A stretch of 64,000 nt of DNA from the NCBI RefSeq assembly GCF_964204645.1, contig NC_134027.1, forward strand, positions 15,052,485 to 15,116,484. The letters are read 5' to 3'. Shown here one piece after another: positions 1 through 64,000 of the stretch. Made by a program: the position numbers and the translations under genes. Numbering within the stretch: the stretch's first letter is position 1; each line of letters opens with the position of its first letter. Source of the DNA: Tubulanus polymorphus. Lineage: Eukaryota; Nemertea; Palaeonemertea; Tubulaniformes; Tubulanidae. Under the pieces are notes generated by a model. It saw only the letters and a list, made by a program, of their open reading frames with translations, had not been told where the DNA came from and did no database searches.

Positions 1-71
1 ATAAGGAAATTACATACATAGACAAGAATATGAGAAAGTTGCAACTGCCTGGTACTGATCCAAGCTAGGCT

Positions 72-175
72 AATTGTTTCAGAACTTAGTAGTGGATAAA
101 TAAACATACCAACACAAGGTATTTCTGTGATATCTAAAATTCTAAAATTCATTTGCAGTTCATAAACATCCACTA
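72..175. repeat. Fragment of the 7-8 kb foldback repeat family
   Basis: This stretch is a diverged copy of one arm of the inverted-repeat element at 7,355-8,153. Shared words include GGATAAATAAACA, ACACAAGGTATTTC and GCAGTTCATA in the same order. It shows that the foldback family is dispersed. No coding potential is seen. Confidence 0.7.
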
Positions 176-2467
176 ACCCAAGAAGGCTATTAGCTTTGAT
201 TTCATGTCTGGATTATCAAAATCGGATGAGAAATAACAAAACAGCAAGCGACTGAAGTTGAGTAGTTTTGTGAGGGTTGTTAGCCCCCTTGTTATTTTAT
301 TATATTAACAGCCTATCGTCTTAACACTACCTTCAACTCTGATACTAATCAGTAACCTGTTTCACGAAAAAGGAAATACTAATCAATCTAATGGAATTTC
401 ACCATTCCACCAACTTCCCATCACATTGAGATACTTAGCAATGGGGGCATTTATGGATGAAATTGGGGACACATTTGGGATTTGGGTAATTTAAGGAAAA
501 CATATTAAATTTTTACACTTTATCAATTTAGTCCGTATTAAAAAACCTGAATGTGGCAATAAATTCAATTCCAACCAAATCAATAGATTCTCCGGTTCCC
601 AATTTAAATCATCAATAATTTCCCACAGGCAAAGTGGTTTACCTTTCCACTATCTGGAAGAACGTACAATTATACATGTATTTGATTATCACTTGTGTGC
701 TGTTGGTTTTGGTTTAAATATGTCCAGAAAACTATAAGGGCTCTGTGGGAAGCATGACACAAAATTTGATATGGGCTGTGTGCTTCTTGAATGCAGATAG
801 GCATAGATGATGAGCACAAATACTCATCAGAAAGTGACAAACCATAATTTATTGATTTTTGGAATTTGCCATATAATATTTTTTAGAACAAATAAACGTT
901 GAATATCTCATCATACGGGAGACCCTTACAATTTTGAGGTCTCTGAAAAATTTCTAACTCACACATTCCGAACTGAATATTTTCTGAAAATAGATAAAAT
1001 TTAGGTTAAAAAACAGAAAATATCAAAATTTAATTGGCAATTAGGCCTAATTGTTTTTTAACGATAAATTTCCCATTCTAGACGTATCGGCCCCACTCTG
1101 CGCGGTTGCGCCACCGCGCGGTATTTACGCGAAGCAGCAGAACACAAACATGGCCACTCTCTCAATTTTCAATGATAGAAATCGTGTGTGCATTTCAATT
1201 ATTTCGGCTGTTAGGGTTTTAAGGCACAATATAAGTTGATGATATGGCGATGTTAATTAATGATAATTCCGCAGTGAAGCTAGTCACGAACGGTGCCGAT
1301 TGAGTGTACAGCTGCCAAAAACACTGAAATGTGCGTAGTTGCGTAACTATTTGCAGTGAATTGCAGACGAAACATAAAGATTTAAAAAAAAATTATACCA
1401 ATCACAATTGTAAAATAAAAAAATATACCAATTGTAAAATAAAAATGAGATAGAACCTAAGTTAAAATTCTGGCCATTTCTAAAATGTTATTAATTGTTA
1501 TTACTAACGTTTAGTTTTCCAACAATAATGAGGGGTGGTAGGTAGTCATGCAATTCAAGTCATCATTTATTACACGTTACTTCCGTGTTGTTGAAAATCA
1601 CGCGAGTCCTGGACCAAACCCCAATGAACAATGTGATCTGTGTGCTGGCCACAAATGCACACAGATCACACTACACTACCCATTACACACTCCAGTACCC
1701 ACAGCTTTCATATATCCATCCAAATATTTAGTGTCTTTCTTCCTGGATCTAAAACTAAAAACCTTTTGATGTGGAACTAAGTGGACACCTTCCACTCCTG
1801 TGCTTACCCAGATAGCGTAACGTATAGTACATAAATATACATTATTGTTATGGTTTTATGTCACGAAACAGCGATTTTACCAGACTTTGACTAGGCCTAA
1901 GTCATACAATATTTTAAGGTAAGGTAAATATCCATCGACGAAGTATCCAACGAAATTAAAAGGAGCACACTATAGTTGCCAAAGAAATAGTTCAAATGAT
2001 TATTCACGACAATAGGGCGTTCTTCAATTAAAAACTTCTTTCTTTGGAAGAGACACTGTATGAAATTCTATAGTACGCGCAAGGAGAGCGTTTTTCCTGT
2101 TAACACTATTTTGCCGGTTCACGTGAACACCTATTGATCTCTGCGGCTAAGCCAATCATAGAGCAGTCTTTGCTTTCTGATTGGCTTTTCAAAAGCAATA
2201 TTTTTGCGATCAGATTTTCGCGAAAAAGCTCATATAAATTCTAACGAGGCCCTCTTTCAACATTCAGCTACGTAGAGTTTGGAAAATGGATAATGCTTTA
2301 ATGAATGATTTGTACAAATACATGCTCAGTTGCACAGTCAAAGAGCCTTTGCTCTGGAAACCATGTCATTTAAATTCGCTCTATTTGTATAGTAATAGGC
2401 TCGGCCTACGGCTGACATAAAAAACGGACCCTAACCCTCACCCCAGTACATATGCGCGGCGTCAATT
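176..2467. other. Non-coding, host-like intergenic sequence
   Basis: No convincing gene is seen; open frames are under 75 codons and lack recognisable domains. Visible small features are an A-rich tandem stretch near 1,381-1,450 with a repeated ACCAA..TTGTAAAATAAAAA unit, a short palindrome at about 1,635-1,670 (GATCTGTGTGC ... GCACACAGATC) and AGGCCTA words near 1,043 and 1,892. Confidence 0.6.
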
Positions 2468-3226
2468 ATGCACCAGTCAATGAATGTCCCCGCCTTACGG
2501 GGGCCGGGAAACGAAAATTAGCTCAAATTAGCGCCCGCGCTAGGATCGCTCAATCGGGACGTTTTCCCCACTACTGGTAACGTTATTTTTAACGCTGCCG
2601 TAGCACTATGGATCGCCTACACACACGGGGATTCCTGCGCTATGGATCGTCGTGGTATACGGGTAATACTTTCACTAGATAAACTACAAAGCTTTAGCAA
2701 GTATTCGGCCTAGTTTTCTCCGTTAAAATTTATACAATTTTTCATAATCATGTAAAGATTTGTTCATTAACACTTTTCAGTACGAAAACACATTTTACTT
2801 TTGGTACAGTTAAAAAAATATCAAACAAGGAATACGTTGCAGAGATGTTGGATTTATTGACGGGCGTATGATTTTAAAGATTGGATATCAATATTTAAAA
2901 ACTATTTCAACCATTGGTCTACGATGTCTGTACATGTGTTCAGACTTTTAATAATGTTCACCACTTGCAAGGGTCATTCCATAATAATAGTTTATTATTG
3001 CCAGGCTAGCGCTGTGGATCGCTATGGATCGATGTTGCGGGTGAGGACGTCAGCGCCATTTGACGCTGTGGAACGGGTGCGTACGCAAGGACTAGTCGCT
3101 AAAGCTGCGCTGTTACCGGTATGTGATCCACTCTTTTTTTCGCTGGATCACCTCTGTTCCGGGGCTATGGATAGCAAATTTTCGTTTCCCGGCCCTGTCG
3201 GGCGGGACTTTCATTGACTGGTGCAT
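2468..3226. mobile_element. Non-autonomous TIR element (MITE family A)
   Basis: The ends are inverted repeats of about 50 bp: ATGCACCAGTCAATGAA at the left is found reverse-complemented at the right (TTCATTGACTGGTGCAT), and both arms continue through CGGGAAACGAAAATT. The interior is GC-richer than the surroundings, repeats GCTATGGATCG-like words, and holds no transposase. Target-site duplications were not resolved. Confidence 0.7.
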
Positions 3227-3896
3227 TAGCCAACCAGGACGCGCCATTAGCAAAATAGCGTTAACAGGAATAATGCCTCATTGGCAAAATATCACCTGCC
3301 TATTTATTTACGTTTTTTTCTGCATATTACTGTTTTCACAGTGAATAAACCTTATAGGCCTAATGGCAACCATAGTCCTTATAAAATGAGTTCCAAAATA
3401 TCTTTAGAAATTGGTCTTCCATGTCGGATTCTGGCTATGTCGGACGAAAATATTGGGTACGAATTGATCCCACTTGGGCAGAGATTACTGTTAAGCCAAT
3501 CATTGGCAAAATAGCCTTTACGCAGTGGATATCTTACCGTATACAGCTGAGTATTTATTTCCGCTATTTTACCAGACATCGTCGGAGATTGGCTGATTTA
3601 CGCCGCGCATGCGCACAGAGGTGCGCGACTTAGAAAATTCAAGGAAAGTGTGGAGAGTTAGAGAAAATAGAGCGAATAGAGCGAGACTCGAACCGGGACC
3701 AGTAAATTACTAACGCAGCGTCATAGGCCTACCACTAACTATCTTTATCTATCTATAGTACCTCACCTTACTCTAATCCTATCCCTAGGGGTAAAACGGA
3801 ACCCTCTGGACATTCTTCTCCCCCTCTCGACACTAACCCTATCGAAACCCTAACCCTAAACCCAATACAATGATTTTATTAGTTAATAGGCCTACT
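3227..3896. other. Non-coding; contains half of a diverged inverted pair
   Basis: No gene is seen. Sequence at about 3,500-3,585 (GCAAAATAGC, GTGGATAT, TTCCGCTATTTTACC) matches the reverse complement of about 4,563-4,650, so these two stretches flank MITE B as a diverged inverted pair, possibly the arms of an older element into which MITE B inserted. Confidence 0.5.
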
Positions 3897-4535
3897 GGTA
3901 AAAGTGCAGATCCGCACTTCTCGTGATTCACGCAATATACTGAATCACAAATCACTGTTCTAAATTCGGAATGTCTCACAGAATCCAATGCAGTGATTTA
4001 TTTTATGATATCTCTACTAGAAAGAAGATTTTTGGCGTGGATATTATCTCAGAATCGTGACGATCTTTCAATAGGACGCCATACTGGATTGGGAAATCTG
4101 AAGTGAAGATTTGTCATAAGTAATTACGATGATGTAGAAACGATGTGAGGGTAATCAGTGCATAAACTAATCAAATTTTTGTCAACTGTCACTGGGGTTA
4201 TTAAGGCTAACCAAATTGTCAGATATCATTGTTGAAATTGACAAGAAATTTATATTTTTCTTCCTCAAATTGAGTGGGTCATGTAACATTGTTTCAGCAA
4301 ATATTCTAAACAAATCTTCACTTTAGATTGGCCCAACCAATATGGCGTCTGGTTCAAAAATCGTGACGATCTCGAGACAAAATCCAGGCTAAAAATCTAC
4401 TTTCTAGTGAAGATACCATATAATAAACTCATTGTACTGAATTGCTGATGACATTTTGAGTCTGAATCAGTGATATTTAATGTAGGCCTAATTGATTGAA
4501 CCATTTACAAGAGGTGCGGATCTGCACTATTTCCC
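3897..4535. mobile_element. MITE family B, longer copy
   Basis: The left end GGTAAAAGTGCAGATCCGCAC reappears inverted at the right end (GTGCGGATCTGCACTATTTCCC), and similarity between the arms runs inward for about 300 bp (the CAATATGGCGTC / GACGCCATACTGG region and the CGTGACGAT pair). No coding sequence is present. A shorter, internally deleted relative is at 10,123-10,339. Confidence 0.75.
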
Positions 4536-7033
4536 TTCATACAATATATATAGTAATAATGCACGGTAAAATAGCGGAAGTAAATACTTTGCCGTGTACG
4601 GTTAAATATCCACTTCGTAGCATTTACTAAAATGATGCCGCATTGGCAAAACAATTGTCAATTGGCCTACGTTAGGTATCTTCATGTCCGTGCAGGGCGC
4701 CACTATCGATTGTGATGACCAGGAAAAGTGATGCGCGTTTTTACTAGCCTACTCGTTTTGAATTCACGTAGTAAAATCATACATAAAACCTGCCTATCAA
4801 TGCAAATGAGCTAAAATCTTTTGGAATCAACCAATAAGATAGATCTTTATCACTTGGGGGTTGGTTTAGTGTAGGCCCTAGAAATCCGCATTTTAGTCGA
4901 AGAAAATAGAAATCGAAAAATACCCTTTTTCAAGAGCAAACTTCGTCAGCTTAGGACCCGGAGTAAGCCACGAATCACCAGGAATCGGAAGGTTTAGGAT
5001 CTTAAAATTCAAATACTGAAGACCGCATGATTTTATTTCGTGTTGGGGCTGAGCGATGGCTGCCGGAAAAGTCAATGTCTAAGTTTTGCGTTGAAGCGAG
5101 CGACACAAAATGGGGGCCGGCACTTGTTATTGAATGACAACGCGCCGCGCTGCTCGTGATGAGATCAATATTTAGCCTAACAATTATTCATCGGTCTAGC
5201 GGTGAATTGTTGTATTTATTTTCCGATTCATAATTATTCATCAGTATATTTCTGAACATTAGGGCAGATTTAGCGAAATGATCGGTTTTTTACGCGTGCG
5301 GACCGCCACTACGCTCCCGTCAGTAAAGCTGCTGTTGAAAGAGGGAGGCGTCTAATGGGATGAATTGAGGCTTGTGATGGGCAAAAATAGAGGCGCGTGA
5401 TGGGACAGTGAGGCTCCCGAGGGGATTTTCCAAACGTAGCAAAATTAAAATTTATATAAAATATTGTTGAAAATTAGCCCAGAACGAAACAAATGGATTA
5501 TTATTTAGTTATTATTAGGCCTAGTAGTATCATTACTATTGCTTGGTTTATGTTTCTAAACTGATTGATTTTATTATGATATCATGAATATATTTCAAAT
5601 TTCAGCGTTTTGAGTTAATAGGGCCAAGCCTTATTTTCTGCTATTCTTAACTAAAATTCATTTAGCAAATAATATATATAATTGGTATATTAAAATCAAT
5701 TTTCCAATAGGAGCCTATAGACCTAACTGACAGGCCTTGACAATCATGTCTGATTCATTTCAAAAATTATGTAGTGAAAAAAATAATTTCACCAGAAATC
5801 ATATCAATATTTCTCAATATTTCACAATTTTTCTTGCCGTGACCATGGAAACCAAATAATAGACGGACGCCGGACGCGTCCCTTTGGTAAACGCATGTGG
5901 ATACTACGAAGTGTCTTCTTAACCGATTGTGACTAGCTGACAAAGTCAGAAAAAAATGACGTCACTTGACGTCCGGTTTGAATCTCATGGGGAAATCGGA
6001 AGTAGAATTATGTCACGCTAAAATCCGGCAGTGAAATAACTATAATCCGGCAACTTTTGGGTCGGGTGATTCCAGAATTTATTCATTTTGTGATATTTAG
6101 AACAAGATTGGGTTGTTGAATAGTTTAACAATGAACCGCGTCGATCGAATGAGTTGAAAATAGCTGAAATTCCTCTAGCAACGGGAGCAAATTCAAAATA
6201 ACAAACAACGCCTGCCGGTTCGGCGCCGCAGGTTCGAATCCCGGAGAGTAATGCTTGCGCTAGGAGCAGTCAATCCCAAGCCACGTCACTAAAGAAACGT
6301 TCATTTCATAAAAGTTTTATGACCCTAAAACTGCGGTTAGTCGTATGATTTACATCGAATTTCATGGCAGCGCTGCGGCCCGCGGATCAACACGTCTCCA
6401 AGCAGCAGCAGCAACATCGTGGTCGGCAAAAACATTAATCTCCGCCCCTTCTTTCACCAAATAAGGAATTCGGTACCGCTGGCCACGTGCACTGTTTATT
6501 TTGGGCCGTAGATTCTCGGTCCTCGATATTCCCGGAGGATCAGAAACAAATAAATATTTTTCGCAAGAGAAATCAATTTTTGTATTGACGTATGAATTTT
6601 CCTGCTGTATTTAATTTGATTTTTTCTGGCAGAAAAAAATTTTCCGATTGATGTTCAACGCGTTCCATTTTTCTTCACGGTACCGTAATTAAAAAATTCG
6701 TAGTAATCTTCTCGTCTTCCTATTTTCAAATGGAGCAAATTTCTAAATTAACAACCAGGTCAAAATTCTTCAATCTTGCAAAAATACCGTACCGGTATCA
6801 GTTTCACCATGAGTACATTATGGTTTTACAAAGTTTAAACCATAAAAAATTCTTCACACATTTTATATAGGCCTAAATCGAAATAGTAATCTTTTAGCAG
6901 ACAGTGGTAAACAGACCTAGGTTATATTCAATTATAGAAGAAATGTTTCAAGTTTTTTTCTTGCGGAAAATTTAATTTCATTTGATCTGTTTCCTCATAA
7001 TTTTCTTATCTTATGAGCCCAAATATCAGTAAG
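4536..7033. other. Non-coding, host-like intergenic sequence
   Basis: No supportable gene. A tRNA-like B-box (GGTTCGAATCC) occurs at about 6,230 within a GC-rich patch (CGGTTCGGCGCCGCAGG) without a recognisable A-box at the proper distance, so it is at most a SINE or tRNA pseudogene scrap. A short AGC run lies near 6,400. AGGCCTA words occur near 4,484, 5,516 and 6,869. Confidence 0.55.
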
Positions 7034-8236
7034 GGGCCGTGCATAAAGTACGTACGCTTGACTTCCGGGTATTTTTAACCCCCCCTCCCCCCTTGTACGC
7101 TCATTGTACGTTTTTTTATAACCCCCCCCCTTGCGTACATACTTTTAGGGGTAACCCCCCCCAGTAAAACAGAATTTTCAGGAATAATGGTTTAAAAAAG
7201 GCAAAATCCACCCTGATTCAACAGAGTTCCTGCTGACGTTGATCAACGATCTTCCATGGCGACGAAATGAAAGACTGAAAGTGGGGAATTCCCGAGATCC
7301 AAATATAATATATTGAATGCAACAAACCCAGGGAGACCGGTTTCGCAATAAAGGCAGTGTTTGCTCACAGGGGTTTGGCAATGGGCTTGGATTTTATTTC
7401 CGGGTTGTTGATAATCTCGCGAGAATGGCGCTAAATATGAACTGCGAATAAATTCAAAATATCACGGAAATACCTTGTGTTTATATTGTTTATTTATCCG
7501 CTATAAAGTTTCGATAAACAATTGGTCGTTAAGAATCATTATCAGACGGTCGCCACGCTACTATATAAAAGAACAAGGGATGAAACGCCAGGCCTCCGCT
7601 GTACTTAAATTTTCAGCCAGAAAGTTGGGACAGTCACGTGACATTCTGATGACGTCATCGCATTTAAAACTTCAACATGAAAAGTTAACATATTCACAGA
7701 CCGATATCAATTGTCAGATTATGATTCATATGAAATAAATAACTTATACAGAATAAATTATGATGAAATATACAATTCATAGTCAAAAAATGCATCTGAA
7801 TGTAAGTTATTCTCAAATATTTTTCGTATCATAGTTTCCGTCTTAGATGCTTCGGGTTTGCATTCAGTCAAATAAGAAGCGTTAAGTCACGTGACTGTCC
7901 CAACTTTCTGGCTGGCACGACTTGAACTGCGTTTCATCCCTTGTGATTTTATATAGTAAAGCGTGACGACCGTCTGATAATGATTCTTAACGACCAATTG
8001 TTTATCGAAACTTTATAGCGGATAAATAAACAATATAAACACAAGGTATTTCCATGATATTTTGAATTTATTCGCAGTTCATATTTAGCGCCATTCTCGC
8101 GAGATTATCAACAACCCGGAAATAAAATCCAAGCCCATCGCCAAACCCCTGTGTGTTTGCTCCCCCTTGGAAAGTATGTACGTTTTTAGCTGACCCCTCC
8201 CCTCCCCCTGTACGCTTTTGTGCGGATTTTAAGAAC
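7034..8236. mobile_element. Foldback element with roughly 280-bp inverted arms
   Basis: Sequence at about 7,355-7,641 is present as a near-perfect reverse complement at about 7,885-8,153, separated by about 240 bp. Outside the arms are C-rich runs with GTACGTACGC / TGTACGC words on both sides, and the left flank starts GGGGCCGTGCATAAAGTAC. Nothing resembles a transposase; open frames inside are products of the inverted arms. A fragment of the same arm lies at 72-175. Confidence 0.8.
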
Positions 8237-8791
8237 CTTAGAGTTACGGTTTTATCTTCTTTCCATCCACCCCTTAACTCTGTGGCATTAGTTTTCATAT
8301 TTCTAAGTTTTAACTAAAATTAAAACTAAATTGATTTAATTTCTTCATTAATTTAATGCTTTGGGCCCAAATCTACACTACGATTTCAATATGAAACAAA
8401 ATTGGAGTTATTTTCTTTCGACAACATTACATGTGTTCCTTACTAAAGTCACCGACAATATTTTGAGTGTTTTCATAACACCCGTACGTGAATGTGGTTG
8501 TTTTCGAATTGCTATATGATTTCTTGCTATGAAAAATTTAATCAAGCATTGACCATGGCGTCCGTCACTTAGATTTCATCTATTAGGCCTACATATTAAT
8601 AATCTATATAATAATAGATATTCCTAGATACACTTAGGGCAAACATAAAATAAAACATAAATATTCATAACTAGTTATTCTATCCCCTTTATACATCATA
8701 ACTTTTGATCTAACATTGATATTTTCATTATTTGGGTCTTCCTTATTACCGAGATGACGTATTTTACCGAGATGAACCGAGATGACATGAA

Positions 8792-8822
<31 letters not shown>

Positions 8823-10122
8823 CATATATATAGGCTAGTGTTGCCGTCTCAACGCCTGCAAAGTTTTTCCTAAACGCTTGCGCTTCATCAACTACCTTTT
8901 CTTTTATAGCCTATTACTAAAGACGTTTTACAAATTGATAGTGTTTCACAGTCGGATGGAATAATAGGATATATAACTTTCATATCACTAGTAGGCTAAG
9001 TGTCATATAAAATAAAAGTTTTAATTTTAGATTGAAAAACAAAGTTTGTTCAGTATTTTGTGAGGTCGCCGTGGTTGGAGCCAGCGTGCCATTATCTTTT
9101 TAAACGTATCAGTACCAAGACGGATTTTTCTCGGATTTATTGCAGAATAACCACTCAAAACACAGATACAAGATCAAAAACCCAACAACTGTATCCCAAG
9201 CCCCTCGGCGAGTGCCTGTGCTTAAATCACAGTTTTTGTGTGTTGAATTGAAACATGAAGACACTTTTCGCTCAAATTTTCAAACTTCAATTTGCGATAT
9301 CTCGAAAACTACTGAAGATAATTCAAAAATCTAAAAAGCATAGGTACCTATTGTTATTTGAGCCCTCCCCATTCCAACAAGCCTTCTTTCAGTATGATTG
9401 GAGCTATTTGAATTTTTTATGGATAGCTACCTACGTCGTCGCACCCACAGGCTACCTACTTTTGGCTTCACCCAGCACTGGCAGTGGTTGTCTCCACCAG
9501 TGATCTCCATCGCTTTTACGATCCTAGTGTAACCAACCACCTAGACGCATGCATTCAAATTCGCTGTACAGTTGCCGACCAGAATTTGGTCGGCTTTTTT
9601 GTCTGTGTTCAAACTGCGATATCTCAGCAAATAAACAACCGATTTTGATAAATAAACTATCTACACTAACCTTATGATGTCTTACGTTAGTTCATTAGGC
9701 CTATATCATTTTGACGATAAATCTGATTTTAGTACGATTAAATTTAAGATACAAAAATGATGCGCTGTTTAGGGATAAGACACGCATCGCTCAAGTGTCT
9801 TGTTGCTAACGAACTACAGTGTTACAATGCCTAGTTTCAAAGTGAAAAAATGGTGTCATTTTTGCTATTTCTGTATTTATATCGCATCAAGCACGGACTA
9901 TGATGAAGGAACCTCCGAATGAATATAATAATAAGAAAACTGAATGTTTGAGGTTTGTAAAGAGAGTTTATTTTTCACAATCGGTTTGGTGAAACTGGAT
10001 TTCTGGTGGTTTAAAGTCACAGTGATTTAAGAGTATTGAGAAAATGTTGTTCGCATCTTAGTGTCTGTGTACATCAGACACTAAGATTCTTGGTGAACTT
10101 TTGGACTGCTATGAACTTTATA
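8237..10122. other. Non-coding; AT microsatellite near 8,787-8,832
   Basis: No gene is supportable; the open frames at about 9,060-9,500 are overlapping short frames without domains. An (AT)n run interrupted by ACAT lies at about 8,787-8,832. AGGCCTA words occur near 8,584 and 9,696. Confidence 0.55.
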
Positions 10123-10339
10123 GGGTAAAAGTGCAGATCTGCACCTCTCCGCGTAAACGGTTCAATCAATTACATGAAATATCATTGTTTCAGATTCAAA
10201 ATGTCATCAGCAATTCAGTACATCGCCATTGGCTAATTTTAACATATCTTCACTAAAGAGAGTAGAAAGATTTTAGCCTGGATTCTGTCATTCAGCAGAT
10301 TGCGTCAATCACGAGAGGTGCGGATCTGCACTTTTACCC
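10123..10339. mobile_element. MITE family B, short copy with 6-bp target duplication
   Basis: A 217-bp element with termini GGGTAAAAGTGCAGATC and GATCTGCACTTTTACCC. It is flanked by TTTATA on both sides (10,117-10,122 and 10,340-10,345), giving a 6-bp target-site duplication. It shares the CAATCAATTACA, AAAATGTCATCAGCAATTCAG and TTTTAGCCTGGATT segments with the longer copy at 3,897-4,535. Confidence 0.85.
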
Positions 10340-11149
10340 TTTATAGTAGGCCTAAATAGCCTAATAAAACCTACCTTCGGAGAAAGCAAGTCCCTTTCAG
10401 CTTTTAAAAATTAAGGCGTAGGCCTAGTGAAACTTGGGCGGGTAATTCCAGGGTGATTTGGTCTGCAGAGTTTCAAGAAGCAGTCAAAATTGAATTGAAT
10501 TGAATAGTCATTGGGACCGGTGACGATTTAGGTCTGTCTGCAGAGTTTCCAGAACCTGTCATGACAGGTGGGACCTCAGGTGACAGGTTGATTCGCTAAA
10601 ATGAAAATCGTTATGACTGAACCGATGATAGGCGATTAGAAGACATGATAGGCGCGGATTTAGAACATGATAGCCGATGAGAACACAAAGAACATATCGT
10701 AGTGCTTTCTGAATATATTATTCAAAAACAGGCGGTGCAACCAGGATAATCTAAGCTCATCTTGCTTTTGGCATCTTCATGTGTTCTTCAAACTTTTGAA
10801 ACTTTTCCCGTTGAATTACAGACTCGGCCCCTCTCCATCTCCTCTCCCCTATTGAATTCATCAGAATGCGTCACTTATTTTATATCATATCACATTATTT
10901 ACCATCAAATAAGGCCTCAGGCAGCCACATTAATCAATCTATTTGTCGTTGGAACTACTTTTTGTTCAGAAGAATATGCGCCTTCACCTATATTCCGCTG
11001 TGCTTCACAGACGTGCGCGCCACAAGAATCGCTGCGATGTAACCTGTGCGTGTACTGTATTAATGAAAAGCGTGCCTCATGTGGTGGCATTGTTAAAAGT
11101 TTTCCAGGAAACTGCTGTGATGGAGTGACTATCACCACAGAGAGTTGAC
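10340..11149. other. Non-coding; no supportable gene
   Basis: The longest open frame (10,762-11,148, plus strand, 128 codons) is cysteine-rich near its end but has no recognisable domain and overlaps an antisense frame of similar quality. AGGCCTA words occur near 10,348 and 10,420. Confidence 0.45.
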
Positions 11150-11324
11150 CAGATCCGAAGGAGTAAAGTCGAAGAGCGTGTTGTATTTTATGAATCTAAA
11201 CAGCATCTGACTTTATTACTACAGTATAGGGTTACAGTATAGTACACATGGCGCGAAACAGCAACCAATCATATAAGAGAGACATCGACGAATCATATAA
11301 GAGAACCAACAGTCGTTCTCGACA
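11150..11324 (-). repeat. Candidate BEL/Pao 3' LTR (minus strand)
   Basis: Read on the minus strand, a G/C-rich tract (CCGCCCCCGGAG) is followed at 11,324 by TGTCGAGAACGACTG, resembling a polypurine-like tract followed by an LTR start. An AATAAA lies downstream at about 11,210, and an ..ATACAACA end at about 11,181 is one possible LTR terminus. The position is consistent with it being the 3' LTR of the BEL integrase remnant at 20,322-20,735, from which it would be separated by the nested insertions at 11,712-20,157. Boundaries are uncertain, as no partner LTR was found. Confidence 0.4.
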
Positions 11325-11711
11325 CTCCGGGGGCGGCGGTAAGCGCCAAATTTGAAAGTTTACTCCAAGATAACATGTATCGCATTAAATTGAAAGATAT
11401 TAATAATCACTATACTAAGTAATAGTTTCACGTATGAAATTGAATCGCCATAAGGGCTAGAAATAGAGACATTGCGTTGTGTTGAATAAATGAGTACATA
11501 AAGAATATTTCATAATAAATGACTATCTATAGAAAGCAAGTTAACATCGTATCTAATAACATTTAAATTCATTAATCCGCTTTATAGTAATAATAAGTCA
11601 TTCCCAACACCAAGAGTGATTAAACGATATTTCAAGTCCTTTCCGGTAAAGAAAAGTTTCGAAGCGAACGCGTTATTTGTTTAAGATCGGAAACGATTAA
11701 AGTTCGGAAAA
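11325..11711. other. Probable BEL 3' untranslated sequence; no gene
   Basis: AT-rich sequence without a credible open frame. If the BEL interpretation is right, it is the region between the integrase end and the 3' LTR. The 9 bases TTCGGAAAA at 11,703-11,711 are the left target duplication of the TIR transposon that starts at 11,712. Confidence 0.45.
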
Positions 11712-12819
11712 CGGTGTTGTCATATCGCGGAAAGACGGAATCGCGGAATTTTCCAAAAACGCGGAATTTCTTCATTTTAACTATAAATAGTAAACGGGTT
11801 TTCCCACGGGGATACCCACTGTCGGACAGGGCATCGGACCCAGGTTTTCAACCACGGGAATTAGTATTTGATAATTTATTATATCGCCAGTCAACAACTT
11901 AACGATACTGTTCCAAATAATGTAGAACCTAGGCAATACGTGCTTTGCGAATTCAGTGATACAGAGTATCGCTGCATTAACTGAAGGAATACAAATCGAT
12001 GGTACGTAAACGTAGGATTTTTGATGACACCAAGGGTCATTCTCCAGGACTCAGTTCCGAGTTAAGATTTGACTCTGGTCTCTGGATTTAAAACATTGGA
12101 AATGAATTGATTCTAAGTAACTCAGAGTTAACTCACAACTGTGGAACTGGATCGATGTCAGACGAAAATAAATAGACATTATGTACATTTCATTCTGGCT
12201 TAGGATTGTTCATGCGTGTTGTGTGTCTACATTGTTGTTATAAGCGAATGTGGTTTATCTTTTAGAATTAAATGATATGAAAGATTATAAAATGGTTTCG
12301 TTTTTTTTTAATGTTTTCTTTGTGACTGCTATAACATATATGTTCCTATGCTGATTATTTGGATCAAAAGAATCTCATTGGTACCGGTACTGGACGAATT
12401 TGACGAAGGAATTTGAACCGATTCTTGTTTGGTCGTAGGATTTCATGTTTGCAACCATCTAAAACTACGGTCCGACACCGCGAACGTGCTCAATATTTAT
12501 TTGATAATATTCGTTTCTGAAGTTCTCAAAAAGTCGATGAACTTCGATAACCGAAGTTTGCCCAGTAGAAATAGACATTAGGTGCCTGGTCTCTTTCACC
12601 CCACTTGATTCTGACTTCTTCTACAGGTAACCAGTCAACGGTATCGTAATATAATAAATCCATATAAAATTGCCTGCAAATAATGGGACTCGAACCTAAC
12701 TCGTTGCATCGATCGGTCCGGTGCCCTGTCCGACAGTGGGTATCCCCGTGGGAAAACCCGTTTTCTATTTAAAGTAAGAATGAAGAAATTCCGCGTTTTT
12801 GGAAAATTCCGCGATTCCG

Positions 12820-13011
12820 TGTAACGAGGTCCTATTCTGCCTGTTCCACAGTAGAAGTTTCCTCCAAATATCGACTCTGAGAGCCCAAAAACCAGTAAAA
12901 AGGCGGACAAAAGATATTAACACAATCACCTATTGTTCTGTATTTTCGAGAGAGAGGGCAGCACCCTCCAGTTACAACATAGAAAACGACTGATGGACAT
13001 ATTCCATCACA
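12820..13011 (-). repeat. Gypsy-1 3' LTR (192 bp)
   Basis: In plus orientation it starts TGTAACGAGG and ends CCATCACA. Just outside its start in element orientation lies AAGGGGGGTGG (reverse complement of 13,012 onward), a good polypurine tract. It differs from the partner LTR at 19,938-20,129 only at the third base. Confidence 0.93.
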
Positions 13012-13901
13012 CCACCCCCCCTTCAACTTGTTCAAACTCCTATTTGAACAGGAATATATAGTCAAAATATCTACACAAATTAAATTATAGTCCTTATTAT
13101 AGTATATTAAGCTCCAAACTTCTCGGCTCTGGATACAGTAGACATCTAACACGGCGTAGTCGTTGTTTCGCATTAGGGTTGCATCTCAGTGATGATAATA
13201 CATGCAGCTTTCGATCTCCACTAATGGTTTGTGGTTTGTTTTCGGGGCGCACCTAAGCGTAGTGTCTAACCAAAAATATCTATACCATCAAAAGGTAGAT
13301 ACGGCCAATGGACACTGCACTTGGCTTGCCCCTCTGCCACTGTTCCTCGTCCTGGGGAGCTGCAAAATACAATCAAAAGAAAACGGAAAGAAACTGTTCG
13401 CAATGGGGTGTGCTACATCTGGGGGTCACGTGTGGTAGTATTTGGACTGAATGGCTTTTTGTCACTATCATTACAAAGAATAAGCGACTCCAGGTGAACC
13501 ATCGTTAGGTACCGAAGGAAACACATTCAGACGCGATCTACCACACGGATTATTTCCCGACAGACATAGTGCATGGCCGACTTTTTGTAGTGGATCCCCA
13601 CAATCGAGACCTGCCGTTTAAGGGTCTGTGTCGCCTCGTGGAGGCTAGATAACTGGTCTAACTCGATACAGTCCATGCTAGAAACGATAAATAGTTCAAA
13701 ACATGAGTTGGCTGCAACGACAAGACTAAATGGTGGAGATTCCGTTCATTCAGATACCACCCGAATCATGCAAGGTGGGTGGTCCCAAGCATACCATAAG
13801 GAGGTGCAAGAGGTCTGAAATCCTAGTCACCACCAGTTACAAATGATAATAAACTGTCTACTAAAACTAAGTAAATATATATATAGGGTTATATACAAGG
13901 G

Positions 13902-13980
<79 letters not shown>

Positions 13981-13982
13981 AT
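13012..13982 (-). other. Gypsy-1 3' non-coding region with (AT)n microsatellite
   Basis: This lies between the end of pol and the 3' LTR. It contains a nearly pure AT dinucleotide tract at about 13,909-13,978 and the polypurine tract beside the LTR. Short open frames on either strand show no domain. Confidence 0.6.
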
Positions 13983-15761
13983 TTAACCCTTTGATTTAAG
14001 GTACCGGCCCATTTCTAACCAGTAGCCTTTCCTCATGTTAATCCGGGACCGAACTTCGCGACATTTCTGGCAATTTTGGATCAGTTCTATATCAAAAATG
14101 TTGTTCTGCTCAATCTTGTCCGCGGCTACTGGAGGTCCTATAAGTGTGTTTGGATCCACCAAAGGGTCTGAGGCTCTATTTTGGTTGGCTAGCGAATCAT
14201 CGTTGTTGACTGTACATGAGTTTACGAACCGACTAGGGCGCCTGATCCCTACTCTGGGCCTGAGTCTTCTGTGGCCCTCAGTGTTTGTAATGTTCAAAGG
14301 CCCAGGCTTGGAGCGGTTTTGAGTAGGAGGCTCGCGATGGTTTTGGGTAGGGTTTGTTACAAGAGGTTCTTGAATAACTGCCGTTGTCTCGGGGTGTGAC
14401 CGTGTCCAGACACAGTCTTCATCTTCCTCCCCCTCGTCGTCATTGAGGGTTGGTTGCTCCTCGGGATCGGTCGTTTTAACCGGTTCCTGTCTAGGTTTTT
14501 TTTATGACCTATGGTCACGGTCTCACTAGACAGGAAGCACGGTTTCATATCATTGAAGTGCACAACCCGCATTCTCTTCACCGCCCTCGGATCGGCGCCT
14601 GGTTCCAGGACAACCCTGTAATTCACCTCCGATAGTCTCTCGGTCACGACGTAAGGCCCTTTCCATTTCCGGTGGAACTTAGATGCCTCGTCCTTCTTCA
14701 AGAAATGGCTCATCAGCCACACGCGATCCCCGACCTTGTAACCCCCGCGTTTTGCGAAACGGTCATAGTCCATTTTCTGACGCCTTTGTGCCATCACTAG
14801 TCGATCACGAACAATGTTGTGTGACTTAGTGAGGTGGTCAGAGAGGTCCATGCCATACTTAGTCCTTGGTTGGTGGTCCTCGGGCAAGCCTACGCTGATG
14901 TCGATTGGTAGTGACATTTCCTCGGCGTACATCAAGTAGAACGGCGTTTCAAGAGTGGAGTGCTGGACGCTTGAACGAAATGCCATCAAACACGCAGGTA
15001 GTTCCTTGTCCCAGTTTGTTCCACACTCATTGACGGCTGTAGTCAGCATGGCCTTCAGGTCGGGACTTATTGAAATTTTCCACCTGCCCATTGCCCATAG
15101 GATGGTAGGCAGTGGTTCTGGTCTTTTCAATAGCCAAGATCCTACACATCTCCATGAAAACTTTCGACTCGAAGTTCGCGCCTTTGTCCGAGTGGATGGA
15201 TTCAGGGCAGCCGTAACGGGTGACCCACTCGTTCACAAGGGCACGTGCCACCACGGAGGCCTTTTCCGTGCGGATTGGCCATGCTTCGGGCCACTTAGTG
15301 AATGCATCTTGAGCCACTAGAATGTAGACATTGCCGCGGCGGGTTCTCGGTAATGGGCCCACGATGTCTATATGTACACGCTGTAAGCGTCGCCCTACCG
15401 GTGTAGACATCATTGGGGCTTTTGGTAGTTTGGACGGGGACTTGCACTCTTGGCAAGTTTTGCAGCCCCGAACAAAATCCCTGACCCTAGCTGAGAGGCC
15501 TAATACCCAGAATCTTTCCCTAATTTTGCACTCTGTCTTTTTGGTACCGAGATGTTTTCCGGCAAATCCCTGATGTATGACTCCTATGGTTCCATCAGTC
15601 AGTGAAATGGGTAGTACCACTCGGTGTCTCGTTGAGGTAGCCCCCGGAAGTGGTTTAAGCGCAAGAATGCCATCTAAAAGCTCTAGACGCTCAACCAGAC
15701 TATAGAGGCTCCTCGCTGTTCTACCACACCGTTGTAGCCGTTTCTTGTCCTTGACCCTCAT
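13983..15761 (-). pseudogene. Gypsy-1 integrase and pol C-terminal tail (frameshifted)
   Basis: This is the integrase part of gypsy-1 Pol. An HHCC-type zinc-binding region with C-x2-C (CKTCQEC) precedes the DDE core: D in HIDIVGPLPR, D in HSDKGANFES and E in GNGQVENF. The frame changes just after the catalytic glutamate (around 15,050-15,090); the following frame continues the core (NWDKELPACLMAFR) and the C-terminal part that in this family binds DNA (VGDRVWLMSHF, KWKGPYVV). A second shift at the A-run near 14,503-14,510 leads into an acidic tail ending RPRVGIRRPSRFV. The two shifts would inactivate this copy unless they are sequencing errors in homopolymers. It directly follows the RT-RNase H frame, overlapping it by 4 bases. 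Confidence 0.85.
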
Positions 15762-18526
15762 TTCTCCCTAATTTCTGATATTTCGGGGTCATTTACTTGC
15801 GCCTCGATTATTTTGTTCCTGGACAAGCCAGTGGAGTGCGCTGTCAAATCGCCCCGATGTTTTGCAGTCACCTGGTTTATAGATGGACCAGTGTCACCAC
15901 AAGTTGGGCAGTCCCCATGTTTCCTCTGTCTCTTAGGGATGCGAGACAGGGCGTCTGCGTTCAAATGTTTGCTTCCAGCTCGATGTTCGATCACGAAATC
16001 ATATTCCGACAGGCGTTCAAGCCACCGAGCCACTTGGCCCTCAGGGTTTTTGAAGGTTTGTAGCCACTTGAGTGCTGCGTGGTCTGTGCGAACTTTGAAT
16101 TTCCTGCCTAGTAAATGGTGGCGGAAGTGATCAATCATGGCAACCAAGGCCAACATTTCGCGCCTGGTGGCACAATAGTTCTCCTCTCCACCTTTCAGCG
16201 TGCGGCTACTGTACTCGATCACTCTCTCAGAACCATCGTGTTGTAGTTGTGACAGCACCCCTCCGATAGCCCAGTTAGAGGCGTCACAGTCCAAAATGAA
16301 CTCTCCAGCGCCCTCCGAGAAATCTGGGAATGCCAGGATAGGGGAGCTGGTCAGCTTTTCTTTCAGTCCGTCAAACGCTAGTTGTTGCTTGGATGTCCAG
16401 ACGAATGGTTCATTTTTCCTCGTAAGGCGGTGTAGCGGGGCTGTCAAGTCGGCGAAATCCTTGATGAATTGCGAGTAATATGTCACAAGACCAAGGAAAC
16501 TACGCAGTTTGGTAACTGACGTTGGGGTCGGCCAATCCCTGACTCTATCGCATTTGGCACCGTCAGTTTCGACACCGGCCTCGCTTACTACATGCCCCAA
16601 AAACTTGAGGCGCCGCTGGAAAAGCGAGCATTTCCTCGGTTTTAGCTTGAGACCAGCTTTCTGAAAGCAACGAAATACCTCTTGTAATCGCGTCAGATGG
16701 GTTGGTAGATCGTGACTAAACACCACTACATCATCCAGGTAGATAAGGCATGTTTTCCATGCAACATCATCCAGTACCATTGCCATCAGTCTGCTGAATG
16801 ACGCCAGGGCATTACAGACTCCAAACGGCATGACATTCCACTCGAATAGATGGTTTTCAGTCGTGAATGCGGTCTTATGTTTGTCTGATTCCTTTATTGG
16901 GACCTGCCAGTATCCGCTGGTTAAATCGAGGGACGAGAACCAGGTTGCGCCCGATAAAGCCTCTAGGGTACTGTCTATTCTACCTAGTGGGTGAGCGTCT
17001 TTGACTGTTGCGTCATTGAGTCGGCGGTAATCGCAGCATAGACGCAGGGAACCATCGGCCTTTTTCGCTAGAACTATTGGGCTTGACCACGGGCTGGTGG
17101 ATGGCCGGATCAAGTCGTGTTCTAAAAGCTCATTGGTCGTCCCCTCAACAAAAGCTCTCCTACCGGGGGGTAGCCGACGGGGATGTTGTTTTATCGGTGG
17201 GTGGTCACCGGTGTCAATCTCGAATTCAAGCGAATCTGTTCGATCAATGTCAAAGTCTCCCATCGAGAATACTGACTTGTGCTCCCGTATGGTGTCAACA
17301 AGCTGTGTTTTCATGTCAGTGGGGATTTCAAGCTGGTCGATTTTCAATTCTCTCAAGAGGTCCATGAATTCAGTATTGTCACCACCCTGCAGCTGGATTT
17401 TTGGAGTTGACTGGTTTTGAGCATGGTCGTCGACAGTCATGATGTCAACTGACTGTAGGGGGCAGAATAGACCAATAGTCTGGCCCCTGTCGACTCTACA
17501 AGCCTCATCCGAGAAGTTAGCCAGCCGAACTGGTATCTGGTTTGCCGCCTCCGGTACCACCAGTGTTTTCCCAGTGCAAAAATTATTCCGTCCACAGCTG
17601 CTGATCATCCCTGAGGTCGAATTATTATGAGCATAACTCCGTTTCGTGTATCCATTTACCACCACCTCGGATCCAGCTGGAATGATTTGGCTCTTACTGA
17701 TGAACACCCTGCAAGCGCTCGCGCGTTTGGGGCTCTGGCGGACAGGCACCTCGCTGAGGCTTCCGAAGCGGAGCACTTTGTTACGGTAATCTATGTTGCA
17801 GCCATATTTCTCGAAGAAATCACTTCCAAGCAAGCAGTCTTGTGCCAAATCCTCGCTGACGATCATGGGGACATGAAATTCCTCAGTTCCAACTCTCAGA
17901 CATACATCAGCTAATCCACGTAACTCCATTGGCTGACCGGTAGCCGTTGTCACGATTCCTTCGATTGGCCTCAGTGCAGCGGCTTCACCAGTCGGGCTAC
18001 TAGAGTCCCATACCGAACCTCTAATGATTGTGCAGGAGGCACCAGTGTCCAGGAGTACCACCGCTTTCGAATGGTCATTTACTACGGCATCACAGAAAAG
18101 GCCCGAGGCGTGGAGCCTCACTGTTCCGATGTTTGTAACTAAGCTCGTCTGGGCTGGTTCTGTTCCTGTTGTTTGAACCTTGGTGTCGCGCAACTTGTGG
18201 CAAGTGTTTTCCGTAGCCGGACTGGGAGCCTCACTGTTCTCCGAAGGGTCACGTCGATTTTCTTCTATACTTTGGGTATGTTGTGGTGGTCTAACAGTGA
18301 TGGTTCTAGTAGGATGCGGACCATCAGTAGGTGTATCTCCACTAGAATCACATGCCGGGCCAGCAACCACATATCCATCTTGAGGTGTCGTTTGCATATG
18401 GTTTGATGGTCTCGATATCATTTGAATATGGTTTGATGGTCTCACGGTGGTGGAGCTAGTATGATGGTAACCATCAATAGGTGCATCTCTACTTGCATCG
18501 CACGTTAGACCATTTGCCATATTCAT
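15758..18526 (-). CDS. Gypsy-1 Pol: protease, reverse transcriptase, RNase H
   Basis: A 922-codon frame. Residues 1-130 are a variable linker with two diverged repeats. An aspartic protease starts at about residue 135 with active-site DTGAS at 160-164. Reverse transcriptase follows, with the fingers motif SPWSSPIVLAKK, the palm motif SSLDLTSGYWQVP and catalytic YLDD at 596-599. RNase H follows, beginning ILDCDASNWAIGG, with the tether motif ALSRIPK near the end. The zinc knuckles of Gag lie in an upstream frame, so Pol is probably made by frameshifting near 18,530-18,590; the first ATG here need not be the true start. The frame is completely open and all catalytic residues are present. The product would copy element RNA into DNA in cytoplasmic particles. 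Confidence 0.93.
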   Translation of the reverse strand: MNMANGLTCDASRDAPIDGYHHTSSTTVRPSNHIQMISRPSNHMQTTPQDGYVVAGPACDSSGDTPTDGPHPTRTITVRPPQHTQSIEENRRDPSENSEAPSPATENTCHKLRDTKVQTTGTEPAQTSLVTNIGTVRLHASGLFCDAVVNDHSKAVVLLDTGASCTIIRGSVWDSSSPTGEAAALRPIEGIVTTATGQPMELRGLADVCLRVGTEEFHVPMIVSEDLAQDCLLGSDFFEKYGCNIDYRNKVLRFGSLSEVPVRQSPKRASACRVFISKSQIIPAGSEVVVNGYTKRSYAHNNSTSGMISSCGRNNFCTGKTLVVPEAANQIPVRLANFSDEACRVDRGQTIGLFCPLQSVDIMTVDDHAQNQSTPKIQLQGGDNTEFMDLLRELKIDQLEIPTDMKTQLVDTIREHKSVFSMGDFDIDRTDSLEFEIDTGDHPPIKQHPRRLPPGRRAFVEGTTNELLEHDLIRPSTSPWSSPIVLAKKADGSLRLCCDYRRLNDATVKDAHPLGRIDSTLEALSGATWFSSLDLTSGYWQVPIKESDKHKTAFTTENHLFEWNVMPFGVCNALASFSRLMAMVLDDVAWKTCLIYLDDVVVFSHDLPTHLTRLQEVFRCFQKAGLKLKPRKCSLFQRRLKFLGHVVSEAGVETDGAKCDRVRDWPTPTSVTKLRSFLGLVTYYSQFIKDFADLTAPLHRLTRKNEPFVWTSKQQLAFDGLKEKLTSSPILAFPDFSEGAGEFILDCDASNWAIGGVLSQLQHDGSERVIEYSSRTLKGGEENYCATRREMLALVAMIDHFRHHLLGRKFKVRTDHAALKWLQTFKNPEGQVARWLERLSEYDFVIEHRAGSKHLNADALSRIPKRQRKHGDCPTCGDTGPSINQVTAKHRGDLTAHSTGLSRNKIIEAQVNDPEISEIREK

Positions 18527-18576
18527 CCGATTTTTCCTACGTCTTGCGGGGGGTATATACAGCGGTACAGGGGGGA

Positions 18577-19695
18577 CTATTTCCTGATGGGGTTTCCACT
18601 GCCCCCCTGAAAACCCCGCTTCTCGTTTCCCTGGTTTCCCTTAGGTAGGTGGCAGTTACTTGAATAGTGACCACTCCCCCCGCAATTATAGCATTTAACT
18701 TGTGGGCACAAGTTTTTGGGGTGGTCTGCATCCCTGCAACGCCAACATTTGTCATCGGCGGGCGGTCGACGATTGCCATTACCAGAGACAACTGCTTCCA
18801 AATGGCCTACTCGAGTCATCAGCGTTCCCATCATCGATTTCAATTCGTCGAGTTGTTTGGTGTTGGCTGAGCTAGTCGAGTCGAGCTGGGTCTGGTTAAC
18901 GGATACTTTTTGTTTATGAGTCGTGCCCTCAGTCAACCGTCTCGCTGTTTCCACAGTCCGTGCTTGAGCGACTGCTGCAGCCAACGAACTTGGCTGGGCT
19001 GCATACATTGACTGCTTCGCTGAGACGGGTAGGCTATTACCTTTAAGGAATTGGTCTTTGGCCAATTCATCCTGCAGCTCGAAGGCAATGCCAGGGTATG
19101 CGTTCCTTGCCAGTTCTGCTAACTCGTCGGCATAGCGTTCCACAGATTCAGTTGTCTTTTGGTCCCTCCCTTTCAACAACATCTTAAAGTCATCCACAGT
19201 CTTTGTTTGTTGGAAACGGGATGATAGCCGCCGACAGAAATCATCATACGACAGGCTCGAGTCGAGACGAAGGTTCGAGACAGCCTGGTATGCCTCATGG
19301 TCAAGTCGCATCATCAGGTGTGATTTACGCTGTTCGCCCCCGTTGATGCGAGAACTAATCTGGGCCAGGTCAGCGAACGCGTCAAACCTTTCGAGCCAAA
19401 CGCGGAAATTGTGTCCCATGGTATAGGGCTTGGGTACCGGAATATTGTGCATTTTCGGGGTGGGTGCATCTCTCGTCACGACCCTCTCCATCACTTCAGT
19501 CAGTCGCTGGAGGATGGAATCCTCAGATATTTTCAAATTTTCGGCTTTTGTCTTCGTTGGACGGCCACGTTTTGGTTTTAACGAGAGGTTACCCTCCCCG
19601 CTAACCAGGAGGTCATGATGTGCAGCTCCGGCCGTTGGTGACATAGGCCTAGATAAGGCCAAGGGCTCACACACATCATTCTCAACATCCGACAT
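18577..19695 (-). CDS. Gypsy-1 Gag nucleocapsid polyprotein
   Basis: A 372-codon frame starting 242 bases inside the 5' LTR. The basic N-terminal part has KPKRGRPTKTK. The central part matches the retrotransposon Gag capsid fold family (FRVWLERFDAFADLA, and YDDFCRRLSSRFQQTKTVDDFK). Two CCHC-like zinc knuckles near the C terminus (CWRCRDADHPKNLC and CYNCGGSGHYSSNC) bind RNA in this family. The second is followed by a G/R-rich tail. Gag forms the particle that packages element RNA. No lesion is seen, so this frame is probably translatable. Confidence 0.9.
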   Translation of the reverse strand: MSDVENDVCEPLALSRPMSPTAGAAHHDLLVSGEGNLSLKPKRGRPTKTKAENLKISEDSILQRLTEVMERVVTRDAPTPKMHNIPVPKPYTMGHNFRVWLERFDAFADLAQISSRINGGEQRKSHLMMRLDHEAYQAVSNLRLDSSLSYDDFCRRLSSRFQQTKTVDDFKMLLKGRDQKTTESVERYADELAELARNAYPGIAFELQDELAKDQFLKGNSLPVSAKQSMYAAQPSSLAAAVAQARTVETARRLTEGTTHKQKVSVNQTQLDSTSSANTKQLDELKSMMGTLMTRVGHLEAVVSGNGNRRPPADDKCWRCRDADHPKNLCPQVKCYNCGGSGHYSSNCHLPKGNQGNEKRGFQGGSGNPIRK

Positions 19696-19937
19696 AATTA
19701 CTATTCTTTTATATAAATGACACAGAAAATACAGGACCGCAAATAAATGTAGGGGAAACAGGCACTTAAAAATACTAAGTATGTACTAGGAATTACGAAG
19801 TAGGTAAAAAAATACGTTAAGTACACACAAAAAGTAACCGTAATTTACACAGACTAAACGGAGAAAAACGTGTTCACCGCTTCAACTCAATTTCAACTGG
19901 TTTTTTCACAATCAAATCCCACTGAGCTGCCACCAGA
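19696..19937 (-). promoter_or_regulatory. Gypsy-1 leader and primer-binding site
   Basis: In element orientation the 5' LTR is followed after a base or two by TGGTGGCAGCTCAGTGGGA (plus-strand positions roughly 19,918-19,936), in the place and of the length expected for a tRNA primer-binding site. The rest is the untranslated leader to Gag. The primer tRNA was not assigned. Confidence 0.65.
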
Positions 19938-20129
19938 TGCAACGAGGTCCTATTCTGCCTGTTCCACAGTAGAAGTTTCCTCCAAATATCGACTCTGAGA
20001 GCCCAAAAACCAGTAAAAAGGCGGACAAAAGATATTAACACAATCACCTATTGTTCTGTATTTTCGAGAGAGAGGGCAGCACCCTCCAGTTACAACATAG
20101 AAAACGACTGATGGACATATTCCATCACA
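19938..20129 (-). repeat. Gypsy-1 5' LTR (192 bp)
   Basis: Plus orientation TGCAACGAGG ... CCATCACA, identical to 12,820-13,011 except for C in place of T at base 3. It is followed by the target duplication TCCG and then the right TIR of transposon X. Confidence 0.93.
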
Positions 20130-20321
20130 TCCGTCTTTCCGCGATATGACAACACCGTTCAGAAAACGCGTAAAAACGATAACGTGTTTGACCTCGCGGC
20201 CGACGAAGAATTTAACGTAAACACGCAAGCAGAATCACGTGATGTAAACATAGTCGAGTAAAAAGGCAATAATAGCCTACGCATCGGTTTCATACATATA
20301 ATCCAGACAGAGTTCAGTCTT

Positions 20322-20735
20322 TTAATAATTTCGTCCAATTTCTAGCTGAGCGTTGGCTGCGGCCAGCCTGGTCGCACGCGTTTTCGGTTGATTTGTATCG
20401 GTAATCGTACCGGTATCCGATGAATCATCGACAGATTTCGCGTTAATTTCCAGCGGTCGGTTCGTACGGCCGGTACTTGTTCTAATATCCGCTGATCGCA
20501 CAAGTCCATCGGCGCTAACGTTTAATTTCTCGACGAGTGCCATACGCCAGTGTATTCGCTTCTTGTTGTCCTCGTGCACTAAAACAATGTCGCCAGTTTT
20601 TATTTTGTTTTCGAGTTTCCCGTTGAGTTTCGCACGTTCTCTGAGCGCTATCAAGTATTCACGGCTCCAACGTCGTTTGAATGAACTCAAAAGTTCTTGC
20701 AACGTTTGATTACGGCGTTGAATATCGGTAAGTAA
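20322..20735 (-). pseudogene. BEL/Pao integrase C-terminal fragment
   Basis: About 126 codons on the minus strand resemble the end of BEL/Pao Pol: a WSREYLIALRER segment, then KIKTGDIVLVHEDN and the HWRMALVEKL ... DGLVRSADIRTSTGRTNRP block that is characteristic of this family. The upstream part of pol is missing: the sequence is cut at about 20,731 by a hairpin element. The downstream LTR is probably at 11,150-11,324 beyond the nested insertions. It is in the opposite orientation to the BEL gag-pol at 22,418-25,255 and need not be the same copy. Confidence 0.8.
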
Positions 20736-20924
20736 TAGGGGTTTAGTTGTTCTAGATCAAAGGTCGAACGGTCGAGAAATTTTCCAAATGTGAAAATAAC
20801 AATAATTTCTACTTGAATTAGTCGCGCACACTCCTAATTCAAGTAGAAATTATTGTTATTTCACATTTGGAAAAATTTCTCGACCATTCAACCTTTAACC
20901 TAGAACAACTAAACCCCTATTACT
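20731..20924. mobile_element. 194-bp near-perfect hairpin (MITE-like)
   Basis: The left arm starts AGTAATAGGGGTTTAG and the right arm ends CTAAACCCCTATTACT. The arms are about 90 bases each and nearly perfectly complementary around a 14-base centre (GTCGCGCACACTCC). It truncates the BEL integrase fragment on its left. It has no coding potential. Confidence 0.8.
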
Positions 20925-21153
20925 CTTAAAATATTCATATGCATGAATAAAATATATATGAATAGCATTTAAATTGATAGATTATTCAATATAAAAGTGT
21001 GAGCTCTTATAGAATAGATATATAGATATATTTTAAACATTATTTCAATATTTATATTTGTATGAGTTAGATTTTTAAACATTAAAAGTGTTAGTAAAGT
21101 GTGATTGAAATAATTCATATATAAATCATTGAATATTTATATTTATATGCGTT

Positions 21154-21247
21154 AAATCAAAAAGATTTAAATAAAAAAACAATAAGTTACTTTATCTAAT
21201 ACTAACTTATTTAACTTATTGTTTTTTTATTTAAATCTTTTTGATTT
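21154..21247. repeat. Hairpin with 36-bp perfect arms
   Basis: AAATCAAAAAGATTTAAAT at 21,154 and its reverse complement ending at 21,247 form arms of 36 bases with a 22-base loop. The preceding 20,925-21,153 is AT-rich and shows nothing else. The hairpin directly precedes the Polinton-like sequence and minisatellite. Confidence 0.8.
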
Positions 21248-21311
21248 CTATTCGCGCTATTGGTTAACAAGAATTGACTAGAATTCAAATAGATTTAACA
21301 AGAAATTCAAT

Positions 21312-21862
21312 AAACAATTTATCATTTCAACTGCCAAACAATTTATCATTTCAACTGTCAAACAATTCATCATTTCAACTGTCAAACAATTTATCATTTC
21401 AACTGTCAAACAATTTATCATTTCAACTGTCAAACAATTTATCATTTCAACTGCCAAACAATTTATCATTTCAACTGCCAAACAATTTATCATTTCAACT
21501 GTCAAACAATTTATCATTTCAACTGTCTTATCATTTCAACAGTCGAACAATTTATCATTTCAACTGTCAAACAATTTATCATTTCAACTGTCAAACAATT
21601 TATCATTTCAACTGTCAAACAATTTATCATATCAACTGCCAAACAATTTATCATTTCAACTATCAAACAATTTATCATTTCAACTGCCAAACAATTTATC
21701 ATTTCAACTGTCAAACAATTTATCATTTCAACTGTCAAACAATTTATCATTTCAACTGTCAAACAATTTATCATTTCAACTGTCAAACAATTTATCATTT
21801 CAACTGCCAAACAATTTATCATTTCAACTGTCAAACAATTTATCATTTCATGCTAAACAATT
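21312..21862. repeat. 24-bp minisatellite (about 22-23 units)
   Basis: The unit AACAATTTATCATTTCAACTGTCA is repeated in tandem with T/C and a few other substitutions and one shortened unit near 21,530. Because the unit is a multiple of three, both strands read open as 8-residue repeats; these frames are artefacts of the repeat. On the right it runs into Polinton polymerase sequence and on the left into AT-rich sequence resembling the Polinton intergenic repeats at 51,575-51,845, so it probably expanded inside a Polinton fragment. Confidence 0.95.
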
Positions 21863-21955
21863 CATGATCTTTAGGATAGTTTCTGAAATCAAAATGATGT
21901 TTTAATGTTTTTAAATCATCAGTTATGTTATTAGTTTTTATCTTTAATACGTGTT
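21863..21955 (-). pseudogene. Third Polinton fragment: PolB C-terminal piece
   Basis: On the minus strand about 30 codons match the polymerase sequence just after the intein site in the two larger copies: the order of K-I-K-T-N, L-K-T-L-K-H-H-F-D and N-Y-P-K-D-H-E-L-F-S is preserved. Similarity stops near the insertion site upstream, so the presence or absence of the intein here cannot be judged. Downstream it dissolves into the minisatellite. Confidence 0.75.
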
Positions 21956-22417
21956 ATGATATTTTGATTTAAGATGGTGTGATTTATTGCTTCGAGTATA
22001 ATATTTTCCACAATTACATTGGATCGTTTAAAAACTGGAGTTTTCCATTTATACAATTTTGAATTTGCCACACTTTTATAGTGGCGCTACTGTCGCTGGT
22101 TAATTCATAGGCTTCAGGGCAGAAATTAAAATGGTGTCTTTGAGGTTGATTTAGAGCTTGTTCACCCCTCTGGAAAATCAAAATAATAAGACGAAAGTTG
22201 TAAGTTTGATTTATATTATAGCATTATTATAACGAAAATACTTTATACTATTTGTCATATTCAATCTTTGTGCAATTGAGTGACCAGTTTGTTATTAATT
22301 CCAGATTGAATGTCTGTCTCTGAAACGAGCTGAAATAAAATCTAAAACAGAACAGTCAATACAATAATTCGTCGTAGTTTCGAGTTCTTTCTGCAACACT
22401 ATTCAATAACTACGTAA
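21956..22417. other. Probable BEL leader/LTR sequence; boundaries unclear
   Basis: No gene is seen. The position immediately before the BEL gag start suggests the 5' LTR and leader of that element, and AATAAA occurs at about 22,333, but no second LTR exists here to fix the ends because the element is 3'-truncated. Confidence 0.35.
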
Positions 22418-24770
22418 TTGCGCAAACTCGCTCGAATCATGTCTACCAACGAGGAACAAAAACTCAAGGCCAAGAATAATCGTCGAACAGCCAAGAGTAA
22501 CTTTACGAGAGCCGTTAATACGTTGGATGGCTACATAGCAGCGAACAGACCGATGGCGGAGACTGAAGAGATGTTTATCGACGTTGAAAGAAGATTTAAA
22601 ACAGTTGAATCGTGCCATGACCTATATTGCAGCTATTTAACTGATATCGAATACGATACCGAAGAATCGTGGATAAATGAACTGTCAGATAAGTTTCATC
22701 ATTTACATTGTAAATACAACGATATTCGTCGTGTTACCGGTAGATGTTAAGCAGCCATTACCGTCTGAATCGTCCGATGAACCTACCGTGAAAGTTCATG
22801 TCGAGAAAATGCCGTTCCCTACGTTCGACGGAAAAGTGGACGAATATTTGATATTCAAGCGAGATTGGAAACGAATTGTCGAATCTCAGTATGGCAGATC
22901 AGCGGAAACGTTGTACCTATTGAATAAAAAACTGTCAGTAGATGTTAAGAAATGGATAATCGGTCAATCTAACTATGAAGGTGCGTGGAAAATCTTGGAC
23001 GAAGTATTTGGTGATTCGCGTCGTGTAAGCGATACTTTGATATCTGAGATTGAGCGTTTCAAACCGTTGTCGGACTCGTATGATGCACGATTATTGTCTT
23101 TCTACCATCTCGTCTTGAAAGCATTAAATGTTCTAAACGAATATCAGAGAAAAAGTGACATAGATAACAGTACAACACTGGGCATTATAGAACGCAAATT
23201 GTGCCTGGATGATCGTATAAAATGGGCCGAAACACAGCGTCATGAAAATATTCAGCCTTCAGTCGACACATTCTTATCGTGGCTATCAGACAAGATTTGG
23301 GTGCGAAATGTTGCATGTGCTGATCTCAGAAATCCTAGTAGAAGATCGGGGCTAGTATCCCACGTCACTGAACACGCCGGTAATTCGTGGAATTCAAAGA
23401 ATGGTGGTTCGCAAAATGAGTCAACTCGTGATCGAGAACATCCATCGTGGAATCCAGCAACAAAGCCGAAACACTGCTGGTATTGTAAAGCTGACCATTT
23501 AGCCATCGATTGCGCCGTGTTCAAACGTCTATCTCCAAATGAGCGTCTTAGAGAAACCAATGAAAATCGGGTGTGTTATTTCTGTTTGAAAAAACACAGA
23601 TTCCCATGTATGACGCGAAAAGTAAAATGCACAGAGAAGACTAACGATGTAGCCTGTTCGTACCATCATCACCCGTTGTTACATGGAGCTGATTTCAAAA
23701 AATGCGACTCTAATAACTGTATCAGTTCGAGCCAGAAATTGCTACCTATTGTTACCCAGAAAATAGGCAACCCGGAAGATGAAACTTGGGTAACAGGAAA
23801 TATTTTACTCGACTCAGGTAGTGATTTATGTCTCATTCGCAACGCATTCGCACGAAAACTAGGTATACGCGGTGAACCGGAACAGTTAAATTTCACTATA
23901 GCGTCGGGCGAAACCATAAATCGAGCATGCTGTGCGTACGATGTATTAATTCGCGGTGAAGATGAATCTGAATATCGTGTAAAACTGAAAGGCATAGATA
24001 AGATTACCGAAGATGCGCAACACGTCGACATGAAACCGTTAGCTGGAAAATTCGGCATCGATGAAGATAGGATTTCGCGGAGCGGAGGGCCTATCGATAT
24101 TCTAATCGGAATTGATCATATTGACTTTCACACGGGGAATACTACCAAAATTGAAAACCTAGCTCATCGTGAAACATGCATAGGTCCAGTGATATATGGT
24201 GTAAATTCGTTATCTGGTTTGAAGGAACGTAGCTCGCTAAACACCATAGTTGAAAAATTCGATTTACAACAATTTTGGACAGTCGAATCAATGGGCGTTG
24301 ACATCCGAAATGCAGAAAATGCTATGAGTAAATCAGTAGTAACTCCGTATCGAAAGAATTTAACACCTCGTGATAATAGGTTAGTAAGCGATTTGTGTAG
24401 TAAAGCTAAGATCGAACACGGACAATGGACAATTTCAGTTCCATGGAAGAACTACCCTCAAAATCTACCGTACAATTATTCTCAGGTTAAAGCGAAACTG
24501 ATTAGCACCGAAAGGCGATTGTTAACGAAGTCATCAAAAGATGCCGAGATGTATGATCAACAAATTCGTGATCTCGTTGATAATGGCTCGGCAAGAATAC
24601 TTAGTAACGAAGAAATCCGAATGCTAGTGGGACCGGTTCATTATATCAGTCATCATGCGGTATATCGCGACGACAAGCCACCGCATCCATGCAGAGTGGT
24701 ATTCAACCTAGCAGCTGCATATCGCGGTCATGTGCTCAACAATTACATAGTCAGTGTGGCGATCACTTAA
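22418..24770 (+). pseudogene. BEL/Pao Gag, protease and start of reverse transcriptase
   Basis: Gag starts at about 22,439 (MSTNEEQK) and shifts frame near 22,735. The second frame carries the BEL capsid-like domain (PFPTFDGKVDEYLIFKRDW, of the DUF1759 type), two zinc-binding clusters (CWYCKADHLAIDC and CYFCLKKHRFPC), and a DUF1758-type aspartic protease (LLDSGSDLCLI). The reverse transcriptase begins with HYISHHAVYR and CRVVFNLAA before a stop at 24,768-24,770. Family knowledge: BEL encodes one Gag-Pol polyprotein, so the shift near 22,735 and the later breaks are probably decay. The remaining reverse transcriptase is in the next feature. Confidence 0.9.
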
Positions 24771-25255
24771 ATGATTTGTTAGGTGTTTTACTGCGGTGGA
24801 GAGAAAACCTTGTGCCCATCGTCGGTGATGTAAGTCGAATGTTTCATCAGGTTCTAATGGACCCAGTTTCCAGACATACACACCGTTTTCTCTGGCGTAA
24901 CTTCGAAACAACTCGAGAACCCGACATATACGTAACTAACGTCTGGACATTCGGAAACATCGCGTCTCCGACATTGCAAACTTAGCCCTAGACATGACAG
25001 CGAAACAAAATTTAATTGATTATCCCGATGCTGCCGCAACTATACTGAATCAAAGATATATGGATGACATTGCTGAAAGTGTAAACAAAACGGAAACAGC
25101 AGAAAAGCGTATCACTGAAATTGATAAAGTACTAGAAACCGGTCATTTCAAAATCAAGTCATGGTCATCCAGTGAATCATTCCCTGGTATCTCGAGCAAT
25201 ACAGGCGATGAGAAAGTTCTGGGTACGGTGTGGAATAAAGACAGTGACAAGTTTC
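24771..25255 (+). pseudogene. BEL/Pao reverse transcriptase, truncated
   Basis: This continues the reverse transcriptase in two further frames. The first has LLGVLLRWRENLVPIVGDVSRMFHQV, and after a break the second has the catalytic YMDD at about 25,060 and the following connection (HFKIKSWSS). The sequence ends abruptly at about 25,245-25,260, where it joins Polinton copy 1. RNase H, integrase and the 3' LTR are absent. The junction has no obvious LTR terminus, so it is probably a deletion or recombination breakpoint rather than an insertion edge. Confidence 0.88.
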
Positions 25256-25516
25256 ATTTTCATATATTTCAGTTATTATTTTTTTAATATCATTAATAAT
25301 AAAATCCTCATCTAATTCATAAAATCTTAAAGACTCGGTAATCTTTTCTACATTAAAAGTTTCTTTAACTATTGTTTTTTCATTCTCAAATGTTGTTTCG
25401 TTAGAAAATGCAATATTTTTAATATGAGTTATTACATCATTAATGTTAAATTTCATTTCTTTCTCACGTTTAAAATCAAATCCAAAACATATACTCGGTC
25501 CAACAGTTATATTCAT
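25255..25516 (-). pseudogene. Polinton copy 1: remnant of the 119-residue protein
   Basis: This matches the N-terminal two thirds of the copy 2 protein at 58,747-59,106 (MNITVGPSICFGFDF at the start, then FNINDVITHIKNIAFSNE). It carries a short deletion in the middle and is truncated at the BEL junction. Function is unknown. It starts just after the capsid candidate, as in copy 2. Confidence 0.85.
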
Positions 25517-25523
25517 TTATATA

Positions 25524-26252
25524 GTCAAAAAATCTACATCTTATAACTAATTCATAAATTACGGGAAAATTATTTAAATCAATTAAGTAACCATTATGAT
25601 TTCTTATTTCTAATTTAAAATTATTAAAATGTGGAATACAAGGTTTAAATTCGAATTCTGATAAATAATAATTAATTTGTCTTCCAAAGTGTCTAACATT
25701 TTTTAATGGTAAAATATTTAATATACTAGAATTACAAATGGTATCTTTAGTTGCTTCAAATGTTTTTGTAGGATCAATTAAATTACAATAAATATAGAAA
25801 TGTGTGTAAGGTACTAAGTATGATCTACCTTCTGCGTTTACTGTAACATCTGGGTTTATTCCTAACAGTTTAGCTAAAGGTTTTCTTACTGTAACTTTAA
25901 ATTGTTCATCATGAGCTAACCTAATCTTTATTTTATTAGAACTATCACTTTTTGAAAATGTTAAATCCGGAATCACTTCCTAATTTAGCTCGAGCTTTTT
26001 TTATTAATTTCTTGCGCTAATGTATCTAAATTATATAATCCTGGTTTTAAATATATAAAAAACCATTTATTCCTTTTTTTGTAAAAGATTGAAAAAATTA
26101 AATGTTCTAGACTTTTATTCGATATATTGTAAATATATATTTACTAATTTTAAATCTACACAATTTTTAAATTCTCTATCTAATTGTACTAGTAAATTAT
26201 GTGATTTTGAAATTGTAAGTCTTCTAGAATCAACAAATATTCTATATTCCTT
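25524..26252 (-). pseudogene. Polinton copy 1: remnant of minor capsid candidate
   Basis: This is collinear with the copy 2 gene at 59,123-59,926. The C-terminal block (THFYIYCNLIDPTKTFEA ... FPVIYELVIRC) is conserved. Several indels and a TAA near 25,981 break the frame, the normal stop is lost, and the first codons are removed at the gypsy-3 junction near 26,252. Confidence 0.85.
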
Positions 26253-26263
26253 TAGATGAAGCA

Positions 26264-28230
26264 GTGAGTATTAAATTACGTCGCGATACGGGTGCCTCTC
26301 AAACTTTAATGTTGGAGAGTCTTTTACCGTTATCTGGTAGTACTTTAATCGGTGAACATGTTCTCATTAGAGGAGTTGGTTCAGAAATAATCAAAGTTCC
26401 ACTCCACAGAGTTTATCTGGATTCTGATTTAGTTCGCGGTTCTGTAGTTGTGGGCGTTCAGTCGTCACTACCTATTTTGGGTGTATCTATGCTCCTCGGT
26501 AATGACTTGGCTGGTGGTAGAGTACACGTTAACCCTTTAGTCACTACAGATCCTCTACTTAATATAGATACTGAAAGTTTAGAGAAAACATATCCTGGAA
26601 TTTTCCCATCATCTGTAACTACTAGGGGTATGTCACGATGTGCTGATAAGATAATGGGATCTAAGCCCTGTTTAGAAAACAAAGAGTTTTCTAATGAAAT
26701 GGTAGATTTAAGTGATTCGTTTCTTGGTCGAATTTTTGACGAAACGCCTACCGGTTTCATTTCATCTAATAAAGATGTATCATCAAGGTCAAACCTTATT
26801 GATTTGCAGAATGTCGAACCAGAGTTCAAGACATTTTTAAATTCTGCTTCCGATTCAATTGAATCATTAACTGATACGCCTTCTGGATATTATTTTCAGT
26901 CTGGAGTGTTGATGCGTAAATGGCGACCTCCAGATGTTCCAGCAAGTAATGAATGGAAAGTTTATCATCAGATAGTTGTTCCAACACCATATCGGAATGA
27001 TATTCTAAGTTTAGCTCATGAAACTTCGCTTGCTGGTCATCTGGGAGTCACCAAGACTTACAACAATGTCTTAAATCACTTTTTCTGGCCTGGTTTAAAG
27101 CGTGATGTTCAAAAATTTTGTGCAACCTGTCGAACATGCCAGGAGTCTGGTAAGCCTAACCAGATAATACCCCCTGCACCTCTTATTCCGATTCCAGCGT
27201 TCGGGGAGCCGTTTGCAGAGGTTATTTGCGATTGTGTAGGTCCATTACCGAAAACTAAATCAGGGTTTCAGTATCTGTTGACAATAATGTGTAAAGCAAC
27301 ACGTTTCGCTGAAGCTATACCGTTAAGGAATATAACTGCACCACTTATCTGCAAAGCATTGGTTAAATTTTTTACGCTGTTTGGGTAACCGACATCGGTG
27401 CAGTCTGATCAAGGTTCGAACTTCGTATCCAATATATTCCAACAGGTTATGTATCAGCTAGGAATTAAACAAAATATTTCTAGCGCTTACCACCCTGCAT
27501 CTCAGGGAGCTCTTGAACGTTTCCATCAGACCCTCAAAGCAATGCTTCGAACATATAGTATACAACATGAGAAAGATTGGGATGAGGCAGTACCATTTCT
27601 ACTTTTTGCTATGAGAGAAGCAGTTCAAGAATCCCTGGGATTTAGCCCTTTTGAGTTGGTATTTGGTCACCAGGTTAGAGGTCCATTAAAACTAATTAAA
27701 GAAAGATGGCTTGATAAAACTGATGAAATTAATTTGTTAACGTATATTTCCAATTTCAAAGAACGGTTGTATTCTGCATGGGAATGTGCTCGTATGCACC
27801 TAAAGCAAGCACAGGGACGTATGAAAACCTGGTATGACAAAAAAGCTCGTAACAGAGAGTTCAAAAAAGATGATTAAGTTTTGGTGTTATTTCCACTGAA
27901 AGGTCATCCGTTTAAAGCTTAATTTCATGGTCCGTATGTAGTGCAAGAAAAGGTGAACGATGTGAATTATATTGTTTCAACGCCTGACCGTAGAAAAGCT
28001 ACTCAATTATGCCATATTAATATGTTGAAACTTTACATAGATCGTCCACAGTCTGTCGGTATGATTTCAATTGCTGAAAATAATACTAATGAAATATGTA
28101 TTTCAAACTATATTGAAAATCCATTGCATCTAGAATCTGATTTCGATAATTCTAAATTAGCTACTATTGCACCTGGTTTCAATAACAGCAAGGTAATAAG
28201 CAGAAAAAGTATGTCATTTAGGTTCAAAAG
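26264..28230 (+). pseudogene. Gypsy-3 protease and integrase
   Basis: The protease active site RRDTGASQTLML is at the very start. A long linker leads to the integrase zinc-binding region (H-x-H in AHETSLAGHLG, then CATCRTC) and the DDE core: D in VICDCVGPLPK, D in MQSDQGSNFVS and E in ASQGALERFHQ. The C-terminal part (YHPASQ to GPYVVQEKV ... LCHINMLKLY) ends near 28,045. The reading frame is continuous but broken by in-frame TAA codons at 27,386-27,388, 27,875-27,877 and about 27,919; a further shift near 28,225 separates it from reverse transcriptase. Confidence 0.88.
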
Positions 28231-28244
28231 AAAAAGATCAATTA

Positions 28245-30247
28245 TTGCAACTTATTAACGACAATAAACATCTTTTTACAGATCAACCTGGTCTAACATC
28301 TCATGATGTCGATGTTGGGGATGCTACTCCTAACAAACAGCATCATTATAGAGTGAACCCACAAAAAGGTGAAATTATGAAACAGGAGGTAATTTCTATG
28401 ATTAAAATGGCCGTAGCTGAGCCTAGTGAAAGTGAGTGGAGTCCTCCGTGCTTGCTAGTACCCAAACCTGGAGGTAAGTGGCGTTTTGTAACTGACTTTA
28501 GAAAAGTCAATGCTGTGACTAAGTCTGATAGTTACCCAATGCCACGAGTCGACGATCTTATTGATCGCATTGGCCGAGCCAAATATGTCAGTAAATTCGA
28601 CCTAACAAAAGGGTACTGGCAGGTACCTCTTTCTGAAAGAGCTAAAGAAATCAGCGCTTTTGTGACCCCCGACGGATTATTTCAATATCGCGTTATGCCT
28701 TTTGGCATGAAGAATTCTGCCGCCACCTTCCAGCGGTTAATGAACAAAGTAGTGCGTGGGCTAGTATGTGTTGTAGTATATTTGGATGATATCATTGTTT
28801 TTTCCGACACTTGGGAAGAACACCTACAACAAATGAAAAATCTGTTTCATAATCTCACCGAAGCTAATCTAACTGTTAATTTAGAAAAAAAGCGAATTTG
28901 GTAAGGTCACAGTTAAATATCTAGGCCATATAGTGGGACAAGGTCAAGTACGCCCCATAGATGCAAAAGTCAAAGCTATAATTGAGTATTCACCACCTTC
29001 TAACAAGCGTGACATCATGCGTTTTTTAGGAATGGCGGGATATTATAGAAAGTTTTGTAAAAATTTCGCAAAAGTCACTGTTCCTTTGACCGAGTTGCTG
29101 AAAAAGGATGCAAAATTTGAGTGGAGTGAAACTTGTGAGAAATCTTTTCAATCAGTAAAACATTTGTTGATGTCAACTCCTATTCTCGCAGCTCCAAATT
29201 TCGATAGACAATTTAAGCTTACTGATTGATCGCATTGGCCGAGCCAAATATGTCAGTAAATTCGACCTAACAAAAGGGTACTGGCAGGTACCTCTTTCTG
29301 AAAGAGCTAAAGAAATCAGCGCTTTTGTGACCCCCGACGGATTATTTCAATATCGCGTTATGCCTTTTGGCATGAAGAATTCTGCCGCCACCTTCCAGCG
29401 GTTAATGAACAAAGTAGTGCGTGGGCTAGTATGTGTTGTAGTATATTTGGATGATATCATTGTTTTTTCCGACACTTGGGAAGAACACCTACAACAAATG
29501 AAAAATCTGTTTCATAATCTCACCGAAGCTAATCTAACTGTTAATTTAGAAAAAAAGCGAATTTGGTAAGGTCACAGTTAAATATCTAGGCCATATAGTG
29601 GGACAAGGTCAAGTACGCCCCATAGATGCAAAAGTCAAAGCTATTATTGAGTATTCACCACCTTCTAACAAGCGTGACATCATGCGTTTTTTAGGAATGG
29701 CGGGATATTATAGAAAGTTTTGTAAAAATTTCGCAAAAGTCACTGTTCCTTTGACCGAGTTGCTGAAAAAGGATGCAAAATTTGAGTGGAGTGAAACTTG
29801 TGAGAAATCTTTTCAATCAGTAAAACATTTGTTGATGTCAACTCCTATTCTCGCAGCTCCAAATTTCGATAAACAATTTAAGCTTACTGTAGACGCCAGT
29901 GATTCGGGTGCTGGCGCAGTTTTAGCTCAAGATGATGATGACGGTTTGGGACATCCTTTTTGTTCTTTTCAAAGAAGTGTGTAGCTGCGCAGAAAAATTA
30001 CTCGACAATTGAGAAAGAATGTCTGTCTATAATCTTAGCTTTAGAACATTTTGATGTTCATACAAGTATGAAAATCTCTCCAGTAGTTAAATTTACAGAT
30101 CACAATCCATTAAATTTCTTGTATAAGATGCAGAACAAGAATAAGCGTCTCATGGCTTGGAGTGTGCTACTGCAGTCGTATGACTTAGACTTAAGACGCA
30201 TTAAAGGACGCTGTAATGTGGTTTCAGATGCCCTTTCGCGCTCATAA
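28245..30247 (+). pseudogene. Gypsy-3 reverse transcriptase and RNase H with internal duplication
   Basis: Reverse transcriptase runs from about residue 1 (NKQHHYRVNPQK) through KFDLTKGYWQVP and catalytic YLDD to NLTVNLEKK. It continues after a one-base shift at an A-run (near 28,900, repeated near 29,565) to KYLGHIVGQGQ and the RNase H start TVDASDSGAGAVLAQ. RNase H continues in another frame after 29,960 and ends SDALSRS at 30,247, the end of pol. The segment 28,560-29,224 is repeated at 29,225-29,889, including the frameshift, so the duplication happened after the gene had begun to decay. Confidence 0.9.
28560..29889 (+). repeat. 665-bp tandem duplication within gypsy-3 RT
   Basis: Unit 1 is 28,560-29,224 and unit 2 is 29,225-29,889. 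Both begin ATTGATCGCATTGGCC and end TTAAGCTTACTG. I noticed only a couple of differences, for example CTATAATTG versus CTATTATTG and GATAGACAA versus GATAAACAA. Confidence 0.95.
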
Positions 30248-30410
30248 TATTACGTAATAATTAATGTGTAATGTATTGTTGAAATATTCCGAATCGTTAT
30301 GTTCTGAAGATTAAATATGTGTTTGTTTGTATTTTTTGTCGAATTTTGTAGAATGTATGTAAGTGTATTTTTTTCTAGAAATACATCTCTGAATGTTTTA
30401 AGGGTGCGGG

Positions 30411-30699
30411 TGTTACCCAGTTATTGTATAGTTATTGTATGTATAGTGTTTATTTGGTATTCTGACTTCAGTCTGTTCAGTGTGAATCATTCAGTGTTTA
30501 TACTTGACTTACCCCTAAAAACTGTACCTATATGAATATCTGTTTACTGACCACTGTCAGTCCCAGCCACAGTACTTTAATAAATGCTCGACGTTGTAAT
30601 ATTATACGTCTGGTGTCGTCGTTAGTTTTATGGGTGTTGTTCGACCCTGGAGCTTGGATCCGAAAAGGAATTGGGTATTTCGGCCCTGGAGTTTAATCC
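30411..30699 (+). repeat. Candidate gypsy-3 3' LTR
   Basis: A purine-rich AAGGGTGCGGG is followed by TGTTACCCAG at 30,411, as expected for a polypurine tract and LTR start. AATAAA occurs at about 30,578. The end is unclear; Polinton sequence resumes by 30,700. The 163 bases from the pol stop at 30,247 to 30,410 are untranslated. Confidence 0.5.
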
Positions 30700-31000
30700 G
30701 TAAGAGTACTTAGGACAAGAAGATTATGTGATATTTTGTAATGAATGTGGATGGCAAAGAAATTTATGGGGTGATGAAAAAACTAGAGATATTCTTATAG
30801 AACCAAAATTAAAATATCTAGATGAAATTTTGAGGATATTTTCTATGGAAGATCATACACCAGAATATAAGTAATGGCTTGAAAAAATGAAAATGATAGA
30901 AAATAAAAATGGTGAAATAACTAAGAAAGATATATTAAAAACAATTATTCCATCAACATGTAACACAAAAGAAAAGAAAATTTATTTATATTTATTGAAT
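30700..31000 (+). pseudogene. Polinton copy 1: zinc-finger gene, middle part
   Basis: This is collinear with copy 2 positions about 60,655-60,955: CNECGW of the last zinc cluster, then DHTPEY and the KTIIPST segment. The 5' part was lost with the gypsy-3 junction, an in-frame TAA replaces a Met codon in DHTPEYMQW, and gypsy-2 interrupts the gene at 31,000/39,590. Confidence 0.88.
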
Positions 31001-31568
31001 TGTAGCGGAAAACGGGGGCAAGGCGGTGCTGCCCTCTCTCTTCGAATATGGGTGTCGTTCTTCTGCTCGTCTCATAAATTCATCGATGTAATCGGCAACC
31101 ATCTAATTTGTCAGGATGTCTAAACAGGTAAAAATCTTATCTTCTTAGCCCGCTACGGAGTTCGCTCACGTCGAATGATTTCTGGTAGTGAAATCAAAAG
31201 GGGAAATAACTAATATCTCGCCGCAAGGGATGATCCTCATGAGAAACCGAGAGAGATAAATATATAAAAATAGCCACGATATGAAAATTCTAATCTAGTG
31301 TATACAGATCGTGGCTATTTTTATATATTTATCTCTCTCGGTTTCTCATGAGGATCATCCCTTGCAGAAAGATATTAGTTATTTCCCTTTTTGATTTCAC
31401 TACCAGAAATCATTCGACGTGAGCGAACTCCGTAGCGGGCTTAGAAGATAAGATTTTTACCTGTTTAGACATCCTGATTACATCGACAAATTTATGAGAC
31501 GAGCAGAAGAACGACCGCCATATTCGAAGAGAGAGGGCAGCACCGCCTTGCCCCCGTTTTCTGCTACA
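31001..31568. repeat. Palindromic 5' LTR of gypsy-2
   Basis: 31,309-31,568 matches the last 260 or so bases of the 3' LTR (39,320-39,589). 31,001-31,308 is the same LTR end in inverted orientation. The two arms meet near 31,308 and differ by an 18-base deletion in the right arm. The remaining 1.3 kb of a normal 5' LTR is missing. The left boundary still carries the mirrored LTR terminus TGTAGCGGAAAACGG. Confidence 0.9.
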
Positions 31569-31570
31569 AT

Positions 31571-31588
31571 TGGTGTCAGAAGTGGGAT
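31571..31588 (+). promoter_or_regulatory. Gypsy-2 primer-binding site
   Basis: TGGTGTCAGAAGTGGGAT starts two bases after the LTR end at 31,568. The position and the leading TGG are as expected for pairing with a tRNA 3' end. Confidence 0.75.
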
Positions 31589-31798
31589 GATTCTCTTTGA
31601 GATTCCAGATTGAGATATTTCTTTTTTATATAGCCTCGCAAGATAACAGATACATATTTTAGTAGATTCTGACAAGTTGCCTTTAGATATAGTCGATAGG
31701 TTTAGTATATATTGCTGCATGTAGTTAGATTATAAGCAAGAACATACAATTTAGACTTCGTATTTTATACAGATTCGAAGTCGTTCAAGTCAGCAAAA

Positions 31799-32855
31799 AT
31801 GAGTTATCCAGTGACTCGTGCATCGCGTGCTCGCATTATGCGTAGTAAAAGTTCAGAAGATATATCAAGTCCAGACGGTCTTGTGAATAACGAGACGTCG
31901 ATAACAGTAGTTCAAGGTGATGTAGGTCCTGTAAGCAGGTCCGCATCGTATCGGTCTAGTATGACCAGTAATCCGACAGGCCAAACGTTCTCTGGCGAGA
32001 GTCAAGATGGAACATGGTCTCGAAGTAGTGGTTCGGCGGATGTAGGTAGAACAAGTTCTTCCGGTTCCCGCAATATAGAACCAAATGTGATCTGTAAGAT
32101 AGAACCAGAAAATTATTCAGGTGACGGATCATGGCAAGATTATAGATTAGGATTTGAAACAGTATCTAGAATCAACCACTGGTCAAACGATGTGAAAGCC
32201 GATTTCCTACTCGCTTCACTACGAGGCGCGGCTAGACAATTAGTTTGTACCAAGTTGGTTAACACGGAAAGATTAGAGTATCAAGAAATCTGTAAGATTT
32301 TAGATGCAAGATTTGGTCCAGGGGATTTCGCAGAAGTCCATCTGGCCGAACTGCGCAATAGAAAACGCAAGAGACATGAGAGTTTAAAAGAATTGGGACA
32401 AGCAGTAATAATACTGTGTGCTCAAGCGTATCCTGAATTCTCTTTGATACAAAGAGACAAGCTAGCCAGAACCCATTTCATTGAAGCATTATCTGATTGT
32501 GAAATGAGAATGAGATTATGGCAATCAGATGTAAAGAGTTTTGATGAATTGATCTCGTATGCGTTGCGTTTAGAAAGTATATATATATATGATGGAATCA
32601 TCAAATGATAGGTTTCCACGAGAAACGTATGTAAGACAAGCGATAGTTTCAGACGAGCTTAAGAAAGAAATGGCGAGTTTAAGAGAAGATGTGCGACGTA
32701 TGTGCAATAGTCGTAGAGATAATCATAAATCTCAGTCGACACCATACAGAGCAAGTAATAACGTAGTTTGTTATAACTGCCAACAAAAGGGTCATATAGC
32801 AAGACAATGTACACAGCAGCCTTTAAACTCTCCCGCGCCGTTCAAAAGGGAGTAG
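31799..32855 (+). pseudogene. Gypsy-2 Gag
   Basis: The frame starts MSYPVTRASRAR at 31,799. A Ser/Gly-rich N-terminal part is followed by a capsid-like domain (YSGDGSWQDYRLGFETVSRIN; DFLLASLRGAARQLV; FAEVHLAELRNRKRKRHESLKELG). The frame breaks in a TATATATATA run near 32,580-32,592, most simply by dinucleotide slippage, and resumes with a single CCHC knuckle CYNCQQKGHIARQC at about residues 60-73 of the second frame. It ends at 32,855, overlapping the protease frame by about 50 bases, which is consistent with a programmed shift into Pol. Confidence 0.88.
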
Positions 32856-34474
32856 GTTCGGCTAGAGTAAATGAAGCAAATCTCCCAAAGAATTTAGAGA
32901 TTCAAGATAAACAAAAGAGTAATGTTTCTAAAGTATACGTACTGTCTAAAAATGATAAATCACAATCAGCGATTTATTTGTCAGCAGTAGTACACGGAGT
33001 GTCTGTGAAGTATCTGGTAGATACCGGTGCTCATAACACAATCATCAGTAATCGTTTGTATACTGAAATTATAAAGAATCACAAGATGAAATTAGAACAA
33101 TCAAATATACGACTCTATGCGGCTGATCATAGTAGTATTAGAGTGAGAGGTACAGCGATCATTCCCTTAGGTCTATTTGGAAAAAATGTACCTTGGGAAG
33201 TGAAAGTGGCTGAAATTAAAGAAGACGCTATTCTAGGAATGGATTTTCTGACAGCGTATGATTGTCATATTCATTTAAAACAGCGGACAGTGACTTGTCA
33301 AGGTCATCAAATTCAGGAGGAGTCAATAGCTCCTATTCATGAGAACACAATATTAATTAGATCAACAGAAAGAATTAAGGTCCCGCCTTTATCTGAGATA
33401 ACTGTGTCGGGCTATATCGAGGAGAAAGATAAACAGTACTTAGGCGAATGGGCGATGGTAGAATCGAACCACAATTGGAAGTTAGGGCCTGAAATGTGTG
33501 TAGCACGTAGTGTAGTGGATACAGAGAAATCACAAATATTGGTTAGAATCGTAAATTTAGGCGATCAGCCGCGAGTATTGTATAAAAATACCTCGATGGC
33601 TAAAATATCAAGAGTGAGAGCTATATGGTCATAGGAAGGGACAAGTGTCAAATCAGATCAAGTTAATCAAGTAGAGAGTAAAGAATCTCTAGAATATCTA
33701 GAAGACTTAATCAAGCGTAGTTGTGAGGGTTTGAGCCCAGAACAATCTAGAAAAGTGCGAAATTCAATTGTGAAATACGCAGATGTATTTGCGAAATCGG
33801 ATATAGATTTAGGGGAAGCGAAAGGAGTTTACCATACTATAGATACTGGTTCAACGCCACCTATCAAACAGCGATTTCGGCGATTACCATTAGCAAAACA
33901 GGTAGAATTAGATAAACTTTTGAAAGATATGATGGATTCCTAAGTGATCGAGAATAGCCAATCACCATGGAGTAGTCCAATAGTATTGGTGACCAAGAAA
34001 GATGGTAACCTTAGATTTTGCTTAGACTATCGGGCTTTAAACGAGTGTACAGTGTCAGACTCCTATCCATTACCTCGAATTGATGATACGATAAGGTCGT
34101 CATCTGGAGCCAAGTATTTCTGTGGAGCCGATCTTCAGGCAGGTTACTGGCAAGTTCCAGTATCGCCTAAAGACAAAGAAAAGACAGCATTTGTAGTCCC
34201 GCAAGGTTTATATCAATTTAGAAAAATGCCTATGGGTCTAAAGAACAGTGGTCCTACTTTTGAGAGACTCATGGAAAGAGTTCTGGAAGGCTTATTGAAC
34301 GACATAGTCCTAGTTTATCTAGATGATGTCATTATATTTGGCAAAGATTTTGAATCGACTTTGACGAATTTAGAAAAAGTTTTTGAGCGCCTACGAGCAG
34401 CTAGGTTGAAACTCAAGCCGAAGAAATGTCATTTCTTCAAAAGTAGTATTGAATTTTTAGGGCACATAGTGTAA
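32807..34474 (+). pseudogene. Gypsy-2 protease and reverse transcriptase
   Basis: The aspartic protease motif LVDTGAHNTII begins about 65 residues in, and ILGMDFL marks the second half of its fold. RT follows with SPWSSPIVLVTKKDG, FCGADLQAGYWQVP and catalytic YLDD at about 34,315. One frame covers the whole stretch, interrupted by TAG at 33,632-33,634, TAA at 33,941-33,943 and TAA at 34,472-34,474. These in-frame stops without indels suggest decay by point mutation. Confidence 0.9.
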
Positions 34475-35527
34475 GACCAAGGCATTGCTTGTACTGAAAC
34501 GAAAGTTAAAGCAATTAAAGAATGGCCTCAGCCAGTGACTCCGTCGGGAGTACATTCTTTTATGGGATTAGCATCCTATTATCGTTCGTTTTGTAAAGGG
34601 TTCGCTTCGATAGCTAAACCCTTATACACTCTTACAGAAAAAGGCAAAGAATTTAAGTGGTCACCCGAGTGTGACGCAGCTTTTATAAAGATCAAAGAGT
34701 TATTAACGTCAGCACCTATATTGGCATATCCGGACCCGAATATATCTTTTATACTAGACACAGATGCTAGCAATACGGGGATAGGAGCAGTTTTGTCCCA
34801 AATTCAGGATGGAAAAGAAAGGGTGATAGCATATGCAAGTCGTACGTTAGCCAAGCCTGAAAGAAATTATTGTGTAACGAGACGAGAATTGTTGGCTGTA
34901 GTATCATTCATTAAGCATTTTAAATACTATTTGATGGGCAAGCGTTTCACTTTGAGAACAGACCATGCCTCTTTAAAATGGTTAATGTCATTTAAAGAAC
35001 CAGAGGGACAGATAGCAAGGTGGATATCCGTATTAAGTACTTACGATTTTGAGATCATCCATAGGCCAGGCAAGAATCATGGTAATGCCGATGCATTATC
35101 CAGACAAGAGTGCACACAATGCGATCGTATCACAAGAAAGAATGAGGGCGACTGTAATGAAATGAGAAAGAGTAGAGTAAACAACTTAGTATCAGAAAAA
35201 GATATAACTGAAACTCAATATACGCAAAGCCAATTTTCTCCAGAGGGTCATTGGCTACCTACGAATATATCACAGGCTCAGCGTAACGATCCCGAGTTCA
35301 TGTGGATATTTCCGTATATTGAAAGCAATAGTAAACCAGAATGGTCCGATGCGAGCGAATTAGGCAAAGACGCAAAATTCTATTGGGCTAGGTGGCAACA
35401 GTTAAAGATTATAGAGGATGTTTTATATATCTGTAAACAGGGAGAAGGATTCAGTGAATCCGTTTTACTAAATTATTACCAAAAGATTACAGGGAAGAAG
35501 TTTTATACAGTTTACATAACTCTATAA
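34475..35527 (+). pseudogene. Gypsy-2 RT connection and RNase H
   Basis: This is the same frame as the RT. It has the connection segment (GVHSFMGLASYYRSFCKGFA), RNase H with ILDTDASNTGIGAVLSQ, the RRELLAVVSFIKHFKYYL block, RTDHASLKWL and the terminal NADALSRQ. After RNase H comes a charged linker with a CTQC cluster. A frameshift near 35,500 separates it from the integrase. Confidence 0.9.
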
Positions 35528-36213
35528 CTGCTGCACATCTAGGGATTCGTAAAACTTTAACAAGAGTGCACGGCCGTTTTTATTGGCATCACATCCGGCA
35601 AGATGTAAGAACGCACTGCTTGTGTTGTTTTGTATGTGGTGCTCGAAAGACACCGGCAGTAAAACCAAAGGCTAGCTTACAGTTATACAGAGTGGGTCTT
35701 CCAATGGAAAGAATAGCTATGGATATTTTGGGTCCATTGCCTACTTCACGCAACGGAATGACCTATATATTAGTAGTTTGTGATTATTTCACAAAGTGGG
35801 TAGAAGCCTATGCTTTACCAGATCGGAGTGCGGAAACCGTAGCGTGCAAATTAGTAGAAGAATTTATATCGAGGTTTGGGGTGCCAAGAATAATTCATAC
35901 AGATCAAGGTGCTAACTTTCAATCTAGATTGATGAAAGAAGTATGTGCATTATTAGAAATAAAGAAAACTAGAACGTGCGCGTATCATCCACAGTCTGAT
36001 GGATTGGTCGAACGATTTAATAGAACTTTATTGAATTGTTTGGCCATGACAATCCATGATGATCAAGAAGATTGGGACGAGTGCCTACCTTACGTAACTA
36101 TGGCGTACAGAGCCACGAAACATGACGTCACAGGCTATTCTCCTAATCACTTGATGCTCGGAAGAGAGGTAGATTTACCAATCGATGTGATTGTGGGTGG
36201 ACCGCCTTCTTAA
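35528..36213 (+). pseudogene. Gypsy-2 integrase, C-terminally cut
   Basis: The zinc-binding region (AHLGIRKTL, then CLCCFVCG) leads to the DDE core: D in AMDILGPLP, D in IHTDQGANF and E in SDGLVERFNRT. The frame stops at 36,213 soon after REVDLPIDVIVGG, about where the family would begin its C-terminal SH3-like region; that region is absent and the next frame encodes a C2H2 finger instead. Confidence 0.9.
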
Positions 36214-36736
36214 CAGAGTGTTCCAATGCACGCTGTGTGAGTTTAATTCACATCGAGTGAGCCTGTTAAAAGAGCACGTTGGAAAAGTTCATCCAAAAGA
36301 TTTAAATACAGTCAAGGGACATTCGGGCAGATTCATACGCACAGTAGAACCAACAGAACGATACGATCGGGAAGTATTACCAGCAATTCCTCGTTCGATA
36401 ATTCAAAAAGTACCAACAGACGCTAAATTAACCCAACCGGAACCAGTTATAGTAGTACCAGAAATTTCAATTGACGAACTTTTAGAGATAACAGGAAATT
36501 GGCAGGAAGAAAAATCAGTCGTTACACCAAGTGTCAGTCCTTTTAACAGCCCACAGAAGACAGTTAGAAAAGAAAATTTACAAACAGAAACTTCGAATCA
36601 AGACAAAAGACCATGGACGATTCCATTGATACCAGTAGATGTGACGTCCGACCCGAGAAGAAAGATGGTGGAGCATCGGCACGTAGGAGAGATGTTGGGG
36701 GGGGGAATTTGTATTAATCTATCCAGTTGGAAGTAA
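36191..36736 (+). CDS. C2H2 zinc-finger ORF at gypsy-2 3' end
   Basis: A 181-codon frame overlaps the integrase end by 23 bases. A single C2H2 finger (CTLCEFNSHRVSLLKEH, with the second histidine in VGKVH) starts about 10 residues in and is followed by a Pro/Glu-rich, probably disordered tail. The first codons read through integrase sequence and the start may be artificial. It may be the retained C-terminal module of an integrase polyprotein whose linker was deleted, or an accessory gene. It is uninterrupted, unlike the rest of pol. No function is assigned. Confidence 0.55.
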   Translation: MWVDRLLNRVFQCTLCEFNSHRVSLLKEHVGKVHPKDLNTVKGHSGRFIRTVEPTERYDREVLPAIPRSIIQKVPTDAKLTQPEPVIVVPEISIDELLEITGNWQEEKSVVTPSVSPFNSPQKTVRKENLQTETSNQDKRPWTIPLIPVDVTSDPRRKMVEHRHVGEMLGGGICINLSSWK

Positions 36737-36821
36737 GGTAGAATGTGAGTTTTGTAATATTTTGAAAAAGAAGTTTTAACTTAAATTGTCATATAATGTA
36801 ATTATTTTCTGGACGAGGACG

Positions 36822-36850
36822 TCCAGAGCTGGAGGGGGGGGGGGGGGTAG
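36822..36850 (+). promoter_or_regulatory. Gypsy-2 polypurine tract
   Basis: GAGCTGGAGG followed by a run of about 15 more G ends three bases before the LTR start TGTAGCG. A purine tract at this position primes plus-strand DNA synthesis in LTR elements. Confidence 0.85.
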
Positions 36851-39589
36851 TGTAGCGTTTGTACAATTGTTGTTATTAAAATGTATTGAATTGTATTGAA
36901 TATTTAGAGGGGGCGGGCTAGGCATGTGATATGTAGATCTATGTACTGTTGTTAAATTTAAGATGTTTACTGTATAAAGATATTGTGTATTGATATGTTG
37001 TATAGATGGGGGTGGGATCACTTACTTAAATTCGTATTTTCAACCGGCTAAATATCCGTTGATTTCGGCCATGCTGGTAGTGTCCGTAGCACGCGAGTGG
37101 CGGCGCTATCAGCTGGTGTTGGTTTCTTGTCATGCTAGTTGTTGGGCTAGCGGGGTGGGTCGCTAGGCTGAGCTGCCCGTTGTCATGCTGGGATGCTGGG
37201 GTCAACCGTTTATCATTATTTAACGATATTAACTGTTTTACCGGTCGTGTTGACTCCCATCATCTCAGTTTGACAATTGACAGCCAGACCTGGTAAGCAT
37301 GAGTTGGTTTGTCGGTCAGCTCCGGTCTTTGGCCGGGCTGACCGACCATTCACGTAGTTGGCTCGCTGTAATCAATTCTACTATAATATCTATTTAGTTA
37401 GATATAGCCGTCTCCTTTTATCGTTTTTACGATAATCGTGATCGACAGCTTCCTCTGCTGATATATTTATTAAGAGCTTATTAGTCCCTTAGTTATACGC
37501 GGTAGCAAAAGAAGTGTCGTCGTACCTCAGTCGTACGTTTGCCTTTATTTTTAAAGACAGGATATTTAGACGGTTTGACTCTAGCTACTAAAGAAACGAA
37601 TTAGATTTTGATTAGAGCGATATTTTATTAGGAATAATGTAAATTTGTAAATAATGTATATAAATATGGTGTACTCTATTATTAGAGTATTCTAAACAGT
37701 TAAATAATAATTTCATACAATATTTCATATGCAGCTTTAGACTAGTCTATTGGTGATTGTCAGAATCTTTACAAGGACTGAGGAACAATTCTTTTCGTAT
37801 CAGGCCGTTTTAAGATTGATTTATATTTATCGGTGGTAAAATGCGGTGTTTTCATATCGCGGAAAGACGGAATCGCGGAATTTTCCAAAAACGCGGAATT
37901 TCTTCATTTTTACTTTAAATAGTAAACGGGTTTCCCCACGGGGATACCCACTGTCGGACAGGGCACGGGACCGATCGATGCAACGAGTTAGGTTCGAATC
38001 CCATTATTTGCAGGCAATTTTAAATGGAATTATTATATTACGATACCGTTTACTGGCTGCCACCTGTAGAAGAAGTCAGAATCAAGTGGGGTGAAAGAGA
38101 CCAGGCACCTAATGTCTATTTCTACTAGGCAAACTTCGGTTATCGAAGTTCATCGACTTTTTAAGAACTTCAGAAACGAATATTATCAGATGAATATTGA
38201 GCACGTTCGCGGTGTCGGACCGTAGTTGTAGATGGTTGCAAACATGAAATCCTACGACCAAACAAGTACCGGTTCAAATTCCTTTGAAATTATTATTATT
38301 TTACGGCCGTCCAGTACCGGTAACAATAAGATTCTTTTGATCAAAATAATCAGCATAGGAACATATATGTTATAGCAGTCACAAAGTAAACATTAAAAAA
38401 AAGAAACCATTTTATAATCTTTCATTTCATTTAATTCTAAAAGATAAACCACATTCGCTTATAACAACAATGTAGACACACAACACGCATGGACAATCCT
38501 AAGCCAGAATGAAATATACATAATGTCTATTTATTTTCGTCTGACATCAATCCAGTTCCACAGTTGTGAGTTAACTCTGAGTTACTTAGTATCAATTCAT
38601 TTCCAATGTTTTAAATCCAGAGTCAAATCTTAACTCGGAACTGAGTCCTGGAGAATGACCCATGGTGTCATCACAAATCCTACGTTTACGTACCATCGAT
38701 TTGTATTCCTTCAGTTAATGCAGCGATAGGCCTACTCTGTATCACTGAATTCGCAAAGCACGTATTGCCTAGGTTCTCCATTATTTGGAACAGTATCGTT
38801 AAGTTGTTGACTGGCGATATAATAAATTATCAAATACTAATTCCCGGTGTTGAAAACCTGGGTCCGGTGCCCTGTCCGACAGTGGGTATCCCCGTGGGAA
38901 AACCCGTTTACTATTTATAGTAAAAATGAAGAAATTCCGCGTTTTTGGAAAATTCCGCGATTCCATCTTACCGCGATATGACAACACCGGGTAAAATGCC
39001 ACGGTGGAGACGAATAGCAGAGGACTATTTAGTAGGGACTTAGAGCCTACAGCCTATGAGGAGGGAGAATCTATGGTGGAATTTACGACTGCCATTAGTA
39101 TGAAGTGAGGGTTACGAGATTATTCTAAAGACCGGTCGAATGTAGGGTAGATCAAGGTATAATTCGGGGTGGCCAACCTGATTATATGCTGTGGGCCTTA
39201 TGGGCATGTAAGAGACATGTTGCAGAGAAAAATTTTATTCCGTATTCCGGAAAATAGGTTATTCGTGCTCGGTGTGCACGATCTGTATACACTAGATAAG
39301 AATTTTCATATCGTGGCTATTTTTATATATTTATCTCTCTCGGTTTCTCATGAGGATCATCCCTTGTGGCGAGATATTAGTTATTTCCCTTTTTGATTTC
39401 ACTACCAGAAATCATTCGACGTGAGCGAACTCCGTAGCGGGCTTAGAAGATAAGATTGTTACCTGTTTAGACATCCTGACAAGTTAGATGGTTGCCGATT
39501 ACATCGACGAATTTATGAGACGAGCAGAAGAACGACCGCCATATTCGAAGAGAGAGGGCAGCACCGCCTTGCCCCCGTTTTCCGCTACA
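36851..39589 (+). repeat. Gypsy-2 3' LTR, interrupted by transposon X
   Basis: The LTR begins TGTAGCGTTTG and ends TTTTCCGCTACA. Removing transposon X and one copy of its 9-bp duplication leaves about 1.58 kb, long for a gypsy LTR. A T-rich AT stretch near 37,620-37,700 contains TATAAATATGG, a possible promoter. No gene is seen in it. Confidence 0.85.
37844..38989. mobile_element. Transposon X (copy 2), intact with 9-bp target duplication
   Basis: A 1,146-bp element with TIRs starting CGGTGTTTTCATATCGCGG and ending CCGCGATATGACAACACCG, flanked by perfect GGTAAAATG duplications (37,835-37,843 and 38,990-38,998). Its interior is an inverted relative of copy 1 (11,712-12,819). Around 37,975-38,010 it contains GTTAGGTTCGAATCCCATT, a B-box-like tRNA motif also present in copy 1. 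No transposase is encoded. The 9-bp duplication and long TIRs suggest a Mutator-like source of transposase. Confidence 0.92.
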
Positions 39590-39912
39590 ATTTAACGATT
39601 ATTATAAAAAACCTAAATTAACAAAAGAAGATATGGAAAATATAGAAGAAACATTCACAAACATATTAAAATGTTATTCGGATAATAAAATAACAGATTC
39701 AATTAATTATCAATTCTGTTTAAATAAGATTGTAAATTTTTTAAACATCGATATTATAATTCCATTTGATGAATTAACGAACAAAGAAACAAAGAGAGCT
39801 AGATGAAATGTGGAATAATGTAGAACTTTATTTAAATGAGAAAAATGAAATGAAAATGAAATTAAATTAAAGACAATTAAATGAAAATGAAGAAGCCATG
39901 ATGATTTTCTTT
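39590..39912 (+). pseudogene. Polinton copy 1: zinc-finger gene, 3' part
   Basis: This continues the gene broken at 31,000: sequence collinear with copy 2 from about 60,956 (NDYYKKPKLTKED) to the C-terminal acidic region. It has indels (near 39,790 and 39,840-39,900) and has lost the original stop. It converges on PolB as in copy 2. Confidence 0.85.
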
Positions 39913-39913
39913 T

Positions 39914-42900
39914 TTAATGGCCATAAGGAACGGATTTAAACTAGTTTTTTCAACTTCATTAATGTACTTCTCGTGATCTTCTGATCTTAAACGATTCATT
40001 TTATGTTTCATTACAATTGAGTTATATAAACACTTTATATAATCTTGAAATTCTATGTCATTCTATGTTTATCAACCACATGTTTTGTTATTCCTTTTAA
40101 CTTTTTAGCTTCATGATCTTTTTTTCTATAACTATACATTTTACTTCTTATCCCAACAAATTCAATCATTTCATCGCCCCCTAATTCATCTTTAAATTTA
40201 CCAGGAATTTTTTTATTATCATTGCTAAATAGTTCATGAAGTTTTGGATAATTGATAAGTCAAAATCATGTTTTAATGTTTTTAAGTCTTTTGTTACGTC
40301 ATTTGTCTTGATTTTGAGTATGTAACTGTCAGTATTCTTTAGGATTAATGGAAATCCACAATTAAATGTACCATCTTCAGTTGTTAAATCATAAACATGT
40401 TCTGTAGGATTGGATATTTCAAATAAAACTCTTACTTCTTCTGTTAGTTCATTTTCTACATGCGTTAATTGAAATACATTTAGTTTATCCTTTCTAATAT
40501 TAACTAACATATTAAATCCTAATGAATTGCATAATATATTTAATCCTGATATAGCAACTTTTCCTTTTTGTGTCAAAGATATAGTTTTCTGTTTTGTGTA
40601 GTTTTTTGAACCATCTGCAGCATAGAATCCAATGAAGAACCATTTTCTTGAATTATCTTTTGCATTTAATACATAATCTGGTACTATCTTTAGTTAAAGC
40701 ATTACTTTTAACTATTGCATGAATATAGAATTCATCATTATATTTAATTGCAAAATCTTTAGGATTATTTACATGTATTCTATAAACTGCTGATGATTTC
40801 ATAACATCTATGATTTTAAATGTTTTATTTCGATAAACTTCTTTACAGTATTTCTTTATTCTTTCTAATAATTTCAAATCTTGATTGCATAAGCACCAAC
40901 AATATTGAGTTTGATTAACATGCTTATACACACCTGCTGAACCATCACCCATAAAAAATCCTTTGATAAAATATTCTTTTTCTTCTAATGTTTCAGGTTC
41001 TCTATTTTAAATATTATAAATTATTTCATCAAATGACATATGATTCATTCTTTGGAAAAATATTTTATGTAATAATTCATCTCCAATTTTTATATCAGTT
41101 GGTTTTATTTCATCACCATTTTGTTTAATTAAAATATGATCTTCAGTAACACCAACGAATCCTGATTTAGTTCTAACTCTATAGATTTTCTTATTTGTTT
41201 TATGCCTAATAATATTCTTTAATTTTTTCCATCCATTTCTTGTCCAAACATCCATTAATCCATTTATTTGTATTAATTCTTTTCACCATATGAAATATAA
41301 AGTTCATTTTGTTTTGGAATTATTTCTGAAATTCTTCTAATTAATATTTGGTTATTGTATTTTAATAATATGGGGGTATCAGCTGTTACAGAATCAAAAT
41401 ATAATATTTCAATATGTTTTTCCCCATAAAGTGGTTGTAAAACATTATAATAAAAATCATACATTAATAATTTTGATATTTCTAAAACAGTTGAACCAAT
41501 GAATATAGGTTTATTAAATTTCATTGACGTTCTTTTTAATTTTTCTGCTGTTAAATAAACTTCAAATCTTTTATTTCCTAAATAGGACTTGATTGTAAAT
41601 GTCTCAATCGTTCAGAATTATTTACTAATTCAATATCATTTCTATTTCTAATATTTTCACGTTTTTCAGTAAAAACTATTATTCATTAATTTGAAGGAAT
41701 CTTTTTCAAAATCTGTTTTTGATATGGTCCTCTGTTGAGTATTAAAATCTATATATTTTTCTAACCACTTCGATTGATTAAATTCAATATATCTATGTAC
41801 TTTCTATAATTTCATTCCTTGTTTTGGATAAAATTTTAACATTCTATAATGAACAATATAATTGTATTTATTATTTTGAGTAAGTATTAATTTTTGTGTA
41901 AAAACATGATCTTTCGGTTTTATTTTCTTCTTGTATTCACTTAAATAACTATCATCTGCGGCTAAATGTTCTGGGCAATATGGTAAGTTTCTTGTTTTAA
42001 ACCTAATGTTATCAGGATATTCTAAATCAACTACAAAAAATAACCAATTGGTGCTTCATCTTCTAAACTCATAATTGCGCTTTCCCAATTAGTTTTATCA
42101 TCATTTTCAACTTCTGTTGAAACATAAAATTTTTACATGGTTGGGGTTGCATCATTGCCCAACCATATACATTATTAGCGTCAATATATAATAATTTATA
42201 TTCATCGTTTGCTTTAAAATGTCTCCCATAACATCTCCCATAAAATCTCCCATAACACCACTTATTCCACCTCTAATTGATTTTTCAAATAATAAAACCA
42301 TGTCTGGTTCTTTTAATAAATCTAATTCTACATTTGTATATTTAAACCACATTGCCAGGTTAAGCCAGGACTTGAATAACAATAACAGGGATCAACATTA
42401 AAATTAACTTCTCTGAATTTTTCAAATATATCAGCCATTATCATAACATCTGATTTTAAATATAAATCTACTTATTCACCATGATTTTTTTATCTTAAAA
42501 TGATTCCAAATATTTAATGTTCTATTTAACACTTCATCTTTCACATACTCCTCTTTTAATTGATCATAAAATTGTTCTTTTAATAATTCTGTCATCATGT
42601 GTTTTATAAAATGAATAAGGAATTGCACCTTTAAATCTCAATAATTTAAAATCTTGTTCATTTGGATAATAATGTGAGTTATTATGAAATCATTATCAAC
42701 TAAACTTTTTGCTAAATTATCTAATGAACTTGCTAAAAATCTATAAGAATCTAAAATTCTAATGCAACCAAATTGAAATGAAATACAATTTTCAGATGTC
42801 TTAGCTAATAGTTTAAAATCATATTTTCTTACATTTGCGCCATTCATAGCATTATATTCTTCTATTTCCTGATTAATTGTGCCCAATTTTCCTGATAATT

Positions 42901-44195
42901 GTTTTGTAAATAGATGGGTATCATAGCCTGATAAATTATGAAATAATATTGGTACGAAATTGACTTTCTTAGCTCGTAAATTGCAATCTTCATGAGCAGC
43001 TCCACGATATTTTGTATTTAAATGATCATGATCTCAACTTTTTTTATCAAATGAATAAACACGTTTTTCACAGTAACAACAATGAGTTGCATAATTGAAA
43101 TCAATTTCATCTTCTTTTGTCATAACTTTTCTTTTATTTTTGTTTAATAATTTTGCAAAATCATTTTCTATTTCAATTATTGGATTACAAATTTCATTTA
43201 CTACATATTCACCTCTAAAAGAAATATATTGACTTTCATATAATTCAGGATAATTTGATTTTATATAAATTCCATAAGCAGCAGCTCTTTGATGAACTTT
43301 TTTAATTGTATTTACAATTGGTGGGTCTTGAATTACGTCTTCATTTAATTCATTTCCTTCGTCCATTGATTTTAGAAATTGCTTTTTGTTATATATTGCT
43401 TTTCTATCTTGATCATTTAATTCTTTATTCAACGATTCAAAATCCCCATAAATTACAAATGGTACTATATTTTTAAATTTATGATTAATAAATTTCAACT
43501 TACAATCTTTTTTGTTGGCATTATTAATTTGCAAAAATCTTTATTATCACATAATTCTTTATGTTTTAGTAATGCATTTTCAGTTCTAAATTAAGATAAA
43601 CATTTTCTATATAAATATATTTTATGACTGTTAAGATCACTTTCTGTTCTAAAGAATAATTCTATTTGTTTTAACCACATATAATGTTCATTTTCATCTT
43701 CTTTATAGTATAATAAATCTATAACATTTTCATCATCATAATATTCTGTTAAATATAAAGCTTCTAATGTATAATCTTTAATATTTTCACCTTTTGTCTC
43801 TGGTAATTGCATTAATTCGAATACTTTTATTTTTAAATTATTAACTTTTTCTACTTTAGGAATCATTTTTATAGTTACTGGATATTGATCAATTTTATAT
43901 AATGTTTCATATTTCCGGTAATTTGTTATTTTACAAACATTTTCCTGAGTTGGGTGTAAACAACTAATAATTGACCATAGAAAACATTTATTGTCTTCAT
44001 TTTGAACATTTATTACTGCTTTTGTTGTAAATGGTAATTTAATATAAGATGATGCTTTAATATCCTTTTCTGTTGTAAAGTTTGAATCATTTTTAAATAT
44101 TCTTTTACTTTTTGATGCTTTATTCCTTTTTGTATTATAAACATTTAAATCTAAAAATACAATTTCATTCAATGTTAAACCAGAACCCTCAAAAT
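39914..44195 (-). pseudogene. Polinton copy 1 PolB (main part, with intein)
   Basis: Protein-primed family B DNA polymerase, frame broken by many indels and stops. In gene order it has the N-terminal region (CFLWSIISCLHP), Exo I (VIYGDFESL), a zinc-like CCYCEKRVY cluster, Exo II (near 42,910, HNLSGYDTH), Exo III (near 42,440), motif A (near 42,175), and motif C split by the intein at 40,334-41,392. Motif B is damaged near 41,690. The C-terminal IRSKMYSYR-like region is at about 40,120-40,150. A deletion near 39,925 shortens the C terminus relative to copy 2. The N-terminal end lies beyond the transposon at 44,196-47,264. In Polintons this enzyme replicates the linear element from a protein primer. 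Confidence 0.92.
40334..41392 (-). other. Intein with LAGLIDADG endonuclease in PolB copy 1
   Basis: It starts with Ser in SVTADTPILLK directly after Y-F-D of PolB and ends with Asn directly before T-D-S; length 1,059 bases, 353 codons. The Hint block with T-E-D-H is at about 41,140. The first LAGLIDADG motif is near 40,950 and the second (WFFIGFYAADG) near 40,610. The C-terminal block YDLTTEDGTFNCG is intact; the residue before the terminal Asn is Lys rather than the common His. Lesions include a one-base deletion near 41,280, an in-frame TAA near 41,010 and a shift near 40,690. It sits at the same site as the copy 2 intein. Confidence 0.9.
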
Positions 44196-47100
44196 GAAAG
44201 GCTGAATCCAAGAACATGTCTATCGCACTTTTGAGCCCAAACGTCTACTTTTACTTAGTAGCCACTGAGAACAATAAGCAATTAACGATATCGGCTACTT
44301 ATCCAGTAGTATACATTTCAAAACAGTCACTCTGAAATAGTATTCGTTTCAATTCGGTTGGTTTTTCATAGTGGCTGTTTCGAAGAGTCTACTATTGAAA
44401 AGTAGTGACCACTTGAAAACATCTGGTTTTGATAGTGCACACTAGCAGTAGAGGTGTCTGTAAAACCACCCGTCTGTAAACAGTGACTTTGTGATAGTAA
44501 CTCATACCATAACGGCTACTCTCAAAACATATCGTTTCTAAAAGTAAACTATTGAAAAGTGACCATTTTGAGATCGCTTGCCAGATTCCCTGTTATAAAT
44601 ACACTGTAGCAACATATGCTTCAGATTTGCAGTGATACGTGACAATATAAACATACTGAGAAACTCTACCCACCTATAGTTTGGGGTATAGTTCTATTTA
44701 GAGTGACTCTTAAGATCTGAAGATATTGTACATACTCTTTGAGGATGTGAAATGTAATGATCGATTCCCAACTCTAACCAATAAAAGTCGAGATTGGAGT
44801 TAAATTCATTTACAAATTGTCAAAAGTCATGTAGTTTTAAGACAAATCGAAATTTCCTTCTTTTTCATGGCGATATAATTTAATGAGGAATTCAATTTGA
44901 ACAAATGCAGCTATTTTCAAGCATAGGGCTGCATTTATTTTTGATTTAAATTCTTTGATTAAAAGCGCAATCATAAATTCAGGCTAACCTCTTATTATTG
45001 AAATGGTGGTTTATTTTCAACGGGGGGCCTGGATGTCTTTGCATCTTAAATTACGATCTGTTCGAATTTCCCTGAATTCTAATTTCGCTGCATCATTGAT
45101 TTTTTTAAACAAAATATGCTATGTATATCCATGTGGATTTTAAATATTCTAAAGAAATCATCTAAATCAAGCCTATATTTGATCAAATTTGATATCAATA
45201 AGAAACTTTGTATGGTATTCAAGATTTAATTTGGTGAAACCGCAACGTTTCGACGGGTGACTAAAACAGCCATCATCAGGTGGAATGTAGACATTCCTAG
45301 TGAGAAGGCCTTTTAGTCAGATGGCTGTCAGTCAACATCCGAACCGTTGTGGTTTAACTTTAATAAATTTCATGATACAAAATTCTATTGTGGAATTTCC
45401 TCATTTATCTACAGTTAACGGATTAGAGTATTTTATTTGACTTCTTCGGGTCCTGTAGTCAATTAGGTCGAAAATTATTCACTTTTCGGCTCGGAAGCGA
45501 TATACAACCGTGTTGGTCGCTATGATAGGGATTCCCTGTATATCTGCACCTTAGATCGGTACCTTTGTTGGTTCTAGCCTCGGTACCTTTGTTGCGTTCG
45601 CTTCCAAATTCAAGTATTGGTATCGTTATTCTTACTCTGAATGCACTTCTGTTGTCGAACATGGTGCCACATATTAGTAGTTATTATTTTACGATAATTT
45701 GTAAAAATGAGTTTAGTTGGAAAAAACTGATAATTATCACAAATGATCATTGGTTCATCGATTAAGCGAAGTTCAAACACCATTTTGGCGTATTATTTTA
45801 TTGGCACCTTGAAATAAAGTTTCATAGAGATATTGCGGTGCTAAGTTTATTACTATTATGAGGTAATTACTTTTGGTTCGAGGTCTTTTGGTGGCCAATG
45901 CAGTTTGTTCATTCGTTCATCAATCACTGTCTAGTTAGCCAGTGTAATTGACCTGCTGACCGATAGCTGCTGCTGGGTTTTTGAAAACCTATATAAACAA
46001 TTTACTCAACAAAGTAGGAAAGTGTGTGAAACTGAAATTACAGCCTATCGCATTTCTTTCACTTCTTAAGCCAAACGAAGTTTTCTGTATCAAATGAAAT
46101 TGCTGATTTCAAAATTACGTGAATATCTCAACACTGCCCTTTTACACGCTAATCTTGTGATCTTTTATAATAAGTTGGTAATTTCATTTCAACCAAACTG
46201 TATAACTATGAAATAATATTTGATCAGGCAATCACTTCTGGCAAGCGATAAAACGATTCATGAACAAGCCAAGAACAGCGTGACGAAGTGAACATAACAT
46301 TGATTACTTAAAACCCTTTGTATCGAAATAAACAATAAATTCAAGGTTAATTCTTAGTATTTTAGATACATTTTTTTCGGAATATTTTGTATAGTCTTCA
46401 TCCAGATAATGAGATAATAAGACGTTATTCATTTCATGAACATATGATTTTATTTGTATATTCCTTTCTCATATATCCTTAAAACAAATTAAGCCTAAAT
46501 GACAAATTTATTCTTTTATCTTTCTTTTCTACAAAATCAAAGATTTATGAACGCACCAGAATGTTTTATAATCGTAAATGTAAAACAAAAATCTTAAAAT
46601 TCTTAATTAGGACTGGCACTATATTAGTATTAATGGATTTAATCCTTGATGATGTTATATAAATCAATAGTTTTCCTATTGGATATTGCTATTTTGTTGA
46701 GCGTAATATAAATTAGGGGAATCTTGGCAACTCCAAAACTTGGATTTTCTATTCACAGAACTGTATTCAAATCATACAGAGTTCTGTATACAAAGCATAT
46801 AGGGTTTAACGTAACCTTTGAACCTGTCACGTATCACTGCAAATTTTTAACAGATGCTGCTATTTTGAACAGGAAATTACCAGGCCATCTCAAAATGGCC
46901 ACTTTTCAATGGTTCAATGATAGAAACGATATGTTTTGAGAGTAGATGTTATGGTAGGAGTTACTATCACAAAGTCACTGTTTACAGGCGGGTGGTTTTA
47001 CACATCACCTCTACTGCTACTGTGCACTATCAAAACCAGATGTTTTGAAATGGTCACTTTTCAATAGTAGACTCTTCGAAACAGCCACGATAGAAAACCA

Positions 47101-47264
47101 ACCGAATTGAAAGGAATACTATTTCAGAGTGACTGTTTTGAAATGTATACTACTGGAAAAGTAACCGATATCGTTAATTGCTTATTGTTCTCAAGTGGCT
47201 ACTAAGTAAATGTAGACGTTTGGGCTCAAAAGTGCGATAGACATGTTCTTGGATTCAGCCTTTC
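44196..47264. mobile_element. Long-TIR DNA transposon inserted in PolB copy 1
   Basis: The ends GAAAGGCTGAATCCAAGAAC are inverted copies of each other, and similarity runs about 380 bp inward on both sides (44,196 to about 44,580; about 46,880 to 47,264). AAAT on both sides (44,192-44,195 and 47,265-47,268) may be a 4-bp target duplication. The 2.3-kb interior (44,600-46,880) shows no transposase; it includes a TTTCGACGGGTGACTAAAAC motif near 45,249 seen at the ends of many invertebrate repeats. It is probably non-autonomous. Confidence 0.85.
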
Positions 47265-47997
47265 AAATATGTTTCTTTAATATGTCTTTTAAATTCATTA
47301 AATATTTTTCTCTTTTATTTGTGTTTTTCAAATTATTTCTTCAGAGTGTGTTTGAATATTATAATCCATTTTTACTTCTGATTTGATAAAACTTACTTTT
47401 CCAGAAATTCTAAATTTTGGATATTCAACATCTGTTACAAAATCTAGTATTTTTTTCCATGATTTCAATAAATTTACTATAATCTTCTATTGTTGCTCCT
47501 TTAAAAAATCTAAATATAATAACTGCAGGCCCAATTTTACTACGTAATATTTCTGAAATTTCAATTGTATCTTTTATTTCTAGTGAATCGATATAATTTC
47601 TAACATTTTCTATATAAGGTTTATTTGAAATAGATTTAGTTTTTGAAACTGGTTTTTTTACTTGTTTAGGTTTATCATCAAAATAATCTGTTCCTAAAAC
47701 ATTATTACTTAAATTTTGTTTGTGTTTTTGCGATTCGAGATGTCTTTTATAATTCCTTTTTGCTATAAATCCATTACATACTTCACCTTTTATTTCATCC
47801 ACATTCATATTTTCTAATTGTTCTTTTCTTTCATTGGAATTTTCTGGAGTTTCAAAATCTATAACATTTTTTTAATGATTTGCAGTTTTTTCATGCCGAG
47901 ATTTATTAGATTTTTCAATGTATTTTTTACAATATGTACAATAATATTGATTTTCATTAACATCACTTTTTTCTGTCTGGTACTCACTGTCTCCCAT
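47265..47997 (-). pseudogene. Polinton copy 1 PolB N-terminal zinc-finger region
   Basis: The gene starts ATGGGAGACAGT at 47,997, at the inner edge of the terminal repeat. The first 45 or so codons hold a C2H2 finger (CTYCKKYIEKSNKSRH). After a stop near 47,874 a second finger follows (CNGFIAKRNYKRHLESQKH), then a basic linker and a conserved block (IGPAVIIFRFFKGATIEDY). The frame stops at about 47,425 but similar composition continues to the transposon at 47,264. By position this is the N-terminal part of PolB; it could instead be a separate small gene upstream. Confidence 0.7.
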
Positions 47998-48054
47998 TTA
48001 TTAGGGAAAATAATTACTTGTGGTGATGAGTGGTGTGTCGTCCTCTCGTCCTCT
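47998..48054 (-). repeat. Terminal inverted repeat of Polinton copy 1
   Basis: Read on the minus strand it starts AGAGGACGAGAGGACGA and continues CACCACTCATCACCACAAG to TAATAAATGGGAGA, matching the start of copy 2 at 50,129 in inverted relation. Polintons begin with AG, as here. Neighbouring bases at 48,055-48,060 (GATCTG) may be the 6-bp target site, but the partner is lost. Confidence 0.85.
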
Positions 48055-48161
48055 GATCTGAAAACGCCATATTCCAATTACTCAAATTGCATCTAAATCG
48101 ATGTGCCCATTCTTTAAGTATTTGAAATTTGATATTGACGTCTTCAGGTTTGGGTAGTAGT

Positions 48162-48842
48162 TCAGTTTTGATTCTCAGTTATTCTGTACAAAAAACACGC
48201 TTCTTCGAGTCTGGGTTCATTCAGGTACCAATTTATCGTATCATTTTGACCATCACTTGTTGGAGTACGCGAAAAGACGGATGAACAGTGCAGTCTTGTT
48301 TTGTTCGCATTTTCGTGTTTTTCGTTGTAGGCGTCCGCGAGCGCTTTGAAAGAGGCACCGAAATGATTCATCGAGACGGAAACATGTTCAAGATAATCAA
48401 TGGAAAACGCGGTTTGAGATGTTGATAGAAAATAGGTTTCGTTTGGATTTTCTTAATAATAACGTTCGTCCTTCATTCCATTAATTGTGAAATATTGCGG
48501 GTGATATGAAAGCTTCTTGTTCACACAATGCCTACATTCTCCAGAAAACGAAGCCGCTATGTGTATTCCGGTTTTGGTAAATACATGTGGAAAAGACGGT
48601 TCATTTCTCAAAGATATTTTTCATTCGCAAAACAAGCACATCTGTAACGGCGGCATTAGCACAATTGGTTCAAATCCATCTCTGCTGGATGACACTGTCC
48701 CATAAATTATATCTTTGTGAATAGTCTCCATCCTAAGTATATCCGGATATTGTTGACTAATGACCCCATCAAGATCACGACAGCACATTTCACTTTTTTC
48801 GAATGTCCTAACAGATGAAGAGCGACTACAGTTTCCTACCAA
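48162..48842 (-). pseudogene. KDZ-transposon-associated cysteine-cluster remnant (CxC5/CxC6-like)
   Basis: One minus-strand frame, with a single in-frame TAA near 48,453, resembles the cysteine-cluster proteins accompanying Kyakuja-Dileera-Zisupton transposons: C-x2-C in CLFCEW, VFTKTGIHIAASF, C-x2-C in CRHC, then YFLSTSQTAFSIDYLE, FGASFKALADAYN and an ending RLEEACFLYRI. In that family these modules accompany the DDE transposase; no transposase is visible here. The assignment rests on the motif pattern alone. Confidence 0.6.
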
Positions 48843-49089
48843 TTATATACGTACTCCCACCATTATATAAGTACTATTCGTCTCAAAATCGTTTGAAATG
48901 TCCTCAGAAGCTCCAAGATATGTACATCCTTCCATAAATGCTTCCATCGATTTGGTACCGGTATACATTTAGGGAAAAGCTCTGATGCTTTCATAAAAGA
49001 ACATTGTTCTCCGAGTCGTACATAAAACGCCATTTTATCAATTAATATTCACACAAAACGGTAAAACTTTGTTATGGTATCCAGGTGAC
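48843..49089. other. Non-coding spacer
   Basis: No gene or repeat is recognised. The 104 bases at 48,055-48,161 are likewise featureless apart from the possible Polinton target site. Confidence 0.4.
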
Positions 49090-49344
49090 CCTCTGGAACG
49101 ATCCGGAAATTTGTGGAAAAATAATTCTGGTTTTCCGGAATTCCGCGGTACACCCCCCCCCCCTCCGTGCCGTTACGCAATCTGCTTTCTGGAGAGATCC
49201 GGAAATTTCTGGAAGAGCAATTCTATTTTATTCTGGAACGATCTGGAAATTTCTGGAAAAATAATTCTGGTTTTCCGGAATTCCGCGGTACACCCCCCCT
49301 CCGTGCCGTTACGCGATCAGCTTTCTGGAGAGATCCGGAAATTT
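49090..49344. repeat. Tandem duplication of a roughly 150-bp GC-rich unit
   Basis: The block with GGAAATTTGTGGAAAAATAA, TTTTCCGGAATTCCGCGGTACACC, a C-run and CCGTGCCGTTACGC appears twice (about 49,098-49,205 and 49,246-49,344), with a third partial GGAAATTTCTGGA between. The frames through it are not convincing proteins. Confidence 0.8.
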
Positions 49345-49620
49345 CCAAGCTCGTGATAGCCGACACGCTAATTCGGGCATGTGCGGACGGCGACGATAAT
49401 CGCCCGAGAATTCTTGAATTCCGAGAGTTTGGAGAAATTCCTGATGCGTGCGTTGAAGAAATAATAACTGCTATGGACACTGATGAGTCCATGCAAGTGC
49501 TGAAATCACTGATCCTGGACGGATGGCCGAACCGCAAGGACCTCGTGCCAGATTGCGCGAAACCGTATTATGATATGCGTGACGTAATGAGTATGTGTGT
49601 GTTAAGTCCTGTAATAAAGG
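49345..49620 (+). pseudogene. Ty3/gypsy pol fragment (RNase H-integrase linker)
   Basis: About 80 codons in one frame include the LILDGWPNRKDLVPDCAKPYYDMRDVMS block. A GWP...YY..RD pattern is typical of the linker between RNase H and integrase in Ty3/gypsy Pol. Nothing of the rest of the element is adjacent. Confidence 0.65.
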
Positions 49621-49689
49621 TTCACTTCATATTGGAAAACCAGTCGAGTTTATCTCTAAATTCGAGTCGTTTTGGGTCGTCAATGTCGA

Positions 49690-50110
49690 CATTTTAGGAT
49701 TCTGTCTTTCGTCTGGACAGAAGTTGGTCCCTCGAGCCGAGGGTATCATGGAACAAATGGAAAAATTGAAGCAGCCAAGGAGAGCCCAAAGAGGGCAGGT
49801 TACAAAATTACGTGGGAATTGCGAGAAACATTTGGAGGAAAAAATGTGCCAAAAGTTATGTCAACCTTAAAGACTCTTTATTCTAAAATTGAATTGTTGG
49901 AATCGCTCGACAATCAAATTCTAGAATCCTCAGAATTATCTGGAGACGAATACGGTGATTTGGTGGCGAAAGGAAACAAGAGATCGATTTGCTTGAAATG
50001 GCCTTCCAGGAATTAGCTGTTCAAGAGACAAATCGGAGCGATTCGAACCGTGCTCAGAAATCCGCGAGAACTGCAAATCTACCAAAAATTAATATACCGA
50101 AGTAATTAGA
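49690..50110 (+). pseudogene. BEL/Pao leader and Gag N-terminal fragment
   Basis: TTGGTCCCTCGAGCCGAGGG at about 49,725 resembles a BEL-type primer-binding region. A Gag-like start follows (GIMEQMEKLK, then RAGYKITWELRETFGG in a shifted frame), with acidic LYSKIELLESLDNQILESSE and, after a further shift, the LPKINIPK that in BEL Gag precedes the capsid-like domain. It is cut off at 50,128 by Polinton copy 2. Confidence 0.6.
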
Positions 50111-50128
50111 AAAGTGGGGTTTCATACC

Positions 50129-50185
50129 AGAGGACGAGAGGACGAGACACCACTCATCACCACAAGTAATTTTTTTTCCTAATAA
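50129..50185 (+). repeat. Left terminal inverted repeat of Polinton copy 2
   Basis: It starts AGAGGACGAGAGGACGA and runs to the ATG of the first gene; inverted match to 47,998-48,054. It contains a T-run and CCTAATAA just before the ATG, so it also carries the promoter-like signal of the terminal gene. Confidence 0.85.
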
Positions 50186-50512
50186 ATGGGAGATAGAAAA
50201 GCATTCTTAGCAACAATAAATAACAGAATAAAACCAGCAAAAAAACAATTTGAAATAAAAAAGTTAGTTGATGTTACAAAAGAAATTGAACATAAAATAT
50301 TGAAATTAGAAAAGATAAAAACTAAATATGGAGAGAAAGTATCAGCTAATTTAAGCTACTGTAATGTTAGTACATCGCGAGAATTTAAAGTGTTTTTACC
50401 CGATAAATGGGTTTCATTGAGTACGGAGGAATTGAAAGATTTAGTAGGATTTAAAATAATATATCATGGGAAAAATGAAGACGGTCATCATGATTTAGAA
50501 ATTGTTGATTAA
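50186..50512 (+). CDS. Small conserved Polinton end-gene protein (108 aa)
   Basis: Starts MGDRKAFL at the inner edge of the terminal repeat; the first codons are shared with the PolB gene at the other end through the repeat. A basic N-terminal half (RIKPAKKQFEIKKLVDV) leads to ILKLEKIKTKYGEKVSANL and then FKVFLPDKWVSLS and a short beta-rich C terminus. The KxxxxxYGEK..A.L...F.VFLP pattern recalls small OB-fold-like proteins, so single-stranded DNA binding during replication is a guess. It is uninterrupted and converges on the 122-residue gene. It has no counterpart in copy 1, where this end is lost. Confidence 0.75.
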   Translation: MGDRKAFLATINNRIKPAKKQFEIKKLVDVTKEIEHKILKLEKIKTKYGEKVSANLSYCNVSTSREFKVFLPDKWVSLSTEELKDLVGFKIIYHGKNEDGHHDLEIVD

Positions 50513-50650
50513 ATTTTAAAAAAAATAAATTAATAAAAATAATGAATATCTAGAATCCGAAATGACTTACCTGGACAATTTAATTGCTCCACATAGATAG
50601 ACAAAAGTAGTGAGATATTCAATTATTTTTTTTGCTTTTTTTCTAAAATA

Positions 50651-51019
50651 TTAATCCATTTTTTTTATTATCAATTTTGGAATTTCAGAAGTACTTTCAT
50701 TTTTGATAGCAGTTGGTTCAGAATTACTAATATCATGAATTTTATTTGATTTCTTATACCAATTACACCCAATCAAAATGAATACAATTACAAATCCAAC
50801 TGTAAAATATAGATATTTATCAAATATTCTACTATCAGAAGGAGTAGAAATAACAATATTTTCACCATTTTTATTAACATTTTTATTACTTATTTTTTCT
50901 TTTACAGCTTTTTTATATTCTTGTGATTTAATTCCTAATTGTCGAGACCATTCAATTTGTTTCTGAGTTCTCGGTTTTTTCTTCACAGTTAATTCCTTCA
51001 CTTCTTTCACTTCGCTCAT
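50651..51019 (-). CDS. Polinton small membrane protein (122 aa)
   Basis: Starts MSEVKEVKEL after the AATAAATG signal. A basic, probably helical N-terminal half (KPRTQKQIEWSRQLGIKSQ) is followed by one hydrophobic segment (YLYFTVGFVIVFILIGC, about residues 71-87) and a polar tail. The start overlaps the end of the 201-residue gene by 68 bases in another frame. Likely a virion or membrane-associated protein by context; no family assigned. Confidence 0.75.
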   Translation of the reverse strand: MSEVKEVKELTVKKKPRTQKQIEWSRQLGIKSQEYKKAVKEKISNKNVNKNGENIVISTPSDSRIFDKYLYFTVGFVIVFILIGCNWYKKSNKIHDISNSEPTAIKNESTSEIPKLIIKKMD

Positions 51020-51557
51020 TTATTATAGAAATATTTTTACTTTCAATATTTGAAAATGTTATAACCCCGGTTGATAATAATGTCATAAATCCTCCTAATT
51101 GAAATGATAAATATCCAATCCATTTATTTAATTCAGTCATAACTAAATAATCATTTTTTAAATCGGAATATAATCTATTTTCATCTTCAATTGGTAGTAT
51201 ATAATTACATAATTTACTATAACCTTTTACTACATTTTCTGATATCGCGTCATTAATTTTAGCTGTTCTCGCGGCTTCATAAATCTTAAATAATCTAATA
51301 ATTTCATCTGATTTCATTGTATCTAATTCATTATAAGTTAAATTTTTACCGACAAAATTTTTACATTTTCCAGATGCTATTAATATTTCTAATTGATGTT
51401 TACAATAAAGATAATATTCATAATTATTATTTGTTGTTACATTATTTAAAGCACCATCATCTGGAGTTAATTTTGTTTCTGTTATTCCTAAATCATCTAA
51501 AGTTTTTTCAATTGGAACATCACCATTTTTAGATTTTATTTTCTTTTCACCTCCCAT
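50952..51557 (-). CDS. Polinton conserved protein (201 aa), function unknown
   Basis: Starts MGGEKKIKSK after TATAAATG. The middle is helical and charged (GKNLTYNELDTMKSDEIIRLFKIYEAARTAK), followed by ILPIEDENRLYSDLKNDYLV. A weakly hydrophobic segment (LSFQLGGFMTLLSTGVITF) lies near residues 150-168, and an acidic tail ends the protein. The block after TYNELDTM looks like a conserved feature of invertebrate Polinton proteins of this size, but no biochemical role is known to me. Confidence 0.75.
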   Translation of the reverse strand: MGGEKKIKSKNGDVPIEKTLDDLGITETKLTPDDGALNNVTTNNNYEYYLYCKHQLEILIASGKCKNFVGKNLTYNELDTMKSDEIIRLFKIYEAARTAKINDAISENVVKGYSKLCNYILPIEDENRLYSDLKNDYLVMTELNKWIGYLSFQLGGFMTLLSTGVITFSNIESKNISIINERSERSEGINCEEKTENSETN

Positions 51558-51574
51558 TTATAAAACAAATAAAT

Positions 51575-51845
51575 TAGTTGTGTTGTTGCAACTAGAATTC
51601 AACTAGAATGTAACTAGAATTCAACTAGATTAACAAGCTTGTTGAAATATTGTTGTTTTTGTTTATTTCTTGTTAAATGTAGTTGATTTTTGTTCCAACT
51701 ACTAACAACTAGAATTCAACTAGAATGTAACTAGAATTAAACTAGATTAACAAGCTAGTTAAAATATTGTTAAATCTATTTGATTTTTGTTACAACTACT
51801 AATAACTAGAATTCAACTAGAATTCAACTAGATTAACAAACTAAT
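51575..51845. repeat. Direct repeats in the Polinton intergenic gap
   Basis: The block CAACTAGAATTCAACTAGAAT ... CTAGATTAACAAGCTNGTT occurs about two and a half times with a period of about 120-130 bases. It is the only long intergenic space in the gene cluster. Similar CTAGAATTCAA / GATTTAACAAG words flank the minisatellite at 21,260-21,310. Confidence 0.85.
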
Positions 51846-51850
51846 TGAAT

Positions 51851-52459
51851 TTAAATAAATTCATATTTAAATGGGTGTTGTAATCTAAATAGTAATTTTG
51901 ATCTTTTAATATTTTTCAACTTATCCATATATTCATTATGTAAATCATGTGGAATAATATCATTTTCCTCAAGTGCATTTTTCATTGATTTTCTATCTTT
52001 ATTGTAGAATAAAACTAGAAATCTAATGTTTTCTCTAAAGTCTTTAACAATTGAATTATATTTTCGATTTAAAACCCAAGTTGTTATCCCAAAATGTCTC
52101 CCAGAGAAAGCTAAATAGCATAACTCACTTTCTCTAACTTTTGAATCATGTAGATTAGCACAATCATCTATAATGAATAATGTATTTGATCCTTTATAAA
52201 TATCAATTGCTATTTTAATACAATTATCTAAATTTTCTTTTACTGTTTTAGGATCAAATATAATAAATTTCTTATTCCTAGTAATATTTCTATCATAAGT
52301 TTGATTAAATTCATATGTTGGACAAAATAATACTATATTATCAAAATAGTTTTCATAAACAGTTTCTAATAAATTTAATATAAAATAAGTTTTTCCACAA
52401 TTTGTTACACCAGAAATTAACATATTATGAGGCTCAAATATGAATAATTCCTTATTCAT
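51851..52459 (-). CDS. Polinton genome-packaging ATPase (FtsK/HerA, A32-like)
   Basis: 202 codons. Walker A GVTNCGKT at residues 17-24; Walker B TLFIIDD at 93-99; a Ser/Gly-rich sensor region SGRHFGITTWVLNRKY follows at 119-134. The order and length match the small packaging ATPases of Polintons, adintoviruses and virophages, which drive DNA into the capsid. ATG follows directly on the TAA of the integrase gene (TAAATG). No lesion is seen. The PRD1/A32 type assignment is strong because the neighbours are capsid and integrase genes. Confidence 0.92.
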   Translation of the reverse strand: MNKELFIFEPHNMLISGVTNCGKTYFILNLLETVYENYFDNIVLFCPTYEFNQTYDRNITRNKKFIIFDPKTVKENLDNCIKIAIDIYKGSNTLFIIDDCANLHDSKVRESELCYLAFSGRHFGITTWVLNRKYNSIVKDFRENIRFLVLFYNKDRKSMKNALEENDIIPHDLHNEYMDKLKNIKRSKLLFRLQHPFKYEFI

Positions 52460-53587
52460 TTATATATTTTTAATTTTACTTGATAATATCCATTCATTAA
52501 ATTTATCTGGCCATCCAACCCATTTTACTAAAGAATATTTTTTTCTTTTAATAGTTTTTGTTTTTAATACTTTTTCAATTTTATATTCTTGTTCTAGATT
52601 TTCAGTAGTTAAACTTAATTCTTCTTCGTAAAAGTAGCCATCAACTTCTTCACCATCTAAATCTTCTAATTGATAGACATATGGTTTTGTTGTTATTACC
52701 TTTTTTATTTTATATATTTCCCTAGTAAAATTTCGATCGTATCCTTTGTCAAATATCTTTTTATACTTAGATATTCTAACATTTTGGCCAACTTTAAATT
52801 TAGGTTCACCAAAATCATCTACAAGAAATGCTCCATATAAATTATTCCAAACAATTTCAGCATTTTCAGATTTTCTAGCATCAATAGGTTTCATTCCAAT
52901 AGAAGAATGATAAGAATTATTATATCCTTCTATCAATTTTGGTAAAACATCAATCCATTTAAAAGTATTATTTGCTGTAAAATATTTCCACATTCTTGTT
53001 CTTAATGTTCTATTAAATCGTTCAACAACTGCTGCTTTTTTATCTGATTTTGTTGAAAAATATTTAATATTATGATTATCTAAGAGTTCATGAACAAGTG
53101 AATTATCAAACTCTTTTCCATCATCAAATTGTATTTTTTCTGGATTTAGTTTATCATCCGAAAGAAATTTTCTTAAAACATTTGATGTTTGTACAGCATC
53201 TTTTCTATAAAGTGGGAAACTCCATACATAACGACTAAAAATATCAATTATATTCAATAACCACCAATAATCATCATTATCTTTCTTAACATTTTTCATA
53301 TCAATTAAATCTCCTTGCCACTGTTGATCTACATAACTTACCATAGTTTTACGAGTTTTATATTTTCTAACAATTTTTTTATGTGTTGTATATGTTGGTT
53401 GTTCTAACATAAATTCATTTATATCTTTATATTTAACTAAATTTTGTGGGATTATCTTATCTAATTTATCTTGTTTTACTTTACGCCATATATTTTTAGT
53501 AGAAGAATAAGCAACCGAACTCTCAGGGTTGTAATATAAATTTCTTAAATATTGTTCTTTAGTATTAGGAGTTTTTTTACCACTCAT
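52460..53587 (-). CDS. Polinton retroviral-type integrase with chromodomain
   Basis: 375 codons. DDE core: D at about residue 93 (QGDLIDM), D at 155-156 (QFDDGKEF) and E189 (VVERFNRT). A DNA-binding beta region follows (FKVGQNVRISKYKK ... VYQLEDLDGEEVDG). The C terminus is a chromodomain (YKIEKVLKTK ... KYSLVKWVGWPDKFNEW, about residues 327-368). Polinton integrases of this type insert the element with a 6-bp target duplication; the chromodomain probably guides insertion to marked chromatin. The gene is uninterrupted, with its stop fused to the ATPase start. Confidence 0.95.
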   Translation of the reverse strand: MSGKKTPNTKEQYLRNLYYNPESSVAYSSTKNIWRKVKQDKLDKIIPQNLVKYKDINEFMLEQPTYTTHKKIVRKYKTRKTMVSYVDQQWQGDLIDMKNVKKDNDDYWWLLNIIDIFSRYVWSFPLYRKDAVQTSNVLRKFLSDDKLNPEKIQFDDGKEFDNSLVHELLDNHNIKYFSTKSDKKAAVVERFNRTLRTRMWKYFTANNTFKWIDVLPKLIEGYNNSYHSSIGMKPIDARKSENAEIVWNNLYGAFLVDDFGEPKFKVGQNVRISKYKKIFDKGYDRNFTREIYKIKKVITTKPYVYQLEDLDGEEVDGYFYEEELSLTTENLEQEYKIEKVLKTKTIKRKKYSLVKWVGWPDKFNEWILSSKIKNI

Positions 53588-53617
53588 TTATATATCCTTA
53601 ATTTTAACTTTATATTT

Positions 53618-54865
53618 CTAATATTGAATACTATCTAATTGTGAATTTACAATATTTAATTGCACGTCAGATATAATATAAATGTGCATTTTAAAATTTT
53701 TGATTCCTTTATTCTTTGTCATGAATAATTGTATTCCATCTTTAGTGTTCTGTAGTTTTTTTCCAAAACCATGTAATGAATTATCTTCTGTTGTTCTAAA
53801 ATCTAACCATAATCCATATTTATTACCGGTATAATAATCAATTTGATTAATATTACAATTTTCAAATGATTTTACTTTTTCATTCATAAAATGTTTTCTA
53901 ATTTCTGACCATTGATGAATCATTCTCATTCCTTGACAAAATATTTTATTCGCTATTCCTTCGATAGTTATTTCTACTTTTGTTATTTCAGGATTATAAT
54001 AATTATCAACATTTATTGCACCATTAGAATATGTTGCAATAGTAAAAAATATTAATATACCTTTAATAGATCTTCTAGGAAAGTTAATATTCTCATTAAT
54101 TATTTCATCATTTGCATTAATAGTTACAGTTTTAAATTTATCAATATAATCATATAATAATGAAAATCCTTGATTGTATTGAGTTTGAATTGTGCTAGCA
54201 ATATTTTCATTAGTTACTGTGTTATATTCTAAACATATATTCGATAATTTATAACCCATATCTTTAACAACGCTAGATAATACAATTTCATTTACAGGAG
54301 CAAATGTTATCTCAAATATAATATCTTCTTGAATTGCGTATTTATATAAAGGTGCATTATTATTTATCAATTCAAAGTCTAATGGAATTTTATATTTGCT
54401 TCCATAAATCTTTTTAATCAAATTATCTACGCCATTATTTACTACTGCGTTATTGGCTTCAGATCTTAATTTATTTTGGTTTTCTGATTGAATTCCTTGA
54501 AATATCATATTATTTCTATTTTCTTTAGTTAACCATAAATCTTTATAATGTGAAAATAAATTATAATCATCTAATGAGAAAACTGTTTCCGGACCAATCT
54601 TTATTGTTAATTTTTTAATCAAATATCTTCCAACATTATCAACAACATAATTATTATTATTACCGATTACTTTTATATCAGCTGATAAATAAATACTATT
54701 TGGAACATAAAAAGTATTTTGTGTTAATCTAGGAATTCTAACATATAAAGTTTCATCGGGATTAATATTTGAAGGGTTATGAGTAATTATATGATGTGAT
54801 CTTTCTGCTTTAATAGCATTAGATATTCTATGATTCTTCGAAGGACTTATATAACTCCCACTCAT
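53618..54865 (-). CDS. Polinton major capsid protein candidate (415 aa)
   Basis: The protein is beta-rich throughout and has no membrane segment. Blocks such as LYVRIPRLTQNTFYVP, VGRYLIKKLTIKIG, IPLDFELINNNAPLYKYA and WLDFRTTEDNSLHGFG follow one another as in a two-jelly-roll fold. It is the largest soluble non-enzymatic protein of the element and lies between the integrase and the coiled-coil membrane protein. By position and composition it is the best double-jelly-roll major capsid candidate; I cannot model the fold, so this is an inference. No lesion is seen. Confidence 0.65.
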   Translation of the reverse strand: MSGSYISPSKNHRISNAIKAERSHHIITHNPSNINPDETLYVRIPRLTQNTFYVPNSIYLSADIKVIGNNNNYVVDNVGRYLIKKLTIKIGPETVFSLDDYNLFSHYKDLWLTKENRNNMIFQGIQSENQNKLRSEANNAVVNNGVDNLIKKIYGSKYKIPLDFELINNNAPLYKYAIQEDIIFEITFAPVNEIVLSSVVKDMGYKLSNICLEYNTVTNENIASTIQTQYNQGFSLLYDYIDKFKTVTINANDEIINENINFPRRSIKGILIFFTIATYSNGAINVDNYYNPEITKVEITIEGIANKIFCQGMRMIHQWSEIRKHFMNEKVKSFENCNINQIDYYTGNKYGLWLDFRTTEDNSLHGFGKKLQNTKDGIQLFMTKNKGIKNFKMHIYIISDVQLNIVNSQLDSIQY

Positions 54866-54885
54866 TTATTTAACAAAAAAATTAA

Positions 54886-56271
54886 TTATTTATTTTTTGA
54901 TATCATATTTACTAAACCAAAAATAATAGCACTTACAACTGTAATTAAAAATAAAATAATATGTTCAGCAGCAAAGTTAATAATGTTTCCTGCAGATTTC
55001 AATATAAAACCAACAATTGAAGCAATAACTCCTGGCAATGCTGCAGCAGATTTTTTAGATAGTTCCCATAAATATTTTGCTAATTTCTTTAAACCATCTT
55101 TAACTTTATCTTGTATAGAATTATTGCCTGGAGGTTTATCTGGTTTATTGGGAGTGGGAGTAGGAGGAGTAGATTTTAAAGCATTTGATATAGCTAAACC
55201 AATTGTTGTAAATAACATAGTTACAGCTGTTAGAATTGAGAGAATTGTTATTCCTTCTAATTTAAATAATAACTTCATCCTGTCTTTTAATGATATTTCA
55301 GAATTTGGTTTAATCAACAAATCTTTAAAAATAACTTTTAATCTATTAATATTATAATCATATGATTTTAACAATAATTTAATTTCTTCTTTTTGTAATT
55401 CTATGTTATATTCTAAATCATCTTTTTCTTTTTCTAAACGTAATTCTTTTTGCCTATATTCTATTTCATCAATTACTTGATGATCTAAATCAGACTTTAA
55501 TTGTTCTATTTCTTTATTTTTATCAGTTAATTCTTTTTCTAAAGTTCTAATTTTAAAATCTCTTATACTTTTATTATGTGCAATTTTATCAGATGCAAGT
55601 CTTATACTAATAATTTCTCTAATTGCTTTATCAGAAAATATATCTAAATCTTCTAATTCTTGATCTGTTGCATCAAGTAATCCATTCGGTAAAAGTTTTT
55701 CAATTGGAACTTTATTTGATTTAAGTTTACTATTTTTGGAAGTTATATTCTGTTCAGAAGTTGTTTCTGTTTCTGATTTCTTTTTGATTATTTCAAATAA
55801 TTCATTAATTCTTTGTTTAAATACATCTATATTATCATCTATTTCTTTTTGTGTAACATCAGTTATTTCATTACTATTACTTATTATTTTAATTCTATCT
55901 GGTTTTAATTTTTCTAAAGTTGATTCTGATAATATTTTATTTTTATTATTTTTATAAGTGATATCAATATAATAATCACCTTTCAAACGATAATAACATT
56001 TACCATTATCTAAAAATTTTAATTGATCTTCTAATTTAGGTATTTTTTTTAAATTATCTAAATCTTGTTTTACTAAATCTGGGTCTAAATTTTCAGGATT
56101 TAATTGTGATTCAGCATTTTTAATATAATCAGGCATATTTAAATTATTGTTATATTCTGATTCATTACCATCATTAAAACTTGTTTCATCAAAATCAGGT
56201 GGTTGTTCATCAGTTATGTTAGGTTCATCAAAAGGATCCATTCCAATATCTTCTCCACCTTCTACATCCAT
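54886..56271 (-). CDS. Polinton coiled-coil membrane protein (461 aa)
   Basis: An acidic, disordered N terminus (MDVEGGEDIGMDPFDEP) is followed by a region with YYRLKGDYYIDITYK, then a long coiled coil (about residues 238-310, rich in E/K/L). A hydrophobic segment lies near 345-367 (ILSILTAVTMLFTTIG), then a Pro-rich stretch and a hydrophobic C-terminal third (about 410-457). The layout suggests a virion membrane or internal structural protein. It is intact and follows the 439-codon gene by 16 bases. Confidence 0.75.
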   Translation of the reverse strand: MDVEGGEDIGMDPFDEPNITDEQPPDFDETSFNDGNESEYNNNLNMPDYIKNAESQLNPENLDPDLVKQDLDNLKKIPKLEDQLKFLDNGKCYYRLKGDYYIDITYKNNKNKILSESTLEKLKPDRIKIISNSNEITDVTQKEIDDNIDVFKQRINELFEIIKKKSETETTSEQNITSKNSKLKSNKVPIEKLLPNGLLDATDQELEDLDIFSDKAIREIISIRLASDKIAHNKSIRDFKIRTLEKELTDKNKEIEQLKSDLDHQVIDEIEYRQKELRLEKEKDDLEYNIELQKEEIKLLLKSYDYNINRLKVIFKDLLIKPNSEISLKDRMKLLFKLEGITILSILTAVTMLFTTIGLAISNALKSTPPTPTPNKPDKPPGNNSIQDKVKDGLKKLAKYLWELSKKSAAALPGVIASIVGFILKSAGNIINFAAEHIILFLITVVSAIIFGLVNMISKNK

Positions 56272-56287
56272 TTATATAATAAAAAAA

Positions 56288-57607
56288 TTAAAATTTAAAA
56301 TATAATATTCCTCCTATAACAATTCCTATACAAGTTATAGCTAATTTAGTATTTTCATGGGATTTATTATCATCATTTAGTTTAATTATATCATGTTGAA
56401 TTTTATCAGTTTTTATATCTTCTGATGTATTGTAATCTTTTATTTTAGAATCATTATTTAATTTAATATTATTAGTTTTAGTTTCTGTTGATTGAATATG
56501 TTTTTTATTTTTTTCACCTTCCATTAATTTTGGAGCAGTAATAATCTTTTTATTTATATCATTCAATCCAAATGAATTATTTATTGTTGCAGTTTTAATT
56601 AGATTATTATAACCAATTATATTTCCCATCTTTAATACTAAATCATTAGAAATAATTAATAGATTAGGGCCTATACAATAATCAAGTCTTACATGAGATT
56701 TATCTAAATAATTTTGATATCTTATAATGTTTTCTGGAATCGATCTATTTTTATCATCATGTATGGAATCTTCAAATAATACTTTAAATTGTTTTTGTGT
56801 ATCGAATGATGTATTCAAATTTCCAATTATCGGTGATCTTGTTTCAACTTGCGCACCTAGAATACAAATCAAATAAATTCTAATAGATTGATTTATTCTT
56901 TCTATACCTGATTTAGTAAAACCTTCACTATTTTCTAAAATAAAATAAACCCAACCATTATTGTTTTCTTGTTTTAAATTATCATAAAATTTTGGTAATT
57001 TATTGAAATTTAATGTTTCTTAATCCTTTGTTTCTATTTTACCATAACCTAATTTTTTATTATAGATATTATAAAAACTATTAGATGGTATGGGAAGTGC
57101 ACAATATTCTGCAATCTTTCTAGGGCATGGAAGTGATCTTATTGTTCCAATTTTTGTTCTAAAATCAGAATTATTTATATCTATATTAAATTCATTGCAA
57201 ATCTTATAAAACTTAGATAAATTAATATTATTATCTAATTCTTTGAAATACCTAGATCCTGGTAAAGCGCACTCCAATTCATTTAATATTATTCTGATTT
57301 GAAAGTATGTATGAAATCTAAATAAACTTTGAATTAATTTATATTTAGAATTATTCAAATGATCATTCCAACTAATTCCACATCCTGTTGTTGCACAATA
57401 AACAGCAAAATTTAATTGATTCTGCCAATACTTCATATTAGATTTTAATAACCATTGTTTTTCATCTTTCAATTTTTTAAAATTAATTAAATATACATGA
57501 AATATATTTTCCATCTTTGCATTAAAATTATTAGTTTCAGTAACATAAATTTCTAAATTAGTTAATGAATCTAAAACTTCATTTCTATATGTAATATGTA
57601 TATACAT
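56288..57607 (-). pseudogene. Polinton conserved 439-codon protein with one in-frame stop
   Basis: Residues 1-195 (MYIHITYRNEVLD to YGKIETKD) are followed by TAA at 57,020-57,022. The same frame then continues through LNFNKLPKFYDNLK and GIERINQSIRIYLICILGAQ to a C-terminal membrane anchor (ITCIGIVIGGILYF). The frame is continuous over 1,320 bases, so these are parts of one protein, not two genes; the second half lacks its own TAAATG signal. Notable blocks are KYWQNQLNFAVYCATTGCG and RLDYCIGPNLLIISNDLVL. The N-terminal half could still be made. Function is unknown; a structural role is likely from context. Confidence 0.8.
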
Positions 57608-57623
57608 TTATATAATTAAAAAA

Positions 57624-58058
57624 TTAATAATTTATTAATTCTTTTAATAATTTATCTTGTTCTTCAACTGTTATATGGCCATTTAAACTTATTATATAAT
57701 CTAGTGTGTTCTTTAATTTATTAATTTCTTTTATATTAGATTTTATTTTTTCTTTATTACTTTTTATATTTAATTTTGAACTTATACCAGTTAAAACACT
57801 TGAACTTAATCCTAATACACCAATTGATATAGCTAAAGGTGTTAATGGGCTGAATATTGCTAGAAATGTTATTACAGAACTAATTGTAACCGAACCACTT
57901 ATAATCAAATAATATATAATTTTACTTTTTAAATATTTTTTCTTTTTTATCTTTAAGTCACTTTCAAATTCTAATATTTGTTTTTCTAAATATGTTTTTA
58001 ATTTAGTTTTATTTATATCATGAGGAATAATATCAATACTATCAACTTTATCCTCCAT
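57624..58058 (-). CDS. Polinton two-helix membrane protein (144 aa)
   Basis: Starts MEDKVDSIDI after AATAAATG. A basic coiled-coil segment (LEKQILEFESDLKIKKKKYL) precedes two adjacent hydrophobic helices (about residues 49-70 and 73-95, IIYYLIISGSVTISSV and LAISIGVLGLSSSVL), then a second helical, charged half. No family is recognised. It is the third of four membrane proteins encoded in a row. Confidence 0.75.
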   Translation of the reverse strand: MEDKVDSIDIIPHDINKTKLKTYLEKQILEFESDLKIKKKKYLKSKIIYYLIISGSVTISSVITFLAIFSPLTPLAISIGVLGLSSSVLTGISSKLNIKSNKEKIKSNIKEINKLKNTLDYIISLNGHITVEEQDKLLKELINY

Positions 58059-58077
58059 TTATTTAGAATAAAAATTA

Positions 58078-58500
58078 CTAATTAGTAAATTTATAAGCAA
58101 CAAATATAACAATAACTGTTCCACCTAAAATCCATATTATTTCATATTTCTGTTGTTCTTTACTTGGGGTATAATAATCTGATAATTTAGGTTTGTATAG
58201 ATGTAATTTTTCTTTATTTGTTACTGCGTTATATAAACTCATTGCATCATCAACTGATTGAAAATCTCTATGTGAAATCTTCTGATCATATAATTCTTTA
58301 TTGATGTAATCCATATAGTTTTGTCTCTTTTCTCTATATTCTTCTGCAGCTTTATTGTATTTCTCTAACGCTAAGTTATGTCTTCTTTGTTCTCCTAATG
58401 AACTATTTTTATCAATATGTTTAAATAAATAACCACCACCAGTAAATGCTAAAGCGTTAACAATTGCTGATCCTATAATAGTTATAATTGCAGAAGCCAT
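58078..58500 (-). CDS. Polinton membrane protein with conserved SDYYTPS motif (140 aa)
   Basis: An N-terminal hydrophobic segment (IITIIGSAIVNALAFTGGGYL) is followed by a charged helix (LALEKYNKAAEEYREKRQNY, continuing MDYINKEL), the block FQSVDDAMSLYNAVT, a conserved-looking PKLSDYYTPSKEQQKYE and a C-terminal membrane helix (IIWILGGTVIVIFVAY). The two-ended membrane layout with a helical middle suggests a structural protein. Uninterrupted. Confidence 0.78.
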   Translation of the reverse strand: MASAIITIIGSAIVNALAFTGGGYLFKHIDKNSSLGEQRRHNLALEKYNKAAEEYREKRQNYMDYINKELYDQKISHRDFQSVDDAMSLYNAVTNKEKLHLYKPKLSDYYTPSKEQQKYEIIWILGGTVIVIFVAYKFTN

Positions 58501-58524
58501 TTATTTAGCAAAAAAATTATGCAT

Positions 58525-58746
58525 TTATATGGGAGGAATATATTTTTGTTTTTCCAAATAATCAATTGTTAAATTAGATAAAGTAACTGCTAATGTTAAC
58601 TTTAAAATATCATTTATATCAAATCTATCAACATTAACACTTCCCATTTTGAATACTTTTTTTAATACCATTGAATAACCAACCGTTCCAACTGATAGTA
58701 ATGCGCCATTATATAATCCAGTTATTATCCACTTATTATCACTCAT
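58525..58746 (-). CDS. Polinton small membrane protein (73 aa)
   Basis: Two hydrophobic stretches (ITGLYNGALLSVGTVGYSMV and DILKLTLAVTLSNLTIDYL) and a short polar tail ending YIPPI. ATG directly follows the TAA of the upstream gene, forming TAAATG. No family is recognised. Confidence 0.75.
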   Translation of the reverse strand: MSDNKWIITGLYNGALLSVGTVGYSMVLKKVFKMGSVNVDRFDINDILKLTLAVTLSNLTIDYLEKQKYIPPI

Positions 58747-59106
58747 TTATTTATCAAAAAAATTACTATCTTCAAAATATTTAGTTAACTTATTTATGAT
58801 TAATTCAACATTTATTTTATTACTAGTTTTATGATTATCATATATTTTGGATAATATGTTTTTAATATCATCGATGATAAAATCTTCATCTAATTCATAA
58901 AATCTTAAAGATTCTCTAATTAAATTAGTAATCTTTTCTACATTTAAAGTTTCTTTATCTATTGTTGTTTCATACTCAAATGTTGTTTCATTAGAAAATG
59001 CAATATTTTTGATATGTGTTATTACATCATTAATGTTAAATTTCATTTCTTTCTCACGTTTAAAATCAAATCCAAAACATATACTCGGTCCAACCGTTAT
59101 ATTCAT
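58747..59106 (-). CDS. Polinton small protein (119 aa), function unknown
   Basis: Starts MNITVGPSICFGFDF after TATATAAATG and reads as a soluble, helical, acidic protein (FNINDVITHIKNIAFSNE; LRFYELDEDFIIDDIKNIL). A decayed homologue with the same N terminus lies at 25,255-25,516 in copy 1, so it is a genuine conserved gene. No domain is recognised. Confidence 0.82.
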   Translation of the reverse strand: MNITVGPSICFGFDFKREKEMKFNINDVITHIKNIAFSNETTFEYETTIDKETLNVEKITNLIRESLRFYELDEDFIIDDIKNILSKIYDNHKTSNKINVELIINKLTKYFEDSNFFDK

Positions 59107-59122
59107 TTATATAGGTGAAAAA

Positions 59123-59926
59123 TTACTCTTTACATCTTATAACTAATTCATAAATTACAGGAAAGTTATTCAAATCAATTAAATAACCATTATGATTTCT
59201 TATTTCTAATTTAAAATTATTGAAATGTGGAATACAAGGTTTAAAATCACATTCAGCTAAATTATAATTTATTTGCGTTCCAAATTGTTTAACATTCTTC
59301 AATGGTAAAATGTTTAATATACTAGAATTACATGTTGTATCTTTAGTTGCTTCGAATGTTTTTGTAGGATCGATTAAATTGCAATAAATATAAAAGTGTG
59401 TAAAAGGTATTATATTTGAGTTACCGTGTTTGTTTCCACCAAATTGATTTGGAGTAATTCCTAATAGTTTAGCTATAGGTTTTTTTACCGTGTAAGTATG
59501 TCTTCTTGACATCAATACACTATTATCAAGTTTATCAAGTTTAATAAGTTCATCATCAAACTTTATTTTAATTTTATTAGAGCTCTCACTTTTTATGAAT
59601 TTAATATTAAATTTAGAATTACCATTACCTAATCTAATCCGAGCTTTTCTATTAATTTCTTGCTCTAATGTTTCTAAATCATATAATCCTGGTGTAAGCA
59701 TAAGTTGAATCCATTTTTTTTCAAGTTTATCAAAAATAAGAAGGCTTCTATGTTCATCAGTTTTATCCGATATATTGTAAAAAGAATTACATAAACTTAT
59801 ATTTACTAATTTTAAATCTACACAATTCTTAAATTCTCTATCTAATTGTACTAATAAATTATGTGATTTATAATTTGTAAGTCTTCTAGAATCAACAAAT
59901 ATTCTATATTCTTTTAATTCTACCAT
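59123..59926 (-). CDS. Polinton minor capsid (penton-like) candidate (267 aa)
   Basis: Starts MVELKEYRIFVDSRRL. The protein is beta-rich with blocks VDLKLVNISLCNSFYNIS, WIQLMLTPGLYDLETLEQ, THFYIYCNLIDPTKTFEA and the C-terminal FPVIYELVIRC. This resembles the single-jelly-roll minor capsid (penton) proteins of Polintons, but that is inferred from size, beta content and neighbourhood. Its homologue in copy 1 (25,524-26,252) is the most similar part of the two elements. It is transcribed divergently from the zinc-finger gene at 59,995. Confidence 0.6.
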   Translation of the reverse strand: MVELKEYRIFVDSRRLTNYKSHNLLVQLDREFKNCVDLKLVNISLCNSFYNISDKTDEHRSLLIFDKLEKKWIQLMLTPGLYDLETLEQEINRKARIRLGNGNSKFNIKFIKSESSNKIKIKFDDELIKLDKLDNSVLMSRRHTYTVKKPIAKLLGITPNQFGGNKHGNSNIIPFTHFYIYCNLIDPTKTFEATKDTTCNSSILNILPLKNVKQFGTQINYNLAECDFKPCIPHFNNFKLEIRNHNGYLIDLNNFPVIYELVIRCKE

Positions 59927-59994
59927 TATTTATAACATAAAAAAATTACCGCTCATCACTAAAAATTAATTTTAATAAAATTTTTCCTAAATAA

Positions 59995-61291
59995 ATGGAT
60001 GAGAAGATAGCATGTGAAATTTGTGGTGAACTTCTAAGAAAAAGTAATAAGGCTCGACATATGAAAAAACATGATGAAAATTATAAACCCCCTAAAATAA
60101 ACTGCCCAAAATGTAATAAATTATTCTCAAGAAATTATGTTAAAAAACATTCAGAGAAGTGTAGAATTAATGGCGCAACGGCTAATGTTGATAGTAATTC
60201 TGCTGAAGTTGAACCTGAAGTTATTTGGAAAAGACCTTTCTTATTCTATGATAAGGATAATATAAAAGATCATTTCTGTGAGCCTTGTCGAATAAAATAT
60301 AACCCTGAAAATATAGAAGATTGGGAGAATCATCAATTTCGTAAAGTACATATAGATAAAATTTCTAATAAATTTGAAAATGAATTTAATGAAAGAAAAG
60401 ATAATTTATTAGAAAAAATATGAGAAAACATTACCAGATAATGAAGAAACAGTTGAAAAGTTAGAAAAACAATATAATGAATTAACAAGAAAAACATATT
60501 ATTGTAAATATTGTAAATTGATTATTACAACAAGTAATTCAAATCTACATAATAGAACAATAAAACATAAAGAAAACGTAAGAAAATACCAAGAGCTTAA
60601 TGAAGATCTATTACCAAGCTATGATAGAAAAAAATGCCCACAATGTATTTATGAGTACTTAAGACAAGAAGGTCCTGTGATATTTTGTAATGAATGTGGA
60701 TGGCAAAAGAATTTATTAGGTGAAGAAAAAACTAGAGATTTTCTCATAGATCCAAAATTAAATTATCTTGATGAAATTTTTAAAATATTTTCTATAGAAG
60801 ATCATACACCAGAATATATGCAATGGCTTGAAAAAATGAAAATAATAGAAAATGAAAATGGTGAAATAACTAAAAAAGATATTATAAAAACAATTATTCC
60901 ATCAACATTTAACACAAAACAAAAGAAAATGTATTTATATTTATTATTTAACGATTATTATGAAAAACCTAAATTAACAGAAGAAGATATGAAAAATATA
61001 AAAAAAATATTCAAACAAATATTAATGTATCATTTGGAAAATAGAATAACAGATTCAATAAATTATGAATTCTTTTTAAATAAGATTGTAAATTATTTAA
61101 ACCTAGATATTATAATTCCATTTGATGAATTAACAAACAAGAAGAAACAAAGAGAGCGAGATGAAATGTGGAACAAGATAGAACTTTATTTAAATGAGAA
61201 AAATGGAATGGAAGAAGAACCTGAACAATTAAATGAAAATGAAGAAGCCAATAATGATTTCGAGTTTGATGATATTGATTTTATGTTTTAA
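59995..61291 (+). pseudogene. Polinton multi-zinc-finger protein (one frameshift)
   Basis: About 430 codons in two frames joined at an A-run at 60,411-60,419. The first frame has two C2H2-type fingers (CEICGELLRKSNKARH; CPKCNKLFSRNYVKKH) and a third cysteine pair in FCEPCRIKY with a distal histidine pair. The second has YYCKYCKLIITTSNSNLHN and a zinc ribbon-like pair (CPQCIYEY ... CNECGW), then a helical, acidic C terminus. It ends at TAA overlapping the PolB stop on the other strand by 4 bases (TTAA at 61,288-61,291). DNA or RNA binding, perhaps transcriptional control of the element, is an inference. Confidence 0.85.
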
Positions 61292-64000
61292 TGGCCATAA
61301 GGTAATGTTTTTATACCATCATCTAAAATATGCCTTTTATCATCAAATGGATTTAAACTAGTTTTTTCAACTTCATTAATGTACATCTCATGATCTTCTG
61401 ATCTTAAACAATTCATTTTGTGTTTCATTACAATTGATTTATATAAACACTTTATATAATCTTGAAATTCTATATGTTTATCAACCACATGTTTTGTTAT
61501 TCCTTTTAACTTTTTAGCTTCATGATCTTTTGTTCTGTAACTATACATTTTACTTCTTATCCCAACAAATTCAATCATTTCATCACCTCCTAATTCATCT
61601 TTAAATTTACCAGGAATCTTTTTATTATCATTGCTAAATAGTTTATGATCTTTGGGATAATTGCTAAAATCAAAATGATGTTTTAATGTTTTTAAGTCTT
61701 TTGTTATGTCATTTGTCTTGATTTTTAGTATGTAACTGTCGGTATTTTTTGGATTAATGGGAACCCAGAATTGAATGTTCCATCATCTGTTGATAAATCA
61801 TAAACATAGTCAGTTGGGTTATATATTTCAAATAAATCTTTAACTTCTTCTGTTAATTCTTTTTCTACATGCCTTAAATTAAAACAATTTGGTTTAGATT
61901 TAATTAATTCTATATTCATATTAAATCCTAATGAACTGCATAATATATTCAATCCTGATATAGCAACTTTTCCTTTTTGAGCAAAGGATATTGTTTTGCG
62001 GTTTTGGAACCTTTTTGAACCATCTGCGGCATAGAATCCAATGAAGAACCACTTTCTTAAATTATTTTTTGCATTCAATACATAATCTGGAACTATCTTT
62101 TCTTTAGTTGAAGTATTACTTTTCACTATTGCATGAATATAGAATTCATCATTATATTTTGTAGCAAAATCTTTAGGATTATTTACAAATATTCTATAAA
62201 CCGCGGATGATTTCATATGATCCATGATTCTAAATGTTTTATATGAATAAACTGTTTCACAGAATTTCTTAATTCTTTCTAATAATTTTAAGTCTTGATT
62301 GCATAAAATACCAACAATATTTATTACCCCAAACATAATTATACACACCTGCTGAACCATCACCCATGAAAAATCCTTTGATAAAATATTCTTTTTCTTC
62401 CAATGTTTCGGGTTCTATATTATAAATATTATCAATTATTTCATCAAATGACATATGATTCATTCTTGGGAAAAATCTTTTATGTAATAATTCATCTCCA
62501 ATTTTTATATCAGTTGGTTTTATTTCATCACCATTTCGTTTAATTAAACTATGATCTTCTGTAACATCTACAAATCCTAATTTAGTTCTAACTCTATAGA
62601 TTTTCTTATTTGTTTTATGTCTAATAATATTCTTTAATTTTTTCCATCCATTTCTTGTCCAAACATCTATTAAACCATTTATTTGTATTAATTCTTTTTC
62701 ACCATATGAAATATAAAGTTCATTTTGTTTTGGAATTATTTCTGAAATTCTTCTTATTAATATTTGGTTATTGTATTTTAATAATATTGGGGTGTCAGCT
62801 GTTACAGAATCAAAATATAATATTTCAATATGCTTTCCCCCAAAAAGTGGTTGCAAAACATTATAATAAAAATCATACATTAATAATTTTGATATTTCTA
62901 AAACAGTTGAACCTGTAAATATTGGTTTATTAAATTTCATGGACGTTCTTTTTAATTTTACCGCGGTTAAATAATCTTCAAACCTTTTATTTCCTAAATG
63001 TCTAGGACTTGATTGTAAATGTCTTAATCTTTCAGAATTATTTACTAATTCAATATCATTTCTATTTCTAATATTTTCACATGTTTTTCCATAAAAACTA
63101 TTGTTCATCAATTTGAAAAAATCTTTTTCAAAATCTGTTTTTGATATTGTTCTCTGTTGAGTATTGAAATCTATATATTTTTCTAACCACTTCGATTGAT
63201 TAAATTCAATATATCTATGTACTTTCTTTAATTTCATTCCTTGTTTTAGATAAAATTTTAACATTCTATAATGAACAATATAATTGTATTTATGATTTTG
63301 AGTAAGTATTAATTTTTCTGTAAAAACATGATCTTTCGGTTTTATTTTCTTCTGGTATTTACTTAAATAACTATCATCTACAGTTAAATGTTCTGGGCAA
63401 TAAGGTAAGTTTCTTGTTTTAAACTATATATTTTCAGAATATTCTAAATCAACTACAAAGAAATAACCAATTGGTGCTTCATCTTTTAAACTCACAATTG
63501 CGCTTTCCCAATCAGTTTTATCACCATTTTCAACTTCTGTTAATATAAAATTTTTATGTGGTTGAGGTTGCATCATTGCCCAACCATATAAATTATTGGC
63601 GTCAATATATAATAATTTATATTCATCATTTGCTTTAAAATACCTATCTCCCATAACACCACTAATTCCACCTCTAATTGATTTTTCAAATAATAAAACC
63701 ATATCTGGTTCTTTTAATAAATCTAATTCTACATTTGTATATTTTAAACCACATTGCCAGGTTAAACCAGGACTAGAGTAGCAATAACAAGGATCAACAT
63801 TAAAATGATTCAAATTAACTTCTCTAAATTTTTCAAATATGTCAGCCAATATCATAACATCTGATTTTAAATATAAATCAACTAATTCACCATGATTTTT
63901 CATCTTAAAATGGTCCCAAATATTTAATGTTCTATTAAAAACTTCGTCTTTCACATACTCCTCTTTTAATTGATCATAAAATTGATCTTTTAATAATTCT
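61288..64000 (-). pseudogene. Polinton copy 2 protein-primed DNA polymerase B (partial, with intein)
   Basis: The gene runs off the right edge; the N-terminal exonuclease start is outside. Visible in order: Exo III (YLKSDVMILADIFEKF), motif A (YIDANNLYGWAM), an in-frame TAG at 63,424-63,426 where copy 1 has an Arg codon, motif B (KLMNNSFYGKT) near 63,100, Y-F-D of motif C just before the intein at 62,809, the intein, then T-D-S of motif C at 61,735-61,743 and a C-terminal part (IRSKMYSYRTKD, like the K-x-Y region) in an open frame to 61,288. Polymerases of this class copy linear genomes from a terminal-protein primer. Catalytic residues appear intact; the TAG and the intein shifts are the visible lesions. 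Confidence 0.93.
61744..62808 (-). other. Intein with LAGLIDADG homing endonuclease in PolB copy 2
   Basis: 1,065 bases, 355 codons. Ser1 in SVTADTPILLK follows Y-F-D of PolB motif C; the terminal Asn (61,744-61,746) precedes T-D-S. Splicing-domain features: Ser as first residue, T-E-D-H at 62,551-62,562 (the T-x-x-H block), YDLSTDDGTFNSG near the end, terminal Lys-Asn (Lys where His is usual) and Thr as the +1 residue. Endonuclease motifs: YFIKGFFMGDG at 62,356-62,388 and WFFIGFYAADG at 62,019-62,051, about 110 residues apart, as in single-chain LAGLIDADG enzymes. A one-base insertion near 62,305 and a one-base deletion near 61,749 compensate in length. Confidence 0.93.

What the first reader, a model, noticed from the sequence alone, without database searches (positions are those of the whole stretch)
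61744..62808. Intein with homing endonuclease splits catalytic motif C of an animal-genome Polinton polymerase
The PolB frame reads Y-F-D, then a Hint domain starting S-V-T-A-D-T-P, a T-E-D-H block, two LAGLIDADG motifs and a terminal Asn, then T-D-S. The insertion lies in the metal-binding motif of a family B polymerase, a classic intein site in archaeal and giant-virus polymerases. Animal genomes are known for hedgehog-type Hint domains, but I know of no well-described intein in a metazoan nuclear sequence. The finding implies horizontal exchange among viruses or mobile elements, with the polymerase active only after protein splicing.
Basis: partly seen in the sequence, partly recalled or inferred. 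Interest (0 to 1): 0.95.

Follow-up and report, generated by a model that had tools for sequence, protein, structure and literature searches.

The report
Intein inside animal Polinton DNA polymerase
A self-splicing protein insert that also carries a DNA-cutting enzyme sits in the catalytic centre of the DNA polymerase of a virus-like transposon present in hundreds of copies in an animal genome; some copies of the same gene carry it and others do not, so its spread can be studied inside one animal.

The parts
61744..62808 (-). Intein of PolB copy 1 (355 codons' worth), broken by two frame changes
   Evidence: 355-codon intact relatives; Pfam/NCBIfam on intact copies
62809..64000 (-). N-extein of PolB copy 1 (runs off the window), in-frame stop at 63426-63424
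   Evidence: DNA_pol_B_2 E 6.8e-8 on 63427-63999
61288..61743 (-). C-extein of PolB copy 1, starting T-D-S-Y
   Evidence: stop-to-stop frame 61782-61288; no Pfam match on its own
40334..41392 (-). Intein of PolB copy 2 (1059 nt, broken), mosaic: first part like family-A inteins, last ~315 nt like the family-B intein
41393..44244 (-). N-extein region of PolB copy 2 (broken); a long inverted-repeat pair begins near 44195
39950..40333 (-). C-extein region of PolB copy 2 (broken; far end approximate)
52460..53587 (-). Polinton integrase (rve core + weak chromodomain)
   Evidence: PF00665 E 4.1e-10; PF00385 E 8.2e-4, under its gathering score
51851..52459 (-). Polinton packaging-type ATPase (Pox_A32)
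   Evidence: PF04665 E 9.2e-13
53618..54865 (-). 415-aa gene, candidate structural protein by place and size only
   Evidence: no Pfam match; not tested further
59123..59926 (-). 267-aa gene, candidate structural protein by place only; a similar fragment recurs at 25476-25979
   Evidence: no Pfam match

Best explanation
This is a degenerate copy of a pol-c-type class 1 intein (Ser1, TEDH block, Asn355, Thr+1) with a two-motif LAGLIDADG endonuclease, lodged between D and TDS of motif C in the protein-primed-type DNA polymerase of an animal Polinton. In intact copies the 355-aa insert most likely excises itself after translation and joins YFD to TDS, rebuilding the catalytic motif (inferred). 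Its endonuclease most likely cuts, or recently cut, empty polymerase genes at the same site, so that repair copies the intein in (homing; inferred). Shown here: the motifs and predicted fold, empty and filled alleles in closely similar backgrounds, the intein in a second PolB family of the same genome, recombinant inteins, and purifying selection on both the splicing and endonuclease parts.
Against: The window copy itself cannot make the product. Of the first 20 of 100 listed filled loci only 4 inserts are in frame and stop-free, and 2 with the 300 preceding codons open as well. The penultimate residue is never His (K, F or V; 18 of 18). The three filled family-B copies with a whole insert share a length not divisible by three (3 of 3), so they may be dead passengers. 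71 empty sites carry an exact 33-nt family-A-type sequence around the site, so homing has not swept them. The fall in identity is not a clean gradient: it is also 0.953 at 600-700 upstream and 0.938 at 400-500 downstream, and the nine family-B empties vary too (0.91 at 100-200 upstream). The selection test used only intact copies, and pN/pS is not uniform: 0.63 at codons 151-175 and 1.26 at 176-200, where synonymous change is low. No splicing, cleavage or expression data exist here.
Confidence: 0.85

Rival explanations
1. The intein is only inherited: it entered the ancestor of PolB family A once and has since been copied with the element; filled/empty exceptions come from ordinary gene conversion or template switching among Polinton copies, with no endonuclease activity.
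For: The fetched filled loci are mostly family A and the nine fetched PolB empties are family B; 71 empty sites have an exact family-A-type 33-nt sequence yet are empty; the filled family-B copies share an out-of-frame length.
Against: The endonuclease part is under purifying selection not far from that of the splicing part (pN/pS 0.26 against 0.18), and GD of the first LAGLIDADG motif is kept in 18 of 18; the same-site intein appears in a distantly related PolB_2 (P0053).
Confidence: 0.35
2. The insert is real but does not splice (or only cleaves) in this lineage because the penultimate His is lost; the intein-free copies supply the polymerase.
For: No His at position 354 in 18 of 18; 554 matches to the uninterrupted motif in the same genome.
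Against: Purifying selection on the splicing part (0.18) and nine of 150 hits with a full-length open frame through the insert; many related PolB inteins end LIVKN, so a non-His penultimate residue is common in this group.
Confidence: 0.12
3. It is contamination, an assembly error, or a spliceosomal intron rather than an intein of the host genome.
For: Inteins were said to be absent from metazoan genomes (PMC5784728 passage).
Against: Copies on contigs C1 to C12 (268 and 554 pattern matches); several of the same contigs carry Wnt exons; the insert is protein-coding with an intein fold.
Confidence: 0.02

Closest known systems
Pol-c inteins of giant-virus-type PolB (Mimivirus YGD|TDS; PF00136 PolBs such as P0057-P0067)
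   Same: Same position in motif C, start SVTxDTP or near it, 36-42% identity over 98-100% of the intein for P0057-P0067
   Different: Host gene here is a PF03175-type PolB of a Polinton, not a delta-like PolB; the Polinton-type inteins sampled fall on one side of a branch, 99/90 (root by midpoint only)
Inteins in other Polinton-type PolBs (P0050 64%, P0051 50%, P0054-P0056 42-46%)
   Same: Same site, same group in the tree, N-exteins 42-58% identical
   Different: From other, unnamed assemblies; several keep the usual penultimate His (P0051, P0052, P0055, P0056)
KOD polymerase intein PI-PkoII (2cw7)
   Different: 20% identity, 537 aa, archaeal polymerase
Homing endonucleases in polinton pPolBs reported in print
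   Same: PMC11071308 (passages) says polinton pPolBs contain diverse homing endonuclease domains at different positions, suggesting intein invasions, citing Jeong 2023 on nematodes
   Different: That study was not held, so site, type and animals could not be compared

Membership tests
Intein (class 1) | In-frame insert with exteins on both sides | tested here: met
   16 of 30 best-hit loci between YFD and TD[S/A]Y; 4 of 20 others in frame; not met by the window's own copy
Intein (class 1) | Cys or Ser as first residue; TxxH block | tested here: met
   S1 and T83-x-x-H86 in 18 of 18 (S1 was part of the filter)
Intein (class 1) | C-terminal Asn and Cys/Ser/Thr at +1 | tested here: met
   N355 and T+1 in the 18 (both part of the filter); seen directly
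Intein (class 1) | Penultimate His (usual, not universal; recalled) | tested here: not met
   K, F or V in 18 of 18
Intein (class 1) | Hint fold | tested here: met
Intein (class 1) | Protein splicing demonstrated | not testable with these tools
   needs a bench reporter
Pol-c intein allele | Inserted at YxD|TDS of motif C | tested here: met
   compared with PMC549080 passages
Pol-c intein allele | Groups with other pol-c inteins rather than other alleles | tested here: inconclusive
   The tree holds PolB, topoisomerase and a few other inteins found by the search; no archaeal or pol-a/pol-b inteins were added
LAGLIDADG homing endonuclease | Two LAGLIDADG motifs with acidic residues | tested here: met
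   PF14528 above cut-off; G149-D150 18 of 18; Asp of motif two in 15 of the 16 sequences printed (L022 has Asn)
LAGLIDADG homing endonuclease | Site-specific cleavage and homing | tested here: inconclusive
   Empty and filled alleles and mosaics exist, but cleavage was not tested
Polinton/Maverick | RVE integrase, A32-like ATPase, PF03175 PolB | tested here: met
Polinton/Maverick | Capsid genes, protease, terminal inverted repeats, target duplication | not tested
   candidate genes listed by place only; the element runs out of the window
Animal nuclear DNA | Lies on a host chromosome | tested here: met
   Window contig C3 (27.8 Mb) also bears Wnt exons; 39 Wnt matches in all, 0 of 14 control genomes; TTAGGG-type repeats at one of 10 contig ends looked at

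The most novel reading that the evidence does not exclude
An animal germline hosts a living homing system: an intein that recently moved, or still moves, between two Polinton polymerase families within one genome, leaving hundreds of occupied and empty sites, recombinant intein alleles and intein-free close relatives. It would be a selfish element inside a virus-like transposon inside an animal.
Probability: 0.45. Interest if true: 0.85.

Novelty: new member of a known kind. Interest (0 to 1): 0.72.

Why it matters
Homing is usually inferred by comparing species (my general knowledge). Here occupied and empty alleles of one gene, in closely similar backgrounds and in two gene families, coexist in one animal genome in numbers large enough for statistics (268 and 554 exact matches). 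It also bears on the statement that metazoan genomes lack inteins, used there to justify intein inhibitors as antimicrobials, and ties Polintons to giant-virus-type polymerases through the same intein position.

Tried and rejected
Considered and dropped: naming the host below 'animal'. PF00115 (COX1) did not complete; telomere type and Wnt genes do not give a phylum. A Foldseek search of the PDB was never accepted; the VIA second look was. Rfam found nothing in the window at gathering scores.

Results against my reading: 4 of 20 list-order inserts intact; the whole filled family-B inserts fetched all out of frame (3 of 3); 71 empty sites carry an exact family-A-type 33-nt sequence; identity does not fall evenly towards the site, and local pN/pS reaches 1.26. 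Limits of the lists: print only 100 places of 554, 268, 113 and 540. Of the six loci fetched as filled with a family-B flank, three are family B with a whole insert, two are family B with a remnant, one (L085) is family A with a short mixed tract. Of the five exact empties, four are family A and one (L079) is mainly family B. Rows dropped: L044, a pattern match whose flanks do not look like PolB, was left out of the family comparison; L026 gave no N junction under the filter and L021 (356 codons) is not among the 18; identical inserts were counted once. Of 167 proteins, 58 got no bounds and 109 did; of these, those 300-440 aa long beginning S-V or S-I (84), plus five own copies, gave the 89 tree rows.

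Full report
Observation. The minus strand of 61744-62808 holds an insert of 355 codons' worth between Y-F-D and T-D-S of a DNA polymerase. But this copy is dead: an in-frame stop in the N-extein (63426-63424) and two frame changes inside the insert, between 62414 and 62272 and between 61782 and 61728. A second broken copy, 81-97% identical per block, lies 21.4 kb away in the window with its insert at 40334-41392.

Setting. The neighbouring genes include an RVE integrase with a weak chromodomain match, an A32-type ATPase and a DNA_pol_B_2 polymerase, the core of a Polinton. The window is part of a 27.8-Mb contig of a 267.8-Mb genome in 77 contigs. Wnt exons, 39 matches, lie on several large contigs including this one, and 0 of 14 control genomes match. 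One of ten contig ends looked at has TTAGGG-type repeats. So the host is an animal; I could not name it.

Copies in the genome. A search with the first half of the insert gave 470 candidates, of which 150 were scored; all 150 have E of 1.2e-102 or lower and are 85-100% identical; nine have one open frame of 1686-1690 aa. Of 30 fetched best hits, 16 have the insert in frame, 355 or 356 codons, between YFD and TD[S/A]Y. In 20 further loci, the first of the 100 filled sites listed, 4 inserts are in frame and stop-free. So among those looked at most copies are fossils and a minority are intact.

Occupied and empty sites. An exact pattern for the N junction finds 268 filled sites (control 0); one for the uninterrupted motif finds 554 (control 1), of which one of ten fetched did not look like PolB. 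The 49 filled loci compared belong mostly to one PolB family (A, median 96% alike) and the nine empty ones to another (B, median 93.5%), with medians of 77% between them upstream and 67% downstream. The exceptions matter. L076, L077, L078 and L080 have family-A flanks without the insert: 97-100% to the nearest of 12 filled copies in most windows, 91-98% in those just upstream of the site. L082-L084 have family-B flanks (95-100%) with it. L079 is family B at an empty site, weakly A-like (92 against 88%) in the first 150 nt downstream; L085 is family A with an undecided tract (91 against 89%) just after the C junction. L086 and L087 hold only a remnant. Window copy 2 has a family-A-like first part and a family-B-like last part of its intein (74-77% to L005, 92-97% to L083). 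At the C junction, several intein ends pair with several extein starts in many combinations. Among filled copies, identity is lower next to the site than a few hundred bases away on both sides, though not evenly.

Mechanism. I think intact inserts splice out after translation and restore the D-T-D motif, and that the endonuclease has driven, at least in the past, copying into empty sites, with repair shuffling the ends. Shown: motifs, predicted fold, selection, alleles, mosaics. Inferred: splicing, cutting, time of movement. Against homing: 71 empty sites keep an exact 33-nt family-A-type sequence and the three whole filled family-B inserts fetched are out of frame.

Relatives. Protein searches found the same site filled in other Polinton-type polymerases (P0050 64%, P0051 50%, P0054-P0056 42-46%) and in PF00136 PolBs (36-42% for P0057-P0067; 'giant-virus type' is my label from the domains). 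In a tree of 89 inteins the 12 labelled Polinton ones plus P0002 and P0053 lie on one side of a branch with support 99/90; the root is by midpoint only. P0053's exteins are a distant PolB_2 with no BLAST match to this polymerase at 1e-3, yet its intein joins the own copies and P0050 with support 100/93, which points to lateral exchange. Phage-like PolBs L041 and L043 also carry inteins at the motif-C site ('phage-like' is my reading).

Literature. Passages of PMC549080 give YGD|TDS as the Mimivirus site and class it with the archaeal pol-c allele. [quoted passage not shown] Passages of PMC11071308 say that polinton pPolBs contain diverse homing endonuclease domains, citing Jeong 2023, and suggest intein invasions. 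That study was not held, so an animal Polinton intein may already be in print. Searches for intein with Polinton, Maverick, metazoan + LAGLIDADG, adintovirus and animal genomes, and for polinton with homing endonuclease or LAGLIDADG, showed no other description in the titles and abstract starts listed; of the listed papers I saw passages of six (PMC5718144, PMC11071308, PMC12220804, PMC5784728, PMC549080, PMC10120064) and none in full.

Verdict. The intein is genuine and ordinary in design, unusual in setting: an animal genome with a mixed population of occupied, empty and recombinant sites.

Noticed in passing
44195-47265: An inverted-repeat pair (arms 44195-44403 and 47056-47265, more inside) lies next to the polB N part of copy 2; a reading frame at 47425-47871 (no Pfam match) may be the rest of that gene.
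   Followed up: partly
47987-50196: Another inverted-repeat pair of 96 nt, 88% complementary, 2 kb apart.
   Followed up: no
25476-25979: A reading frame much like part of 59123-59926 by eye, so a third Polinton remnant may be in the window.
   Followed up: no
14000-19800, 22677-24770, 26228-29984, 31736-36213: Long frames that look like LTR retrotransposon gag/pol (my reading; no family search was run).
   Followed up: no
21268-21905: Repeated short units open in three frames.
   Followed up: no
C-extein start of the loci: The residue after T-D is Ser or Ala, written AGT, GCG or GCC in most of the filled loci compared, AGT or TCT in most of the 100 empty places listed: recoding at the presumed endonuclease target, perhaps escape from cutting.
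   Followed up: partly
G000 C1-C4: The listed PolB places lie mostly in the middle of the large contigs (for example 10.7-22.4 Mb of 32.1 Mb on C1; lists capped at 100).
   Followed up: no
L086, L087: Family-B copies that keep only the last part of the intein, after a deletion that also took the end of the N-extein.
   Followed up: partly
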